From a virus, in IMG/VR virus record IMGVR_UViG_3300043409_001301, positions 1 through 41,551 of that record: a stretch of 41,551 bases of DNA, one strand, 5' to 3'. Shown piece by piece: positions 1-41,551 of the stretch. A model generated the notes under the pieces. That model was not told the DNA's origin, made no database searches, and was given only the letters and a program-made list of their open reading frames with translations. How positions within the stretch are numbered: the stretch's first letter is position 1; every line of letters starts with the position of its first letter. Made by a program: the position numbers and the translations under genes.

Positions 1-175
1 GCGCCGCAGGCGTGCAGCCCAGCAGTTCGTCGGGTGCCATCTTCAGCGCGTCGGCCATGCGGTGCAGCACATCCAGGCGCGGCATCTGGCGGCCTGCTTC
101 AAGGTTCGTGACGCTGGTGCGTTCCAGGCCGCAGGCTTCAGCCAGTGTTGCCTGGGTCATGCGTGCGGCCTTTCG
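1..175. repeat. Left copy of terminal direct repeat (circular overlap)
   Basis: Bases 1-175 match 41377-41551 except at one position: G at 48 versus A at 41424. Such an overlap is expected when a circular or circularly permuted phage genome is assembled, giving a unit of about 41,376 bp. It could instead be a short true terminal repeat. An open reading frame runs through the junction in phase, which favours circular continuity. The mismatch is a missense change in the HTH gene, so population variation is more likely than random error. Confidence 0.9.
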
Positions 176-247
176 CGCGCTTCGGACACGGGCGGCTAAC
201 ATCTCGCTCAAGGCCGACCCATCGCGGCGGGTAGTCTTGTCGTCCAT
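1..247 (-). CDS. XRE-family HTH regulator, 5' part (continues at right edge)
   Basis: The gene starts at ATG 247, with GGAG 7 nt upstream, and runs off the left edge. Across the circular junction it continues at 41376-41201, giving 140 aa in total. Residues 20-76 form a typical XRE/Cro-like helix-turn-helix: M-T-Q-A-T-L-A-E-A, then S-V-T-N-L-E-A-G-R-Q, then a leucine-rich support helix. The product is probably a DNA-binding repressor or activator. The start codon and ribosome binding site lie inside the attC-like site at 194-297. The methyltransferase frame upstream reads into this gene and overlaps it by about 110 nt. The operator is not visible here. Confidence 0.85.
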   Translation of the reverse strand, partial: MDDKTTRRDGSALSEMLAARVRSARKAARMTQATLAEACGLERTSVTNLEAGRQMPRLDVLHRMADALKMAPDELLGCTPAA

Positions 248-1028
248 TGCTGTTCTCCAGTAGCGCCGCGCTGGGCGGCTTAGCTCGAACGTTATGCGTG
301 TTCCTCATGCCACCAGTGAGCATTCGCCAGGCTGTGGCTGCGCACCGGGGCACTTGGCCATTGCCAAGGGCTTTAAGTCTGTCCACCCCAGCGGCCACCC
401 CATCAAGCCTTCGTAGGCCGTAGGGTTCGGGTAGATTGCGCCAGTGACGTTCTGCCCCTTCGACCAAATCCGAAACTGTCGGGCCCGGCTGTCGAACTTG
501 CTGCCGCTGCTGGTGCCCTTGTAGTCCGAGCGCTGCGGCGTAGGCCACCAGCCAGATTCGTTCGCGGCCATGCGGGGCGCCGACATCACCAGCTCCCAGC
601 ACTGTCCATCGGCAGTCATACCCGAGTTCGGCCAAGTCTCCAAGGACTCTTCCGAGTCCTCTAGAAGTGAGCATTGGGCTGTTCTCCACATACGCGAGGC
701 TTGGTCGTACTTCGCCAATGATCCGCGCCATGTGTCCCCACATTCCGCTGCGCTCTCCTTCAATGCCTGCACCTCGGCCGGCTGCACTGATGTCCTGGCA
801 AGGGAAGCCCCCCGAAACCACGTCAACAAGTCCGCGCCAAGGTCGTCCGTCAAAGGTCTGCACGTCATCCCAAATTGGGAAAGGCGCGAGAAGGCCGTCA
901 TTCTGTCGGGCGACAAGAACGCTTGCTGCGTAGGGCTCCCACTCCACGGCGCACACAGTTCGCCAGCCGAGCAAGTGCCCCGCGAGTATTCCGCCACCAG
1001 CGCCTGCGAAAAGAGCCAACTCATTCAT
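138..1028 (-). CDS. DNA (cytosine-5) methyltransferase, read-through C-terminus
   Basis: This 296-aa frame has the C5-methyltransferase motifs in order: FAGAGGG (residues 7-13, AdoMet binding), P-C-Q with catalytic Cys77, E-N-S at 115-117, R-x-R at 155-157, and LGNGQVP at 221-227 (motif X). The recognition region between motifs VIII and X is only about 45 residues, so this is a compact enzyme. It probably methylates phage DNA to evade host restriction. The enzyme proper ends near residue 238. The frame has no stop there: it crosses the attC-like site at 194-297, which encodes N-V-R-A-K, and ends inside the HTH gene. The ATG at 1028 has GGAG only 4 nt upstream; a second ATG at 1024 opens a different long frame. 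Confidence 0.9.
   Translation of the reverse strand: MNELALFAGAGGGILAGHLLGWRTVCAVEWEPYAASVLVARQNDGLLAPFPIWDDVQTFDGRPWRGLVDVVSGGFPCQDISAAGRGAGIEGERSGMWGHMARIIGEVRPSLAYVENSPMLTSRGLGRVLGDLAELGYDCRWTVLGAGDVGAPHGRERIWLVAYAAALGLQGHQQRQQVRQPGPTVSDLVEGAERHWRNLPEPYGLRRLDGVAAGVDRLKALGNGQVPRCAATAWRMLTGGMRNTHNVRAKPPSAALLENSNGRQDYPPRWVGLERDVSRPCPKRAKGRTHDPGNTG
194..297 (+). repeat. attC-like site 1
   Basis: R''-like box GGCTAAC (194-200), L'' GCTCAAGGCCG, then L' CGGCTTAGC and R'-like GTTATGC (291-297); 104 bp. L'' carries extra bases relative to L', as in integron attC sites read on the + strand. The HTH start codon (247) is inside the site. Both outer boxes deviate by one base from RYYYAAC/GTTRRRY. Confidence 0.75.
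305..1024 (-). CDS. Overprinted methyltransferase-associated phage protein
   Basis: A 239-aa frame lies entirely inside the methyltransferase gene on the same strand. It starts at ATG 1024, four bases after the methyltransferase ATG, with GGAG at 8 nt. Its sequence resembles a phage protein family I recall as separate entries: start M-S-W-L-F-S-Q-A-L-V, then F-S-R-L-S-Q-F-G, S-L-A-K-Y-D, W-R-T-A-Q-C-S-L-L, W-P-T-P and L-M-G-W-P-L-G-W-T-D-L-K. Unlike the methyltransferase frame, it stops cleanly at 305, just before the attC core at 291-297. The function is unknown. It may be a true overlapping gene, or a database family created by alternative-frame translation of such methyltransferases. Confidence 0.5.
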   Translation of the reverse strand: MSWLFSQALVAEYSRGTCSAGELCAPWSGSPTQQAFLSPDRMTAFSRLSQFGMTCRPLTDDLGADLLTWFRGASLARTSVQPAEVQALKESAAECGDTWRGSLAKYDQASRMWRTAQCSLLEDSEESLETWPNSGMTADGQCWELVMSAPRMAANESGWWPTPQRSDYKGTSSGSKFDSRARQFRIWSKGQNVTGAIYPNPTAYEGLMGWPLGWTDLKPLAMAKCPGAQPQPGECSLVA

Positions 1029-1053
1029 ACATCTCCACGCTTCGGAACCACAC

Positions 1054-1123
1054 GCATAACCCCTCGCTCAAGCGGATTTGACACGGTACTCCGTGGCAAA
1101 TCCGCTTGAGCGAGGGGTTATGC
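1054..1123. repeat. Perfect 27-bp inverted repeat, attC-like site 2
   Basis: The arms at 1054-1080 and 1097-1123 are perfectly complementary, and a further 5-bp stem (CACGG/CCGTG) sits in the loop. The outer ends GCATAAC and GTTATGC and the inner CCCCTCGCTCAAGC match the other attC-like sites. This site lacks the extra unpaired base, so it has no built-in polarity. The zinc-ribbon gene stops on the TAA within GTTATGC. It could also act as an RNA hairpin in the leftward transcript. Confidence 0.8.
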
Positions 1124-1312
1124 GTCCGGCACTTCGACAAACGCGCCACGGTGCCCCGTCCATTGACAATCCAAGCATCTGGCTTTCGCTTCGTCGTCGT
1201 GGGTCTTCACGCTGTGGCAGTAGTGTTCGCCCGTGTTTGCCATGAATGACTGTTCAGCCGTTACCGTTACCTGTTCGCTGCCGCACTCTGGGCATGTCAA
1301 CTTTGGTTCCAT
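1118..1312 (-). CDS. Small zinc-ribbon protein (64 aa)
   Basis: Residues 7-10 are C-P-E-C and a second pair, C-L-D-C, lies near residue 46. These form a four-cysteine zinc ribbon separated by an acidic, His-containing loop. Start ATG 1312 has GGAG at 6 nt. The stop TAA (1120-1118) is formed by the GTTA of the attC-like core at 1117-1123. Such small ribbons are common in phage accessory regions and may bind nucleic acid or modify a host protein; the actual role is unknown. Confidence 0.75.
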   Translation of the reverse strand: MEPKLTCPECGSEQVTVTAEQSFMANTGEHYCHSVKTHDDEAKARCLDCQWTGHRGAFVEVPDA

Positions 1313-1358
1313 CGTCGCTCCTTGTTGCCCTGCTTCGCAGAGCTAATACACACCGCGC

Positions 1359-1374
1359 ATGCCGGGTACGGCAT
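1359..1374. repeat. Short inverted repeat upstream of zinc-ribbon gene
   Basis: ATGCCG and CGGCAT are perfectly complementary around a 4-nt loop, about 50 bp upstream of the zinc-ribbon start. It may be an operator or an mRNA hairpin. No clear promoter is visible beside it. Confidence 0.3.
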
Positions 1375-1395
1375 CCGCTTCCCAATTCCAGCCGG

Positions 1396-1692
1396 TCAGT
1401 CTCCGGCCACACGCCTAACAGCTAGGTCAAGCTGACCGCCTGCGGCGGCAGCGGCGGCGCTCAGCCAGTCGTGCGCCATCTTCACGGCTTCAACCTGCGC
1501 TTCTTCGCGCGTTGTTGCCTTCAGCACCCTGCTTTCAAACAGCGGGAAGGCGTGTGCCACCCACTTGCCGGGGTGGTGGATGTGGCCGGTCAGCACTACC
1601 AAGCGCATCGGGCCGCACTGCGCCGAAAAGGTGTTTGGCCTGCGGTCGGTTTGGCCTCGGCTGTAGCTTGAAACGTCTTTCCATTCCATCAT
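1396..1692 (-). CDS. Hypothetical cassette protein (98 aa; 131 aa from alternative start)
   Basis: The preferred start is ATG 1692, with GGAG 5 nt upstream, giving M-M-E-W-K-D-V-S-S-Y-S-R-G. The family is familiar to me as a small hypothetical protein of beta-proteobacterial phages: a W-K-D..Y-S-R-G start and a central H-I-H-H-P-G-K-W-V segment. No function is known. An in-frame ATG at 1791 with AGGA upstream lies inside the attC-like site at 1717-1836 and would add a 33-residue leader encoded by that site. The C-terminus (G-Q-L-D-L-A-V-R-R) reads through the half site at 1413-1419. Confidence 0.7.
   Translation of the reverse strand: MMEWKDVSSYSRGQTDRRPNTFSAQCGPMRLVVLTGHIHHPGKWVAHAFPLFESRVLKATTREEAQVEAVKMAHDWLSAAAAAAGGQLDLAVRRVAGD
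1413..1440 (+). repeat. attC half site (R''-L'' only)
   Basis: GCCTAAC at 1413-1419 is followed by a 5-bp spacer and GGTCAAGC, matching the left half of the complete sites. I find no convincing L'/R' partner to its right. It is probably a decayed or truncated site, and the hypothetical gene at 1396-1692 reads through it. Confidence 0.5.
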
Positions 1693-1716
1693 TGCTCTCC
1701 TAGTGTGTTGCGTGTG

Positions 1717-1836
1717 GCCTAACCCCTCGCTCGAACCGAGCCCCAAAGGCGGGGCGGGTTCGCGGCTCTCGTGAATGTCTTTGGTGCTCATAAGTTTCCT
1801 CGCGCCTTTGGGTCCGGTTCAGCTCGATCGTTAGCC
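1717..1836 (+). repeat. attC-like site 4
   Basis: R'' GCCTAAC (1717-1723), spacer, L'' GCTCGAACCG, then L' CGGTTCAGC and R'-like GTTAGCC (1830-1836); 120 bp. L'' has the extra C after its third base. The loop contains an AGGA plus ATG (1791) facing left. This is the junction between the conventional early operon and the cassette array: the 32-aa ORF ends on the core TAA at 1833-1831. Confidence 0.85.
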
Positions 1837-1929
1837 GGCATGCGCGTCTCGTTGCGCATACAGCGTTGCCTCCTGTGCAATCAGCCAGTCTATGAACTCG
1901 GCGCAGTCGGGCTTGTCCAGATCACACAT
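1831..1929 (-). CDS. Small ORF at the operon/array junction (32 aa)
   Basis: Frame M-C-D-L-D-K-P-D-C-A-E-F to A-H-A-G, ending on the TAA in the attC core GTTAGCC. The chosen start is ATG 1929, which overlaps the HNH gene's stop by 8 nt, the same geometry as the ninB/HNH overlap. A longer in-frame version (to 2073) would lie inside the HNH gene and looks like a shadow. Function unknown. Confidence 0.45.
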   Translation of the reverse strand: MCDLDKPDCAEFIDWLIAQEATLYAQRDAHAG

Positions 1930-2431
1930 GACGCCACGTCTTTCGTAGAACCACACAAGAGATTGCTTCCGGCGTGACCCCATAGTCAGTGGCAATCTGT
2001 TTGCGCTGTCGAGCATCTGCACGGATGCTTCGCACATCATCGGCGGTAAGTTTTGCGCCATTGACATCTTCACCAGTGCGGATGGTCCCGTGTCGTTTTT
2101 TGTCAGAAGCGTTGCCGTATGCCGTGTCCCATCTCAGGTTTGACAAGGCGTTGTTCTGCTTGTTGCCATCCCAATGGCATGCGTGCATTGTCCTTGGCAT
2201 TGGCGTTACAAATGCAGAAAGAACAAGCCTATGAACAAGGTGCTGGCGGTTCTCAATCTTGACCACAAAATAACCAGTGCTCTTGTGAAGAATCGGGTTC
2301 AAAAATGATTCCTCAATCGCTCTGCTGCTGAACTTGTTCTTCACAACGCGGGACAGGCTTTTTACACGTCCGTGCGTGCTGACCATGTAGTTCGGCGACA
2401 CATGGCACGGCGCCAAAAATTCGTCACTCAT
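1922..2431 (-). CDS. HNH homing-type endonuclease with NUMOD4-like N-terminus
   Basis: A 169-aa protein from ATG 2431, overlapping the ninB stop by 8 nt. The N-terminal C-H-V-S-P-N-Y-M-V-S-T-H-G-R-V-K-S-L-S segment is NUMOD4-like. The HNH-type core includes V-H-R-L-V, C-H-W-D-G-N-K-Q-N-N and L-R-W-D-T. The C-terminal part has a helix-turn-helix-like A-T-D-Y-G-V-T-P-E-A-I-S. Free-standing HNH enzymes of this sort cut cognate DNA and spread by homing. By eye the gene is clearly AT-richer than its neighbours, which suggests recent acquisition. Confidence 0.85.
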   Translation of the reverse strand: MSDEFLAPCHVSPNYMVSTHGRVKSLSRVVKNKFSSRAIEESFLNPILHKSTGYFVVKIENRQHLVHRLVLSAFVTPMPRTMHACHWDGNKQNNALSNLRWDTAYGNASDKKRHGTIRTGEDVNGAKLTADDVRSIRADARQRKQIATDYGVTPEAISCVVLRKTWRHV

Positions 2432-2819
2432 TTGTAAACCGCACGTCATGCTGTTCGCCAAACGCGGCGATCATTTCCATCAAAGATGAAAGCTGTTCTG
2501 TGCTCATGGTGCTTGTGCTTTGTCCCAGCACGACGAATCCACCATCAATGCCAGGCACGGTTTTCTGACGCAACATCGCGGCGGTAAATACCTGCTTCCA
2601 TTCTTCGTCGGTCAACTTGTGACCGTACCAATCAACCTGCCTACTGACTTCGGAAAGCATGGCCCACATGCGCCTGTTCTGCGGGATCGTGCGGCGCTGT
2701 TCTTCCAGCGTCAGACGCACCGGCTGGCCGTCTTCAACGCGGCGGCGTATCCATGCCGCTGCTTTCGCCAGGATGTCGCTGGCTTGCCGCCAGTTGTGGA
2801 GCGTGGCGGTGTGGCTCAT
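2424..2819 (-). CDS. ninB: NinB-like recombination protein
   Basis: 131 aa from ATG 2819 (ATGA overlap with the previous gene). It carries the NinB signature: L-T-L-E-E-Q-R-R-T-I-P-Q-N-R-R-M-W-A-M-L, then D-E-E-W-K-Q-V-F-T-A-A. In lambda, NinB (Orf) helps recombination mediators load on single-stranded DNA. It sits downstream of recT, consistent with a recombination operon. The longer frame starting at 2873 is rejected because the start overlap at 2819 is precise. Confidence 0.88.
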   Translation of the reverse strand: MSHTATLHNWRQASDILAKAAAWIRRRVEDGQPVRLTLEEQRRTIPQNRRMWAMLSEVSRQVDWYGHKLTDEEWKQVFTAAMLRQKTVPGIDGGFVVLGQSTSTMSTEQLSSLMEMIAAFGEQHDVRFTNE

Positions 2820-3112
2820 TTCGGCACCACCAGCCCAGCCTGCGCAAGCGCGTGCACTGTCCACAGCACCCACTCATCAGCCAGGTCGCGCTTCTCTTGC
2901 TTTGTCCGCGTGCTGCCCTGATCGAATTCGCGGTGGCAGTCCGGGCACATCGGAAACGTCCAGACGTCGGGCGCTTTCAGTGCTAGGCCCTTGCCGCGAT
3001 GATTGACGTGGGCGCATTGGCTAGGGCCGTCACGAAAGCAAACCACGCAGGGCAAGCTGGCCACGGCGCGGCGCCACTTCTCGCTGCGGTAGGCGTTTTC
3101 TTTGGGTATCAC
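2816..3112 (-). CDS. HNH-like zinc-binding phage protein
   Basis: 98 aa from GTG 3112, in a GTGA overlap with the recT stop. It has C-V-V-C near residue 22, H-V-N-H-R-G-K-G, and C-P-D-C-H with R-E-F-D-Q-G. This is the zinc-coordinating scaffold of HNH-like proteins that often accompany ninB and recT in lambdoid recombination regions. It may be a structure-specific nuclease or only a DNA-binding protein; the sequence does not settle this. Confidence 0.7.
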   Translation of the reverse strand: MIPKENAYRSEKWRRAVASLPCVVCFRDGPSQCAHVNHRGKGLALKAPDVWTFPMCPDCHREFDQGSTRTKQEKRDLADEWVLWTVHALAQAGLVVPK

Positions 3113-4089
3113 GAGGCTATCCGTTCTTGCTTAATTTTGGCCTGCGCCTCTTGCTCTGCGTGCGCCATTGCTTTGATGGCGGTGCGCAGCGCCGAATGCT
3201 TCTTCAAGATTGACCACAGAGCCAGCTTTTCTTCATTGACCGTCAGACCGCACACTTCGCCATACGCCCCATGTTCATCTCCCTCGTTAAAGCGCTGGAG
3301 AGCTTCGCGGGCCACGGCGCGGACGATCTTGTAACGCTCTGGCGACAAGCCAAGATTGCGCTCTTGCTCCAGCGGGTCGTCGTTGTCGTGCTCAAACGTG
3401 ATGCCTTCACCGGCTTCGGTGTTCAGGTGGTGGACAGCCTTATCAAGCCGGTCAGACTTCGGCCACGTCTTTTGGGCCCGTTTAATTACGGTCTTCTTGA
3501 CCATCTCGCCCTCGTCAGTGACCCATGGGCACGTCTTGCTTTTGTCCTTCTCGTAGGACTTCCAGGCGTCACTACGGGCGCGGATGGCGAACACCTCTTC
3601 GGCGGTCATGGTGCAGGTCAAGTAATCACCGTCGCACGTCTTGACGACGCAGTACACACCCACCATCTCGCCCCGGTCCTTGGCAAACGGGTTGCGCTCA
3701 TGTGTCGGCGGTTGGTCAAAACCGCGCATCGTGAACTTGTCGGACGTATAGACCAGTTCAGCCTGCCCCCAAAGGATCGAGCCTGATTGCACGGCCAGAT
3801 CCAGCAGGCCCATATAGCTGATAACAAGGCAGATCGAGCCCTTGCGCGGGATCAGATACGCCTGCTTCTTGGCCGGGTTCAGGCTGATGCCGATGGCCGA
3901 AATGTTGGTGACGGCATCACGCACGCTCTGCGGGTTTTCGCGGGCGATGCGCAAAGCGTAGTCACTGGCGCACAGTGCTTGGATAGCAAACTCCGCTTCA
4001 CGCGCAAACTCGATACCACGGTCTACGCTGACGGCTGCAAACGTAGGAGCAACCTCCTGCACCAACTTGTCAACAGCAAAGTCGGTCAC
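3109..4089 (-). CDS. recT: RecT-family single-strand annealing protein
   Basis: 326 aa from GTG 4089 (GTGA overlap with the upstream stop). The core matches RecT: a helical N-terminus, [27 protein letters not shown], then [17 protein letters not shown]. RecT proteins anneal complementary single strands and drive exonuclease-coupled recombination. I see no RecE or lambda exonuclease partner in the window, so the partner may be a host enzyme or one of the unknown small proteins. Confidence 0.92.
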
Positions 4090-4280
4090 GGCCACACCGC
4101 CACAAGAAAGCCCACCACCGCCACGCTGGCCAGCACGGCCAGCGGGCACATGATGACGCCGAAGCTTTCGCGCGGGTCGCTGTGCCCCACTTCGGTTGCA
4201 GCGTGCGCGGCTATCGGGTCGTGGAACGCGTCGCCATCGAATGCGGCGGCGGGGTCGTGCGGAAGTCCTGCGGGTGTCAT
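4086..4280 (-). CDS. Small membrane protein (64 aa)
   Basis: Residues 1-38 are hydrophilic. Residues 41-64 form one hydrophobic helix (V-I-M-C-P-L-A-V-L-A-S-V-A-V-V-G-F-L) at the very C-terminus, so it is probably tail-anchored. ATGA overlap with the gene at 4277-4474 and GTGA overlap with recT show a tightly coupled operon. Function unknown. Confidence 0.65.
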   Translation of the reverse strand: MTPAGLPHDPAAAFDGDAFHDPIAAHAATEVGHSDPRESFGVIMCPLAVLASVAVVGFLVAVWP

Positions 4281-4474
4281 GCCAATACTCCTAGCAGTGC
4301 CAGCGCGAAAGCCACGCCGACAATAAAATACATGAGCCGGTCAGCGTCACGGCTCACGGCGTCAACCTCTTCCCGGCTAACGAACTCGAACGCTTCCGCG
4401 TACTCGGCTGGCGTCTGGTCGGTGCGAGGCGCGCGGGTCCACGCGGCTGGCGTGGTCAAGAAGTCCTGCTTCAT
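4277..4474 (-). CDS. Small membrane protein (65 aa)
   Basis: Starts at ATG 4474 in an ATGA overlap with the preceding gene. The N-terminal 45 residues are acidic and soluble. Residues 47-65 (M-Y-F-I-V-G-V-A-F-A-L-A-L-L-G-V-L-A) form a terminal transmembrane helix, as in the next gene. Two adjacent tail-anchored peptides might act together on the host membrane; this is inference. Confidence 0.65.
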   Translation of the reverse strand: MKQDFLTTPAAWTRAPRTDQTPAEYAEAFEFVSREEVDAVSRDADRLMYFIVGVAFALALLGVLA

Positions 4475-4773
4475 GCTGCGTCCATCCACAAGTCGCGCAG
4501 GTACGTTGCGGCCATGCTGCGGACGTCAGCGCTAGGGTGCATCAGACCGGCGACCAACTCGGCTGGCTTTGCAGCGTCGGCCCAGCGCTCGATGCTGTCG
4601 CGGTCGCTGCGGATGTAGGGCAGCGTGACGTTGGCGTGATTGACACAGGCCACGCTCAGCATCTCGCTATAACCGTCCACGTCAGTGTCGCGGCCTGGCT
4701 CATCTTCAGCCTCGACATCGGCCGGAGTCATCAGGCGCTGCCAGTTGCTTGATCCGAGAAGTAGGGTGCTCAT
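4471..4773 (-). CDS. First gene of the leftward early operon (100 aa)
   Basis: ATG 4773 is preceded by AAGGAG at 7 nt, the best ribosome site in this operon. The protein is acidic and soluble, with D-V-E-A-E-D-E-P-G-R-D-T-D-V-D and a helical C-terminal half (S-A-D-V-R-S-M-A-A-T-Y-L-R-D-L-W). The C-terminal half slightly resembles HEAT-like helices. No known family recognised. Confidence 0.65.
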   Translation of the reverse strand: MSTLLLGSSNWQRLMTPADVEAEDEPGRDTDVDGYSEMLSVACVNHANVTLPYIRSDRDSIERWADAAKPAELVAGLMHPSADVRSMAATYLRDLWMDAA

Positions 4774-5318
4774 TTGCTATCTCCTTGCTTGCTGCGGTGT
4801 GCAGCGCATGGATGCAATCATCGGACAGAGCGCAGGTCTTGTGTACTAGGGCAAACCCTTAGGTGATGCGTTTGCCCCATAGATACCCCAAGGGGTGATA
4901 GCACGCCCTTACCGGCCATCCTTCGCAGGACCACCGCACCCATGAGGCAGCTATTCCATCCGCTTGTAGTCTTGTCTCACCCGCTTTCCTACAAGCATCC
5001 GCAGTCCCTAGCTGACAGGCTGCACGGCAACGCCTCCGAGGCAAGAGGGCCGGTCTATTTTGCGGTGGGGGCCGATTCAAGCCCGCTAGCTGTTTTGTCT
5101 TGGCCGCCGCTCTTACCAGCAAAAGAAAAGCCGCTAGGGCTCACTCCCTGCTTCTGCTGACACAAAAGCCCGGTTTCCCGGTGAGAGTGAAGCCTAGCGG
5201 CTTTGATCGCGCGCCCTGTGTCAGCAGAGACACCGAAAGCGTATCAGGGAAAACGCCTAGATGCAAGTCAGGGTAAACCCCAGTAGCAAAAAAAAGCCGC
5301 GCGCTCAGAATTGACGCC
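4774..5318. promoter_or_regulatory. Divergent non-coding control region
   Basis: This 545-bp gap lies between the leftward (recT) and rightward (replication) operons. Three overlapping ORFs here have no family features and are treated as noise. The region holds several inverted repeats: GGCAAAC/GTTTGCC (4852-4878), CTTGTAG/CTACAAG (4963-4995), and the two interleaved pairs described separately. I expect the early promoters and operators here, but I cannot identify a convincing -35/-10 pair. Confidence 0.55.
5127..5227. repeat. Interleaved inverted repeats (pseudoknot topology)
   Basis: Pair A: 5127-5146 with 5185-5204, 18 of 20 bases complementary, core AAAGCCGCTAGG. Pair B: 5154-5164 with 5217-5227, 11 of 11, CTGCTGACACA. 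The order A-B-A'-B' means the two stems cross. As RNA this is an H-type pseudoknot; alternatively the stems are exclusive switches. On the - strand, stem A is followed by TTTTCTTTT, so it could act as a leftward terminator. Confidence 0.6.
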
Positions 5319-5489
5319 ATGGACACAGACAACAGCACTACAGAGCAGGCCCAGCGAATCCAGCGCCAAGCGGTCTTTACCGTGACTTACCTGACCTGGC
5401 TTGCTGACAAGCTATCCGGCCCCAAAGGCGCGGACTACGCTTTGCCAGCCGCTGAAGCGCTTCGATGGATGGCAGAGGGGGTGAAATGA
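5319..5489 (+). CDS. Hypothetical protein (56 aa), first rightward gene
   Basis: Frame M-D-T-D-N-S-T-T-E-Q-A-Q-R to A-L-R-W-M-A-E-G-V-K. It overlaps the next gene by 4 nt (ATGA). The sequence is helical and amphipathic with no recognised motif. No strong Shine-Dalgarno is seen before ATG 5319. Coding status rests on the tight overlap and its position at the head of the operon. Confidence 0.5.
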   Translation: MDTDNSTTEQAQRIQRQAVFTVTYLTWLADKLSGPKGADYALPAAEALRWMAEGVK

Positions 5490-5686
5490 GCCTGTCATGC
5501 CCGAGGTGCCCTGGAAAGCTGGTGCAAGGCGTGTACCTAGCGCAGACCTTTAACAAACTGCGCCCCGGTCAGTCTGTGGGCACGCTGTACCCGTGCGGTC
5601 CTGGCGTGATGAAGCCGTGCTTGAAGTGCCCCGAGTGCGGGTTTAGCACCACAGAAGGCCTTGACGGCGCGAAAGGAGCGAGCTGA
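5486..5686 (+). CDS. Zinc-ribbon protein (66 aa)
   Basis: Starts at ATG 5486 in an ATGA overlap. Cysteines: C-P-R-C near residue 5 and C-L-K-C-P-E-C-G near residue 45. The spacing fits a zinc ribbon. It is the first of three consecutive small Cys-rich proteins in front of the replication genes. Its role is unknown; single-strand or nucleotide binding is possible. Confidence 0.65.
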   Translation: MSLSCPRCPGKLVQGVYLAQTFNKLRPGQSVGTLYPCGPGVMKPCLKCPECGFSTTEGLDGAKGAS

Positions 5687-5926
5687 ATGGCCCCGCTGCC
5701 CATAGCACTCGTGCCAGGCCGCTGCCCAGGCTTCCAGCGCTTGAACGGCACCAAGGCCCCGCTGTGCCACACATGCGGCTGCTACACCCTGCGCCGCCCC
5801 GACATCGAGCCCGCCGCCAAGTTTGTTGACGGGCGCTTCGACTGCGTGAACTGGCGAGGGCATAGCGTGACTGTGCACCCATCAGGGGAAACCCGTAAGA
5901 CTGCGAATGTAGGGGGTGCGCTATGA
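5687..5926 (+). CDS. Cys-rich hypothetical protein (79 aa)
   Basis: It directly abuts the previous stop. It has C-P-G-F, C-H-T-C-G-C-Y and D-C-V-N-W, a pattern similar to small Cys-rich proteins common in beta-proteobacterial phages. No catalytic motif is visible. The 3' end overlaps the next start by ATGA. Confidence 0.6.
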   Translation: MAPLPIALVPGRCPGFQRLNGTKAPLCHTCGCYTLRRPDIEPAAKFVDGRFDCVNWRGHSVTVHPSGETRKTANVGGAL

Positions 5927-6090
5927 GGCCCTTCGCACAGACGCGGGACAGAACGCACCAGCAGCCGCAGTCCGGGATCGGCATGGACACGCGCAAAAGC
6001 TGGCTGTGCGGCTGCAAGAGCCACGCGGGCAAGTACCGGGGCGCTGTGCCTTGGAAGTGCTTGGAGTGCGTGGCGAAGGGGGCGAAGTAA
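5923..6090 (+). CDS. Cys-rich hypothetical protein (55 aa)
   Basis: ATG 5923 overlaps the previous stop (ATGA), and its TAA overlaps the replication gene's ATG (TAATG at 6088-6092). Contains W-L-C-G-C-K-S-H-A-G-K-Y-R-G and W-K-C-L-E-C-V, a probable zinc knuckle. It is translationally coupled on both sides. Function unknown. Confidence 0.55.
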   Translation: MRPFAQTRDRTHQQPQSGIGMDTRKSWLCGCKSHAGKYRGAVPWKCLECVAKGAK

Positions 6091-7052
6091 TGGCGCGCAT
6101 TCGGACGATCAAGCCTGAATTCTTCACTTCTGAGGACATCGTGAGCATGTCACCGCTGGCCCGCCTGCTTTACATCAGCACATGGTGCGAAGCTGACAAA
6201 GAGGGCCGACTTCAGTGGAAGCCCAAGACTTTCAAGTTGCGTTATTTCCCGGCTGACAACTGCGACATTGAGAGTCTGTGCGGAGAATTGGTGGCCGCAC
6301 GGCTCGTTGTCCCTTATGGCGACGGCTTTGCGCACATTCCGGGCTTTGCGAAGCATCAGCATGTAAACCCGCGCGAGTCCAAAAGCGTGCTGCCCGTACC
6401 AGACACGCATGTTGAACGAGAGCCGTCGCACATCCCCGCTGATGTCCGCGCATTTGTTATGGCCCGCGATGGCGGTCGGTGCGTTCGCTGCGGATCGGAT
6501 GACCACCCGCAGCTGGATCACATCCTCCCTCAAAGCTGCTTGGGTCCGCATGTAGCCGACAACCTGCGCGTCTTGTGTCGGTCATGCAACGCCGGACGGC
6601 CTGTTTCCGGCTCTGGGCTTGTCGAGGATCTGAAAAAAGACGGCTACACCATCCAACAACTGCGCGTCAGATTTGGAATTGACGCGTCAATTCATGAATT
6701 GACAGACAGGGAGGAAGGGAAGGGAAGGGAAGGGAAGGGAAAGACATCTTCATCAATCCCGCCTGACGGCGGGCAAGAGGTGGTGTCGGAATTTCCACCT
6801 GGGTTTGCCGAGTTCTGGAAAGCCTATCCCCGCAAAGTCGGCAAGGACGCAGCAGCAAAGGCCTTTGCCAAGCGGCGACCGACAACAGCCCTTTTGGCGC
6901 AGATGCTCGAAGCCATCACACGGCAGCGCGACTCTCCGCAGTGGATCCGTGAAGGCGGGCAGTTCATCCCGCACCCGGCGACCTGGATCAACGAGGGCCG
7001 TTGGCAGGACGACACGGCAGACGTACCCGACCGTTTTGCAGGAGCACTCTGA
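6090..7052 (+). CDS. Phage replication initiator (O-like) with embedded HNH domain
   Basis: 320 aa from ATG 6090 (M-A-R-I-R-T-I-K-P-E-F-F). Residues 1-95 are the winged-helix DNA-binding domain typical of phage replication organisers. Residues 120-170 are an HNH nuclease module with C131-x2-C134, L-D-H144, N159 and C163-x2-C166. Residues 236-310 (F-W-K-A-Y-P-R-K-V-G-K-D, then H-P-A-T-W-I-N-E-G-R-W) are the usual C-terminal replisome-loading domain. The helicase gene follows immediately, as in lambda O/P. The HNH insertion is unusual and could nick DNA at the origin. The linker region encodes repeats that may be the origin itself. Confidence 0.85.
   Translation: MARIRTIKPEFFTSEDIVSMSPLARLLYISTWCEADKEGRLQWKPKTFKLRYFPADNCDIESLCGELVAARLVVPYGDGFAHIPGFAKHQHVNPRESKSVLPVPDTHVEREPSHIPADVRAFVMARDGGRCVRCGSDDHPQLDHILPQSCLGPHVADNLRVLCRSCNAGRPVSGSGLVEDLKKDGYTIQQLRVRFGIDASIHELTDREEGKGREGKGKTSSSIPPDGGQEVVSEFPPGFAEFWKAYPRKVGKDAAAKAFAKRRPTTALLAQMLEAITRQRDSPQWIREGGQFIPHPATWINEGRWQDDTADVPDRFAGAL
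6676..6742. other. Candidate replication origin inside the initiator gene
   Basis: An 18-bp perfect palindrome at 6676-6693 (GAATTGAC-GC-GTCAATTC) is followed by a third GAATTGAC at 6696-6703 and then a purine-only tract made of GGGAA repeats to 6742. In lambda the origin iterons lie inside the O gene, between its DNA-binding and protein-interaction domains; this is the same relative location. The assignment is inferred from position and repeats only. Confidence 0.5.
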
Positions 7053-7966
7053 TGGCCCAAAAACTCACCATTGGCCGCAAAGAACTGGACGCCATGCGCG
7101 CTGAGTTGGACATCATGCTCTCGGTCAAAAAGCCCAGCGAATACTTCGACGAACTGCTGGAAGCCTTCAGCGACAAGCCGATTACCGACCCAGACGTCAA
7201 GAGCACGAAGCTGCGGGGCATGCTGCATTTCCGCGAAGGCGAAGTGACGGCCTGGGTTGGCTACAACGGCCACCGCAAGAGCATGTTCACCAGCCAAGTG
7301 GCGCTTGACCTCGTAGCGCAGGGCCGGAAGGTGCTCATCATTTCGCTGGAAATGCAGCCAGGCCGAACCCTGCACCGCATGGCCAGGCAGGCGTCAGGAA
7401 TTGCCCGCCCGTCACGCGGCTGGCTTGAGGCGTTCGCGTTCAACACGCAGGGCCTGTGGATCTTGGATCACGTTGGCCGGTTGGGCGTTGATGACACGCT
7501 GGCAATAGTCCGCTATTTCGCCAATTCGTTGGGCGGTACTGACGTGTTCATCGACTCGATGATGATGGTCTGCGGGTCTGAGGAAAGCATGGACGAACAA
7601 AAGCAGTTCACGACCGCACTCGTCCGCGTCAGCCAGGAAACCAAGCAGCACATCCACCTGATAGCGCATTGCCGTAAGCCTGCGCACGGTGAAGACACGC
7701 CGCCGACGAAGTACGACCTTCGCGGTTCGGCTTCGATCAGCGACCAGTGCGCCAACGTCGTGACGGTCTGGGCCAACAAGGAAAAGGCCCGCAAAGTTGC
7801 AATGGGTGATCTGTCGGTGAACGACGACCCCGATGCCCTGGTGACGGTTGAGAAGCAGCGTAACGGCACGTTTGAGGGCCGCGTCAAGCTGTGGTTCGAT
7901 GACCCGAGCTTGCGTTTCTGCGACGACCGACACAGCCGAGTTATGCCACTTCTGGGGGCGAAATGA
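7052..7966 (+). CDS. DnaB/RecA-like replicative helicase
   Basis: 304 aa from ATG 7052 (TGATG overlap; GGAG upstream). A RecA-fold ATPase: P-loop G-Y-N-G-H-R-K-S (70-77), catalytic S-L-E-M with Glu100, Walker B D-V-F-I-D-S (164-169), and a sensor-like H-L-I-A-H-C-R-K. It lacks the full N-terminal domain of DnaB, so it resembles the short phage helicases coupled to O-like initiators. The P-loop has R where the third glycine of GxxGxGK is expected. Confidence 0.85.
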   Translation: MAQKLTIGRKELDAMRAELDIMLSVKKPSEYFDELLEAFSDKPITDPDVKSTKLRGMLHFREGEVTAWVGYNGHRKSMFTSQVALDLVAQGRKVLIISLEMQPGRTLHRMARQASGIARPSRGWLEAFAFNTQGLWILDHVGRLGVDDTLAIVRYFANSLGGTDVFIDSMMMVCGSEESMDEQKQFTTALVRVSQETKQHIHLIAHCRKPAHGEDTPPTKYDLRGSASISDQCANVVTVWANKEKARKVAMGDLSVNDDPDALVTVEKQRNGTFEGRVKLWFDDPSLRFCDDRHSRVMPLLGAK

Positions 7967-8169
7967 TCGACATGGAAATCTTCCAAGACCCGGTAGCTAT
8001 CCGGGCGCTTGAGGAACGCAGAGAGTTATTCCGCGTTGCTGCTCAGTCCGCATTGGACCGCAGCAAGGGCGGCAAAACGCTGGACCCTGATGCACGCGCA
8101 TGGGCGCTGCGCTGGGCCGCAATCAAGCCGCTAGACGGCATGCTTTCAACCGGAGAAAAGATTGGCTGA
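7963..8169 (+). CDS. Hypothetical protein (68 aa)
   Basis: ATGA overlap with the helicase stop. A small, helical, charged protein (A-L-E-E-R-R-E-L-F-R-V-A-A-Q-S-A-L) with C-terminal W-A-L-R-W-A-A-I-K. No known family recognised. Its position between helicase and the SSB-tailed protein suggests an accessory replication role. Confidence 0.6.
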   Translation: MIDMEIFQDPVAIRALEERRELFRVAAQSALDRSKGGKTLDPDARAWALRWAAIKPLDGMLSTGEKIG

Positions 8170-8446
8170 GTTCGACAATACAAATCGTGGAGCGCTGTTC
8201 AAGAACAACCGCAAAGAGAAAGACACGCAGCCCGATTACACCGGCTCGCTGAACGTGGGCGGCGTGGATCATTTCCTCGATGCGTGGCTGAAGACCGACA
8301 AGAACGGCAACAAGTTCATGTCCGTCTCAGTCAAGCGCAAGGACAAGCAGCCAGAAGCCGCGCGGCCAGCAGAGCCAACGCGGGCACCACAACGCGCAGC
8401 TCCGAAGACGGGCTTCGATGACATGCACGATGAAATCCCGTTCTGA
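8162..8446 (+). CDS. DUF736-like protein with SSB-type acidic tail
   Basis: 94 aa from TTG 8162, overlapping the previous stop by 8 nt. Residues 1-60 (F-D-N-T-N-R-G-A-L-F-K-N-N, P-D-Y-T-G-S-L-N-V) match the small beta-fold DUF736/phage family. A Pro/Ala linker follows. The protein ends D-D-M-H-D-E-I-P-F, very close to the C-terminal tip by which single-stranded DNA-binding proteins recruit partners. A role as the phage SSB is a reasonable inference. Confidence 0.7.
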   Translation: MAEFDNTNRGALFKNNRKEKDTQPDYTGSLNVGGVDHFLDAWLKTDKNGNKFMSVSVKRKDKQPEAARPAEPTRAPQRAAPKTGFDDMHDEIPF

Positions 8447-8448
8447 GC

Positions 8449-8883
8449 ATGGCAAGTACAGCCCCCAACTTCCAGGCGGCGAACGTCAAAAACCTCGCGC
8501 TAAACCGCGCGGCAGTCAAAAAAGCCGCGTGCAGCCGAGGAACTGAAGGCGTCGGCATGAAGGACATCATCCGCCTTACCGGCTTGAGCAAGGCGACGTG
8601 CCAGAAGCACATTTACGCGCTGGAGAGCTTCGGGCACATCGAGCGAAGCGCAGTCACCGGGCATACCGTCAAGTACGGGCCAAAGGGCACATGGGCAGCG
8701 CATGCAGACATCCGCGCGAAGACTGAGCAGCAGGTCATCAAGTACGGGTGCAAGCAATGGGAGTCGCACGCCGCCACTGAGGCATGGGCGAATCACATCC
8801 CCGTGCATCGGGTCGTCCAAGCAAGCAACGCAACACCGCTGCGCCCTGCTGGGCCTGCAAGTGTCTGGGGGTTGGCCGCATGA
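8449..8883 (+). CDS. Winged-helix DNA-binding protein (144 aa)
   Basis: Residues 35-70 (G-M-K-D-I-I-R-L-T-G-L-S-K-A-T-C-Q-K-H-I-Y-A-L) form a helix-turn-helix with a following wing (G-H-T-V-K-Y-G-P-K). The last residues (G-P-A-S-V-W-G-L-A-A) resemble the end of the next protein, G-P-N-S-V-W-S-M-A, so the two are probably related. May regulate early or middle genes. Confidence 0.7.
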   Translation: MASTAPNFQAANVKNLALNRAAVKKAACSRGTEGVGMKDIIRLTGLSKATCQKHIYALESFGHIERSAVTGHTVKYGPKGTWAAHADIRAKTEQQVIKYGCKQWESHAATEAWANHIPVHRVVQASNATPLRPAGPASVWGLAA

Positions 8884-9176
8884 AGATACCTCGCGCACAG
8901 CAAGCCGGACTTCTCGCAAAAAGGCTGCGCGCCCGTGAACAGCAGGCCCTAGACATCGTGACGCAGGAGCCAGGCTTAGGGGCTGCAGAGATAGCCGAGC
9001 GCATGGGCGTGCAGTCAACGACCGCGGGCAATTACATGAACTGCCTATCAACGGTGCAGCTGGTGCACTGCACTGGCTACGGTCGGTGGTCTACATGGTG
9101 GCCGGGAGAGGGTCCAAAGCCTACGCAGATGGCGCGGGTGCCAGTGGGGCCAAACAGTGTCTGGAGCATGGCTTGA
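8880..9176 (+). CDS. Winged-helix DNA-binding protein (98 aa)
   Basis: ATGA overlap at 8880. Residues 20-60 (R-E-Q-Q-A-L-D-I-V, A-A-E-I-A-E-R-M-G-V-Q-S-T-T-A-G-N-Y) form a MarR/GntR-like helix-turn-helix. The C-terminus resembles that of the upstream protein, suggesting an ancient tandem duplication of a regulator. No ligand domain is present. Confidence 0.7.
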   Translation: MKIPRAQQAGLLAKRLRAREQQALDIVTQEPGLGAAEIAERMGVQSTTAGNYMNCLSTVQLVHCTGYGRWSTWWPGEGPKPTQMARVPVGPNSVWSMA

Positions 9177-9436
9177 GGCGTGCTGCCCGCGTCGATGAAA
9201 ACCAAGCGGCCATCGTGTCGGCTCTGCGCGATGCTGGCTGCAAGGTGTGGATAATCGGACTGCCTGTTGATCTGCTTATCGGCAAGCAGGGCAAGACCTT
9301 GCTTGTGGAGTGCAAGACAGCCAAAGGCAAGTACACACCGCTTCAAGAGGCATTCATGAGAGATTGGAATGGCGGTCCGGTGGCAACGATCCGCGATGTT
9401 GCTGGCGCACTGACGCTGGCCAGGAGTCTCGATTGA
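9173..9436 (+). CDS. VRR-NUC-like nuclease (87 aa)
   Basis: TTG 9173 overlaps the previous stop (TTGA); a longer upstream frame is a shadow of the winged-helix gene. The core reads G-L-P-V-D-L-L-I-G, then L-L-V-E-C-K-T-A-K-G-K-Y-T-P-L-Q-E. The D-x(n)-E-x-K pattern is that of VRR-NUC/restriction-like nucleases, and the downstream Q supports this family. It may resolve branched replication intermediates. Confidence 0.75.
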   Translation: MRRAARVDENQAAIVSALRDAGCKVWIIGLPVDLLIGKQGKTLLVECKTAKGKYTPLQEAFMRDWNGGPVATIRDVAGALTLARSLD

Positions 9437-9813
9437 AGCGTGAACCTATCGACTTCCACATCGTCCCTGTGCACCAGGACAAAATGCACTTGCGCTTGGA
9501 GAACTGGGGCCGCTGGTCAAGCCCACCGAAAGCGCTAGACATCGCCCCAGGATTTGACAGGGCAAGAAGTGACGAGATACAACGCGAGACAAGCGAAGCC
9601 AGCGACTCCAGGCCCCCGGTAGACGTCCGGGACGCCATCAAGGTGCAGGCTGCGATGCACTTCATGCCGACGAAGAACAGGCAGGCGCTGGCGTGGTACT
9701 ACGTCAAGCCGAGCGCACCAATCAAGGCTTGCCGCATGATTGCTTGCACGCCGGAGCAGCTTGTGGCCTACGTGGACGACGGACGGCAAATGCTGATAAA
9801 TCGCAAGGTTTGA
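9433..9813 (+). CDS. Q-like late antiterminator
   Basis: 126 aa from TTG 9433 (TTGA overlap). The C-terminal half (K-N-R-Q-A-L-A-W-Y-Y-V-K-P-S-A-P-I-K, C-R-M-I-A-C-T-P-E-Q-L) is the helix-turn-helix region of phage antitermination Q-type proteins. It is the last gene before the late block, and a promoter-terminator pair follows at once, the lambda Q layout. The N-terminal 50 residues are not diagnostic. Confidence 0.65.
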   Translation: MKREPIDFHIVPVHQDKMHLRLENWGRWSSPPKALDIAPGFDRARSDEIQRETSEASDSRPPVDVRDAIKVQAAMHFMPTKNRQALAWYYVKPSAPIKACRMIACTPEQLVAYVDDGRQMLINRKV

Positions 9814-9840
9814 CACAGAGCAGGATTTGTGCTTTACAAT
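9810..9840 (+). promoter_or_regulatory. Candidate late promoter (pR'-like)
   Basis: TTGACA (9810-9815) and TACAAT (9835-9840), separated by 19 bp. The -35 overlaps the stop codon of the Q-like gene. The spacing is 2 bp longer than ideal, which suits a promoter at which polymerase needs help. Transcription would start near 9847 and meet the terminator at 9919-9940. Confidence 0.55.
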
Positions 9841-9918
9841 GCTGCAACCGCGCGAGGGTATACCCATTAGGCAGGCCACACCACAATGGAGGCCGGGCCA
9901 CCCCCGAGCGAAAGCGAA

Positions 9919-9940
9919 GCCCCCTAGTGGGGCTTTCTGC
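9919..9940 (+). terminator. Terminator between late promoter and terminase
   Basis: AAGCCCC/GGGGCTT stem with loop CTAGT, followed by a short T-rich tail (TTCT). Located about 70-90 nt after the candidate late promoter and ahead of all late genes, like lambda tR'. Antitermination by the Q-like protein would be needed for late expression. Confidence 0.6.
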
Positions 9941-9983
9941 ATTGGGCGCGCATAACTAGCCGGACCTCGCAAGAGAAGGCAGC

Positions 9984-10304
9984 ATGTCTACTGTAGAAAG
10001 AACTAGAAAGAAGCGCGCCAAGACTGGCGGCCGGACCACCGGCACACCCAACAAGGTGACGCAAGAGTTCAGGGAGACAGTGCAGAAGCTGCTGGACGAC
10101 AACCGCGACAACGTGGGCCGGTGGCTTACCTTGGTTGCAGAGGGTGACGGCACCGATAGCGGCAAGCCTGACCCCGGCAAAGCGCTGGACATGCTGGCAA
10201 AACTGGCAGAGTACGCCGCCCCGAAGTTGGCCCGCACCGAGCACACCGGAGAGGGCGGAGGGCCTGTCAAGCAGAGCCTGACGGTCACGTTCGTTAAACC
10301 GTGA
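9984..10304 (+). CDS. Terminase small subunit (putative)
   Basis: 106 aa. A basic N-terminus (R-T-R-K-K-R-A-K-T-G-G-R-T-T-G-T-P-N-K) precedes a helical region (L-D-M-L-A-K-L-A-E-Y-A-A-P-K-L-A-R-T). This composition, the length and the GTGA overlap with terL support a TerS that recognises pac or cos DNA. It is shorter than many TerS proteins. Confidence 0.65.
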   Translation: MSTVERTRKKRAKTGGRTTGTPNKVTQEFRETVQKLLDDNRDNVGRWLTLVAEGDGTDSGKPDPGKALDMLAKLAEYAAPKLARTEHTGEGGGPVKQSLTVTFVKP

Positions 10305-11578
10305 TCGAGTTTCCCGACAAGCTCCAGTGCCTGTTCACGCCGAGCCGATACAAGTTCCTGAAGGGTGGGCGCGGCTCTGCAAAGTCTTGGAGCGTTGCGC
10401 GGGCACTGCTGATACAGGGCGCGGCCAGTCCTCACCGCATCCTCTGCACCCGAGAAGTCCAGAAGTCGCTGCGGCAGTCTGTCCACCAGCTTCTGAAGGA
10501 CCAGATCACCGCGCTGGGCCTGGACGACTTCTATCAGGTGCTGCGGGACGAGATACGGGGCGAGAACGGATCTGCGTTCTATTTCGCGGGCTTGTCCGAC
10601 CTTACGGTTGACTCAATCAAGTCCTTCGAGGGCTGTACGCGGGTCTGGATGGAGGAAGGCCAAACCACAACCAAGCGTTCGTGGCAAATCCTGACGCCAA
10701 CTATCCGGGCCAAAGACTCCGAGATATGGGTCACGTACAACCCGGAGCTAGAGACAGACGAGACACACATCAGGGCGTTGGCTGGCGAAGAGGACACGAT
10801 CACCGTAGAGGTGAACTACGAGGACAACCCGTGGTTTCCTGAAGTGCTGGAGAAAGAGCGGGCAAAGGACGAACGGAATCTGTCCCCCGAGGAATACGCG
10901 CACACCTGGAGGGGCCGCACCCTTCCCGCTGTTGTTGGCGCTATCTACTTCAACGAAGTGGCGCAGGCTGAATTGAGCGGTCGAATCGGGCGATTCCCGA
11001 TGGACCCGAAGCTCAAGGTTCACCGCATCTGGGACATGGGCTGGAATGACGCAATGGCGATCATCCTTGCCCAGCGCCTCGGTTCTGCGCTTACCTGCGT
11101 GGGCTACGTGACCGGCACGCACCGCACGACAGCCGACTACATCGCTGACTTCAAGGGTGATGCGTACAGGGGCTGGAACTGGGGGCACGACTTCCTGCCC
11201 CATGACGGGTTTGCCAACAACAGGCAGACCGGCAAGGCAGACGCGGACGTTCTGCGCGGGCTTGGTTGCTCTGTCAGAGAGACGCCGAACATGGAGGTTG
11301 AGCAGGGCATAAGGGCCGCGCGCTTGATCTTTCCGCGCGTCTACATCGACAAGCAGGCATGTGCTTCTGCTGACCCTGAGTTGCCCGGCTTGGTTGAGTG
11401 CTTGAAGCGCTACAGACGACGCATCAACCAGCAGACAAAGACAGCGGAAGGCCCGCTGCACGACGTACACAGCAACGGGGCCGATGCGTTCCGCTATCTG
11501 TCGCTGAACGTCGAGGAACTGGACAACGAGAACTGGGGCGGGAAGCCGCTCAAGATCACTAGAAAGTGGGTTGTATGA
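10301..11578 (+). CDS. terL: Terminase large subunit (Terminase_3/PBSX-like)
   Basis: 425 aa from GTG 10301. ATPase: Walker A G-G-R-G-S-A-K-S (22-29), Walker B R-V-W-M-E-E (114-119), coupling region V-T-Y-N-P-E (144-149). Nuclease: I-W-D-M-G (Asp245) and the C-terminal D-V-H-S-N-G-A-D-A-F-R-Y, contributing metal-binding acids. It drives DNA packaging and cuts the concatemer. The close match to Terminase_3 enzymes makes headful packaging plausible. Confidence 0.95.
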   Translation: MIEFPDKLQCLFTPSRYKFLKGGRGSAKSWSVARALLIQGAASPHRILCTREVQKSLRQSVHQLLKDQITALGLDDFYQVLRDEIRGENGSAFYFAGLSDLTVDSIKSFEGCTRVWMEEGQTTTKRSWQILTPTIRAKDSEIWVTYNPELETDETHIRALAGEEDTITVEVNYEDNPWFPEVLEKERAKDERNLSPEEYAHTWRGRTLPAVVGAIYFNEVAQAELSGRIGRFPMDPKLKVHRIWDMGWNDAMAIILAQRLGSALTCVGYVTGTHRTTADYIADFKGDAYRGWNWGHDFLPHDGFANNRQTGKADADVLRGLGCSVRETPNMEVEQGIRAARLIFPRVYIDKQACASADPELPGLVECLKRYRRRINQQTKTAEGPLHDVHSNGADAFRYLSLNVEELDNENWGGKPLKITRKWVV

Positions 11579-11769
11579 CCGTGCAAGAGCAAATCGACGC
11601 GCTGCTAGCCGAAGCCGCGCCGCTGCGTCTGCTGGCCGATGACGAGGCCGAACAGAAGGGCCTGCCCAAGATGGTGGACCGCATCAACGCGCTGCGCGCC
11701 TTGCCGCCTGAGTCTGAGGCTGTCGAGCCCGTGAAGCGTGGGCCTGGCCGCCCGAAGAAGGCTGACTGA
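11575..11769 (+). CDS. Small basic-tailed protein between terL and portal (64 aa)
   Basis: ATGA overlap with terL and TGATG overlap with the portal gene. The N-terminal 50 residues are acidic and helical. The C-terminus G-P-G-R-P-K-K is an AT-hook-like DNA-binding tail. It may assist packaging; the family is unknown to me. Confidence 0.6.
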   Translation: MTVQEQIDALLAEAAPLRLLADDEAEQKGLPKMVDRINALRALPPESEAVEPVKRGPGRPKKAD

Positions 11770-13952
11770 TGAAGATGACCGACGACCAGATGCTCGCCCA
11801 GCTTGAACTGGTGGAGCGGCAGGCCGTTGGCTACTACACGGGCGAAGTCGCGCATGAGCAGGCGCTGGCGCTGGACTACTACCACAGCAAGCCCTTTGGC
11901 ACCGAGGAACCGGGCCGCAGCGCTGTCGTCAGTTCAGACGTGTGGGACGTGGTTGAAGGACTTACGCCTGCAATCCTGCGCCCGTTCCTGTCGTCCGATG
12001 ACGTCGTGAAGTTCAACCCGCTCGGGCCTGATGATGAGGAATCGGCTAAGCAGGAGTCCGAGTACATCAACTGGGTGGTGACTCAGCGCAACGACAGCTT
12101 CCCGCAGTTGGTCGCGTGGTGCAAGACCGGCTTGCTTCAGAAAAACGGCGTCGTCAAGTATTGGTGGGAGAAGAACACCCGCGCCAGCGTTGAGCGGTAC
12201 TACGGCAAGGAGCTAGAGCTGGTCATGCTCATGCTTCAGGAGCCCGGCGTGAAGCTGGAAGCCATCAACGAAGCAGAGCCGGGCCCCGATGGCGTGCCGC
12301 TGTTTGACGTTGAGTTGCGCACTACCGAAGAGACGGGATCGGCGAAGTTCTGCGTTATTCCGCCTGAAGAGTTCCTAATCAGCCGCGACGCACAGACGCC
12401 AAACCCCAAGGCTGCGCGGTTTGTGCAGCATCGGCGCATGGCCACCATTGCCGAACTGCGTGGTATGGGCTACAAGGTAGATGACGACATCCCGGACGGC
12501 TTCGACTTCGATCCGCAGTTCAGCCAGCAGTACCAAGCACGGCGCAGCGAAGAGGAGCGCAATTCGCAGGACGAGGGCAACGATCCGTCCATGCGCGAGG
12601 TGTTGTTCAAAGAGACTTTCTGGCTGATCGACCGCAACGGCGACGGCGAGCCGGAACTGCGCAAGCTGTGTACCGTTGGCAAAGAGATTCTGGCCGACGA
12701 AGAGACAGAAGAAGCCCCGTTCGCTGGCTGGACTCCATACCCGCAGCCGTTCAAGTTCTACGGCGGCTGTCCTGCTGATGAGTCCATCGAGATTCAGAAG
12801 ATCAAGAGCACGCTTTGGCGGCAGTCTCTTGACAACATCTACACGATCAACAACAACCGGGTCTACGCCAACGAGTCCGTGACGCTGGATGACCTGATCG
12901 ACAACCAAATCGCCGGTGTCGTTCGCGTCAAGGGCATGGGCAACGTGTCGCAGTCCGTCATGGCGGCAGAAATCACGCCGATTGCGGGCGTTGTCCAGCC
13001 GATGATGGAGTACCTGGACTCTGCGAAAGAGAACCGTACCGGCTTCAGTCGCTACAACCAAGGCAGCGCGGACCTGGGCAACCAGAAGACGCTGGGCGAA
13101 GTGCAGTTGGTCACGGAACAATCCGGCCAGCGCACGGAGTTGGTGACACGCTCGTTTGCCAATGGCCTGGCTGACCTGATGCGCGGCATACACGGCCTGT
13201 GCAGGCGGCATGCCACCAAGGCCGAGACGATCAAGCTGCGCGGAAAGTGGGTACAGATTGACCCGCGCGGCTGGAAAGAGCGGCTGGACCTGTCTATCTC
13301 TGTCGGCCTGGGTGCATCTGACCAGCGCATGAAGCTGCAAGGCTTGCAGATGATCATGAACGAGCAGAAGGCTCAGATTCAACTGACGGGTGGTAAGTCG
13401 GTGAGCCCCGAGAACCTGTACAACGCAGCGGCAAAGATGGCAGAGGCTACAGGCTTCAAACAGCCGGAAATGTTCTTCACGATGCCGCAGCAAGAACAGG
13501 GATTGCCGCCACAGGTGCAGCAGATTCTGGCCCAGGCGCAGCAAGAGATTCAGCAGCTACAACAGGAAAACGCGGCGTTGAAGAGTGGCGTCGAGGTCAA
13601 GAAGATCGAAGTTGAGAGCCGCGAGCGCATCGAATCGGCCAAGATGCAGAACGCGCTGGCCATCGAAGACAAGCGCGACGACCAGAAGCGTGACGCAGAG
13701 GAGTTGAAGTCGTGGCTCCAGTTGGTGCTTCAGAAGATGCAGCCCAACGTGGACTTGTCGGGCGCTGTTGCTGAAGACATCGCAGAAGAGCCTGGTGAGC
13801 CGGTGGAAGAAAAGCCGGACCCGATGATGCTGTTGGCCCAGGCCCTGCAAGGCATGAACGCGCCAAAGCGCAAGCGCATGAGCATCCAGGCCCCGAGTGG
13901 GCAAGTTTACCAAGGGATGATTGAAGACGACGCGCCAGAGGCTGCGCAGTAA
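11769..13952 (+). CDS. Portal protein (P22-like)
   Basis: 727 aa, the P22 portal size class. N-terminal region D-V-W-D-V-V-E-G-L-T-P-A-I-L-R-P-F, central P-E-E-F-L-I-S-R-D-A, and the region N-R-T-G-F-S-R-Y-N-Q-G are typical of P22_portal family members in podoviruses. A long Gln/Glu-rich coiled coil (residues about 580-660) precedes the C-terminus, matching the P22 barrel. It forms the dodecameric DNA channel. Confidence 0.92.
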   Translation: MKMTDDQMLAQLELVERQAVGYYTGEVAHEQALALDYYHSKPFGTEEPGRSAVVSSDVWDVVEGLTPAILRPFLSSDDVVKFNPLGPDDEESAKQESEYINWVVTQRNDSFPQLVAWCKTGLLQKNGVVKYWWEKNTRASVERYYGKELELVMLMLQEPGVKLEAINEAEPGPDGVPLFDVELRTTEETGSAKFCVIPPEEFLISRDAQTPNPKAARFVQHRRMATIAELRGMGYKVDDDIPDGFDFDPQFSQQYQARRSEEERNSQDEGNDPSMREVLFKETFWLIDRNGDGEPELRKLCTVGKEILADEETEEAPFAGWTPYPQPFKFYGGCPADESIEIQKIKSTLWRQSLDNIYTINNNRVYANESVTLDDLIDNQIAGVVRVKGMGNVSQSVMAAEITPIAGVVQPMMEYLDSAKENRTGFSRYNQGSADLGNQKTLGEVQLVTEQSGQRTELVTRSFANGLADLMRGIHGLCRRHATKAETIKLRGKWVQIDPRGWKERLDLSISVGLGASDQRMKLQGLQMIMNEQKAQIQLTGGKSVSPENLYNAAAKMAEATGFKQPEMFFTMPQQEQGLPPQVQQILAQAQQEIQQLQQENAALKSGVEVKKIEVESRERIESAKMQNALAIEDKRDDQKRDAEELKSWLQLVLQKMQPNVDLSGAVAEDIAEEPGEPVEEKPDPMMLLAQALQGMNAPKRKRMSIQAPSGQVYQGMIEDDAPEAAQ

Positions 13953-14236
13953 TGGCAACCGGCACAGGCACCGCTGAGATTGACTTCGGCGCTTTCCCTG
14001 GCAGCAATGAGGCATCCGAGGTTGTTGCGGCTGTTGGCGTCACGCCTGCAACGCACGTTGAGGCTTGGGTGATGGGCGACGACACCACGACCGACCACAC
14101 GGCGGCGGATCATAAGTATTTCCCGGTGTTCGCTGCCCTGACGACTGAGGCCGGAACCGATCAATTCATTGTCTACGGGCGCAGCACGCAGAAGATGCAG
14201 GGCGCATGGGCATTCCACTACGTTTGGGCTAACTGA
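13952..14236 (+). CDS. Small structural protein (94 aa)
   Basis: TAATG overlap with the portal gene. A beta-rich protein (A-T-H-V-E-A-W-V-M-G-D-D, F-I-V-Y-G-R-S) ending H-Y-V-W-A-N. It lies in the head region, so it may be a decoration or head-completion protein. No family is certain. Confidence 0.55.
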   Translation: MATGTGTAEIDFGAFPGSNEASEVVAAVGVTPATHVEAWVMGDDTTTDHTAADHKYFPVFAALTTEAGTDQFIVYGRSTQKMQGAWAFHYVWAN

Positions 14237-15717
14237 TGGCATTAGACACAATCCAGCGCGGCAGCGTCACCGGCAACGGCGCTGAAGTTGACGCCAGCGG
14301 GCGGGCGCTTGTGCGTCTGCCTGATGCGGCCACGCCAGCGAACGTCGGCGCAGTGCGCGCGTTTGCCGAGAACGACGACGGAACCCTCAGCGGAACGGCG
14401 TACCTGAAAAGCGGCGAAGTGTCGCCCGACTTCCGCAACCGGGTTGGCGTTGACTCTGTGCTGTTTCATGACGTCTTCAACGCCACATCGCAGAACACAG
14501 GGACTTGGCGCTACGTCTTCAACACGCTAACGGCTTCGCAGCCAGGCGCGGGAACGCTGAATTTCGGCACGGTGCAAGGCACCACGAGCGCGCACGGCGC
14601 GTTCATGCACACCAAGCAATACTTCCCGCTGGTCAACACCGCACCGCTGGCTGTCGAAGCCTTGTTTGGGCAGTTCACCGCTGCGATGATTTCCGGTGAA
14701 GTGTTCTTGTGCGGCTTGGGCCTGCCGTCTGCGGCAACCACGATTCCGACTGACGGCGTGTGGATCAAGGTGACATCTGCCGGTGTTTTCGGGGTCATCA
14801 GCTTTAACGGCACGCCAATTGAAAACGCGCTGGATGCTGCTTTGCCGTTGTCGGCGCTGACGGTCGGAACAATCTTCAAGTTCCTGGTGGTCGTTGGCGA
14901 GCGCGAGGTTGAATTCTGGTTCAATGACCAGTTCCTCGGGCACATGGACATCCCGGCTGCAAACGGAATACCGTTCCTGCAAGGCTCGGCTCCGCTGTTC
15001 ATGATGAAGTACAACACCGGGGCGGTGAGCAATACGAACACCATGCGCGTGTCTCGTGTCGGCGTCACGCTCATGGACGTTGCCACGGGTCGCCCTTGGG
15101 GCCAGCAACAAGCCATCATGGGCATGGCTGCATACCAAGGCCAGAACGGGCACACGCAAGGCACAACGGCCCTTTTGCCGAACGCAACCGCAGCCACTAC
15201 GGTAACGGGTGCAGCGCTGGCGCAGGCTACCGCACTCGCCACGGGCTTGGGCGGTCAGGCTGGCATCACGGCAGCGGTTCCGGGAGTTGACGGCTGGGTA
15301 ACGGCGTACACGAACCCGGCCAGCACAATCAACATCACGGGCCGCAACCTTGTGATTACCGGGGTCCACATCAGCAGCGTGAACATCGGCGCAGCGGTGG
15401 CAACAACGCCAACTACCATGCAATGGTCTATCGCGTTCGGCGGCACACAGTTGAACAGCCTTGCAACGGCTGAAGGCGCATCGTTTTCGACAGCGACCGT
15501 CAAGGCGGCGCGGCGTGTTGGTGTTGGCCTTCAATCATGGATCATCGGCGCGGCCATCGGCCAGCAGGCGCAGGAACTGGATCAGGACTTCAGCAATGCC
15601 CCTATCGTTGTGGCTCCAGGCGAGTTGGTGGGCGCTGTGGCAAAGTTCATCCAAGGCACCGCGACGGCATCGCAAGTCATCTGGGCGCTGGTGACGTTTC
15701 GCGGCTATTACGAGTAA
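14236..15717 (+). CDS. Structural protein, probable head decoration/fiber (493 aa)
   Basis: Starts ATG 14236 (single-base overlap). Residues about 70-280 look like a concanavalin/jelly-roll fold (T-W-R-Y-V-F-N-T-L-T-A-S-Q, E-F-W-F-N-D-Q-F-L-G). The C-terminal 150 residues form a second beta domain ending F-R-G-Y-Y-E. Its place between portal and scaffold suggests a head-attached fiber or decoration protein. Catalytic residues are not evident. Confidence 0.55.
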   Translation: MALDTIQRGSVTGNGAEVDASGRALVRLPDAATPANVGAVRAFAENDDGTLSGTAYLKSGEVSPDFRNRVGVDSVLFHDVFNATSQNTGTWRYVFNTLTASQPGAGTLNFGTVQGTTSAHGAFMHTKQYFPLVNTAPLAVEALFGQFTAAMISGEVFLCGLGLPSAATTIPTDGVWIKVTSAGVFGVISFNGTPIENALDAALPLSALTVGTIFKFLVVVGEREVEFWFNDQFLGHMDIPAANGIPFLQGSAPLFMMKYNTGAVSNTNTMRVSRVGVTLMDVATGRPWGQQQAIMGMAAYQGQNGHTQGTTALLPNATAATTVTGAALAQATALATGLGGQAGITAAVPGVDGWVTAYTNPASTINITGRNLVITGVHISSVNIGAAVATTPTTMQWSIAFGGTQLNSLATAEGASFSTATVKAARRVGVGLQSWIIGAAIGQQAQELDQDFSNAPIVVAPGELVGAVAKFIQGTATASQVIWALVTFRGYYE

Positions 15718-15720
15718 GCC

Positions 15721-16149
15721 ATGTCGCTGCTGCTGGCGCTGACGGGCCAAGCGCCTGTTGGGATAACCGCAGCAGGTAGGGGCTCAAGGCTCGCTGACTA
15801 TGAGTCGCAATGGGCAACCAGGCGCGTTCAAGAGGCCCTAGAAGCCGTTGAATCCGCGCCAACATCCAGAGCCAGGCGCAGGGCAAAACGAGAGGCGGCA
15901 CGCGAGGTTTACTTTGAGCCGCTGGCGGATGTCGCCCGGCAGTACGTTGACGGGCTGAGGGCCAAGGTAGAGGCGGCGCGGGTTGTCGAGATACGCGCCT
16001 TGATGGACCTGGGCGACGAGAGCCGGGTTATCAGGCAAGAGATTGCACAAGCAGCCGTTGCACTTGCAAAGGCGCAACGACTTGAGGCAGAGCGAGCGAT
16101 TGAGGAATTCGACGTGATGTATGTAGCAACGATCCTGGCGTCTGCTTGA
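15721..16149 (+). CDS. Helical hypothetical protein (142 aa)
   Basis: Almost entirely Ala/Arg/Glu-rich helix: R-R-A-K-R-E-A-A-R-E, then long heptad-like stretches to A-E-R-A-I-E-E-F. Probably a coiled-coil virion or assembly protein. Family not recognised. Confidence 0.55.
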   Translation: MSLLLALTGQAPVGITAAGRGSRLADYESQWATRRVQEALEAVESAPTSRARRRAKREAAREVYFEPLADVARQYVDGLRAKVEAARVVEIRALMDLGDESRVIRQEIAQAAVALAKAQRLEAERAIEEFDVMYVATILASA

Positions 16150-16439
16150 TGGACAAGCACGAGCTTGCAGTTCAAAGGGCAGAAGAAGCATCGCGCATCA
16201 TCAATAGCGCCATCTTCACGGCTGCATTCGATGACACCCGGCAGGCCCTGCTTAACGGCATTGCAAGCCTAGACAGCATGAAGTCAGACCGCGCGCAGGA
16301 ATTGCACAGTATGGTAAAGGGCTTGGACTCCGTAAAGCGCTGCCTTGAGGTCCACATTGACACCGGCAAGCTGGCCCGTATGGAGATTGAGCACCGCAGC
16401 AAGATTGCGCAACTGAACCCGTTTAAGCGGCGAGCCTAA
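16149..16439 (+). CDS. Helical hypothetical protein (96 aa)
   Basis: ATG 16149 in a TGATG overlap. Helical throughout; E-I-E-H-R-S-K-I-A-Q-L-N-P-F-K-R-R-A at the end. A terminator follows at once, so it closes the first late subunit. Likely a minor head-assembly factor; not assigned. Confidence 0.55.
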   Translation: MDKHELAVQRAEEASRIINSAIFTAAFDDTRQALLNGIASLDSMKSDRAQELHSMVKGLDSVKRCLEVHIDTGKLARMEIEHRSKIAQLNPFKRRA

Positions 16440-16458
16440 CCGCCCGCCATCCCGAGAG

Positions 16459-16480
16459 GCCCGCCTAGCGCGGGCTTTTT
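16459..16480 (+). terminator. Rho-independent terminator before scaffold
   Basis: GCCCGC-CTAGC-GCGGGC stem-loop followed by TTTTT. It sits in the 57-bp gap before the scaffold gene. Confidence 0.75.
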
Positions 16481-16496
16481 GCATTTTGGAGAAGCA

Positions 16497-17441
16497 ATGA
16501 CCCAAGAGCAGAACCCCCAGACTCCGACCGATACGGCACCGGAAGACGTGGGAAGCCTTGACGCAGCCGCGCTGGCGTTTGAAAAGCGCGAAGAGGCCCT
16601 TTCGCAGGGCGAGACTGAAGCAGAAGCCGAGACTGAGACTCAGGACGACGACCCGGACGCGGAAGCCAGTGATGGCGAATCCGACGAGGACACCGACGAA
16701 TCTGATGCGCTTGTCGAGGTGGAATACGAGGGCAAGCAATACAAGCTGCCGCCCGAGCTTCAAAAGGCAGTGCTTCGGCAATCCGATTACAGCCGCAACA
16801 TGAACGAGGTCGCACAGACCAAGAAAGTGTTGGCGCAGCGGGTCGAGTTTGTCGAGGCGGCGATTGAAGGCGCGGCCAAGAAAGCCGAGGCGTTGGCCGG
16901 TGTCCGGCTGCTAGAGCATCAACTCAAGCAGTACGAGGCGCTGGACTTCAACACGATCAAGCAGGAAGACCCCGCAAGGGCCTCGCTGATCGGCTTCGAG
17001 TACCTGAACACCAAGCAGCAACTCGCCCAGGCGAAGGCCGCAGCGGACGCTGTAGACGGCACGGTTCAGGGCGCTCTTGGCAAGGTGTTTCAGAGCAAGC
17101 GCGAAGAGATGTTCGCCACGCTCAAGAAGGAACTGCCGAAGTGGAGCGATCAGGACGGCCAAGCGCTGACTGAGTGGCACCTGGCGCGCGGCGGTTCGTT
17201 TGAAGACCTGCAAAGCACCACAGACGCACGCCGAATCATCGACATGCACAAGGCCATGAAGTACGACGCCCTGCAAAAGGGCAAAGCGGAACTGAAGGCC
17301 AAGACGAAAGACGCGGCACCCGTGTTGAAGCCGGGAGTTCGCGTGCAGAAACCATCTGCGCAGGAAGACGCGATGTCGCAACTGCGCAAGTTCAAAACCC
17401 GTGACGCGGCAGAGGTTGCATTCCTCGCCCGCATGAAATAG
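16497..17441 (+). CDS. Scaffolding protein
   Basis: 314 aa from ATG 16497 with GGAG at 7 nt. A very acidic, disordered N-terminus (D-D-D-P-D-A-E-A-S-D-G-E-S-D-E-D) is followed by long helices and a basic C-terminal segment (Q-L-R-K-F-K-T-R-D-A-A-E-V-A-F-L-A-R-M-K). This layout and position directly before the capsid gene fit a scaffolding protein with C-terminal capsid contact. Confidence 0.8.
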   Translation: MTQEQNPQTPTDTAPEDVGSLDAAALAFEKREEALSQGETEAEAETETQDDDPDAEASDGESDEDTDESDALVEVEYEGKQYKLPPELQKAVLRQSDYSRNMNEVAQTKKVLAQRVEFVEAAIEGAAKKAEALAGVRLLEHQLKQYEALDFNTIKQEDPARASLIGFEYLNTKQQLAQAKAAADAVDGTVQGALGKVFQSKREEMFATLKKELPKWSDQDGQALTEWHLARGGSFEDLQSTTDARRIIDMHKAMKYDALQKGKAELKAKTKDAAPVLKPGVRVQKPSAQEDAMSQLRKFKTRDAAEVAFLARMK

Positions 17442-17450
17442 GAGCCCATC

Positions 17451-18401
17451 ATGGCAGTCCCAGCAAATACCCTCCAGACCTACCAGTCCACCAACAACGC
17501 CGAGAACGTGACGGAAATCGTCATGAACATCGACCCGATTGATACGCCGTTGCTCACCCTGGCCAAGCGCACGACCGCTGAAGCCACCTACACGCAGTGG
17601 CCAATCGAAGCGCTGTCGGCTGTTGACACCAACAACGCCAACATCGAAGGCGACGACGCCAGCATCGACGCGAGCACCACGCCGACCCTGGTGGGCAACT
17701 ACACGCAGTTGATGGACAAGACCGCATCCGTCACCACGACGCAAGAGGCGATCAAGCGTTACGGCGTGAAGAACGAAATGGCCAAGCAAATGGCCAAGAA
17801 GTCGAAGGAACTGAAGCGGGACATGGAGACGACCATGTTCCTGAACCAGGCCCGCGTGGTCGGCTTGGCTGGCACGGCGCAGAAGATGCGTTCGCTGCCT
17901 TCGTGGCTGACGACCAACGTGTCACGCGGCGCGACTGGTGCCAACGGCTCGGCAACCACGGCGGCGACTGACGGAACACAGCGCGCTTTCAGCGAGGCCT
18001 TGCTGCGCGCGCTGGTCGTTACCTCCATTACCAACGCGGACGAACTCCCTGGCTACCTGTTCGCAGGCCCCGCAAACCGTGCCAACGTGTCGAGCCAGTT
18101 GACCGGCAACAGCACGCGCTTCTACGAGCTGAAATCGGGTGAGTTGAACGCTTCCATCAGCGTTTACCGCTCGGACTTCGGCCCGTTGAAGATCGTCATG
18201 GACCGCTTCCAGCGCGAGCGCGATATGTTCTTGATCAACCCTGACTACATCGCCATCCGCACGCTGGAGCCGATGCAGACCCAGGACCTGGCTGTCACCG
18301 GCCTGACCAAGAAGAAGCAGTTGTGGACCAACTTCACCCTTGAAGTCGGCAACGAGAAGGCCCACGCTGTGCTGGCCGACTTGAACACCGCTGTCATCTA
18401 A
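17451..18401 (+). CDS. Major capsid protein (SU10/DUF5309-like)
   Basis: 316 aa, start A-V-P-A-N-T-L-Q-T-Y after Met. Features of the SU10/DUF5309 capsid family: D-P-I-D-T-P-L-L-T-L-A-K-R near residue 30, a helical K-R-D-M-E-T-T-M-F-L-N-Q near 120, and the C-terminal D-L-A-V-T-G-L-T-K-K-K-Q. HK97 fold is expected. GGAG precedes the ATG, and a terminator follows the gene. Confidence 0.9.
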   Translation: MAVPANTLQTYQSTNNAENVTEIVMNIDPIDTPLLTLAKRTTAEATYTQWPIEALSAVDTNNANIEGDDASIDASTTPTLVGNYTQLMDKTASVTTTQEAIKRYGVKNEMAKQMAKKSKELKRDMETTMFLNQARVVGLAGTAQKMRSLPSWLTTNVSRGATGANGSATTAATDGTQRAFSEALLRALVVTSITNADELPGYLFAGPANRANVSSQLTGNSTRFYELKSGELNASISVYRSDFGPLKIVMDRFQRERDMFLINPDYIAIRTLEPMQTQDLAVTGLTKKKQLWTNFTLEVGNEKAHAVLADLNTAVI

Positions 18402-18420
18402 GCAGTTTTCTCCGAGGTCT

Positions 18421-18449
18421 GGGGCGGTCTACGGGCCGCCCCTTTTTTT
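18421..18449 (+). terminator. Rho-independent terminator after capsid gene
   Basis: GGGGCGG/CCGCCCC stem, 8-nt loop, then seven T. Together with the terminator before the scaffold gene, it brackets scaffold and capsid as a unit with its own 3' end. Confidence 0.8.
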
Positions 18450-18460
18450 GAGCAGACGAC

Positions 18461-18808
18461 ATGGCAGACAAAATCTACATTCCTGGCGCGGTTGACGCGG
18501 TGATGCACGTTGAAAGCGACGGCGTTATCCACGTCGAGCACAAGCAGGATGTAGAGCCAATCCTCAAATATGCTCACGCCGGGCGCAATCATCGCTTTGA
18601 CGCGAACTCTCCCGAGGGCTTCGCCCAGCACGTTGCAGAGGTGCCCGCTGTGGTGCTGATGGAGTGGGCGCGTGAAGCCGGTGTCGGCATCTTCTCGAAT
18701 GAAATGAGCGTGATCATGGAACAGAAGCTCCGCGATCCAGCCAATGCGAAGTTTCTGGCCGCGCCTAAGCTGCGTGACCCGCATGTCATCATGAAGGGGT
18801 TGCGGTGA
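18461..18808 (+). CDS. Virion-associated hypothetical protein (115 aa)
   Basis: Contains K-Q-D-V-E-P-I-L-K-Y-A followed by a V-A-E-V-P-A-V-V-L-M-E-W segment and a C-terminal L-R-D-P-A-N-A-K-F-L-A-A-P. This pattern recurs in small podovirus and T7-like proteins encoded beside capsid genes. Role unknown. GTGA overlap with the next gene. Confidence 0.6.
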   Translation: MADKIYIPGAVDAVMHVESDGVIHVEHKQDVEPILKYAHAGRNHRFDANSPEGFAQHVAEVPAVVLMEWAREAGVGIFSNEMSVIMEQKLRDPANAKFLAAPKLRDPHVIMKGLR

Positions 18809-19446
18809 GCATCGCGTCGTATCCCGACTATCTGGTGCAAGTCATGCGCCTGATCGACGGCGACGACGTGACGGTGAGTGACCTGTCACAAAACACGCTG
18901 AACCAGATTGTTGCCCTTGCGCAGCGTCGGCTGTACCGCGTGGTTCGCTGCCGCTACAACGAGGTTTCGTTCACCTCTACAAGCGTTACGGGGAACCTTG
19001 CCCCGCTGCCGTCAGACTTTGAGGAAATCAGCCTCATCCACTTCGGCAAGCGAGCCCTAGAGCCTGTTGCCGAGGAATGGCTGCTGGATTACCTGCAATA
19101 CACGCCAACGGGTGATTGCCGGTACTTCGCTGCGTCGGGGGCAAACCTGCGATTCGGCCCGGCAGTGACGGATGGCACGTTGGTTGAGGGCCGTTACTAC
19201 GCACGTCTGCCGGACCTGACACCTGCGAACTTCAGCACCAACACGCTGATCCTGCGAGAGCCCGACCTCTTCATCTACGCCGCGCTGGTTGAGGCCGTGC
19301 CGTTCTTCAATAAGGCGGCAGATCAAGCGCAGATGTTCATGGCGAAGTTTGCGCAGTGCGTCGATGCGGTCAACGAAAGTTCGCGCAACGCAGCAAACAA
19401 CGCGGCCCGCCTTGTGCGCAGGCCGTCCACAGCTTTGATAGGCTGA
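18805..19446 (+). CDS. Head-tail adaptor (SU10 adaptor/gp4-like)
   Basis: 213 aa from GTG 18805. Helical start (L-N-Q-I-V-A-L-A-Q-R-R-L-Y-R), a conserved L-A-P-L-P-S-D-F-E-E-I turn and an R-Y-Y-A-R-L-P-D-L strand resemble adaptor proteins that extend the portal. Placement after the capsid supports this. Confidence 0.7.
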   Translation: MSIASYPDYLVQVMRLIDGDDVTVSDLSQNTLNQIVALAQRRLYRVVRCRYNEVSFTSTSVTGNLAPLPSDFEEISLIHFGKRALEPVAEEWLLDYLQYTPTGDCRYFAASGANLRFGPAVTDGTLVEGRYYARLPDLTPANFSTNTLILREPDLFIYAALVEAVPFFNKAADQAQMFMAKFAQCVDAVNESSRNAANNAARLVRRPSTALIG

Positions 19447-19447
19447 C

Positions 19448-22400
19448 ATGCCTAACAGCATAGTCTTCAGCAACCCCGGCGCGTCGATCATCCGCTGGGG
19501 TGACGGCGTTGCCGCGCCGTACCTGACTCTCAGTGGCATATCGGGCAGTCCCCTTGTTGGCGTTCCGATCACGGGCTACGTCACCAACACCGGATCTGCG
19601 CCTGGTAACTGGTCGATCGCATCGTCACCTTCTGACGTGCTGATCGACCCGAGCACGGGCACCATTCCTGTCGGCGTGCAGGCCGCGTTCACGCTTACCG
19701 CGCTGGTGGCTGGCATCAAGTCAATCAGCCTGAGCAGCAGCACGCCAGGCGCCACGATTGCGGGCTCTCCGATGAGCTTTGCGGCGACTGCTCCTGCGCC
19801 ACCGCCGCCATCGCCTTCCGTCGCCACCCAAGCCACCATCACCCTGCCAGCAACCGGCACCACTGGCGTGGCCATGGCTGGAACGGTTTCGCTCAATGGG
19901 GCGGCGCCCAGCAGCGGCACGGTTACGCTCGTGGGCAGTGGCGCGGCCTTCTCCCCGACGTCGCTGTCGTGGACATCTGGCGAGTCTGGTGCGGCCAAGG
20001 GCTTCACCATCACGCGCGCAGCGGATGGGAATACGGCCTACTCCATCACCAACACCATGGGCCTGACCAATGCAGGCGCTGGGACGTTCACCAGCAGCAC
20101 CGTGCTGCCTGATCCGAACTTCGGGGATTCAGGCATCTATGTGCTGGCGCTGAGCCCGACGTACTACACCCTGGGTTGGCCCCGCGTCAAACACGCCACC
20201 AGTTATGACTACAGCCTGGATGACGGAGCAACTTGGGCCAGCTCGGGCACCGATCCGTTCGCGGAGATCACAGGCCGCACCGCAGCCACCACCGACCTGA
20301 TCCGCGTCAGAGCCAGCAATCCTTCTGGCTCTGACGAGATCACCGGCTCAGTAACGCTGCCCGGTTCAGGCGCGCCCACATGGACGTGGGTCACTGTGGG
20401 CGCTGGAGGTGATTGGGCTACGCCTCAACTGGCAGAGGCTAATCGTCCGCTCAACTTGGTCGGCCTCAATCAGTGCTACCAGATGCGCCTTCTGTCCGGC
20501 GCTGAGTTTGCAACGGTCAACGAGTTGGCGGCGGGCCTGGACGTGATCGGCGCGACGACGGACGCCACCAGGTACATGGAGATCACGGCCGCCCCTGGCC
20601 ATAGCTTTGCGGACCACGAAGACCGCATGACCAACCCGCTCCGGTACAACCCGGCAGTGGGCGCGGCGTTGAAGCACTCTCCGAACCCGAGCGTGCAGAG
20701 CAGCATCGACATCCGCGAGGGCTTTGGCCGCATCACCCGCATGCAGGTGGCATCGACCACGGGCTACGCGGTGCACACATCGACGGCCACTACAACCTGC
20801 CGGTTTGACCAGTGCATCCTTGAGAGCGCTGGCGTCAACTATGTGCTGAGCCCGAACGGCCCGCACATCGCAACGCGCTGCGTGATCATCAACACCCGCG
20901 CCACTGGCGCCGGGATCATTGCTGAGTTCTCGTTGAGCGGGAAACTCTATGACTGCACGCTGGTCAGCGTGCGCAGCCGTGGCACTTTTGCGCTGGCCAG
21001 CCCAGGCGCCAACGGGCAAATCTACAACTCCGCGGCTTTCAACGTGGCCGGGTTTGTGGCCACAGCAGGCGTAGCACCCAGCGGCAACCCAGCGGCTGGC
21101 GGCAACTACAGCGACATGGACACCACGCCCAGCGGGTTCGCGCCGCTGGTGTTCAGCAGCTCAACCGGCGCGGGCTTTGAGAGCATCACTTGGCCTAACC
21201 ACGACCTGCGGGTAAGCGGCACCAGCGGCCTGCGTACTGGCGCTGTCTCGGCGGCTGAAATGCCCGCGCTGGACATCCTCAACAACAAGCGGCCAGACGA
21301 TGTATCGCTTCGCACAGTGGGTGCGTACCAAGTGCCGGTGGTGACGTCTGAGGGCGCGGCTGTCTCGTTGACCACGCTGAACGTGGACACCTCCCGGATG
21401 ATCACATTCCGTGACTACCTGGACGGCACGCCCTACGAGCGCTTCCAAGACCCAACCGTCTACACGGGCAGCAGCGCTACGGTGCTTTTCCGTGGCTGGC
21501 ACCCGACCGCATCCGGGGGCAATCGGGCCTTGCTTGCTGGCACCTACCGGCTGCTGGTGGATGACGTCGAGCGGGCTACGGTCAGCGTCACCGCTGGCGT
21601 CACTTTGAGCAGCAGCTTCACCCTCGATTTGGCGCCGTTCGCGGAAGGCTGGCACTGGATGAAGATTGAGCCGGTGGGCTCAGTCACCGGGGAGACGTGC
21701 CCCCCGTGGCCCTTCTACCGGCGCATCGGCTCTGCTGGTGTGTCGCAGTCCACCATGCCCATCACAACGGCGTCTTTCTCGGTCATGAGCGAGAAGCAGC
21801 CCTACCGATACGGGATGGTCCCGCAGACCTTCGACCCGATCCTGGTGCCTTTCCCATCGCGCAGCTACCCGGAAGCGGCAACCGCTTACACGCGGGCGCA
21901 GATGGTGGAAAAGCACATCGTGCCGTGGCGCAGGCAGGACACCTACAGGCCGCAGGGCAACGGCGGTGGAGTCACGCACACCTTCAATCATCAGTTCTAC
22001 TTTTGGGACTCGATGCGGGCGCTGTACCCCGGCAACTTGGCCAGCATTGACGGGCCTCGCGGGCGGGCTGTGGTCGGCATGGTCACGCACTTGCAGATCG
22101 GCCGCAACGGGAAAATCTACTTCCTCACACCTTGGAGTTTTGGCCGCATCGACGTGGATGGCACAGTCACCACGCTGGCGGGCTGGCGGCACAAGGTTCC
22201 TTTTGCCAGCACTCCCGGCAACCCGCTGGGAGACCTTGACCTAATCGGCGACTGGTCGGCCATCCCGACAGAGCGCCACGGCTTCCACGAGGCATGGGCT
22301 CACGCCTGGGACGCGCGCACACTGACCACGGACCCGGGCGCTCCGCCAGTTGGGGGCGAGCAGCCGCACGTCGTGGGGCCGGTCGTGTTCATCAGCGACA

Positions 22401-23245
22401 CCCAGAACAACCGCATCATCAAGCTGCAATTCAACGCCACGGTTCGAGATGCACCGGCCATCGTGACGGAGTTCATCACAGGCCTCCAAGACCCTTGGTC
22501 CGTGGTGTGCACTGGGTCAAGCCTGTTCATAACCGAGCGCAAGCTGCATCGGATCGTCGAGCACAGCGCGGACACAGGCGCCTACATCCGCACGCTGATT
22601 TCTGGCACGGCGGTGTCAGCGCTCGACCAGAACCGGGTTGCAAAACTCAACGTTGGGCAGACTTTGGCCAACGCGCAGGCGCAGCCTTGCCAGCTACCCG
22701 AGGGCCTCTATCTGCACGACGGATGGCTGTACTGGGGTGCTCTCATTCAGCGCCAGGTGCGGCGGATCAACCTGACCACCGAAGTGGCGGAGGTCGTCGC
22801 CACACCGAACGTGGACAGCAACAGCAAGTTTTTCCAGATCGCGGTCTCTGACGGCACTTTCTATCCAGCGGGCACGGTGTTCACCTGCAACTGGGGCGTC
22901 TTCAACTACGGGCGCCCGCAAGGCCTGAACGTGGGCGTCAACTCGGCGGGCTATGGAGCGGGCACGCCATGGGAAACCATCGGCTACCCATCTGCAGTGG
23001 CTGTGGGACAGGGCCGTCTGGTCTACGGCTCATCCAGCGAAGGCGTGACGGTTGTGAGCGCCAAGCTCGTGACCGATTCCAACATCAGCCAAGCCCAGTG
23101 GAGCGCGTGGTTTGGAGCGTGGCGCGCTGGCGGCTACCAGCAGACGCACGGGCATCAGGGCTGGGGCTACTACGGGCTGGCGCAGCCGTGGGGCGTCAGC
23201 GCGGACATCGACAACTTCCTGACCGCCTGCGGTCACACCATCTGA
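19448..23245 (+). CDS. Very large fiber/adhesin with beta-helix and propeller-like end
   Basis: 1265 aa. The N-terminus has Ig-like strands, then a Pro-rich linker (114-124, A-P-A-P-P-P-P-S-P-S), a further beta domain, and an Fn3-like module (Y-D-Y-S-L-D-D-G-A-T-W). A beta-helix region follows (residues about 310-600). The last 450 residues carry NHL-like repeats: I-G-R-N-G-K-I-Y-F-L, F-I-S-D-T-Q-N-N-R-I-I-K, L-F-I-T-E-R-K-L-H-R. NHL propellers bind glycans or proteins, so this end may contact the host. It may be the main receptor-binding fiber. Confidence 0.7.
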   Translation: MPNSIVFSNPGASIIRWGDGVAAPYLTLSGISGSPLVGVPITGYVTNTGSAPGNWSIASSPSDVLIDPSTGTIPVGVQAAFTLTALVAGIKSISLSSSTPGATIAGSPMSFAATAPAPPPPSPSVATQATITLPATGTTGVAMAGTVSLNGAAPSSGTVTLVGSGAAFSPTSLSWTSGESGAAKGFTITRAADGNTAYSITNTMGLTNAGAGTFTSSTVLPDPNFGDSGIYVLALSPTYYTLGWPRVKHATSYDYSLDDGATWASSGTDPFAEITGRTAATTDLIRVRASNPSGSDEITGSVTLPGSGAPTWTWVTVGAGGDWATPQLAEANRPLNLVGLNQCYQMRLLSGAEFATVNELAAGLDVIGATTDATRYMEITAAPGHSFADHEDRMTNPLRYNPAVGAALKHSPNPSVQSSIDIREGFGRITRMQVASTTGYAVHTSTATTTCRFDQCILESAGVNYVLSPNGPHIATRCVIINTRATGAGIIAEFSLSGKLYDCTLVSVRSRGTFALASPGANGQIYNSAAFNVAGFVATAGVAPSGNPAAGGNYSDMDTTPSGFAPLVFSSSTGAGFESITWPNHDLRVSGTSGLRTGAVSAAEMPALDILNNKRPDDVSLRTVGAYQVPVVTSEGAAVSLTTLNVDTSRMITFRDYLDGTPYERFQDPTVYTGSSATVLFRGWHPTASGGNRALLAGTYRLLVDDVERATVSVTAGVTLSSSFTLDLAPFAEGWHWMKIEPVGSVTGETCPPWPFYRRIGSAGVSQSTMPITTASFSVMSEKQPYRYGMVPQTFDPILVPFPSRSYPEAATAYTRAQMVEKHIVPWRRQDTYRPQGNGGGVTHTFNHQFYFWDSMRALYPGNLASIDGPRGRAVVGMVTHLQIGRNGKIYFLTPWSFGRIDVDGTVTTLAGWRHKVPFASTPGNPLGDLDLIGDWSAIPTERHGFHEAWAHAWDARTLTTDPGAPPVGGEQPHVVGPVVFISDTQNNRIIKLQFNATVRDAPAIVTEFITGLQDPWSVVCTGSSLFITERKLHRIVEHSADTGAYIRTLISGTAVSALDQNRVAKLNVGQTLANAQAQPCQLPEGLYLHDGWLYWGALIQRQVRRINLTTEVAEVVATPNVDSNSKFFQIAVSDGTFYPAGTVFTCNWGVFNYGRPQGLNVGVNSAGYGAGTPWETIGYPSAVAVGQGRLVYGSSSEGVTVVSAKLVTDSNISQAQWSAWFGAWRAGGYQQTHGHQGWGYYGLAQPWGVSADIDNFLTACGHTI

Positions 23246-23252
23246 GGCTCAC

Positions 23253-25403
23253 ATGGCATTGACCTTCGACGGCACCGCGTCACAGCTCGTACTGAGCGGC
23301 ACCGCTGGCGCCCATGTGACGGCTTTCCCGTTCACACTGTTCTGCTGGGTTCGAAGCGCCACGCCTCTGCAAAACGGCTTTCCGTTTGTGCTTGAGGTCA
23401 AGGCCGCAGACGCCTCGAACGGGGGGGCCAACAGCATCGGGGCATTCCTTGACACAACCAAAGCGCGGGCTTTCAGTAGCACGGGCAGCGGTGTGTCGGC
23501 TTTCAGCACCGACAATGTGGCGGCTGGTACGTGGTATCCGATGATGGTGGTCTTCAACGCGCAGTCAGGGGCTGCTGCGCGAACCGTCTATTACCGCACC
23601 GGGGCAGCGGTCTCGGACACGTCAAGCAGCACGGTCACTCCGTCGCAGATCAGCACCATTGCAATGGGCGTGCGCAGCATCCCTGCTGACAACCGGTTTA
23701 AGGGCGACGTCGCCTGCTGCGCACTGTGGAATGCTGCGCTCACGCTCTCTGACTTCCAAACGCTTGCGGGCAGTGCTGGCGGCGGTAGCGGCGGCGGTGT
23801 CGTGCCCAGCACCGTGCAGAGCGGCAGTCTGGTCGACTACTGGAGCCTGCTGACTCAGGCCAGCACGCAAACGGGTGTGAATGGCAGAGTGCTCACGGCC
23901 ACCAGCACGTCACAGGCTGGCAGCCACCCGATCACGGAGAGCGCGCCACCGAATGCCCCGACCATCGGAACAACGACGGGCATCACTTCCAGTGGCGCCA
24001 CGATCAACTGGACGGACAACAGCGGGGACGAAACCAGCTTCACGGTCCAACTCGAAACACCCAGCGGGGCCGGTAACTGGACCAATGCCACGGGCGCCAC
24101 GAACCCGACGGCCGCCAATGCGGTGAGCTTCGTCACCACCGGCTTGGCTGCATCGACGGAGCATCGGCCGCGCGTGCGTGCCACTAATGTAGTGGGTGAT
24201 TCTGCTTGGTCTACTGGGTCCGCGTTTACCACTTCTGCCGCCCCCGTCCTCACCTCTCCCACTGGCGCAGCTACAGGCAACACCACGGCAAACGCAGGCG
24301 CAACCATCGACGCGGTGAGCGGCAGCGGCTCGCGCATCATGTACGCGCTGCCTCGAGTGGGTGGCTCTCCTGCTTCGTCTGCAACGATCATTTCCACGGG
24401 CACGCAGCTTGCCGTTACCACTGCTGGCGCAAAGTCTGTGCCGCTCACAGGGCTGACGCCTGGGGCTTCGCACTCTGCCGATGTGGTTTACGTCGATGCC
24501 ACGACGGGCACGTCCAACGTGGTTACAAGCACATGGACGCAGCCCACTGCGCCCGTGCTTTCCAGCCCCACCAACACGCCTGGAAGCACCACAGCCCTGA
24601 TCGGCGCAACCACAACGGTATCTAGCGGGACGGCGTACTTCCTGGCCCGCGTGGGCGGCTCTGCGGCATCGGCAGCAACCATCATTGCGACCGGGCAGAC
24701 GTCAACCGTCACAACCACGACGCCCAGCCGCACAGTCACGGGCCTGACAGCATCGACGGCCAACAACTACGTTGACATCGTGCAAGTGTCGGGCGTCACC
24801 ACGTCAAACGTGGTCAGCACTGCGGCTTTCACGACGGCGGCATCCGGTGACACGACTGTCCCCGTACTGACCGGCTCTATCGTGATCGGCACAGTCACAA
24901 GCAGCAGCATTCAGCTTTCGTGGCCTGCTGGTTCCGATAACGTGGGTGTGACCAGCTACGAGGTGAGCAGCAACGGCGGCAGTGGCTACGTTGACGCTGG
25001 CCTTGTCCTGACCTACACCTTCCCCAGCCTGACGCCTTCCACGTCTTACGGGCTGCGAGTAAGGGCCAAAGACGCGGCTGGCAACGTCAGCACAGCACTG
25101 ACTGCAACGCAGAGCACGGCGGCGGCTTCCGGTGTCGGCTCGATCAACCTGAGCAACGCGGCGCTGTATGTGTTCAAGCGCAACAACGGCGCGGCAATCA
25201 CTAGCTCGGCGGTGACGTTCTGGGTCAGCGACGTGAGCACCGGGTCATTGATCGGCTCGGCCATCACCGGACTGTCTACCAACGTCAGCGGCGTAGTGAC
25301 TACAGCAGTCAGCAACGCCTCCATGCTGGCCGGGACAACGTACCGCCTGAATTACGAGTTCAGCAGCGGTGAGTACGGCTGCGTCAAGCTGCCAGCGGTG
25401 TGA
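23253..25403 (+). CDS. LamG + multiple Fn3 tail/decoration protein
   Basis: 716 aa. Residues 1-175 form a LamG/concanavalin-like domain (F-T-L-F-C-W-V-R-S, R-F-K-G-D-V-A-C-C-A-L-W-N-A-A-L). A Gly-rich linker then leads to several Fn3-like repeats (I-N-W-T-D-N-S-G-D-E-T-S-F, then L-S-W-P-A-G-S-D-N-V-G-V). The C-terminal 90 residues are a separate beta domain. Carbohydrate binding on the host surface is likely. Confidence 0.7.
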   Translation: MALTFDGTASQLVLSGTAGAHVTAFPFTLFCWVRSATPLQNGFPFVLEVKAADASNGGANSIGAFLDTTKARAFSSTGSGVSAFSTDNVAAGTWYPMMVVFNAQSGAAARTVYYRTGAAVSDTSSSTVTPSQISTIAMGVRSIPADNRFKGDVACCALWNAALTLSDFQTLAGSAGGGSGGGVVPSTVQSGSLVDYWSLLTQASTQTGVNGRVLTATSTSQAGSHPITESAPPNAPTIGTTTGITSSGATINWTDNSGDETSFTVQLETPSGAGNWTNATGATNPTAANAVSFVTTGLAASTEHRPRVRATNVVGDSAWSTGSAFTTSAAPVLTSPTGAATGNTTANAGATIDAVSGSGSRIMYALPRVGGSPASSATIISTGTQLAVTTAGAKSVPLTGLTPGASHSADVVYVDATTGTSNVVTSTWTQPTAPVLSSPTNTPGSTTALIGATTTVSSGTAYFLARVGGSAASAATIIATGQTSTVTTTTPSRTVTGLTASTANNYVDIVQVSGVTTSNVVSTAAFTTAASGDTTVPVLTGSIVIGTVTSSSIQLSWPAGSDNVGVTSYEVSSNGGSGYVDAGLVLTYTFPSLTPSTSYGLRVRAKDAAGNVSTALTATQSTAAASGVGSINLSNAALYVFKRNNGAAITSSAVTFWVSDVSTGSLIGSAITGLSTNVSGVVTTAVSNASMLAGTTYRLNYEFSSGEYGCVKLPAV

Positions 25404-25404
25404 C

Positions 25405-25689
25405 ATGAGCCTCCGCGCAGACACATCACCGCTGATTACCGGGGCACTGGTGGCAAGCAAGTTCGCCGGTCACGGCATCCTCGGATCGGCTGTTATCACC
25501 AGCGGCTCGCAGGGTTACGGGAGTCTCATCTCCGCTGCCTTGCCCACGTTCGATTCCGCCAAGGAATACCGCTTGCTGATCGTCAGCCTGCCCAGCACGG
25601 CCACGCTGAACGAGGACGGCAGCGGCTTTGATACGCCTCCGGGTGGAGTCGCCACGCTGCGCATGTACGAGGACGGTGTGCTGCTGTGA
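25405..25689 (+). CDS. Small beta-rich tail protein (94 aa)
   Basis: ATG 25405 directly follows the LamG/Fn3 gene; GTGA overlap with the next gene. Gly/Ser-rich strands (G-I-L-G-S-A-V-I-T-S-G-S-Q-G-Y-G) and a compact C-terminus (L-R-M-Y-E-D-G-V-L-L). It may cap or chaperone the neighbouring fiber. Not assigned to a family. Confidence 0.5.
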   Translation: MSLRADTSPLITGALVASKFAGHGILGSAVITSGSQGYGSLISAALPTFDSAKEYRLLIVSLPSTATLNEDGSGFDTPPGGVATLRMYEDGVLL

Positions 25690-27164
25690 CTGACTTCACC
25701 GTCACGTTCGATTTCGGCACGACGCAGACGGTTGATGCGAATGATGCTGTCCTGATCGCATCGCGCAGGCTCGCACGCAGGCGCACGCCACGGGCCACGA
25801 TTGAGCGGCATATCGGCTACATGCTCAAGAAGACCGAGCCCGCGCAAGAGAAGGCAGGCTTCTACCGCGAGCAGGTTCCGGGGCTTACTTTGCTGGCTAC
25901 CCTTGCAGGCCCCATTCGCGGCATGTACTGGGCAGACACCCGCTGCTTTGTTGTCGCGGGTTCTGTGTTGTATGAGCTGTCCTCATCGTTTGCAGCCACC
26001 GCAAGGGGCACGCTTGCCACTTCTACCGGCTGGGTTGAAATGGCGCACGGGCTGTTTGACTTGATGATCGTTGACGGGCAGAACGGGTACATCTTCGGCC
26101 TGGCGTCCGGTGCGTTTGCGCGCATCACGGCCCCTGCTTTCTACGGCTCGAAGCGCGTCAGCAACCTGGACGGCAAATTTCAGCTTGTCAGGCCCGACAC
26201 GCAGCAGTTCTATTGGACGACCGGCGTAGACCAGGGAGACACATACGACGCGCTGGATTTCGCAAGCGCAGAGGGTGCGCCTGACAACATCGTGGCACAT
26301 CTGGTGGATCACCGCGAACTGTGGTTCTTCGGCGTGTCGTCCACTGAAGTCTGGAGCCCGTACCCGAACGGCGAACAGGTATACGCGCGCAACAACGGCG
26401 CGGCCATTGAGGTGGGCTGCGCTGCGGCCATGACGCCCCGCAAGATCGACAACACGATTTACTGGATGGGCTACGACAAGCTAGGCCAGGGCATCGTGTG
26501 GAGCGCGGGCGGTTCAAGCGGCTACACGCCCATCCGAATCAGCACGCAGGACTTGGAAGATCAGGTTGCCAAGCTGACCGACGTATCTGGCTCCTACGCC
26601 TGGACGTACCAAGACGCGGGGCAGACTTTCTACTGCCTGCAAATCCCCGGCCTTGAATCGACCTGGGTCTATGACGCAAGCGTTCAGAAATGGCATGAGC
26701 GGGTGGACATGGACGGCGCGAACCTCAAGCGCTGGCGAGCTGACTGCCACGTCTTCGCGTTCGGTGTTCACCTGTGCGGAGACTCATCGGGCAACGTGTA
26801 CGAAATCGACCCCTATTCGTACACGAACGAGGGTGATCCGATTTACCGAGAGTGGACGACACCGCACCAAGCAGACCCGGCCCAGCGCCGGGTTTTTTAC
26901 GGCAGCGCAGTCCTCGATATGACCGTGGGCTACACCGACAGCGGAGTCGCGCCGTCAATCGAGATGCGCTACAGCAACGACGCAGGGCAAACGTGGAGCG
27001 CGTGGAGTCCTCGCAGCACCGGCAAGGTGGGCGAGTACGGCAAGCGGGTGAAGTGGGACAACCTTGGAAGTGGGCGTAATCGCGTCTTCCAGTTCCGCTG
27101 CACCGACGACTGCAAGGCGTCGATCATGGGTTTGAGTATTGACAGCAAGGCGGGACGATCATGA
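25686..27164 (+). CDS. P22 gp10-like tail hub/stabilisation protein
   Basis: 492 aa from GTG 25686. From residue 56 onward it follows the gp10 family: E-K-A-G-F-Y-R-E-Q-V-P-G-L, R-G-M-Y-W-A-D-T-R, then D-N-I-V-A-H-L-V-D-H-R-E-L-W-F-F-G and Y-W-M-G-Y-D-K. The protein closes the portal channel and carries the spikes in P22. The first 50 residues (beta strand plus R-R-L-A-R-R-R-T-P-R) look like an added segment. Confidence 0.8.
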   Translation: MTDFTVTFDFGTTQTVDANDAVLIASRRLARRRTPRATIERHIGYMLKKTEPAQEKAGFYREQVPGLTLLATLAGPIRGMYWADTRCFVVAGSVLYELSSSFAATARGTLATSTGWVEMAHGLFDLMIVDGQNGYIFGLASGAFARITAPAFYGSKRVSNLDGKFQLVRPDTQQFYWTTGVDQGDTYDALDFASAEGAPDNIVAHLVDHRELWFFGVSSTEVWSPYPNGEQVYARNNGAAIEVGCAAAMTPRKIDNTIYWMGYDKLGQGIVWSAGGSSGYTPIRISTQDLEDQVAKLTDVSGSYAWTYQDAGQTFYCLQIPGLESTWVYDASVQKWHERVDMDGANLKRWRADCHVFAFGVHLCGDSSGNVYEIDPYSYTNEGDPIYREWTTPHQADPAQRRVFYGSAVLDMTVGYTDSGVAPSIEMRYSNDAGQTWSAWSPRSTGKVGEYGKRVKWDNLGSGRNRVFQFRCTDDCKASIMGLSIDSKAGRS

Positions 27165-27745
27165 CGTGGCCATTGGCAACGAAAAACGCGATGCTCGGCG
27201 GGCAGACATTCACGGACGCCAGCCTGCACACCGCATTCCCGGGCTCCACCGGCACCAGCGAGGTGGCGGGCGGCACTCCTGCCTACGCTCGCAAGGCAAT
27301 CACCGTCAACGCGGCCTCGGGCGGCATTCGTGCGCTGAATGCGTCTGTGGCTTTCGACGTTCCTGCCAGTACCGTGCGCTGGGTTGGCTTCTGGAACGGC
27401 GCGGCATTTGTAGGAACCGCACCGAATGGCGGCGCGACTCCGAAAAACTTCATGAGCATCGCCAGCACCGACTTGGTGTATGCGGCGGCTCACGGCTGGA
27501 GCGATACCCAGAAGATCGTGTTCTACAACGGCACGCCACCGGGCGGACTGACTGAGGGCACGGTGTATTTTGTCCGAGACGCAACCACCGACACCTTCAA
27601 AGTCGCGGCCACATCTGGCGGCGTTGCCATCGACTTGACGACGGCGCCCAGCTTCGGCTGCGTGGTTTGCGCTATCACAGAGGACGTCTACGCAGTGCAA
27701 GGCACGCACACGCTCTCATCGGCCAGCATCGTATTCCCTGACTGA
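27161..27745 (+). CDS. Tail-associated structural protein (194 aa)
   Basis: ATGA overlap. Beta-rich, with V-R-W-V-G-F-W-N-G-A and G-T-V-Y-F-V-R-D-A-T-T-D-T-F-K, a pattern common in phage tail and fiber-proximal domains. Ends with F-P-D. No catalytic features. Probably part of the tail hub or spike attachment. Confidence 0.55.
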   Translation: MTWPLATKNAMLGGQTFTDASLHTAFPGSTGTSEVAGGTPAYARKAITVNAASGGIRALNASVAFDVPASTVRWVGFWNGAAFVGTAPNGGATPKNFMSIASTDLVYAAAHGWSDTQKIVFYNGTPPGGLTEGTVYFVRDATTDTFKVAATSGGVAIDLTTAPSFGCVVCAITEDVYAVQGTHTLSSASIVFPD

Positions 27746-28236
27746 TGGCCTCGACCGGCGCTGTCCTCTACCTTCGGACTTACGGGGTAGCGGCGGGCAG
27801 TGCTGCGCGCTCATCGGGCGCGGTGCTGTACATCCCCATCAGGGCAGTGTCAGGCGTCTATCAAACGGGCGTTGGCAGCACGCAAACGCGCCCGAACGAT
27901 GTGGCATGGCTTCCAAGCGCTCAGACGCCCATAGGCCGCGCAAAGCCTGACGGCACTGTCGTCATGGAGCAGGCTTGGTATCGCTTCTTCCAGCACGTTG
28001 CCGACGTGCGGCTAGGTGGGCGTGCAGCCGCATCGCTGCCCGACGTCATAACAACCGTTGAAACAACGCAGGCCGCAGCAGTGCAAAGCGGCCAACAGGT
28101 AAGCGCACTCACGCAGCAGAGCCAGGCCAACGCCGAATCGCTCAACGTGGTGCGGCAGGTGGTGGTGAACAACTCACTGACCGGTGCGGATCAGATCCCG
28201 CCCGTGGTTCTGAATCCTTACGAAAACATCCCATAG
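27745..28236 (+). CDS. Tail protein with coiled-coil end (163 aa)
   Basis: N-terminal 60 residues are beta-like; residues 95-140 form a coiled coil (V-E-T-T-Q-A-A-A-V-Q-S-G-Q-Q-V-S-A-L). The short C-terminal tail ends N-P-Y-E-N-I-P. A trimeric needle or tail-plug component is possible. Not assigned to a known family. Confidence 0.5.
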   Translation: MASTGAVLYLRTYGVAAGSAARSSGAVLYIPIRAVSGVYQTGVGSTQTRPNDVAWLPSAQTPIGRAKPDGTVVMEQAWYRFFQHVADVRLGGRAAASLPDVITTVETTQAAAVQSGQQVSALTQQSQANAESLNVVRQVVVNNSLTGADQIPPVVLNPYENIP

Positions 28237-28244
28237 GGGACGAC

Positions 28245-29186
28245 ATGGCAGACAAACGCAACGCGCTGATGGGTGAGATGCGGGCAACACCTCGCAACGC
28301 CCTGATGGGCACAGTTGCGGATGCCTTGGGCGCGGTGGATCGCTTCGCCAACATGCCAGACAAGGAAGACCCCAAGCGCAAGGCAAACGCGCTGCTGGCG
28401 TTTCTATCTAACGGCGTCGGCGTCGGTGACCTTGCTGCGACGGCTGACCGCATCAGCTACGGCCACGACCTGACGCGCGGCAAGGGCCTTGCTACGCAGA
28501 TGCTGCCCGAGACTGCGGGCGCTTTGATGGCTGCGGGCCCTGTGGCGGCGAAGTACCCAATGCAGGCTGGCAAGCTGGCAATGGGCGCGATGAACGGCGG
28601 GGCTGATGTTGCGATGGGCGCAGAGCGTGCGGCGATGGTGTGGCACGGCTCACCGCACAAGTTCGACCGCTTCGACAGCAGCAAGATCGGCACGGGCGAG
28701 GGCAAGCAGCAGCAAGGTATTGGGGCGTATCTTGCGGAAGCGCAGCCGGTGGCGCAGAAATATGCCGACAAAGAGGCGTGGAAACGCGGGATGGAGTCAG
28801 GCTATCTCTACAAAGTCGAAGTGCCGGATGAGATGCTATCGAAGATGGCAAATCACGATTTGCCGCTAGCGAGTCAGCCGCAAGCCGTGCGCGATGCAAT
28901 CGGCCCGATGCTGGGCGATTCAGAACGCCAAGCACTGCGCGACTATCACGGGTGGGAAGACCCGCAGCATGCTCCATTCGCGGCAGTAATGGATGCGCTA
29001 GAAATCGCACGCGGGAACAATCGCGCGGCTACATCCGATGTGTTGAAGCGCGCAGGCATCCCCGGTATCCGCTACCTAGACGGCGGATCACGCGGCGCAG
29101 GCACTGGCACAAGCAATTTCGTGGTCTTCCCCGGCGAAGAAAACGCGCTGCAAATTCTTGAGCGCAACGGTCAGAAGTTGAGGTAA
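28245..29186 (+). CDS. Virion protein with ADP-ribosyltransferase-like domain
   Basis: 313 aa. The first 130 residues are helical with two N-A-L-M motifs. From residue 132 an ART-like domain begins: V-W-H-G-S-P-H-K-F-D-R-F-D, G-I-G-A-Y-L-A-E (158-165), L-Y-K-V-E-V-P-D-E, then G-I-P-G-I-R-Y-L-D-G-G-S-R and T-S-N-F-V-V-F near the end. The H...Y...E order is that of ART toxins and phage-ejected ARTs. Its place beside ejection proteins suggests it enters the host cell with the DNA and modifies a target. Confidence 0.7.
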   Translation: MADKRNALMGEMRATPRNALMGTVADALGAVDRFANMPDKEDPKRKANALLAFLSNGVGVGDLAATADRISYGHDLTRGKGLATQMLPETAGALMAAGPVAAKYPMQAGKLAMGAMNGGADVAMGAERAAMVWHGSPHKFDRFDSSKIGTGEGKQQQGIGAYLAEAQPVAQKYADKEAWKRGMESGYLYKVEVPDEMLSKMANHDLPLASQPQAVRDAIGPMLGDSERQALRDYHGWEDPQHAPFAAVMDALEIARGNNRAATSDVLKRAGIPGIRYLDGGSRGAGTGTSNFVVFPGEENALQILERNGQKLR

Positions 29187-29190
29187 CGAC

Positions 29191-30414
29191 ATGGCAAAGA
29201 ACGCACTGATGACGCAGCAGATTGACCCGCGATATAGCCGGTTCTTTCGCCCTCAAGAAGTTGGCCAGGACATGGCAACGCAAGGCAACGGCGACGGCAG
29301 CGGGTTCATGGGTTCGCTGTCTACCCTTCCCGGCGCAGAGGCCTACATGACGCCCTACACCGGCACGGGTGACGCCATGAGCGGCGGCGGGATTGATGCT
29401 GATGCGCTGTATCGCTACCTGCAAGAGCGCGGCTACACCCTGAACGAATCTCAAACCGGCCCGCAGATTGCAGAGCGCTACCTGACAGACGCAAGCGGCG
29501 CAGACGTTGGCACGCGTGAGCAAGTCGACTACGGCGACGAGAACTTCTGGACTGCTGCGCAGTTGGCAACTGCCTTGGTGGGCGGTGCTACTGCAAGCTG
29601 GGCCAACGCTGGCAACGGAATCGGCGGGGCGGCAGCGGCTACTGAGGGCACAGCGCCATACGTCATGAGCAGCGCAGACAAGGCCGCGCTGTTTGGCGCA
29701 GAGGGCTACGGCGCGGGCATGACGGGCGCAGAGACGGCGGCTTATGCAACCGGCGCAGGCACAACGGCGGGAAACACGATGAGCAGCAAAGCAGGCACCA
29801 GCCTTGCCGACTTCTTCTCTGGCAACGGCAGCATGAACGATTACCTCCGCGCTGGCCAGGGCCTGTATGGGCTGTACAGCCAGAACAAGGCCACAGACGC
29901 AGCGCAGCAGGGCAACCAGCAGCAGATGGACTTGATGCAGCGGATGTACGACCAGAACCGCGCAGACAACCAGCCGTTGCTTGACTTGCGCAATTCCGTC
30001 TTGCCGCAAATCAACAGCCTGCTCAAAGACCCCAGCAGCATCACCCAGCAGCCCGGCTATCAGTTCCAGTTGAAGCAGGGCCAGAACCAACTGAACAACC
30101 GGGCAGCGGCAAGCGGCAACTACTACAGCGGCGCACAGATGAAGGCCGCACAGCAGTACGGGCAGGACTACGCCGGGACCAAGCTCGACCAGTCGCTCAA
30201 CCGGCTCATGGGCGTGGCCACGGGAACCCAAGTAGGCGGGCAGAACAACCAGGCCAACAACAACCAGTTCGCGGTGAGCGGCGGAAACGCGCTACAGCAG
30301 GGCGGCAACATTCGCGCGGGCGGTTACCTGGGCCAGTACAACACCGTCAACAACGGCGTGAACAACTGGATGCAGGATCAATACGACCGCAAATATTGGG
30401 GAGGCGGAGGCTGA
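29191..30414 (+). CDS. DNA ejection protein (P22 gp7-like)
   Basis: 407 aa, Gly/Ala/Gln-rich. The segment Q-Q-P-G-Y-Q-F-Q-L-K-Q-G-Q-N-Q-L-N followed by Y-Y-S-G-A-Q-M-K-A-A is the signature of podovirus DNA-transfer proteins. N-terminal M-A-K-N-A-L-M resembles neighbouring ejection proteins. It would be carried inside the head and help form the trans-envelope conduit. Confidence 0.75.
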   Translation: MAKNALMTQQIDPRYSRFFRPQEVGQDMATQGNGDGSGFMGSLSTLPGAEAYMTPYTGTGDAMSGGGIDADALYRYLQERGYTLNESQTGPQIAERYLTDASGADVGTREQVDYGDENFWTAAQLATALVGGATASWANAGNGIGGAAAATEGTAPYVMSSADKAALFGAEGYGAGMTGAETAAYATGAGTTAGNTMSSKAGTSLADFFSGNGSMNDYLRAGQGLYGLYSQNKATDAAQQGNQQQMDLMQRMYDQNRADNQPLLDLRNSVLPQINSLLKDPSSITQQPGYQFQLKQGQNQLNNRAAASGNYYSGAQMKAAQQYGQDYAGTKLDQSLNRLMGVATGTQVGGQNNQANNNQFAVSGGNALQQGGNIRAGGYLGQYNTVNNGVNNWMQDQYDRKYWGGGG

Positions 30415-30415
30415 C

Positions 30416-31663
30416 ATGGGCATCGAAAACCTACTCGCGCAGGGCGTGCAGATTCGCCCCGCAGGCATGGAGCGCAACGCGCTGATGCAGGCGGCTGAAT
30501 TCAAGGACCGCCAGCAGCGCAATGCTCTGTTGCAGATGCAGATGCAGGACGTGAGCCAGCAGCGGCAACTGGCGATTGAGCAGGCTCGGCAACAGGCGGC
30601 GCAGCAGGCGCGCATGGAGCAGTTTCGGCAGTCGATCCCATCGCCACAGATGCAGGCCAGCCAGCAGGCTCTAGCGGGCGGCGGCGGGCCGACGATGGCG
30701 AACGCGCAGCGCATGCAGCCGGTTGACCCGCGCATGCAGATGCTGCACGGTGCCATGCAGGCGGGCATGGGGACGCCTATGGACTACATCAAAGAGGCGA
30801 TGCCTGCGCCAGAGAAGCCCACACAGAAAGTGGTCGGTGATGCTTTGCTAGAGGTGGGGCCTAGTGGTGTTCGAGAGCTTTACAAGAGCGCGGCCAAAGA
30901 GCCAGAAGAAGTGCGGCTGCTGAAATCGGTTTACGGAGACGGAACGCCGGAATACCAGCAGGCGCTGCGCATGCTGGCGCAGAAGAAAACCACGCACGCT
31001 CCGGCAGCAATGGCAATTTCATATGGCTCGCCGGTGCCTGTGGTTGGCGCGGACGGAACCATCAACTACGCGCAACCAGGGAATCGTCCAGGCGCGCAGC
31101 CGCAAATCATGGCAGGCCCTGACGGCAAGCCCCTGCAAAAGCCCGGCGAGGCAGACAAGCCGCTAACCGAAGGACAGGCGAAAGCGGTGGCGTTTGCTTC
31201 GCGCATGGAGTCAGCCGACAAGGTTATGACCGACTTGTCCAGCAAGGGGCTGAACAAAACAATCCCGGGCGGCATGGGCAACAACTTGGTCGGCTCAGCG
31301 ATCACTGCAATGGCGCCAGCAGACCAGCAGCGACTGATGCAGGCAAAGCGCAACTTCATCAACGCTGTGTTGCGGCGCGAGTCTGGTGCTGTGATCAACC
31401 CAGACGAGTTTGCAAACGCCGAACGTCAATACTTCCCGCAACCCGGCGAGGGTTCCGAAGTAATCGCGCAGAAAGCACGAGAGCGGCGCGTAGCGATTGA
31501 GGGCATGCGGGCCGACGTGCCGAAGGGCAAGCAATCCGAAGTTGACCGCATTGCGGGCGCTGGTGCCAGTGCGCCAACTGGCGCGGCTGTACAGACGGCG
31601 ACTAACCCAAAGACCGGCGAGAAACTTCAGTTGGTCAACGGTCAGTGGGTGCCAGCAAAATGA
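30416..31663 (+). CDS. Ejection protein 2 (415 aa)
   Basis: N-terminal R-N-A-L-M-Q-A-A-E-F is followed by a long Gln-rich coiled coil. The central domain (A-F-A-S-R-M-E-S-A-D-K-V-M, V-L-R-R-E-S-G-A-V-I-N-P-D-E-F) is a conserved feature of podovirus internal proteins. It ends with a W-V-P-A-K tail. Overlaps the next gene by ATGA. Acts during DNA ejection; no lytic enzyme motif seen. Confidence 0.7.
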   Translation: MGIENLLAQGVQIRPAGMERNALMQAAEFKDRQQRNALLQMQMQDVSQQRQLAIEQARQQAAQQARMEQFRQSIPSPQMQASQQALAGGGGPTMANAQRMQPVDPRMQMLHGAMQAGMGTPMDYIKEAMPAPEKPTQKVVGDALLEVGPSGVRELYKSAAKEPEEVRLLKSVYGDGTPEYQQALRMLAQKKTTHAPAAMAISYGSPVPVVGADGTINYAQPGNRPGAQPQIMAGPDGKPLQKPGEADKPLTEGQAKAVAFASRMESADKVMTDLSSKGLNKTIPGGMGNNLVGSAITAMAPADQQRLMQAKRNFINAVLRRESGAVINPDEFANAERQYFPQPGEGSEVIAQKARERRVAIEGMRADVPKGKQSEVDRIAGAGASAPTGAAVQTATNPKTGEKLQLVNGQWVPAK

Positions 31664-33219
31664 CACCGAAGCTCCCTCCGGGTTTTGAGCTGGACGCGGC
31701 TCCAGCCTTGCCCCCCGGTTTTGTGCTGGACGGCGCGGCCCCAGCGCAGCAAAAGCCAGCACGCCCGCAGTGGTCAGACTTGCCGGGAAACATCCATAGC
31801 AGCGCTGCAAAGTTTGCAGGCGGCATCTACGATACCGTCACCAGCCCGGTGCAGACCATCAAGGGATTGGCTGACGTTGCAGCGGGCTCGCTACGGAACG
31901 CGATGCCGCAAGGCTTGCGCTCGGCCATTGACCGCATGGACCCAAACCCGGAAGCCGGGCAGCGGGCGTCAGATTCGGCTTCTGCTGTCGGCCAGTTCTA
32001 CAAAGACCGATACGGCAGCATGGAAGGCGCACGCAATGCGCTGATCACTGACCCGGTGGGCGTGGCTGGTGATGCGTCTATGCTGCTTGGTGTCGGCGGT
32101 GGTCTTGCGTCTGCCGCAGGCGCTGGCCGAACAGGCAACGCACTGATGCAGGCGTCAAAGTTCACGAACCCGCTGTCTGTTGTTGCTCCTATTGTCAAAG
32201 GAACTGCCAAAGCCGTGGGCGCGGTTGCAAAGCCAGTGCTCGGAATGACTACCGGCACCGGCTCTGAAAACGTGGCGCAAGCGTTCAAAGCTGGCAAGAC
32301 TGGGGACGCGGCGTTTATTGACAACCTGCGCGGCAATGTCCCTGCGTCCGATGTTCTGGAAAGCGCAAGGACGGCGCTTCAGAACATGCGCAGCCAGAAA
32401 AGCGCGGACTACAAAGCGGGCATTGGAACAACGGCCGCCGACACGACGCGCCTGAACTTTGCGCCCATTGATCAAGCGCTGGCAGATGTCGTTGGTTCGC
32501 TCAAAGAGGGAAACCGCTGGAAGATCGGCCCCGATGAGTTGCGCAAAGTCAAGGAAATTGAGCAGGTTGTCCGAGAGTGGCGCGTTGATCCCAAGTCGCA
32601 CACGCCTATCGGACTCGACGCGCTGAAGCAGCGGCTTGATGCCATCTACCCGGACAGCCCCAAACAGAGCCAAGCGCAGCGCACGATAACTGCGGTGCGC
32701 AACGCTGTGAAGGACAACATCGTCGCGCAGTCGCCAGAGTACGCGAAAACAATGGCCGCGTATGAAGAGGCGATGAGCCTGGAAAAGCAGATCACAGCCG
32801 CTCTGTCTCTTGGCAAGAAGACTGCCGATGACACCGCTTTGCGAAAGCTGCAATCGCTGTCCAGAAACAACGCAAACGCGAACTACGGATATCGAGCTGA
32901 CTTAGCCCGCGCTCTTGAAACTCAGGGCGGTCAAAGCCTGATGCCGTCCATTGCTGGGCAGGCCCTGAACTCGTGGACTCCACGCAGCTTGTCTGGGCAG
33001 GGCGCGGGCCTGGCAACTCTTGGCGGCGCAGCAGTTGCGAGCAATCCGGCCGTGCTTGGCTTGCTGCCCTTCCAAAGCCCCCGCGCTGTTGGTCTTGGTG
33101 CATACGGCCTTGGACGAACGGCTGGCGGCATGAATCGTTTGGGTAGCGTGGTGTCGGCGGATGACTTGGCGGCCATGGGGCTGACCGCAAACCAACTCAA
33201 CATTTTGCAGGGCAAATAA
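31660..33219 (+). CDS. Ejection protein 3 (519 aa)
   Basis: ATG 31660. The N-terminus holds two copies of L-P-P-G-F-x-L-D, then long Ala/Gly-rich helices, a hydrophobic stretch near residue 140-160 (M-L-L-G-V-G-G-G-L-A-S-A-A-G), and a second such stretch near 450. The amphipathic, membrane-active composition matches the largest P22-type injection proteins. Family-level assignment is by context. Confidence 0.65.
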   Translation: MTPKLPPGFELDAAPALPPGFVLDGAAPAQQKPARPQWSDLPGNIHSSAAKFAGGIYDTVTSPVQTIKGLADVAAGSLRNAMPQGLRSAIDRMDPNPEAGQRASDSASAVGQFYKDRYGSMEGARNALITDPVGVAGDASMLLGVGGGLASAAGAGRTGNALMQASKFTNPLSVVAPIVKGTAKAVGAVAKPVLGMTTGTGSENVAQAFKAGKTGDAAFIDNLRGNVPASDVLESARTALQNMRSQKSADYKAGIGTTAADTTRLNFAPIDQALADVVGSLKEGNRWKIGPDELRKVKEIEQVVREWRVDPKSHTPIGLDALKQRLDAIYPDSPKQSQAQRTITAVRNAVKDNIVAQSPEYAKTMAAYEEAMSLEKQITAALSLGKKTADDTALRKLQSLSRNNANANYGYRADLARALETQGGQSLMPSIAGQALNSWTPRSLSGQGAGLATLGGAAVASNPAVLGLLPFQSPRAVGLGAYGLGRTAGGMNRLGSVVSADDLAAMGLTANQLNILQGK

Positions 33220-33221
33220 CC

Positions 33222-34811
33222 ATGGCAACACCATTCACCGGCACCGTCTGGTACATCACAGACGCGGCAGGCGCACCCGTCGCTGGGGCGAAGGTCTACA
33301 CCTACGCGGCGGGCACGCTGACGGGCAAGGCGGTCTACACGGACTCGACGCTGGTCACGGCCTCAAGCAATCCGGTCATCGCTGATTCATCTGGCCGCGT
33401 GACGTTCTTCATGGGCGGCGGGGCCTATCGGTTCCGGGTGTTCGACGCCAGCGACGTGGAGATCACCGCGCTTGCGGAGGACAACGTAAGCCGTGCGCTT
33501 GATGCGGGCGATTTGCTCAACATTGATGCGGCAGACGTGACCCTGACTCCGCCTGGAACAGGTGCGGTTGCCACCACGCTGGACACGGCGCTGACGGTTG
33601 TTGTTTACGCTGACCAGTACAGCACGCTTCAGCAGGCGCTGACAGTCGCGCAGGGCAACGGCGGCGGCGCGGTGTGGCTGACACCCGGCAAGCGGTACAC
33701 CCTGACGACGCAGATCACGATCCCCTCACGTTGCGGCCTGATGAGCGACGGCACGGCAGAAATTTACTGCCCGGTGAGCGTGTTCACGAATACGAGCCTG
33801 GGCACGCGGTACACGGCTACGAGCGCAGCTATCGACATGAGCGGGCTAACCGTGAGCCCGTACACCATCAATACGGCTCCATTCCTCATTGGCGTGCGGA
33901 TTACCTCCGAAGTCGGAGACGGGCGTGTTGTCGATGCCATCGTTGCGCGCAACGTGGAAGAGTTGCGGATTGAGCGCTGCGAAATCAGCCGCTTCCCCGT
34001 TGGCTGCGCTATCCGGGCGGCTTCCCTTGTCGGCGGGTCCATCTGCGACAATTGGATTCATGACTTCACCAGTTCTGCCGTGTGGGGAAGCGCTCCGCAG
34101 ATTACCGGCGTCGAACTGGACAACGACCGGGTTAACTCTGTCGGCTCTATCGGTGTTCGCATCTGCCGAAACTCAATCAGGGACTTGACGGTTTCCGGCT
34201 CGCTGCTGTCGACCTACGGATTCGAGACAGACGGCATAAACCTTGCGCACCAAGCAACGAATAACTGCATCGTCAACGACAACTGGATCGACAACGTGGG
34301 CGAGGGCATCGACGTGTTCGGAAAGCTCAACACGTTCAGCGGCAACAACATCCGCAACGCCTACATCTGGGGCCTCAAATTCATCCACGGCGCGAGCTTC
34401 AACAGCGTGATAGGCGGCACGATTGAAAACGTCGGGCTCGCTGGCATCGTGTTTGCGGGCTCGAGCGTTGCGAGCGTGGGCGACACCACGCGCAACACGG
34501 TTAGCGGTGTGACCATCCGAACGCTTGACTACCTTGGAGTGTGGGCGGCCAACAGCTCGGCCGGTATCGCTTTTATCGACAACGTGGGCACCACAGGCAA
34601 GCCCATCTCCAACGTGGTGACGGGTTGCACCGTGTCTGAGGGAACGCTGGGGAAATACGGCTGGTTGGATCAGTCCACAGGATCACGCAATTTTGGCGAG
34701 GGCATCGAAGTCGTTGTTGGCGCGGCCAACGTCAAGCGCGTTGAAGTCACGGGCGCGGCGGGGACATGCCGCATCGCTGGTTCAGGCACCTACAGCACGA
34801 GCCTTGTATGA
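33222..34811 (+). CDS. Tailspike with beta-helix
   Basis: 529 aa. N-terminal domain (M-A-T-P-F-T-G-T-V-W-Y-I-T-D-A-A-G-A-P-V-A-G-A) is a fiber attachment domain seen in many tailspikes. Residues 130-500 form a right-handed parallel beta-helix (Q-Y-S-T-L-Q-Q-A-L-T, then regular N-x-I/V turns such as C-E-I-S-R-F-P). This fold often carries polysaccharide depolymerase activity; I cannot place catalytic residues. Confidence 0.8.
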   Translation: MATPFTGTVWYITDAAGAPVAGAKVYTYAAGTLTGKAVYTDSTLVTASSNPVIADSSGRVTFFMGGGAYRFRVFDASDVEITALAEDNVSRALDAGDLLNIDAADVTLTPPGTGAVATTLDTALTVVVYADQYSTLQQALTVAQGNGGGAVWLTPGKRYTLTTQITIPSRCGLMSDGTAEIYCPVSVFTNTSLGTRYTATSAAIDMSGLTVSPYTINTAPFLIGVRITSEVGDGRVVDAIVARNVEELRIERCEISRFPVGCAIRAASLVGGSICDNWIHDFTSSAVWGSAPQITGVELDNDRVNSVGSIGVRICRNSIRDLTVSGSLLSTYGFETDGINLAHQATNNCIVNDNWIDNVGEGIDVFGKLNTFSGNNIRNAYIWGLKFIHGASFNSVIGGTIENVGLAGIVFAGSSVASVGDTTRNTVSGVTIRTLDYLGVWAANSSAGIAFIDNVGTTGKPISNVVTGCTVSEGTLGKYGWLDQSTGSRNFGEGIEVVVGAANVKRVEVTGAAGTCRIAGSGTYSTSLV

Positions 34812-34855
34812 ACATCGACCCGCACGGCATCGTTACCGCAAAAGGGCACGAATGA
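34808..34855 (+). CDS. Possible 15-aa coupling ORF
   Basis: ATG 34808 overlaps the tailspike stop (ATGA), and its own stop overlaps the next ATG at 34852 (ATGA). It encodes M-N-I-D-P-H-G-I-V-T-A-K-G-H-E. Its value may be as a translational bridge rather than a functional peptide. Too short for a family assignment. Confidence 0.35.
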   Translation: MNIDPHGIVTAKGHE

Positions 34856-34956
34856 AAGCACTCAGAACTTGGCTCGCTGACTTCCTCAAGAAGGCGGCAG
34901 ACTCAATCAGGCCCCAAAGCGGCGGCGGACCCGGTGGCGGCACTAAGCCGCGCTGA
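34852..34956 (+). CDS. Small amphipathic peptide (34 aa)
   Basis: M-K-A-L-R-T-W-L-A-D-F-L-K-K-A-A-D-S followed by a Gly-rich tail. The N-terminal 18 residues form a basic amphipathic helix. It lies at the head of the lysis block and overlaps the next membrane-protein frame. Role unknown; possibly membrane-active. Confidence 0.4.
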   Translation: MKALRTWLADFLKKAADSIRPQSGGGPGGGTKPR

Positions 34957-35299
34957 ACCCCTGCTTCTGCTTCTAGCCTTCAGGCACTACGGCTATGAGC
35001 ATTTTCCTGAAGCATCTTGGGGCGATTGGTACGGTCTGGCGGGAAGCGCTGCCATCTTTGCGCTGCTTGCTCCGCTGGCTGTTCACTGGTCCCTGAAGGC
35101 CTGGGCAATGGGCGAGGAGTTGCTGACCATGGGCTGCACGTCTGCCTGGCTGGCTGCGCCTGAGTGGTTCGCGCACGCCTTCGCGGCTGAAAGGTGCAGC
35201 GCTGCTGTGGGGTTCAAAATCGGCAGCATCACGCTTATAGCGCTGTCGCTGGTGGTGTTCCGACATGCACAAGTGTGCAGTTCACAAGACAAAATCTAA
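34934..35299 (+). CDS. Small membrane protein in lysis region (121 aa)
   Basis: GTG 34934, overlapping the preceding peptide by 23 nt. Two hydrophobic segments (residues 34-52, A-G-S-A-A-I-F-A-L-L-A-P-L-A-V; and 95-112, I-G-S-I-T-L-I-A-L-S-L-V-V-F). Position before the holin and endolysin suggests a lysis role. The exact start is uncertain. Confidence 0.5.
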   Translation: MAALSRAEPLLLLLAFRHYGYEHFPEASWGDWYGLAGSAAIFALLAPLAVHWSLKAWAMGEELLTMGCTSAWLAAPEWFAHAFAAERCSAAVGFKIGSITLIALSLVVFRHAQVCSSQDKI

Positions 35300-35307
35300 G
35301 CGACAAA

Positions 35308-35673
35308 ATGAGCGCATCGACAGAACCTCCAGAGATTAAATCCTTTGAAGCGCTCGGCGTGCTTCTATGGTCCATGAACTCGCGGCTTGCAGACCTTGAG
35401 AGAACGGCGGCGAACGGGGCAACCCATGCCGACGTTGCCGGTCTGCGCGCGGAGGTGTCGGGGCTGATGAAGCGGCAGGGCGACATCGAGCGCGAATTGG
35501 CCAGCGCGAAGGAAGAATGGCAGCGCAGCAAGCCCGCCACGCTATTCAGAAACATTGTCGTCTTGCTGTCTGGAATTGCTGTCATTGCCGCGTTTGTAGG
35601 CGGAACCGTCACTGTTTTGGACGCGCTGACGGAATGGAAGAAGGCCATAGCAACACTGAAGGCAAAGCCATGA
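35308..35673 (+). CDS. XhlA-like coiled-coil membrane protein
   Basis: 121 aa from ATG 35308. Residues 45-75 form a coiled coil (A-E-V-S-G-L-M-K-R-Q-G-D-I-E-R-E-L); one transmembrane helix at 82-104 (N-I-V-V-L-L-S-G-I-A-V-I-A-A-F-V). This hemolysin XhlA-like layout is frequent next to phage endolysins. Overlaps the endolysin start (ATGA). Confidence 0.65.
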   Translation: MSASTEPPEIKSFEALGVLLWSMNSRLADLERTAANGATHADVAGLRAEVSGLMKRQGDIERELASAKEEWQRSKPATLFRNIVVLLSGIAVIAAFVGGTVTVLDALTEWKKAIATLKAKP

Positions 35674-36113
35674 ATCTGAGCCCTAACTTCACACTGGCTG
35701 AATTCATCCTTAGCGGTGAAGCATCAAGGCGCGGCATCAAAAACGACCCGCCAGCCGAACTATTCCCTGCGCTGAAACGCACTGCGGAAGGAATGGAGGC
35801 TGTCCGCGCTCGACTTGGTGGCTTGCCCATCACAATCAGCAGCGGATACCGAAGCCTAGCGCTGAATCGTGCGCTTAAAAGCAAGGACACGAGCCAGCAC
35901 GTCAAAGGCGAAGCGGCAGACTTCATCTGCCCGCGCTACGGCAGCCCGGCAAATATCGTGGCGGCGCTGAAAGACAGCGACGTGCCTTATGACCAGTTGA
36001 TTTTGGAGTTTGCGCAGCAAGGCCGCGGCTGGGTGCATGTGAGCTTTGCGGCAAGCCCGCGGCGCCAAGCGTTTGCGCTTGATGAGCGCGGCGTGCAGCC
36101 GCTTTTTGCTTGA
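35670..36113 (+). CDS. Endolysin, peptidase M15 family
   Basis: 147 aa. Zinc ligands are visible: S-Q-H77-V-K-G-E-A-A-D84 and W-V-H123-V-S-F, after the S-S-G-Y-R-S motif (57-62). This is the VanY/L-Ala-D-Glu peptidase pattern of phage endolysins that cut peptidoglycan stem peptides. There is no signal sequence, so release depends on the holin downstream. Confidence 0.9.
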   Translation: MNLSPNFTLAEFILSGEASRRGIKNDPPAELFPALKRTAEGMEAVRARLGGLPITISSGYRSLALNRALKSKDTSQHVKGEAADFICPRYGSPANIVAALKDSDVPYDQLILEFAQQGRGWVHVSFAASPRRQAFALDERGVQPLFA

Positions 36114-36124
36114 AGGAAAAGACC

Positions 36125-36514
36125 ATGGCAGACCTGACTGGATTCGGAAGCGTTGCGGAGCTGGCCGGCAAAGCCATTGACCGCATCTGGCCCGACAAGA
36201 CGGAGCAAGAGAAGGCGCAGCTGGCAGCCGCTGTCACGTTGGTGCAGGGTCAGATGGAGGTCAATAAGGCCGAGGCGGCATCCTCCAGCGTTTTCGTGGC
36301 CGGCTGGCGTCCGTTCATTGGCTGGGTCTGCGGCAGCGCTTGCGCCTGGAACTGGATCGGGTTGCCGGTGACGAAGGCGGGGTTGTTGCTGGCCGGTGGC
36401 CCAGCACTCACGCTGGCGCCTGCCGACCTGACCGAGATGCTGCCCGTCTTGATGGGCATGCTGGGCCTGGGCGCACTGCGCACCACCGAGAAGATCAAAG
36501 GCGTGGCTAGATAA
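36125..36514 (+). CDS. Holin (GTA_holin_3TM-like)
   Basis: 129 aa from ATG 36125. Contains S-S-V-F-V-A-G-W-R-P-F-I-G-W-V-C-G, a second hydrophobic stretch (L-L-L-A-G-G-P-A-L-T-L), and M-G-M-L-G-L-G-A-L-R-T-T-E-K-I-K-G-V, the hallmark end of three-segment holins. It ends the late operon and abuts, stop to stop, the leftward gene at 36515. Confidence 0.85.
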   Translation: MADLTGFGSVAELAGKAIDRIWPDKTEQEKAQLAAAVTLVQGQMEVNKAEAASSSVFVAGWRPFIGWVCGSACAWNWIGLPVTKAGLLLAGGPALTLAPADLTEMLPVLMGMLGLGALRTTEKIKGVAR

Positions 36515-36805
36515 TCACTGCAAAGCCCTTGCCCCCAGTCTGTGCGCCAGCACCCTGGACACCTCGCGCAAGCACTGCTTCATCGTCCCGCAGAATTCCA
36601 CCTCGCCCGTGTCCATGTCGCGCAGCCTGCATGACGTGTACCCCAGGCGCGGCTCAATCTGCCAGTGCTTGCCGCCGTGCGTGCGCAAATCCAGCGGGAT
36701 CACCTCGCGGGTGTCGCAGATAGGCTCGCGGTCAGGTATGCCCATATCGCGTTCGTGGTTGGCGCGGTCTGTGGCGCTTCGCAGGGTGATCTTTGGGAAT
36801 TTCAT
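36515..36805 (-). CDS. Hypothetical protein at end of cassette array (96 aa)
   Basis: ATG 36805 gives M-K-F-P-K-I-T-L-R-S-A-T-D-R. The protein is charged and probably folded (R-L-G-Y-T-S-C-R-L-R-D-M-D-T-G-E-V-E-F), with a helical end. No family recognised. Its stop touches the holin stop at 36514, leaving no intergenic terminator between convergent operons. Confidence 0.6.
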   Translation of the reverse strand: MKFPKITLRSATDRANHERDMGIPDREPICDTREVIPLDLRTHGGKHWQIEPRLGYTSCRLRDMDTGEVEFCGTMKQCLREVSRVLAHRLGARALQ

Positions 36806-36829
36806 GGCTGCAAAGTTGCGCAACGCTGC

Positions 36830-36973
36830 CTAAAACACGTTGGGCGGCTCGCGGCGGGCCTGCTTTTTCAGCAGCACGATCTTCCAGATGTGCTGCACGA
36901 TGTTCACCACTGCCAGCGCCGTGAAAATCCATACCGCCCAGGTCGGCACCACGATCACGGTGATGCCGCTCAT
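36830..36973 (-). CDS. Single-pass membrane peptide (47 aa)
   Basis: Start ATG 36973 in an ATGA overlap. One hydrophobic helix (T-V-I-V-V-P-T-W-A-V-W-I-F-T-A-L-A-V-V) followed by a basic K-K-Q-A-R-R tail. It reads into the half site at 36839-36845 and ends P-P-N-V-F. Function unknown. Confidence 0.6.
   Translation of the reverse strand: MSGITVIVVPTWAVWIFTALAVVNIVQHIWKIVLLKKQARREPPNVF
36839..36845 (+). repeat. attC half site (R' only)
   Basis: GTTGGGC, a match to GTTRRRY, without a recognisable R''/L'' to its left. It marks the probable outer boundary of the array next to the holin-side gene. Confidence 0.4.
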
Positions 36974-37221
36974 GCCCGGCTCCCGCAGCGCCAGCACCCG
37001 GCCACCTTGCCCCAGGCGCACTCATAGCAGCCGGGCGGGCGCACGCGGCCAGCGTTCGGGCCGCTTGAAATCAGGCGCGCTCGCTGGTCGGTTGTCAGGC
37101 GCGGGGCCATGTCAGCGCGTCCCGGCTCCAGCCGCCCAACTACTCGCTCAAGCAGAGCGTCAACAGCAGGCTGCTGTGTAGGCGCATCGGTGGCGGTGTT
37201 GGCGGATTCAATCTTGCTCAT
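36970..37221 (-). CDS. Cys-containing cassette protein (83 aa)
   Basis: ATG 37221 overlaps the previous stop (ATGA), and an AGGAG lies 8 nt upstream, inside the attC-like site. The N-terminal third is encoded by that site. The end (G-C-Y-E-C-A-W-G-K-V-A-G-C-W-R-C-G) carries two C-x2-C pairs, a zinc-binding candidate. Function unknown. Confidence 0.65.
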   Translation of the reverse strand: MSKIESANTATDAPTQQPAVDALLERVVGRLEPGRADMAPRLTTDQRARLISSGPNAGRVRPPGCYECAWGKVAGCWRCGSRA

Positions 37222-37254
37222 GCTGTTGGCTCCTGCTTAGCTCGAACGTTAGGC
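37134..37254 (+). repeat. attC-like site 6
   Basis: R'' GCCCAAC (37134-37140), 5-bp spacer, L'' GCTCAAGCAG, then L' CTGCTTAGC, 6-bp spacer TCGAAC and R' GTTAGGC (37248-37254). The extra C in L'' is present. The site contains the start of the 83-aa gene and the last codons of the 130-aa gene. Confidence 0.88.
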
Positions 37255-37610
37255 CCCAAGTCCAAAATCACCGTCCTGGGTTGCATCGCTTGGCCGTCTG
37301 CTACTGCTTTCAACAGCGCCATGTATCGCACCTCCAGGCTTTCGCGTTCCTGCCGCAGCGCGGTTCGCATTTCGGCGCGTCCGCGCACGGCCATTTCGTA
37401 CAGGTGCCGCAGGTGGTGAACTTCGTCGGCCAGCACAATCTGTCGGCGGTGCGCGTCGTTCAGGTCGGCGCCCCACGGGCCGTAGCTCTCCACGATCATC
37501 AGGGCGTCGTCCACGCTCTCGCGCTCCACCAGCGGGCCTAACCCCTCGCTCAAGCCAAGCCCCAACAGCGGCGCTGTGGGTTTGTACTCGGGAATCTTGT
37601 CAGTGCTCAT
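37218..37610 (-). CDS. Coiled-coil cassette protein (130 aa)
   Basis: ATG 37610 with GGAG at 7 nt, both inside attC-like site 7. Residues 1-24, including L-G-L-G-L-S-E-G-L-G, are encoded by the site and resemble the alternative leader at 1791. The middle is a coiled coil (E-V-H-H-L-R-H-L-Y-E-M). The end, G-P-N-V-R-A-K-Q-E-P-T-A, is read from the next attC core. Function unknown. Confidence 0.65.
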   Translation of the reverse strand: MSTDKIPEYKPTAPLLGLGLSEGLGPLVERESVDDALMIVESYGPWGADLNDAHRRQIVLADEVHHLRHLYEMAVRGRAEMRTALRQERESLEVRYMALLKAVADGQAMQPRTVILDLGPNVRAKQEPTA

Positions 37611-37654
37611 CGTGTATCTCCGCTGTTGTGTCCGGCTTAGCTCGAACGTTAGGC
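37536..37654 (+). repeat. attC-like site 7
   Basis: R'' GCCTAAC (37536-37542), CCCTC, L'' GCTCAAGCC, long loop, L' GGCTTAGC, TCGAAC, R' GTTAGGC (37648-37654); 119 bp. The loop is similar to that of site 4, including a leftward Shine-Dalgarno and ATG-A-G-C-A-C. Sites 4 and 7 look like copies. Confidence 0.92.
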
Positions 37655-37655
37655 G

Positions 37656-38168
37656 TCATGGATACACCCGCTCGTCACGCTGCGCCTGGTATCGCTCGGC
37701 CGCGTCACTCTCCCTCCGGTCGCGCTGAATGTCGCTCATCTTGTTCCACGCGGCGTCCTTCAACTGTTCGCACACCCGTTCTATCAGCACCGCGCCGATG
37801 TCTGCGCCGTTCAGCCACACCTCGCAAACCTCCAGGCTTGGCGGCTCGTCGGGATAACCAGGGTCGCCGTTGGGCATCGTGTGCATGCCTGGTGATCCGG
37901 GCTCGTACTCCACGCCGATCAGCACATCGCAGTCCATCTCGATGCACGTCACTTCGATGTACTCAAGGTGCTTGTCGCGCGTCGGCTCGTAGCAGGCCAG
38001 GTCGCGGCACAGGTCGCCAATCTGACCGTGCAGGTTTCGGAACGTCCGCTGCTGCACGCTGGCCGGGTCTTCGTCTCCGACCTCGCGGCTTTGCTTCATT
38101 GCGTCGTAATAGGCTTTGTCGCAGAGCCTGGAGGCTCGCGCTTCCCATGCTTGTGCTTTGCTCATCAT
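37656..38168 (-). CDS. Largest unknown cassette protein (170 aa)
   Basis: ATG 38168 with AGGAG at 6 nt; the longer frame to 38225 runs into the attC and is not needed. Sequence is acidic with W-E-A-R-A-S-R-L-C-D-K-A, then Y-I-E-V-T-C-I-E-M-D-C-D and V-C-E-V-W-L-N-G-A-D-I-G-A-V. It stops one base before the R' box region (TGA at 37656). No family recognised. Confidence 0.65.
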   Translation of the reverse strand: MMSKAQAWEARASRLCDKAYYDAMKQSREVGDEDPASVQQRTFRNLHGQIGDLCRDLACYEPTRDKHLEYIEVTCIEMDCDVLIGVEYEPGSPGMHTMPNGDPGYPDEPPSLEVCEVWLNGADIGAVLIERVCEQLKDAAWNKMSDIQRDRRESDAAERYQAQRDERVYP

Positions 38169-38195
38169 CGCTCTCCTGTTGCGGCGCCGCATGAC

Positions 38196-38296
38196 GCCTA
38201 ACTGTCGGTTCAAGCGGAGAGCCAACGGCTATCCGCACCTGTGCGCTTCGTCGGCAGCGTCACGGCCGTTGTCTCCCGCTTAACCTAGCGTTAGGC
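38196..38296 (+). repeat. attC-like site 8
   Basis: R'' GCCTAAC (38196-38202), L'' GTTCAAGCGG, L' CCGCTTAAC, R' GTTAGGC (38290-38296); 101 bp. The stem continues inward (AGA/TCT). Extra C present. The 80-aa gene ends on the core TAA. Confidence 0.9.
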
Positions 38297-38533
38297 CCCA
38301 AGGCCACGCCACAGCGCCCACGCAGCCCAGCCAATGATATTGGCCGCGTATAGCGCCACAGCAGCGGCCAGCCACGGATCAATGCGCCGCTTCGGCTTGG
38401 GCGGCACCGTGCCGCCGTAGGTGCCAGCGTAGAAGCCGAGGTTGATTGCTGGGCCAGCTTCGCGCGGCGGCCTCCGTGGCGCATCGCAGTCTGTGCCGCC
38501 GCAGTTCCATTCGCATCTGTGGTGGGTTGCCAT
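38291..38533 (-). CDS. Small membrane cassette protein (80 aa)
   Basis: ATG 38533 with AGGAG at 7 nt. It begins M-A-T-H-H-R-C-E-W-N-C-G-G and has a Pro/Lys-rich centre. The C-terminal W-L-A-A-A-V-A-L-Y-A-A-N-I-I-G-W-A-A-W-A forms a transmembrane helix. TAA is made by GTTAGGC. Function unknown. Confidence 0.65.
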   Translation of the reverse strand: MATHHRCEWNCGGTDCDAPRRPPREAGPAINLGFYAGTYGGTVPPKPKRRIDPWLAAAVALYAANIIGWAAWALWRGLGA

Positions 38534-38561
38534 CTTCACTCTCCTACTTGGTCACGTTGGG

Positions 38562-38631
38562 GCCTAACACATCGCCCAAGCTGACACGCTACGGCTTCGC
38601 CTCCGCGTGCAGCTTGCCTCGACCGTTAGGC
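38562..38631 (+). repeat. attC-like site 9
   Basis: R'' GCCTAAC (38562-38568), L'' GCCCAAGCTG, L' CAGCTTGCC, R' GTTAGGC (38625-38631); 70 bp. The loop has a smaller stem (CACGC/GCGTG). The 132-aa gene reads through R' and stops in the loop (38589). Confidence 0.85.
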
Positions 38632-38987
38632 TTCTCATCCCGTGGCCCGCGCCACATTGGCGCAAGCCGCAGCGTTTCGGCGCGTCCGCGTTTCGCGCCA
38701 GGCACAGCAAACCCGCTATCCAGCAGCCAGCGCCACACACGTATTACTTGGTGGTCATCTGTGCCGGCTTCGATGATCTTGCGCAGTTCCGAGCGTGTCA
38801 CGTCGGCGCGAGCGTGCAGCGCCTGCATCGATGCGGCAGCGTTTTCGTATGGGCTGCGCGAGCGGTTGCCTTTCTTCCAGGCTGGGAATGTCTCGCTTAT
38901 CGGAAGCCTAACCCTGCGCTCAACGTGAAACACAACGGCGGCTGTGTCTTCACGCTTCGGGTCGGCTTGTAGCGCCGTTGTGTTCAC
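38589..38987 (-). CDS. Cassette protein started from inside an attC (132 aa)
   Basis: GTG 38987 with AGGAG 5 nt upstream; both fall in the R'-L' part of attC-like site 10, and residues 1-27 come from the site itself. The middle is helical (N-A-A-A-S-M-Q-A-L-H-A-R-A-D-V-T-R-S-E-L-R), with W-R-W-L-L-D-S-G-F. The C-terminus is encoded by site 9. Unknown function. Confidence 0.65.
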   Translation of the reverse strand: MNTTALQADPKREDTAAVVFHVERRVRLPISETFPAWKKGNRSRSPYENAAASMQALHARADVTRSELRKIIEAGTDDHQVIRVWRWLLDSGFAVPGAKRGRAETLRLAPMWRGPRDEKPNGRGKLHAEAKP

Positions 38988-39005
38988 GTTAGCTCCTCGT
39001 TAGGC
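38906..39005 (+). repeat. attC-like site 10
   Basis: R'' GCCTAAC (38906-38912), L'' GCTCAACGTGAA, L' TTCACGTTAGC, TCCTC spacer, R' GTTAGGC (38999-39005). The stem is long (ACACAACGGCG pairs as well). The TCCTC spacer is, on the - strand, an AGGAG Shine-Dalgarno for the 132-aa gene. Confidence 0.92.
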
Positions 39006-39013
39006 ATACGCAG

Positions 39014-39020
39014 GTTAGGC
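39014..39020 (+). repeat. Extra GTTAGGC core 15 bp from site 10
   Basis: A second core box lies 9 bp beyond the R' of site 10. It has no partner. The 46-aa gene uses its TAA. It could be a remnant of an imprecise cassette insertion or deletion. Confidence 0.5.
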
Positions 39021-39155
39021 CGGCACTATGGCCCAGCCGAAAAGGTCAGCAGGGCTTCTTGCGCGCCTATAAAGCCAATCAGCAGCCTGCTGCCGTGTTT
39101 CAAACGCGCCAGGACCTATGCAGTATCCGCAATTGATGCTCATGATGACGAACAT
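39015..39155 (-). CDS. Cys-containing peptide (46 aa)
   Basis: ATG 39155, two bases after the previous stop. Frame M-F-V-I-M-S-I-N-C-G-Y-C to R-Q-Q-A-A-D-W-L-Y-R-R-A-R-S and G-W-A-I-V-P-A, ending on the core TAA. The even composition and clean fit between boundaries support coding. Function unknown. Confidence 0.5.
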   Translation of the reverse strand: MFVIMSINCGYCIGPGAFETRQQAADWLYRRARSPADLFGWAIVPA

Positions 39156-39157
39156 GA

Positions 39158-39460
39158 TCAAACCATTCTGCTGGTGACAACCAGCTCAAGAAATTCAAAC
39201 CCGCAGCGCTCGTCGATCCCGATGCCATGCTTCAGCACCTGCTGGCAAACCCAGTCGTGCTGCTTTTCTGCATCGCTCGGGGGCTTGCCTGCAACCAAAA
39301 CGAGGCCAAAAGAAAACGCTTTGCCAACGTTGGCAATCTCGTACCCAATGGCCGTCACCCACTTGCCGCGCGGCTTGCTGGCGTTCTTGCGCGCCGCTGC
39401 TGCCTTGGCCTCGCTCTTGGCTTGCCCGCCCTTTTTGCCCATCTCGCTTGCTGTAACCAT
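39158..39460 (-). CDS. Cassette protein with own promoter (100 aa)
   Basis: ATG 39460 with AGGAG 6 nt upstream and a strong promoter further up. Basic N-terminus (M-G-K-K-G-G-Q-A-K-S-E-A-K-A-A-A-A-R-K) suggests nucleic-acid or membrane binding; the rest is a folded domain (F-S-F-G-L-V-L-V-A-G-K-P-P-S-D-A-E). No family recognised. Confidence 0.7.
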   Translation of the reverse strand: MVTASEMGKKGGQAKSEAKAAAARKNASKPRGKWVTAIGYEIANVGKAFSFGLVLVAGKPPSDAEKQHDWVCQQVLKHGIGIDERCGFEFLELVVTSRMV

Positions 39461-39486
39461 GTTGATCTCCTGTCGTTGGTGTGCGC

Positions 39487-39515
39487 ATATTAGCTAAGCG
39501 CTTGGGTAGTGTCAA
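39487..39515 (-). promoter_or_regulatory. Sigma70-type promoter inside the array
   Basis: Reading leftward: TTGACA (39515-39510), 17-bp spacer, TAATAT (39492-39487). The spacer contains AAGCGCTT, a perfect 8-bp palindrome, a possible operator. It sits 27 bp before the 100-aa gene start and inside one cassette, so this cassette can be expressed independently. Confidence 0.65.
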
Positions 39516-39523
39516 GCGGCAAT

Positions 39524-39607
39524 GCCTAACCATGCGCTCAAGTGGAGCGCTCACAGGTTTCGTCTTTTGTTTGGGCCGCCGCGCGCCCACTTAGCTATCT
39601 GTTAGCC
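39524..39607 (+). repeat. attC-like site 12
   Basis: R'' GCCTAAC (39524-39530), L'' GCTCAAGTGG, L' CCACTTAGC, R'-like GTTAGCC (39601-39607); 84 bp. Extra C present. The 60-aa gene ends on its TAA. Confidence 0.88.
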
Positions 39608-39784
39608 CGCTCTCTCACTTCGGGATCTCTTGCGTGCCAGCTTCTCGGCGTACTCCGTCAGTGCGGGCACATCGTCAGGGTGAACCCAGCGCTTCCACTG
39701 CACGCGGCCTGCGGCAAGCTCGCGGGCTTTGCGGTCGGCTTGGCGCTGGGCTGCGGTCTTTGGCTTCAATGTTTCAGTAGACAT
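39602..39784 (-). CDS. Basic helical protein (60 aa)
   Basis: ATG 39784 gives M-S-T-E-T-L-K-P-K-T-A-A-Q-R-Q-A-D-R-K-A-R, then W-K-R-W-V-H-P-D-D-V-P-A-L. The combination of a charged helix and H-P-D-D-V-P is recurrent in small phage proteins of this host group. May be a DNA-binding ribbon-type regulator. Longer frame to 40102 is rejected as a shadow. Confidence 0.6.
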   Translation of the reverse strand: MSTETLKPKTAAQRQADRKARELAAGRVQWKRWVHPDDVPALTEYAEKLARKRSRSERAG

Positions 39785-39798
39785 TTCGTTGATACATT

Positions 39799-39999
39799 TC
39801 AAGGCAGGATCGAGCGATAAGCGGCGTTCAAGCCTTCCACAATGTCGTCTTGCCCTTTGTCGCCCCAATACGAGATGGCTTCGCTGATCTTGGCGCGCAA
39901 TTCCTTGCGGGCAGCCTTGGCGGCGCGCGCCGTCATCAGGCCCGTGCGCTCTAGCGTCAGGATTGCAGCCTTGGCGGCGATCAGTGCGTTTGCGTCCAT
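39799..39999 (-). CDS. Helical cassette protein (66 aa)
   Basis: ATG 39999 with GGAG at 9 nt. Ala/Arg-rich helices (A-A-K-A-A-I-L-T-L-E-R-T-G-L-M-T-A-R-A-A-K-A-A-R), followed by Y-W-G-D-K-G-Q-D-D-I. Two-gene cassette with the 60-aa gene. Function unknown. Confidence 0.6.
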   Translation of the reverse strand: MDANALIAAKAAILTLERTGLMTARAAKAARKELRAKISEAISYWGDKGQDDIVEGLNAAYRSILP

Positions 40000-40035
40000 G
40001 TTGTTTGCTCCGGGGTTCTGTGTTGCGATGTATGT

Positions 40036-40064
40036 ACTTTAGGGCATCGTGAGCACTCACGCAA
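40036..40064 (-). promoter_or_regulatory. Weak promoter with palindromic spacer
   Basis: Leftward TTGCGT (40064-40059), 17 bp, TAAAGT (40041-40036). The spacer holds GTGAG-CA-CTCAC, a symmetric 12-bp element at 40049-40060. It may drive the 66- and 60-aa genes. The match to consensus is partial. Confidence 0.35.
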
Positions 40065-40106
40065 GAACTATTTGCACTGTTACATTTGCGCGCTTCGGAC
40101 ACAGCG

Positions 40107-40166
40107 GGCTAACACGCAAATCAAGCTGAGCCCGCACGGCGGGCCAGCTTATTTGCAACGTTGGGC
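40107..40166 (+). repeat. attC-like site 13 (compact)
   Basis: R''-like GGCTAAC (40107-40113), L'' AATCAAGCTG, small GC-rich hairpin loop, L' CAGCTTATT, R' GTTGGGC (40160-40166); only 60 bp. Extra C present. The size resembles the short attC sites of classical integron cassettes. Confidence 0.9.
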
Positions 40167-40363
40167 GTCTTGCTGCGGTCCAGCACTCCGCAGGGCCGCG
40201 CCGTCTCTGCCGGGTGGCTGGTCTGCTGTGCACGGTAGTGCTTCGGGTCAGCGGTCCAGCAGTTCACCAGCCACCAGCGGCTCACGCGGCGGCCCAGGTC
40301 GGCGCCGCACACGACGCACGCGCGCTGGCCTTCGGCTTTGAAGTGCAGCGTCACGTCTGTCAT
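40121..40363 (-). CDS. Zinc-finger-like protein (80 aa)
   Basis: ATG 40363 in an ATGA overlap. Motif A-C-V-V-C-G-A-D-L-G near residue 15 with a distal P-C-G. Basic and Trp-rich (R-W-W-L-V-N-C-W-T). It reads through the attC core (P-N-V-A-N-K) and stops in L''. Possibly DNA- or RNA-binding. Confidence 0.6.
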   Translation of the reverse strand: MTDVTLHFKAEGQRACVVCGADLGRRVSRWWLVNCWTADPKHYRAQQTSHPAETARPCGVLDRSKTPNVANKLARRAGSA

Positions 40364-40602
40364 GGCGCAGCCCGAAGCGTTGCCAGCAACAAACGCGCTT
40401 CCTTTTCAGCGTTGCTTGCCTCTGTCATGGCGGCCAAGTGTTCGCGCTCTTCGCGCACGCCGCGATCCGAGAAGTTCTCCTTCGCGTTGTGCGAGGCAAA
40501 CCACGCCTTGGCTTCCTTCTCGCGCGTGTCCAGCACCTTCAGCAGCGCATCCCGCAGACTGTCCACTTGGCAGCGCAACACTTCGGCAGGCAATTCTTTC
40601 AT
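40360..40602 (-). CDS. Coiled-coil protein (80 aa)
   Basis: ATG 40602 (ATGA overlap) with GGAG upstream. M-K-E-L-P-A-E-V-L-R-C-Q, then a long charged helix (R-E-K-E-A-K-A-W-F-A-S) with V-R-E-E-R-E-H-L-A-A-M and E-K-E-A-R-L-L-L-A-T-L. Middle gene of a three-gene cassette. Not assigned. Confidence 0.6.
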   Translation of the reverse strand: MKELPAEVLRCQVDSLRDALLKVLDTREKEAKAWFASHNAKENFSDRGVREEREHLAAMTEASNAEKEARLLLATLRAAP

Positions 40603-40793
40603 GCGGCATCTCCTTCGCGGTACTCGCCACACCAGTCGGCGCGGCCGGTCATTGGCCAGAAACCTTCCGCCTCGCCGTCAGGGCGGGCGGGCGGCATGCG
40701 CTTGCAGTGCCCGGCAACGCTGTTCGTCGGCCGCCACCATAGGCAGCGCAGGCATGCGCGCTTTTGGTCATCTCGCGGGTATTCGGTTTCCAT
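40599..40793 (-). CDS. Cys-rich phage accessory protein (64 aa)
   Basis: ATG 40793 (a GTG one codon earlier is possible). The pattern C-L-R-C-L-W-W, H-C-K-R-M-P-P-A, F-W-P-M-T and D-W-C-G-E-Y recurs in a small phage family with conserved C-x2-C and W-C-G-E elements. It probably binds zinc. First gene of the three-gene cassette. Confidence 0.65.
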   Translation of the reverse strand: METEYPRDDQKRACLRCLWWRPTNSVAGHCKRMPPARPDGEAEGFWPMTGRADWCGEYREGDAA

Positions 40794-40827
40794 CACGCGC
40801 CACCTTTTGTGCCTTCGTTCACCAGCC

Positions 40828-40885
40828 GCCCAACCCCTCGCTCAACTTGACCGCCTACGGCGGCAAGTTAGCTCGAACGTTAGGC
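40828..40885 (+). repeat. attC-like site 14 (compact)
   Basis: R'' GCCCAAC (40828-40834), CCCTC, L'' GCTCAACTTG, CCGCC/GGCGG mini-stem, L' CAAGTTAGC, TCGAAC, R' GTTAGGC (40879-40885); 58 bp. The cleanest compact site in the array. Confidence 0.95.
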
Positions 40886-41169
40886 CGCTGGGCCAGCATG
40901 TCGCAGTCGTTCAGCAGCGCCAGCACCGCCTCAACCGTCAGCCACCTGTCGCCGTTCTTTTGCATGTTCTCCAGCCTCGCCACAAACATGCCGCGCGAAT
41001 CGCGCTCGGACCGCAATGTATTCGCGGCCTCAAGAACTGTCTCGTAGTGCGCGCGGTACATCGGCGCCAGCAAAACCCGCAGCAGGCATAGGCGCGCAGC
41101 AAGCGGCCTAACCCCTTGGTCAACCTGACCCATAGGGGCAGGCGGCACCGTGGCTTCTTCGTGTTTCAT
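40855..41169 (-). CDS. Cassette protein with attC-coded ends (104 aa)
   Basis: ATG 41169 lies in the loop of attC-like site 15, with AGGGG upstream. Residues 1-21 are site-encoded. The central part (Y-E-T-V-L-E-A-A-N-T-L-R-S-E-R-D) is helical. The C-terminal R-P-N-V-R-A-N-L-P-P is encoded by site 14. A later start near M38 is also possible. Function unknown. Confidence 0.55.
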   Translation of the reverse strand: MKHEEATVPPAPMGQVDQGVRPLAARLCLLRVLLAPMYRAHYETVLEAANTLRSERDSRGMFVARLENMQKNGDRWLTVEAVLALLNDCDMLAQRPNVRANLPP

Positions 41170-41206
41170 TAGCTGCCCCTATGGTCAGGTTACCAAGCCG
41201 TTAGCC
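41106..41206 (+). repeat. attC-like site 15 (longest stem)
   Basis: R'' GCCTAAC (41106-41112), L'' GGTCAACC, L' GGTTACC, R'-like GTTAGCC (41200-41206). The stem extends through TGACC..ATAGGGGCAG, more than 20 bp, with two unpaired C on the R'' side. The 104-aa gene starts in the loop, and the HTH gene ends on the core TAA. Confidence 0.93.
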
Positions 41207-41551
41207 GCCGGCCCCATGCCGGCGTTCTTGTTCGCGCAGTTCCTCCAGCGCGCGCTGCGCGATGAGGCCCTGCAGTTCATGCACTCGGTCGGTCATACGG
41301 TGCGCTTCGGCCTGCCAGTGGCTGGCTCGCGGCACGCACGGCACAGCGCAGCTCGACCAGCTGCCGCAGCAAGGCCGCGCCGCAGGCGTGCAGCCCAGCA
41401 GTTCGTCGGGTGCCATCTTCAGCACGTCGGCCATGCGGTGCAGCACATCCAGGCGCGGCATCTGGCGGCCTGCTTCAAGGTTCGTGACGCTGGTGCGTTC
41501 CAGGCCGCAGGCTTCAGCCAGTGTTGCCTGGGTCATGCGTGCGGCCTTTCG
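41201..41551 (-). CDS. XRE-family HTH regulator, 3' part
   Basis: This is the C-terminal portion of the gene that begins at 247. The stop TAA lies in the attC core GTTAGCC. The last 58 residues after the HTH (C-G-S-W-S-S-C-A-V-P and a helical R-M-T-D-R-V-H-E-L-Q-G) form a coiled-coil-like dimerisation tail. In this copy residue 67 is Val; the left copy has Ala. Confidence 0.85.
   Translation of the reverse strand, partial: RKAARMTQATLAEACGLERTSVTNLEAGRQMPRLDVLHRMADVLKMAPDELLGCTPAARPCCGSWSSCAVPCVPRASHWQAEAHRMTDRVHELQGLIAQRALEELREQERRHGAGG
41377..41551. repeat. Right copy of terminal direct repeat
   Basis: This is the second copy of bases 1-175 and differs only at 41424. Joining the two copies restores one 140-codon HTH gene and places the cassette array continuously across the junction. 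Confidence 0.9.

Follow-up and report, generated by a model that had tools for sequence, protein, structure and literature searches.

Both subunits of a heterodimeric cytosine-5 DNA methyltransferase are probably encoded by one DNA segment in overlapping frames of a tailed phage

Cytosine-5 DNA methyltransferases made of two polypeptides have been described before, and a 1995 paper on EcoHK31I reportedly placed the small subunit in another frame inside the large gene. In M.EcoHK31I (YGGCCR), a later account assigns motifs I-VIII and X to the larger subunit, which is described with a predicted target-recognition domain (TRD), and motif IX to the smaller one (PMC3404938). M.AquI is presented in the same text as a split C5 methyltransferase with a catalytic half and a half carrying the TRD and motifs IX-X. 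Another hidden frame is the ShiLan domain, an HNH endonuclease lying out of frame in a mycobacteriophage methylase, which is characterized as a mobile insertion with a disjoint distribution (PMC11855218). In Paenibacillus phage Shelly, gp56 is annotated as "g55 internal gene", without function or relationship.

In the present study, the IMG/VR virus record IMGVR_UViG_3300043409_001301 was analyzed over a stretch of 41,551 nucleotides (the window). It is a tailed-phage genome in which terminase, portal, major head, and RecT genes were found. The original prediction for this DNA was that two recognizable protein families are overprinted in one methyltransferase locus, and this was supported: two frames of the same DNA, here called alpha and beta, matched different families. 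The features of the locus are as follows.

Positions 138 to 1028, minus strand: alpha frame, C5 cytosine methyltransferase, putative catalytic subunit (motifs I-VIII and X), matching PF00145 and phrog_363
Positions 305 to 1024, minus strand: beta frame, phrog_1008 family, proposed target-recognition and motif IX subunit, +1 relative to alpha
Positions 1033 to 1036, minus strand: Shine-Dalgarno-like GGAG, with a spacing of 4 nt to the alpha ATG and 8 nt to the beta ATG
Positions 795 to 812, minus strand: motif IV of alpha, GGFPCQ, with the catalytic cysteine, invariant in 56 of 56 alpha sequences
Positions 678 to 686, minus strand: motif VI of alpha, ENS, invariant in 56 of 56 alpha sequences
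Positions 348 to 377, minus strand: LKALGNGQVP of alpha, which we take to be motif X, from an alignment and a regex survey
Positions 374 to 427, minus strand: motif-IX-like segment of beta (NPTAYEGLMGWPLGWTDL), where the C-terminus of the beta profile matches the position of motif IX elsewhere
Positions 1052 to 1125, no strand: attC-like palindrome flanking the methyltransferase cassette 5', with 35-nt arms that are 97% complementary; attC identity judged by eye
Positions 194 to 297, no strand: attC-like element flanking the cassette 3', immediately behind the beta stop; boundaries set by eye

The alpha frame runs from the ATG at 1028-1026 to a stop ending at 138 (296 amino acids, minus strand), and its predicted identity as a C5 methyltransferase was borne out by matches to PF00145 (1.7e-29) and phrog_363 (8.2e-63). 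The beta frame runs on the same strand from the ATG at 1024-1022 to a stop at 307-305. Its translation was free of internal stops over 239 codons, as had been claimed, and contained the three peptides named in the claim (W-L-F-S-Q-A-L-V, S-L-A-K-Y-D, and L-M-G-W-P-L-G-W-T-D-L-K), while the phage family that it was said to resemble proved to be phrog_1008 (9.5e-20 over profile positions 35-151), of which it is a member. The GGAG at 1036-1033 is a ribosome site common to both frames, and its spacing is better for the second frame (8 nt to the beta ATG vs. 4 nt to the alpha ATG), both of which agree with the original prediction. The 4-nt offset between the starts was found in 121 of 132 distinct homologues. 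The beta ATG was kept in all 121 of these, while the codon at the alpha start was ATG in 77, GTG in 21, TTG in 8, and no usual start codon in 15; therefore, beta initiation itself is conserved. The trend in Shine-Dalgarno spacing among the homologues has to be read with 19 of those examined lacking any match of at least 4 bases.

By description, the window shares with M.EcoHK31I the motif split and a predicted second chain in an overlapping frame. The window alpha has little room for a TRD, whereas one is predicted in the large subunit of M.EcoHK31I, and the window beta, with its start 4 nt past that of alpha, spans almost the whole alpha frame. M.AquI is like the forms of phages phiBT1, Samy, and TiroTheta9 considered below, whereas the window keeps motif X on alpha and its overlap is almost complete. 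Unlike the ShiLan domain, the second frame of the window is written on the sequence of the methylase itself and is shared by relatives of that methylase. Shelly gp56 lies in the same beta frame, in the arrangement called form B below.

The cassette setting also agreed with the claim that the beta stop respects the cassette boundary. Beta ended at 305, directly before the attC-like element at 194-297, while alpha read through this element to 138. In 104 of 132 loci the alpha stop lay 5-23 nt past the beta stop; that stop is absent from the window alpha, and the last about 50 alpha codons, which pass through the attC-like element, are probably not part of the native protein. In three other loci (L028, L030, and L046), the same gene end was followed by different attC-like elements. 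Similar attC-like ends were recognized by eye, from repeats, near 1413 and at 1717-1836, and the repeats suggest a small integron-like gene-cassette array beside the RecT region, at 190-1840 of the window. An HTH-like ORF has its ATG (247) inside the attC-like element at 194-297.

The coding status of beta was examined by counting +1 stops against alphas whose synonymous codons had been shuffled. Alpha relatives came from two IMG/VR scans, one with a beta query and one with an alpha query, and the best 80 loci of each were used. In 169 of 169 loci (the window, 160 IMG/VR loci, and 8 phage loci), beta matched best in the frame that is +1 to alpha, and removal of identical alphas left 132 distinct loci, 74 of which had been picked by beta. 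The span used for counting stops was fixed by alpha alone, beginning at its codon 2 and ending 8 codons short of its stop. The distinct loci had 21 stops in +1 vs. 611 expected, and the second frame, far from being interrupted in most homologues, was fully open in 123 of the 132 (0.7 expected). Among the 50 loci picked by alpha only, 3 stops were counted vs. 236.6 expected, and 48 loci were open vs. 0.18 expected. A +1 stop was present in nine of the 132 loci, including the window, L028, L030, L165, L166, and L168. In the first three, where alpha continues further, this stop is the end of beta itself; the last three are not form A, the form in which beta starts near the alpha start, as in the window. 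None of 500 synonymous shuffles of the window alpha left +1 open over the beta span (mean, 5.1 stops). A first count of the 132 loci, ended at beta's own stop, had given 6 stops vs. 600 expected and 130 open loci vs. 0.9, with no depletion in the +2 control frame (2047 stops vs. 1617). It was partly circular because each locus ended at the beta stop, and it was replaced by the alpha-fixed spans.

Matches to the beta profile alone are no proof of a gene, because shuffled alphas still reached 194 bits, and the evidence used here is limited to tests against alpha-preserving shuffles and non-overprinted control regions. The beta-profile score beat all 100 shuffles in 85 of 105 distinct loci (68/87 among those picked by alpha) and in 17 of 18 distinct annotated phage loci (L162-L181). 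This profile-score test is weaker than the stop test. A beta-profile match was absent in 4 of the 105 distinct loci, namely L223 and L238, which both end at contig ends, L277, and L279, and two (L195 and L257) had their best beta match in the frame of alpha. Both loci were collected with the Shelly alpha, and their beta C-terminus is in frame with alpha, as would result from a small indel joining the halves.

Internal controls were available from the second arrangement of the locus, form B, in which beta starts inside alpha and whose members were collected with the alpha of Shelly as query. In form B (53 loci), alpha columns 1-60 had 167 +1 stops vs. 114 expected and columns 61-200 had 7 vs. 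273, while columns 21-220 of form A (122 loci) had none vs. 566. Within the same form-B genes and pairs, the fraction of fourfold-degenerate alpha sites that differed was 0.680 outside the overlap and 0.416 inside. Purifying selection on the second frame, which the original prediction had left to a comparison of homologues, was seen in the form-B core: beta-frame identity was 0.488 vs. 0.300 in the shuffles and topped all five alpha-preserving shuffles in 98.8% of 600 pairs, whereas in the N-terminal region, which is not overprinted, it was 0.249 vs. 0.228 and did so in 21% of pairs (chance, 16.7%). With more distant loci added, the core figure dropped to 79.9% of pairs vs. 17.7% in the control. 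In the form-A core, alpha identity was 0.755 and beta identity was 0.513 vs. 0.344 shuffled. Ten of the 132 loci (L165, L166, L168, L071, L080, L055, L155, L025, L011, and L110) are partial, indel-bearing, or not form A and were left out of the form-A column tests and profiles; all ten were kept in the 132-locus stop count. In L071, L025, and L011 one frame is much shorter, and their omission favours the dual-coding reading in the column tests, where L165 belonged to a group of its own kind with four phage loci and L166 and L168 were assigned elsewhere. The TiroTheta9-type loci have a short overlap, inside which the profile score beat all 100 shuffles in only 4 of 14; columns 121-180 had 1 +1 stop vs. 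11 expected, and this overlap itself is not clearly above the shuffles in profile score. Stops, fourfold sites, and identity deviate only where beta lies; therefore, beta is under selection as a protein there, and purifying selection was found on both frames only in the overlap.

Bacterial genomes gave further comparisons. A GTDB scan with a mixed alpha alignment yielded a best 80 loci belonging, by record titles, to many phyla. In these loci, picked by alpha, 64 were open in +1 over columns 72-168 (12.1 expected), with 85 +1 stops vs. 239 expected and 443 vs. 468 in the +2 control. Openness is less telling in high-GC actinobacteria, because chance openness there is about 0.2-0.7. The remaining 16 loci comprised four with one +1 stop and twelve with 4-10, the number predicted by the shuffles; these twelve look like ordinary methyltransferases and are thus built-in negative controls. 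If there were no second product, the open frame would mirror the conserved alpha and the base composition, and the mirror effects are indeed large, as the bit scores of the shuffled alphas indicate. Such mirroring has next to no chance of being the explanation, since stops, fourfold-site rates, and beta identity exceed the alpha-preserving shuffles only where beta lies and no effect was seen in the twelve ordinary methyltransferases. By these comparative tests, both frames are coding.

With regard to the alpha product, the match to PF00145 reached 103.8 bits (cutoff, 22), placing it in that family, and stopped at profile position 194 of 324. An AF2 model of alpha residues 1-245 matched M.HhaI with a Z of 20.7 over 193 aligned residues (rmsd 2.5), low-confidence stretches being excluded from the comparison, and corresponds to the M.HhaI large domain plus C-terminal helices. 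The pLDDT was below 50 at residues 168-180, 182-185, and 199-217, and the place expected for the small domain held only a short, low-confidence stretch. A small domain with TRD and motif IX was not found in the alpha chain, and in a regex survey the phage-like IX pattern occurred in the alpha tail of 0 of 128 mapped form-A loci. Judged from sequence and model, alpha looks incomplete, lacking the TRD and motif IX. One could suppose that beta is the functional gene and alpha a by-product or decayed frame, as beta is annotated instead of alpha in L162 and L283, the beta start is better conserved, and the window alpha lacks its usual stop. This is highly improbable given the invariance of the catalytic motifs across the 56 alpha sequences and the match to the C5 methyltransferase fold.

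The beta product gave no significant match to Pfam, NCBIfam, or PDB sequences (best solved structure, E 0.23), and an AF2 model of beta alone was poorly folded (pLDDT 56.8, pTM 0.28). Its relatives were more informative. Mycobacteriophage Philonius has a single chain of 550 residues that matches PF00145 and phrog_363 in its N-terminal part and phrog_1008 from residue 391 to 549. In TiroTheta9 (gp78/gp77) and Samy (gp49/gp50), the N-half gene is followed by one in the +1 frame for the phrog_1008 protein, a C-half with IX-like and X motifs. Shelly gp56 matches phrog_1008 at 8.2e-74. In the phiBT1 record, gp9.1 is a methylase marked "may be inactive", and no gene is annotated in the gap behind it; an unannotated beta-frame ORF (L281, 1439-2368) opens inside gp9.1, fills the gap, and ends with IX-like and X motifs, and therefore gp9.1 need not be inactive. 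PHROGs labels phrog_1008 "DNA methyltransferase"; beta and the Shelly internal gene match this family, as do the C-halves from Philonius, TiroTheta9, and Samy. The label is silent on a second frame or a C-half, and on the reading of beta as a subunit the family would be no whole methyltransferase. The C-terminus of the beta profile matched the in-frame motif-IX position of single-chain methyltransferases and of non-overlapping beta parts. Against non-overlapping C-halves and the in-frame C-termini of single-chain enzymes (5 of 5 tested), the profile scored 12-21 bits (best shuffled score, 2.7), and a mirror effect is impossible there. The assignment of motif IX to the beta end comes from its position and from weak profile scores. 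Pfam gave a single, weak match on the C-halves (Samy gp50, E 0.2) and none for the longer phiBT1 and Samy beta frames.

The motifs were partitioned between the frames in several ways, counted by regex on profile columns, a procedure that still missed visible variants of IX and X. Motif X in alpha with IX in beta was the pattern of 115 of 129 form-A loci and of 49 of 70 additional IMG/VR loci; among bacterial loci having no more than one +1 stop, it was that of 31 of 68. Both motifs were in beta in 13 of 13 TiroTheta9-type contigs, and both were in alpha in 9 of the 68 bacterial loci with at most one stop. The division of the EcoHK31I type, with I-VIII and X on one chain and IX on the other, was thus found, the identity of IX being by profile match. 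Motifs and stops were compared in 178 mapped loci. In 128 loci with IX in beta and none in alpha, there was 1 +1 stop vs. 219.6 expected, and in 13 with classical IX in alpha there were 47 vs. 48.9. Of 22 single-chain relatives whose alpha frame carries a phage-like IX, 21 had no core stops (about 16.7 expected among the 21); the exception, L347, was picked up by the regex but is an ordinary enzyme. The idea that the constraint on beta vanishes when alpha has its own phage-like IX was not supported, as the beta core was still open in these 21. Therefore, supplying motif IX cannot be beta's whole role. Either beta would have a role besides IX or the single-chain forms changed recently, and the subunit model leaves this openness unexplained.

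The loci L279 and L280, from Clostridioides and Streptococcus phages, have a classical motif IX and an open +1 core with a different end, the core having 0 +1 stops where 3.4 and 2.6 were expected. A search made without a mirror control matched the L280 +1 frame to 102 phage records, 79 of them Streptococcus. This type is possibly a second branch of the overprint.

The open frame of the single-chain relatives, together with an overprinted N-terminal half that has no structural or Pfam match, would also suit a beta that is an independent overprinted protein, e.g., an anti-restriction factor or a methyltransferase regulator, merely resembling a small domain. We consider this unlikely, because phrog_1008 is part of the catalytic chain of Philonius, because TiroTheta9, Samy, and phiBT1 have it as their C-half, and because the alpha model has no small domain, and the motifs are partitioned between the frames. 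Less probable still is programmed ribosomal frameshifting from alpha, which would produce a single chain of alpha (I-VIII) and beta (TRD, IX, and X). It accords with the tandem forms, in which alpha ends soon past motif VIII and the beta frame carries on with IX and X. However, the amino-acid constraint on beta lies far upstream of a useful shift site and reaches, in form A, up to beta's own ATG; this ATG is present in 121 of 121 homologues with a Shine-Dalgarno spacing that suits beta; and the window has motif X in the alpha frame again, which would call for two shifts.

Because alpha looks incomplete, the relatives of beta are the missing half, and the motifs are complementary, we favour alpha and beta as subunits of one enzyme, and it is quite probable from sequence and model that a heterodimeric cytosine-5 DNA methyltransferase has its two subunits encoded by a single DNA segment. 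The second family would then probably be the second subunit of the same methyltransferase and no unrelated passenger, a point that goes beyond the original prediction. Alpha (frame 0), having lost the small domain, would bind S-adenosylmethionine and attack the base with the PCQ cysteine. Beta would be translated from its own ATG 4 nt downstream in the +1 frame and end within alpha; it appears to consist of a conserved overprinted N-terminal part, a variable stretch containing WPTP, and a motif-IX-like end, and it may bind alpha and give the complex its target. Since a single Shine-Dalgarno serves both starts, both subunits would come together from one message. The phage may in this way methylate its own DNA against host restriction. 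In a Kampy infection study, the methylase genes gp78 and gp77 are among those highly transcribed at 15 minutes, but neither methylase appears in its mass-spectrometry table.

A broader reading can be put forward more tentatively, as possible though somewhat short of an even chance: that the target-recognition/motif-IX half is written over the catalytic half in the +1 frame across a large phage-type C5 clade, that motifs move between frames and genes (X in alpha with IX in beta, IX and X in beta, or a single chain), and that the overprinted N-half of beta has a further function, e.g., in assembly or specificity control. Under this reading, small indels could fuse, split, and re-nest whole subunits, as the motifs move between frames and genes, and a further function would be expected of the beta N-half because it is kept even in single-chain forms.

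Annotated phages with a +1 beta-profile match have hosts in Salmonella, Klebsiella, Pseudomonas, Acinetobacter, Vibrio, and Stenotrophomonas, and also in Bacteroides, Microcystis, Synechococcus, Paenibacillus, Mycobacterium, and Streptomyces. In two loci (L283, 2939-3622; L162, 2501-3229), beta is annotated as "hypothetical protein" and the methyltransferase frame 4 nt upstream was missed. An E. coli prophage copy (L365, 1501-2262) has both frames broken within a few bases and is a pseudogene in RefSeq.

No description of the overprint in phages, or of its generality in a broad phage-type group, was recognized in the open-access PMC literature searched (including PMC6070908, PMC3404938, PMC3439449, PMC6456624, PMC3091744, PMC4626039, PMC2884959, and PMC5944983), although individual annotations, such as that of Shelly gp56, had registered it. 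What is new here is the full-length overprint and its breadth, while a two-polypeptide enzyme of the M.EcoHK31I kind is already known. The locus would yield two proteins, each about 240 residues long, from nearly identical stretches of DNA, and it has relatives in phages of Proteobacteria, Firmicutes, Actinobacteria, Bacteroidota, and cyanobacteria. To our knowledge, alpha/beta loci would, if this is true, rank with the longest and most widely distributed dual-coding loci of prokaryotes. The finding could explain phage methyltransferases that look truncated or "possibly inactive", such as phiBT1 gp9.1, and partners that were missed or mislabelled. If it is true, these loci would offer a natural set of split methyltransferases for engineering, and the origin and upkeep of overprinted genes would become testable in hundreds of homologues with built-in controls.

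Follow-up and report, generated by a model that had tools for sequence, protein, structure and literature searches.

The locus considered here raises the question of how an integron-like array can serve a phage when every gene in it runs against its recombination sites. Integrons are usually regarded as bacterial systems, now and then acquired by phages, and in the canonical integron the cassettes are expressed from Pc within the intI/attI platform. In the window (the whole stretch analysed, positions 1 to 41,551 of the IMG/VR record IMGVR_UViG_3300043409_001301), Pc would be unusable because of the direction of the cassette genes. No literature report was found of gene inversion in phage arrays or of a phage IntI lineage.

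The record is probably circular, with about 41,376 bp, since its termini carry a 175-bp repeat with one mismatch. The sequence-only reading had placed the array at 36839-41551 and 1-1836; both stretches belong to it, and they form a single block (36839 to 1836) running across the record ends. Upstream of the cassettes lies the phage early operon (1831..4773, minus strand; HNH, NinB/Orf, DUF968 and RecT-like genes). It is convergent with the replication, terminase, portal, virion and lysis genes on the plus strand (5916..36514), and a conserved minus-strand gene with relatives in 8 phage loci (36515..36805) stands beyond the array, before the late operon. No match was obtained in Rfam, nor in INPHARED at the DNA level when the array, the virion genes or one site served as query. 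Neither an integron integrase nor any other tyrosine recombinase was found in the record. The window is also without a recognisable attI: at the left array edge, where intI-bearing relatives have attI, only the half site GTTGGGC is present (36839..36845, plus strand) and the attI core GAATTCGACC is missing. The window thus lacks both the intI in cis and the attI of a complete integron, and corresponds to a CALIN (at least two attC sites with no nearby intI), as the first inspection had proposed and as the record search and the site model confirm.

The attC nature of the sites is supported by two scans. Arm matching detects 10 sites on the plus strand and none on the minus strand, whereas in 60 dinucleotide-shuffled versions of the window the mean is 0.05 sites and the maximum 1 over both strands together; chance similarity is therefore rejected as their source. 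A covariance model trained solely on 38 bacterial attC sites recovers on the plus strand 11 of the 12 full sites listed by the sequence-only reading (E 4.5e-13 to 2.5e-3), with zero matches in the window beyond 36.8 kb-1.84 kb. The twelfth (41106..41206), not recovered by the model, has arms that pair at 9/9 positions and the extra base in L'', so that the set of twelve stands and the check on which it depended did not refute it. The sites have the R''/L''/L'/R' architecture with an extra base in L'', the L''/L' arms covary (6/7 pairs are altered on both sides), and the R''-L'' sequence GCCTAACCCCTCGCTCAAGC is the same in window sites and in Rubrivivax integrons. Where both strands are listed, the plus strand scores about 20-44 bits above the minus strand. 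The plus-strand polarity read from the extra base is thus generally upheld, with the exception of site 1054..1124, a near-perfect palindrome without extra base in which polarity is lost.

The remaining full sites, all on the plus strand, are placed at 37134..37254, 37536..37654, 38196..38296, 38562..38631, 38906..39005 (with an additional half site, GTTAGGC, at 39014-39020), 39524..39607, 40107..40166, 40828..40885 (the top covariance score, 56.8 bits), 194..297 and 1717..1836. The last one is the right array end, and its R' contains the stop codon of the 1831-2073 gene. A further half site, with just R'' (GCCTAAC) and L'', lies at 1413..1452 (plus strand).

The cassette genes of the window are all on the minus strand, as indicated by codon score, by a C5 DNA methyltransferase and by the presence in other phage arrays of proteins with 65-97% identity. 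The inversion of every gene relative to the sites, claimed at first sight, is therefore borne out, and the canonical arrangement (gene on the attC strand, towards R'') is not found. From the left edge, genes 36970-37221 and 37218-37610 have their start codons in the loops of sites 37134 and 37536, respectively, the second being 81-84% identical to genes of L080 and L061. These are followed by 37656-38171, 38291-38535 (stop codon in R'), 38589-38987 and 39158-39460, and by a cassette (39602..39999) that comprises gene 39602-39784, whose stop codon lies in R', and gene 39799-39999, and that shows 94% identity over 52 aa with the L050 and L422 arrays. The next genes are 40121-40363 (79% identity to a gene of the intI-bearing phage L285), 40360-40632 and 40599-40796 (87% identity to L061). 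Gene 40855-41169, whose start codon lies within the site 41106 loop, is 65% identical over 68 aa to L081. The HTH-like gene (41201..41536) stops in R' of the same site and starts at 247, beyond the circular junction, in the loop of site 194. The C5 methyltransferase (138..1028, homology over residues 1-244) has relatives in 19 phage loci, and genes 1118-1312 and 1396-1791 complete the array. Other arrays, including that of L285, hold 79-97% relatives of window cassette proteins and almost none of its virion proteins. The functions in phage cassettes include DNA modification and restriction evasion (methyltransferases, Lar-like and Mom-like proteins). Some cassette ORFs are weak by coding score, a point against the system proposed below; weak scores are given by the two ORFs flanking site 38562.

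Some phages with inverted arrays encode an IntI, placed at the early operon end beside attI. In 38 loci, 110 of the 115 attC model hits are situated upstream of intI and directed away from it, and the cassette genes run towards intI, whereas in bacterial intI loci the genes mostly diverge from it. The intI, attI and attC array occur together in L229, L234 and L285. In L421, a prophage in a Burkholderiales chromosome whose intI was recognised by tree position and Pfam alongside a cassette array, the order is cassettes, intI, phage integrase and host genes, as in the IntI phages. A full integron integrase is lacking in 47 of 50 attC-bearing viral records, many of them fragments; this counts against the proposed system, as do the missing intI and attI of the window and the lost polarity of site 1054. 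The 59 phage-type IntIs are separate from every other sampled IntI in the tree (SH-aLRT 98); the L243 IntI, frame-broken in translation and with a long branch in the first tree, was excluded from later ones. With XerC/XerD as outgroup, the root falls among the phage IntIs with the sampled bacterial IntIs nested inside, but the great length of the outgroup branch makes this position unsafe. That phage integrons form an old separate branch, from which the bacterial integron may descend, is thus a tentative and unlikely suggestion.

Cassette turnover, whose absence would have counted against a vehicle for cassette exchange, is observed between related arrays. In L035 and L063, cassettes A and B (99.7% and 99.5% identical) are in exchanged order; TTAGCC moves with B and TTAGGC with A, and the junction arms are unrelated. 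One L056 cassette is precisely missing from L089. In the window, homology to L050 (92.7%) and L063 (95.9%) starts exactly at the R' GTT (39601) of site 39524. At attI, L229 and L239 share 97.2% identity starting at -47 of intI and are unrelated on the other side of that point, the break falling at the AAC of the box. These junctions, within phage pairs and at attI, are consistent with G^TTRRRY. The comparison relied on individual high-identity pairs, since in BLAST-end histograms over all arrays low identity and matches between sites blurred the picture. The search for a close backbone relative with other cassettes in its array, for which the first reading had called, found none; matches to the window backbone are limited to the last late gene (78% to L422) and scattered early genes. 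As a whole, the site model and the turnover support that reading.

The same exchanges might be produced by homologous recombination between repeated attC sites, which would then be mere homology islands. The phage encodes RecT-like and NinB-like proteins, and the L056/L089 deletion is explainable in this way because the joined sites have identical arms. The A/B swap, on the other hand, is not easily explained by it, as the left arms are unrelated, the R' core alone is common and the TTRRRY hexamer moves with the downstream cassette. Moreover, unrelated cassettes meet at a single base position at attI, and homologous recombination needs neither arm covariation nor an extra base; it is thus an improbable explanation. 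Less weight still is given to a role of the repeats at the RNA or translation level in the early operon (as hairpins for ribosome binding or as weak terminators) rather than as current recombination sites. The start codon is within the site in 30 of 130 phage cassettes and the stop codon is exactly the TAA of R' in 44 of 130, so these functions may be a secondary role; however, the base-precise exchange, the attI junction, the intI neighbours and the likeness to bacterial attC, including the extra base, argue against them as the primary one.

The inversion extends to phage arrays in general. Among genes between same-polarity attC sites of one Burkholderiales attC type, 130 phage units have the gene opposite to the site and 3 on the same strand, whereas in bacterial integrons 172 are on the site strand and 7 opposite; homology-called genes give the same result. 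Of 116 phage cassette proteins, 3 have a match in the bacterial loci, and in the phage loci no protein among 170 from bacterial cassettes attains 50% identity, which suggests that the phage pool is largely separate. Although the attC sites are of the type seen in Burkholderiales chromosomal integrons, capture of an ordinary bacterial array from the host is largely refuted by these counts and separate pools, and ranks slightly below the previous alternative. Misbinned bacterial integrons or assembly artefacts, conceivable for metagenome contigs, are rejected with next to no residual probability by the prophage within a bacterial chromosome and the opposite gene orientation, as well as by terminase genes in 25/50 IntI and 24/50 motif records, tail genes adjoining intI in viral records and the equally inverted annotated GenBank phage MW202573.

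CALINs in phage genomes have already been published (Qi et al. 2023, PMC9892861), with attC of the virulent phages TJE1, P12002L and PH101 tested and 5/6 recombined by IntI1. The phage CALINs of that study have in common with the window attC clusters without intI and methyltransferase cassettes, and one phage among them, MW202573, has attC on the minus strand and GenBank genes on the plus strand, the same inversion, which the passages of the paper covered here do not mention. The complete integrons in these passages are from Vibrio, Shewanella and P1 phages, with IntIs less than 57% identical to phage-type IntIs. The TJE1 sites are not detected by the arm scan and are marginal by the covariance model, which has no match in P12002L or the first 50 kb of H101. 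The sedentary chromosomal integrons of Rubrivivax-type Burkholderiales resemble the phage arrays in attC arms, polarity, extra base and intI-attI-attC geometry, but have genes on the attC strand, mostly diverging from intI, another IntI lineage and other cassette genes. In the atypical Treponema integrons, intI is transcribed towards attI, with the array on the far side of attI (PMC3607928). The phage arrays are unlike these: in 38 loci the array is upstream, on the intI start-codon side, attC keeps its usual direction away from intI, and it is the genes that are reversed. One viral record, L303, resembles the Treponema layout.

The window very likely carries an array without intI that belongs to a phage-specific integron system wired in reverse; this array would be transcribed from the phage early promoter, and IntI supplied in trans probably moves its cassettes. 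On the plus strand, each cassette begins with the TT of one R' box, ends with the G of the following box and has its own attC at the right end; its gene runs oppositely and starts beside or inside that attC, and its stop codon is in many cases the TAA of the left R' box. The operon would proceed leftward from about 5.8 kb via RecT and NinB into the cassettes, and any inserted cassette of the pool would therefore be expressed. In those relatives that themselves encode a recombinase, intI is last or near last in the operon and attI lies about 50 bp upstream of its start codon; cassettes would enter at attI, the promoter-distal end. The inversion makes sense because phage-type IntI is at this distal end. 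The window cassettes would most likely be moved by IntI from a co-infecting or resident phage or from the host. With this wiring, the attC bottom strand would be the coding (non-template) strand; with a replication start near 5.8 kb, it would also serve as the lagging-strand template. Both should favour folding and recombination.

Phages thus appear to possess an IntI lineage, attI sites, a cassette pool and a wiring of their own, separate from bacterial gene shuffling. The opposite wiring also suggests a reason for the separation of the pools despite compatible-looking sites, since a transferred cassette would be antisense to its new promoter. Such a system would be the phage counterpart to the bacterial cassette library, and would explain modular early-gene exchange through a defined recombinase.

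The sequence-only reading placed twelve full attC-like sites on the + strand of the window and all genes between them on the - strand. A covariance model built from 38 bacterial attC sites and zero phage sequences bears out the sites, recovering 11 of the 12 on + with no match in the rest of the window. An arm-matching scan accepts a site only if R'', R' and a complementary arm pair are present, and notes the place of any extra base; it finds ten sites on + and zero on - (0.05 in dinucleotide shuffles). The site arms covary, and an Rfam search returned no family matching them. Wherever - also scored, the + score exceeds it by about 20-44 bits, except at 1054-1124, a near-perfect palindrome formed from an attC arm, in which polarity is lost.

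The IMG/VR virus record (41,551 bp) carries a 175-bp terminal repeat with one mismatch, so the map is probably a circle of some 41,376 bp. On +, the stretch between about 10 kb and 36.5 kb encodes the late functions: terminase, portal, scaffold, head closure, ejection and endolysin. The early operon lies on - and extends leftward from about 4.8 kb, over the record ends, as far as 36.8 kb; RecT-like, DUF968, NinB/Orf and HNH genes come first and the cassettes after them. Cumulative GC skew is lowest at 5,818 and highest at 36,399, as would suit an origin close to where early and late genes diverge; gene direction alone could give the same skew. No tyrosine recombinase was found in the record, nor any integron integrase. 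The methyltransferase ORF at 138-1028 reads through the site at 194-297 because the R' of that site is GTTATGC, out of frame; about 50 residues would be added beyond the homologous part. The two ends of the replication initiation ORF (5916-7052) match initiator families; residues 170-228, in between, match HNH families and may be an HNH insertion. A small gene directly past the array (36515-36805) is kept in 8 attC-bearing phage loci, with up to 69% identity.

The inversion of genes relative to sites proved general among the sampled phage arrays. The motif TTAGCTCGAACGTTAGGC is present in 97 IMG/VR stretches and in at least 120 stretches of bacterial genomes, most of them from Rubrivivax or other Burkholderiales. 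Units were defined as intervals between successive sites of one polarity and de-duplicated inside each set, and ORFs on both strands were scored by a codon model. In three phage sets, 85, 13 and 32 units have gene and site on opposite strands, against 1, 0 and 2 with both on one strand; for bacteria the numbers are 7 on opposite strands and 172 on one strand. Homology confirms the opposite-strand reading for methyltransferases, Lar, RNA ligase, DHH and Mom-like proteins of phage units, and for the Dam gene of L421, a Burkholderiales genome contig. GenBank phage MW202573, one of the CALINs in Qi et al. 2023 (PMC9892861), has annotated genes on + and model-called attC sites on -. Of 130 phage cassettes, 44 use as their stop codon precisely the TAA complementary to the TTA of R', so that translation stops at the cassette border; in about 50 the start codon is at most 45 bp from the next R'', and in 30 it falls within the next attC.

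Related arrays show the cassette turnover that had been anticipated. Cassettes A and B are neighbours in loci L035 and L063 in reversed order (99.7% and 99.5% identity); GTTAGCC stays with B and GTTAGGC with A wherever placed, and the arms left of the junctions are unrelated. Loci L056 and L089 differ by the exact presence or absence of one cassette, and two different sites precede one and the same cassette. Array genes of five loci (L061, L080, L050, L422 and the intI-bearing L285) share 79-97% identity with window cassette proteins; the window virion proteins have almost no relatives in these loci. For window cassette 39601, similarity to L050 and L063 starts at the GTT.

In three of the motif TTAGCTCGAACGTTAGGC records a protein scores above the curated cut-off for integron integrases. 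An alignment of these three led to 289 IMG/VR stretches with relatives, of which the best 80 were retained. Among these best 80 of 289 the layout is near-uniform: genes read towards intI, few or no genes come after it, and a convergent module follows in most loci. In 38 loci, 110 of 115 bacterial-model attC matches lie on the upstream side of intI and face away from it. Phage intI loci have the usual intI/attI/attC geometry with genes flipped; bacterial loci in the same scan share the attC relation to intI, whereas their genes are mostly divergent from it. Terminases of two families occur in 25 of 50 viral IntI records, and in L055 tail genes adjoin intI. In L421 the cassettes are followed by intI, a phage integrase and host biosynthesis genes; by this gene order, it is an integrated prophage. 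L303, a 53 kb IMG/VR record with a terminase, has attC sites downstream of intI on the same strand, and intI reads towards them; this Treponema-like layout is a second way to have intI and its cassettes transcribed in the same direction.

The attI border emerges from paired loci. In L229 and L239, intI and the 47 bp ahead of it are 97.2% identical, and the sequences farther upstream are unrelated; similarity breaks at -56 in L236/L232 and at -52 in L292/L296. The break falls within a YYYAAC box, at its AAC (G^TT when read on the cassette strand), and a conserved AATTC element adjoins it. The window has no AATTC-type element, only GTTGGGC at 36839.

Phage and bacterial cassette pools are largely separate. 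Relatives in other phage loci were found for 69 of 116 non-redundant phage cassette proteins and in bacterial loci for 3; 2 of 170 bacterial cassette proteins match phage loci, 0 at 50% identity. L156, an Aquincola MAG contig encoding proteins related to those of phage cassettes, may be of phage origin and have ended up in a bacterial bin. The IntI tree splits 59 sequences (58 viral plus the L421 prophage) from 66 others (SH-aLRT 98). Across 399 Burkholderiales genomes the closest match to the L055 IntI has about 55% identity (56% in one partial match), and annotated phages carry host-type IntIs only, below 57%. Xer outgroups place the root among phage IntIs, but the outgroup branch is too long for this placement to be reliable.

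Phages were already known to carry CALINs and functional attC sites (PMC9892861). The open-access literature searched yielded no report of inverted phage cassettes or of a phage IntI lineage. An IntI probably acts in trans on the window sites, as the cassettes common to the window and intI-bearing phages support. Recombination increases when the attC bottom strand is on the lagging-strand template, an arrangement largely avoided by chromosomal integrons (Loot et al. 2017, PMC5371416); if the phage fork travels with the operon, the inverted wiring would be this recombination-prone arrangement. The same wiring would put any cassette of the phage pool under the control of the phage's early promoter, at the far end.
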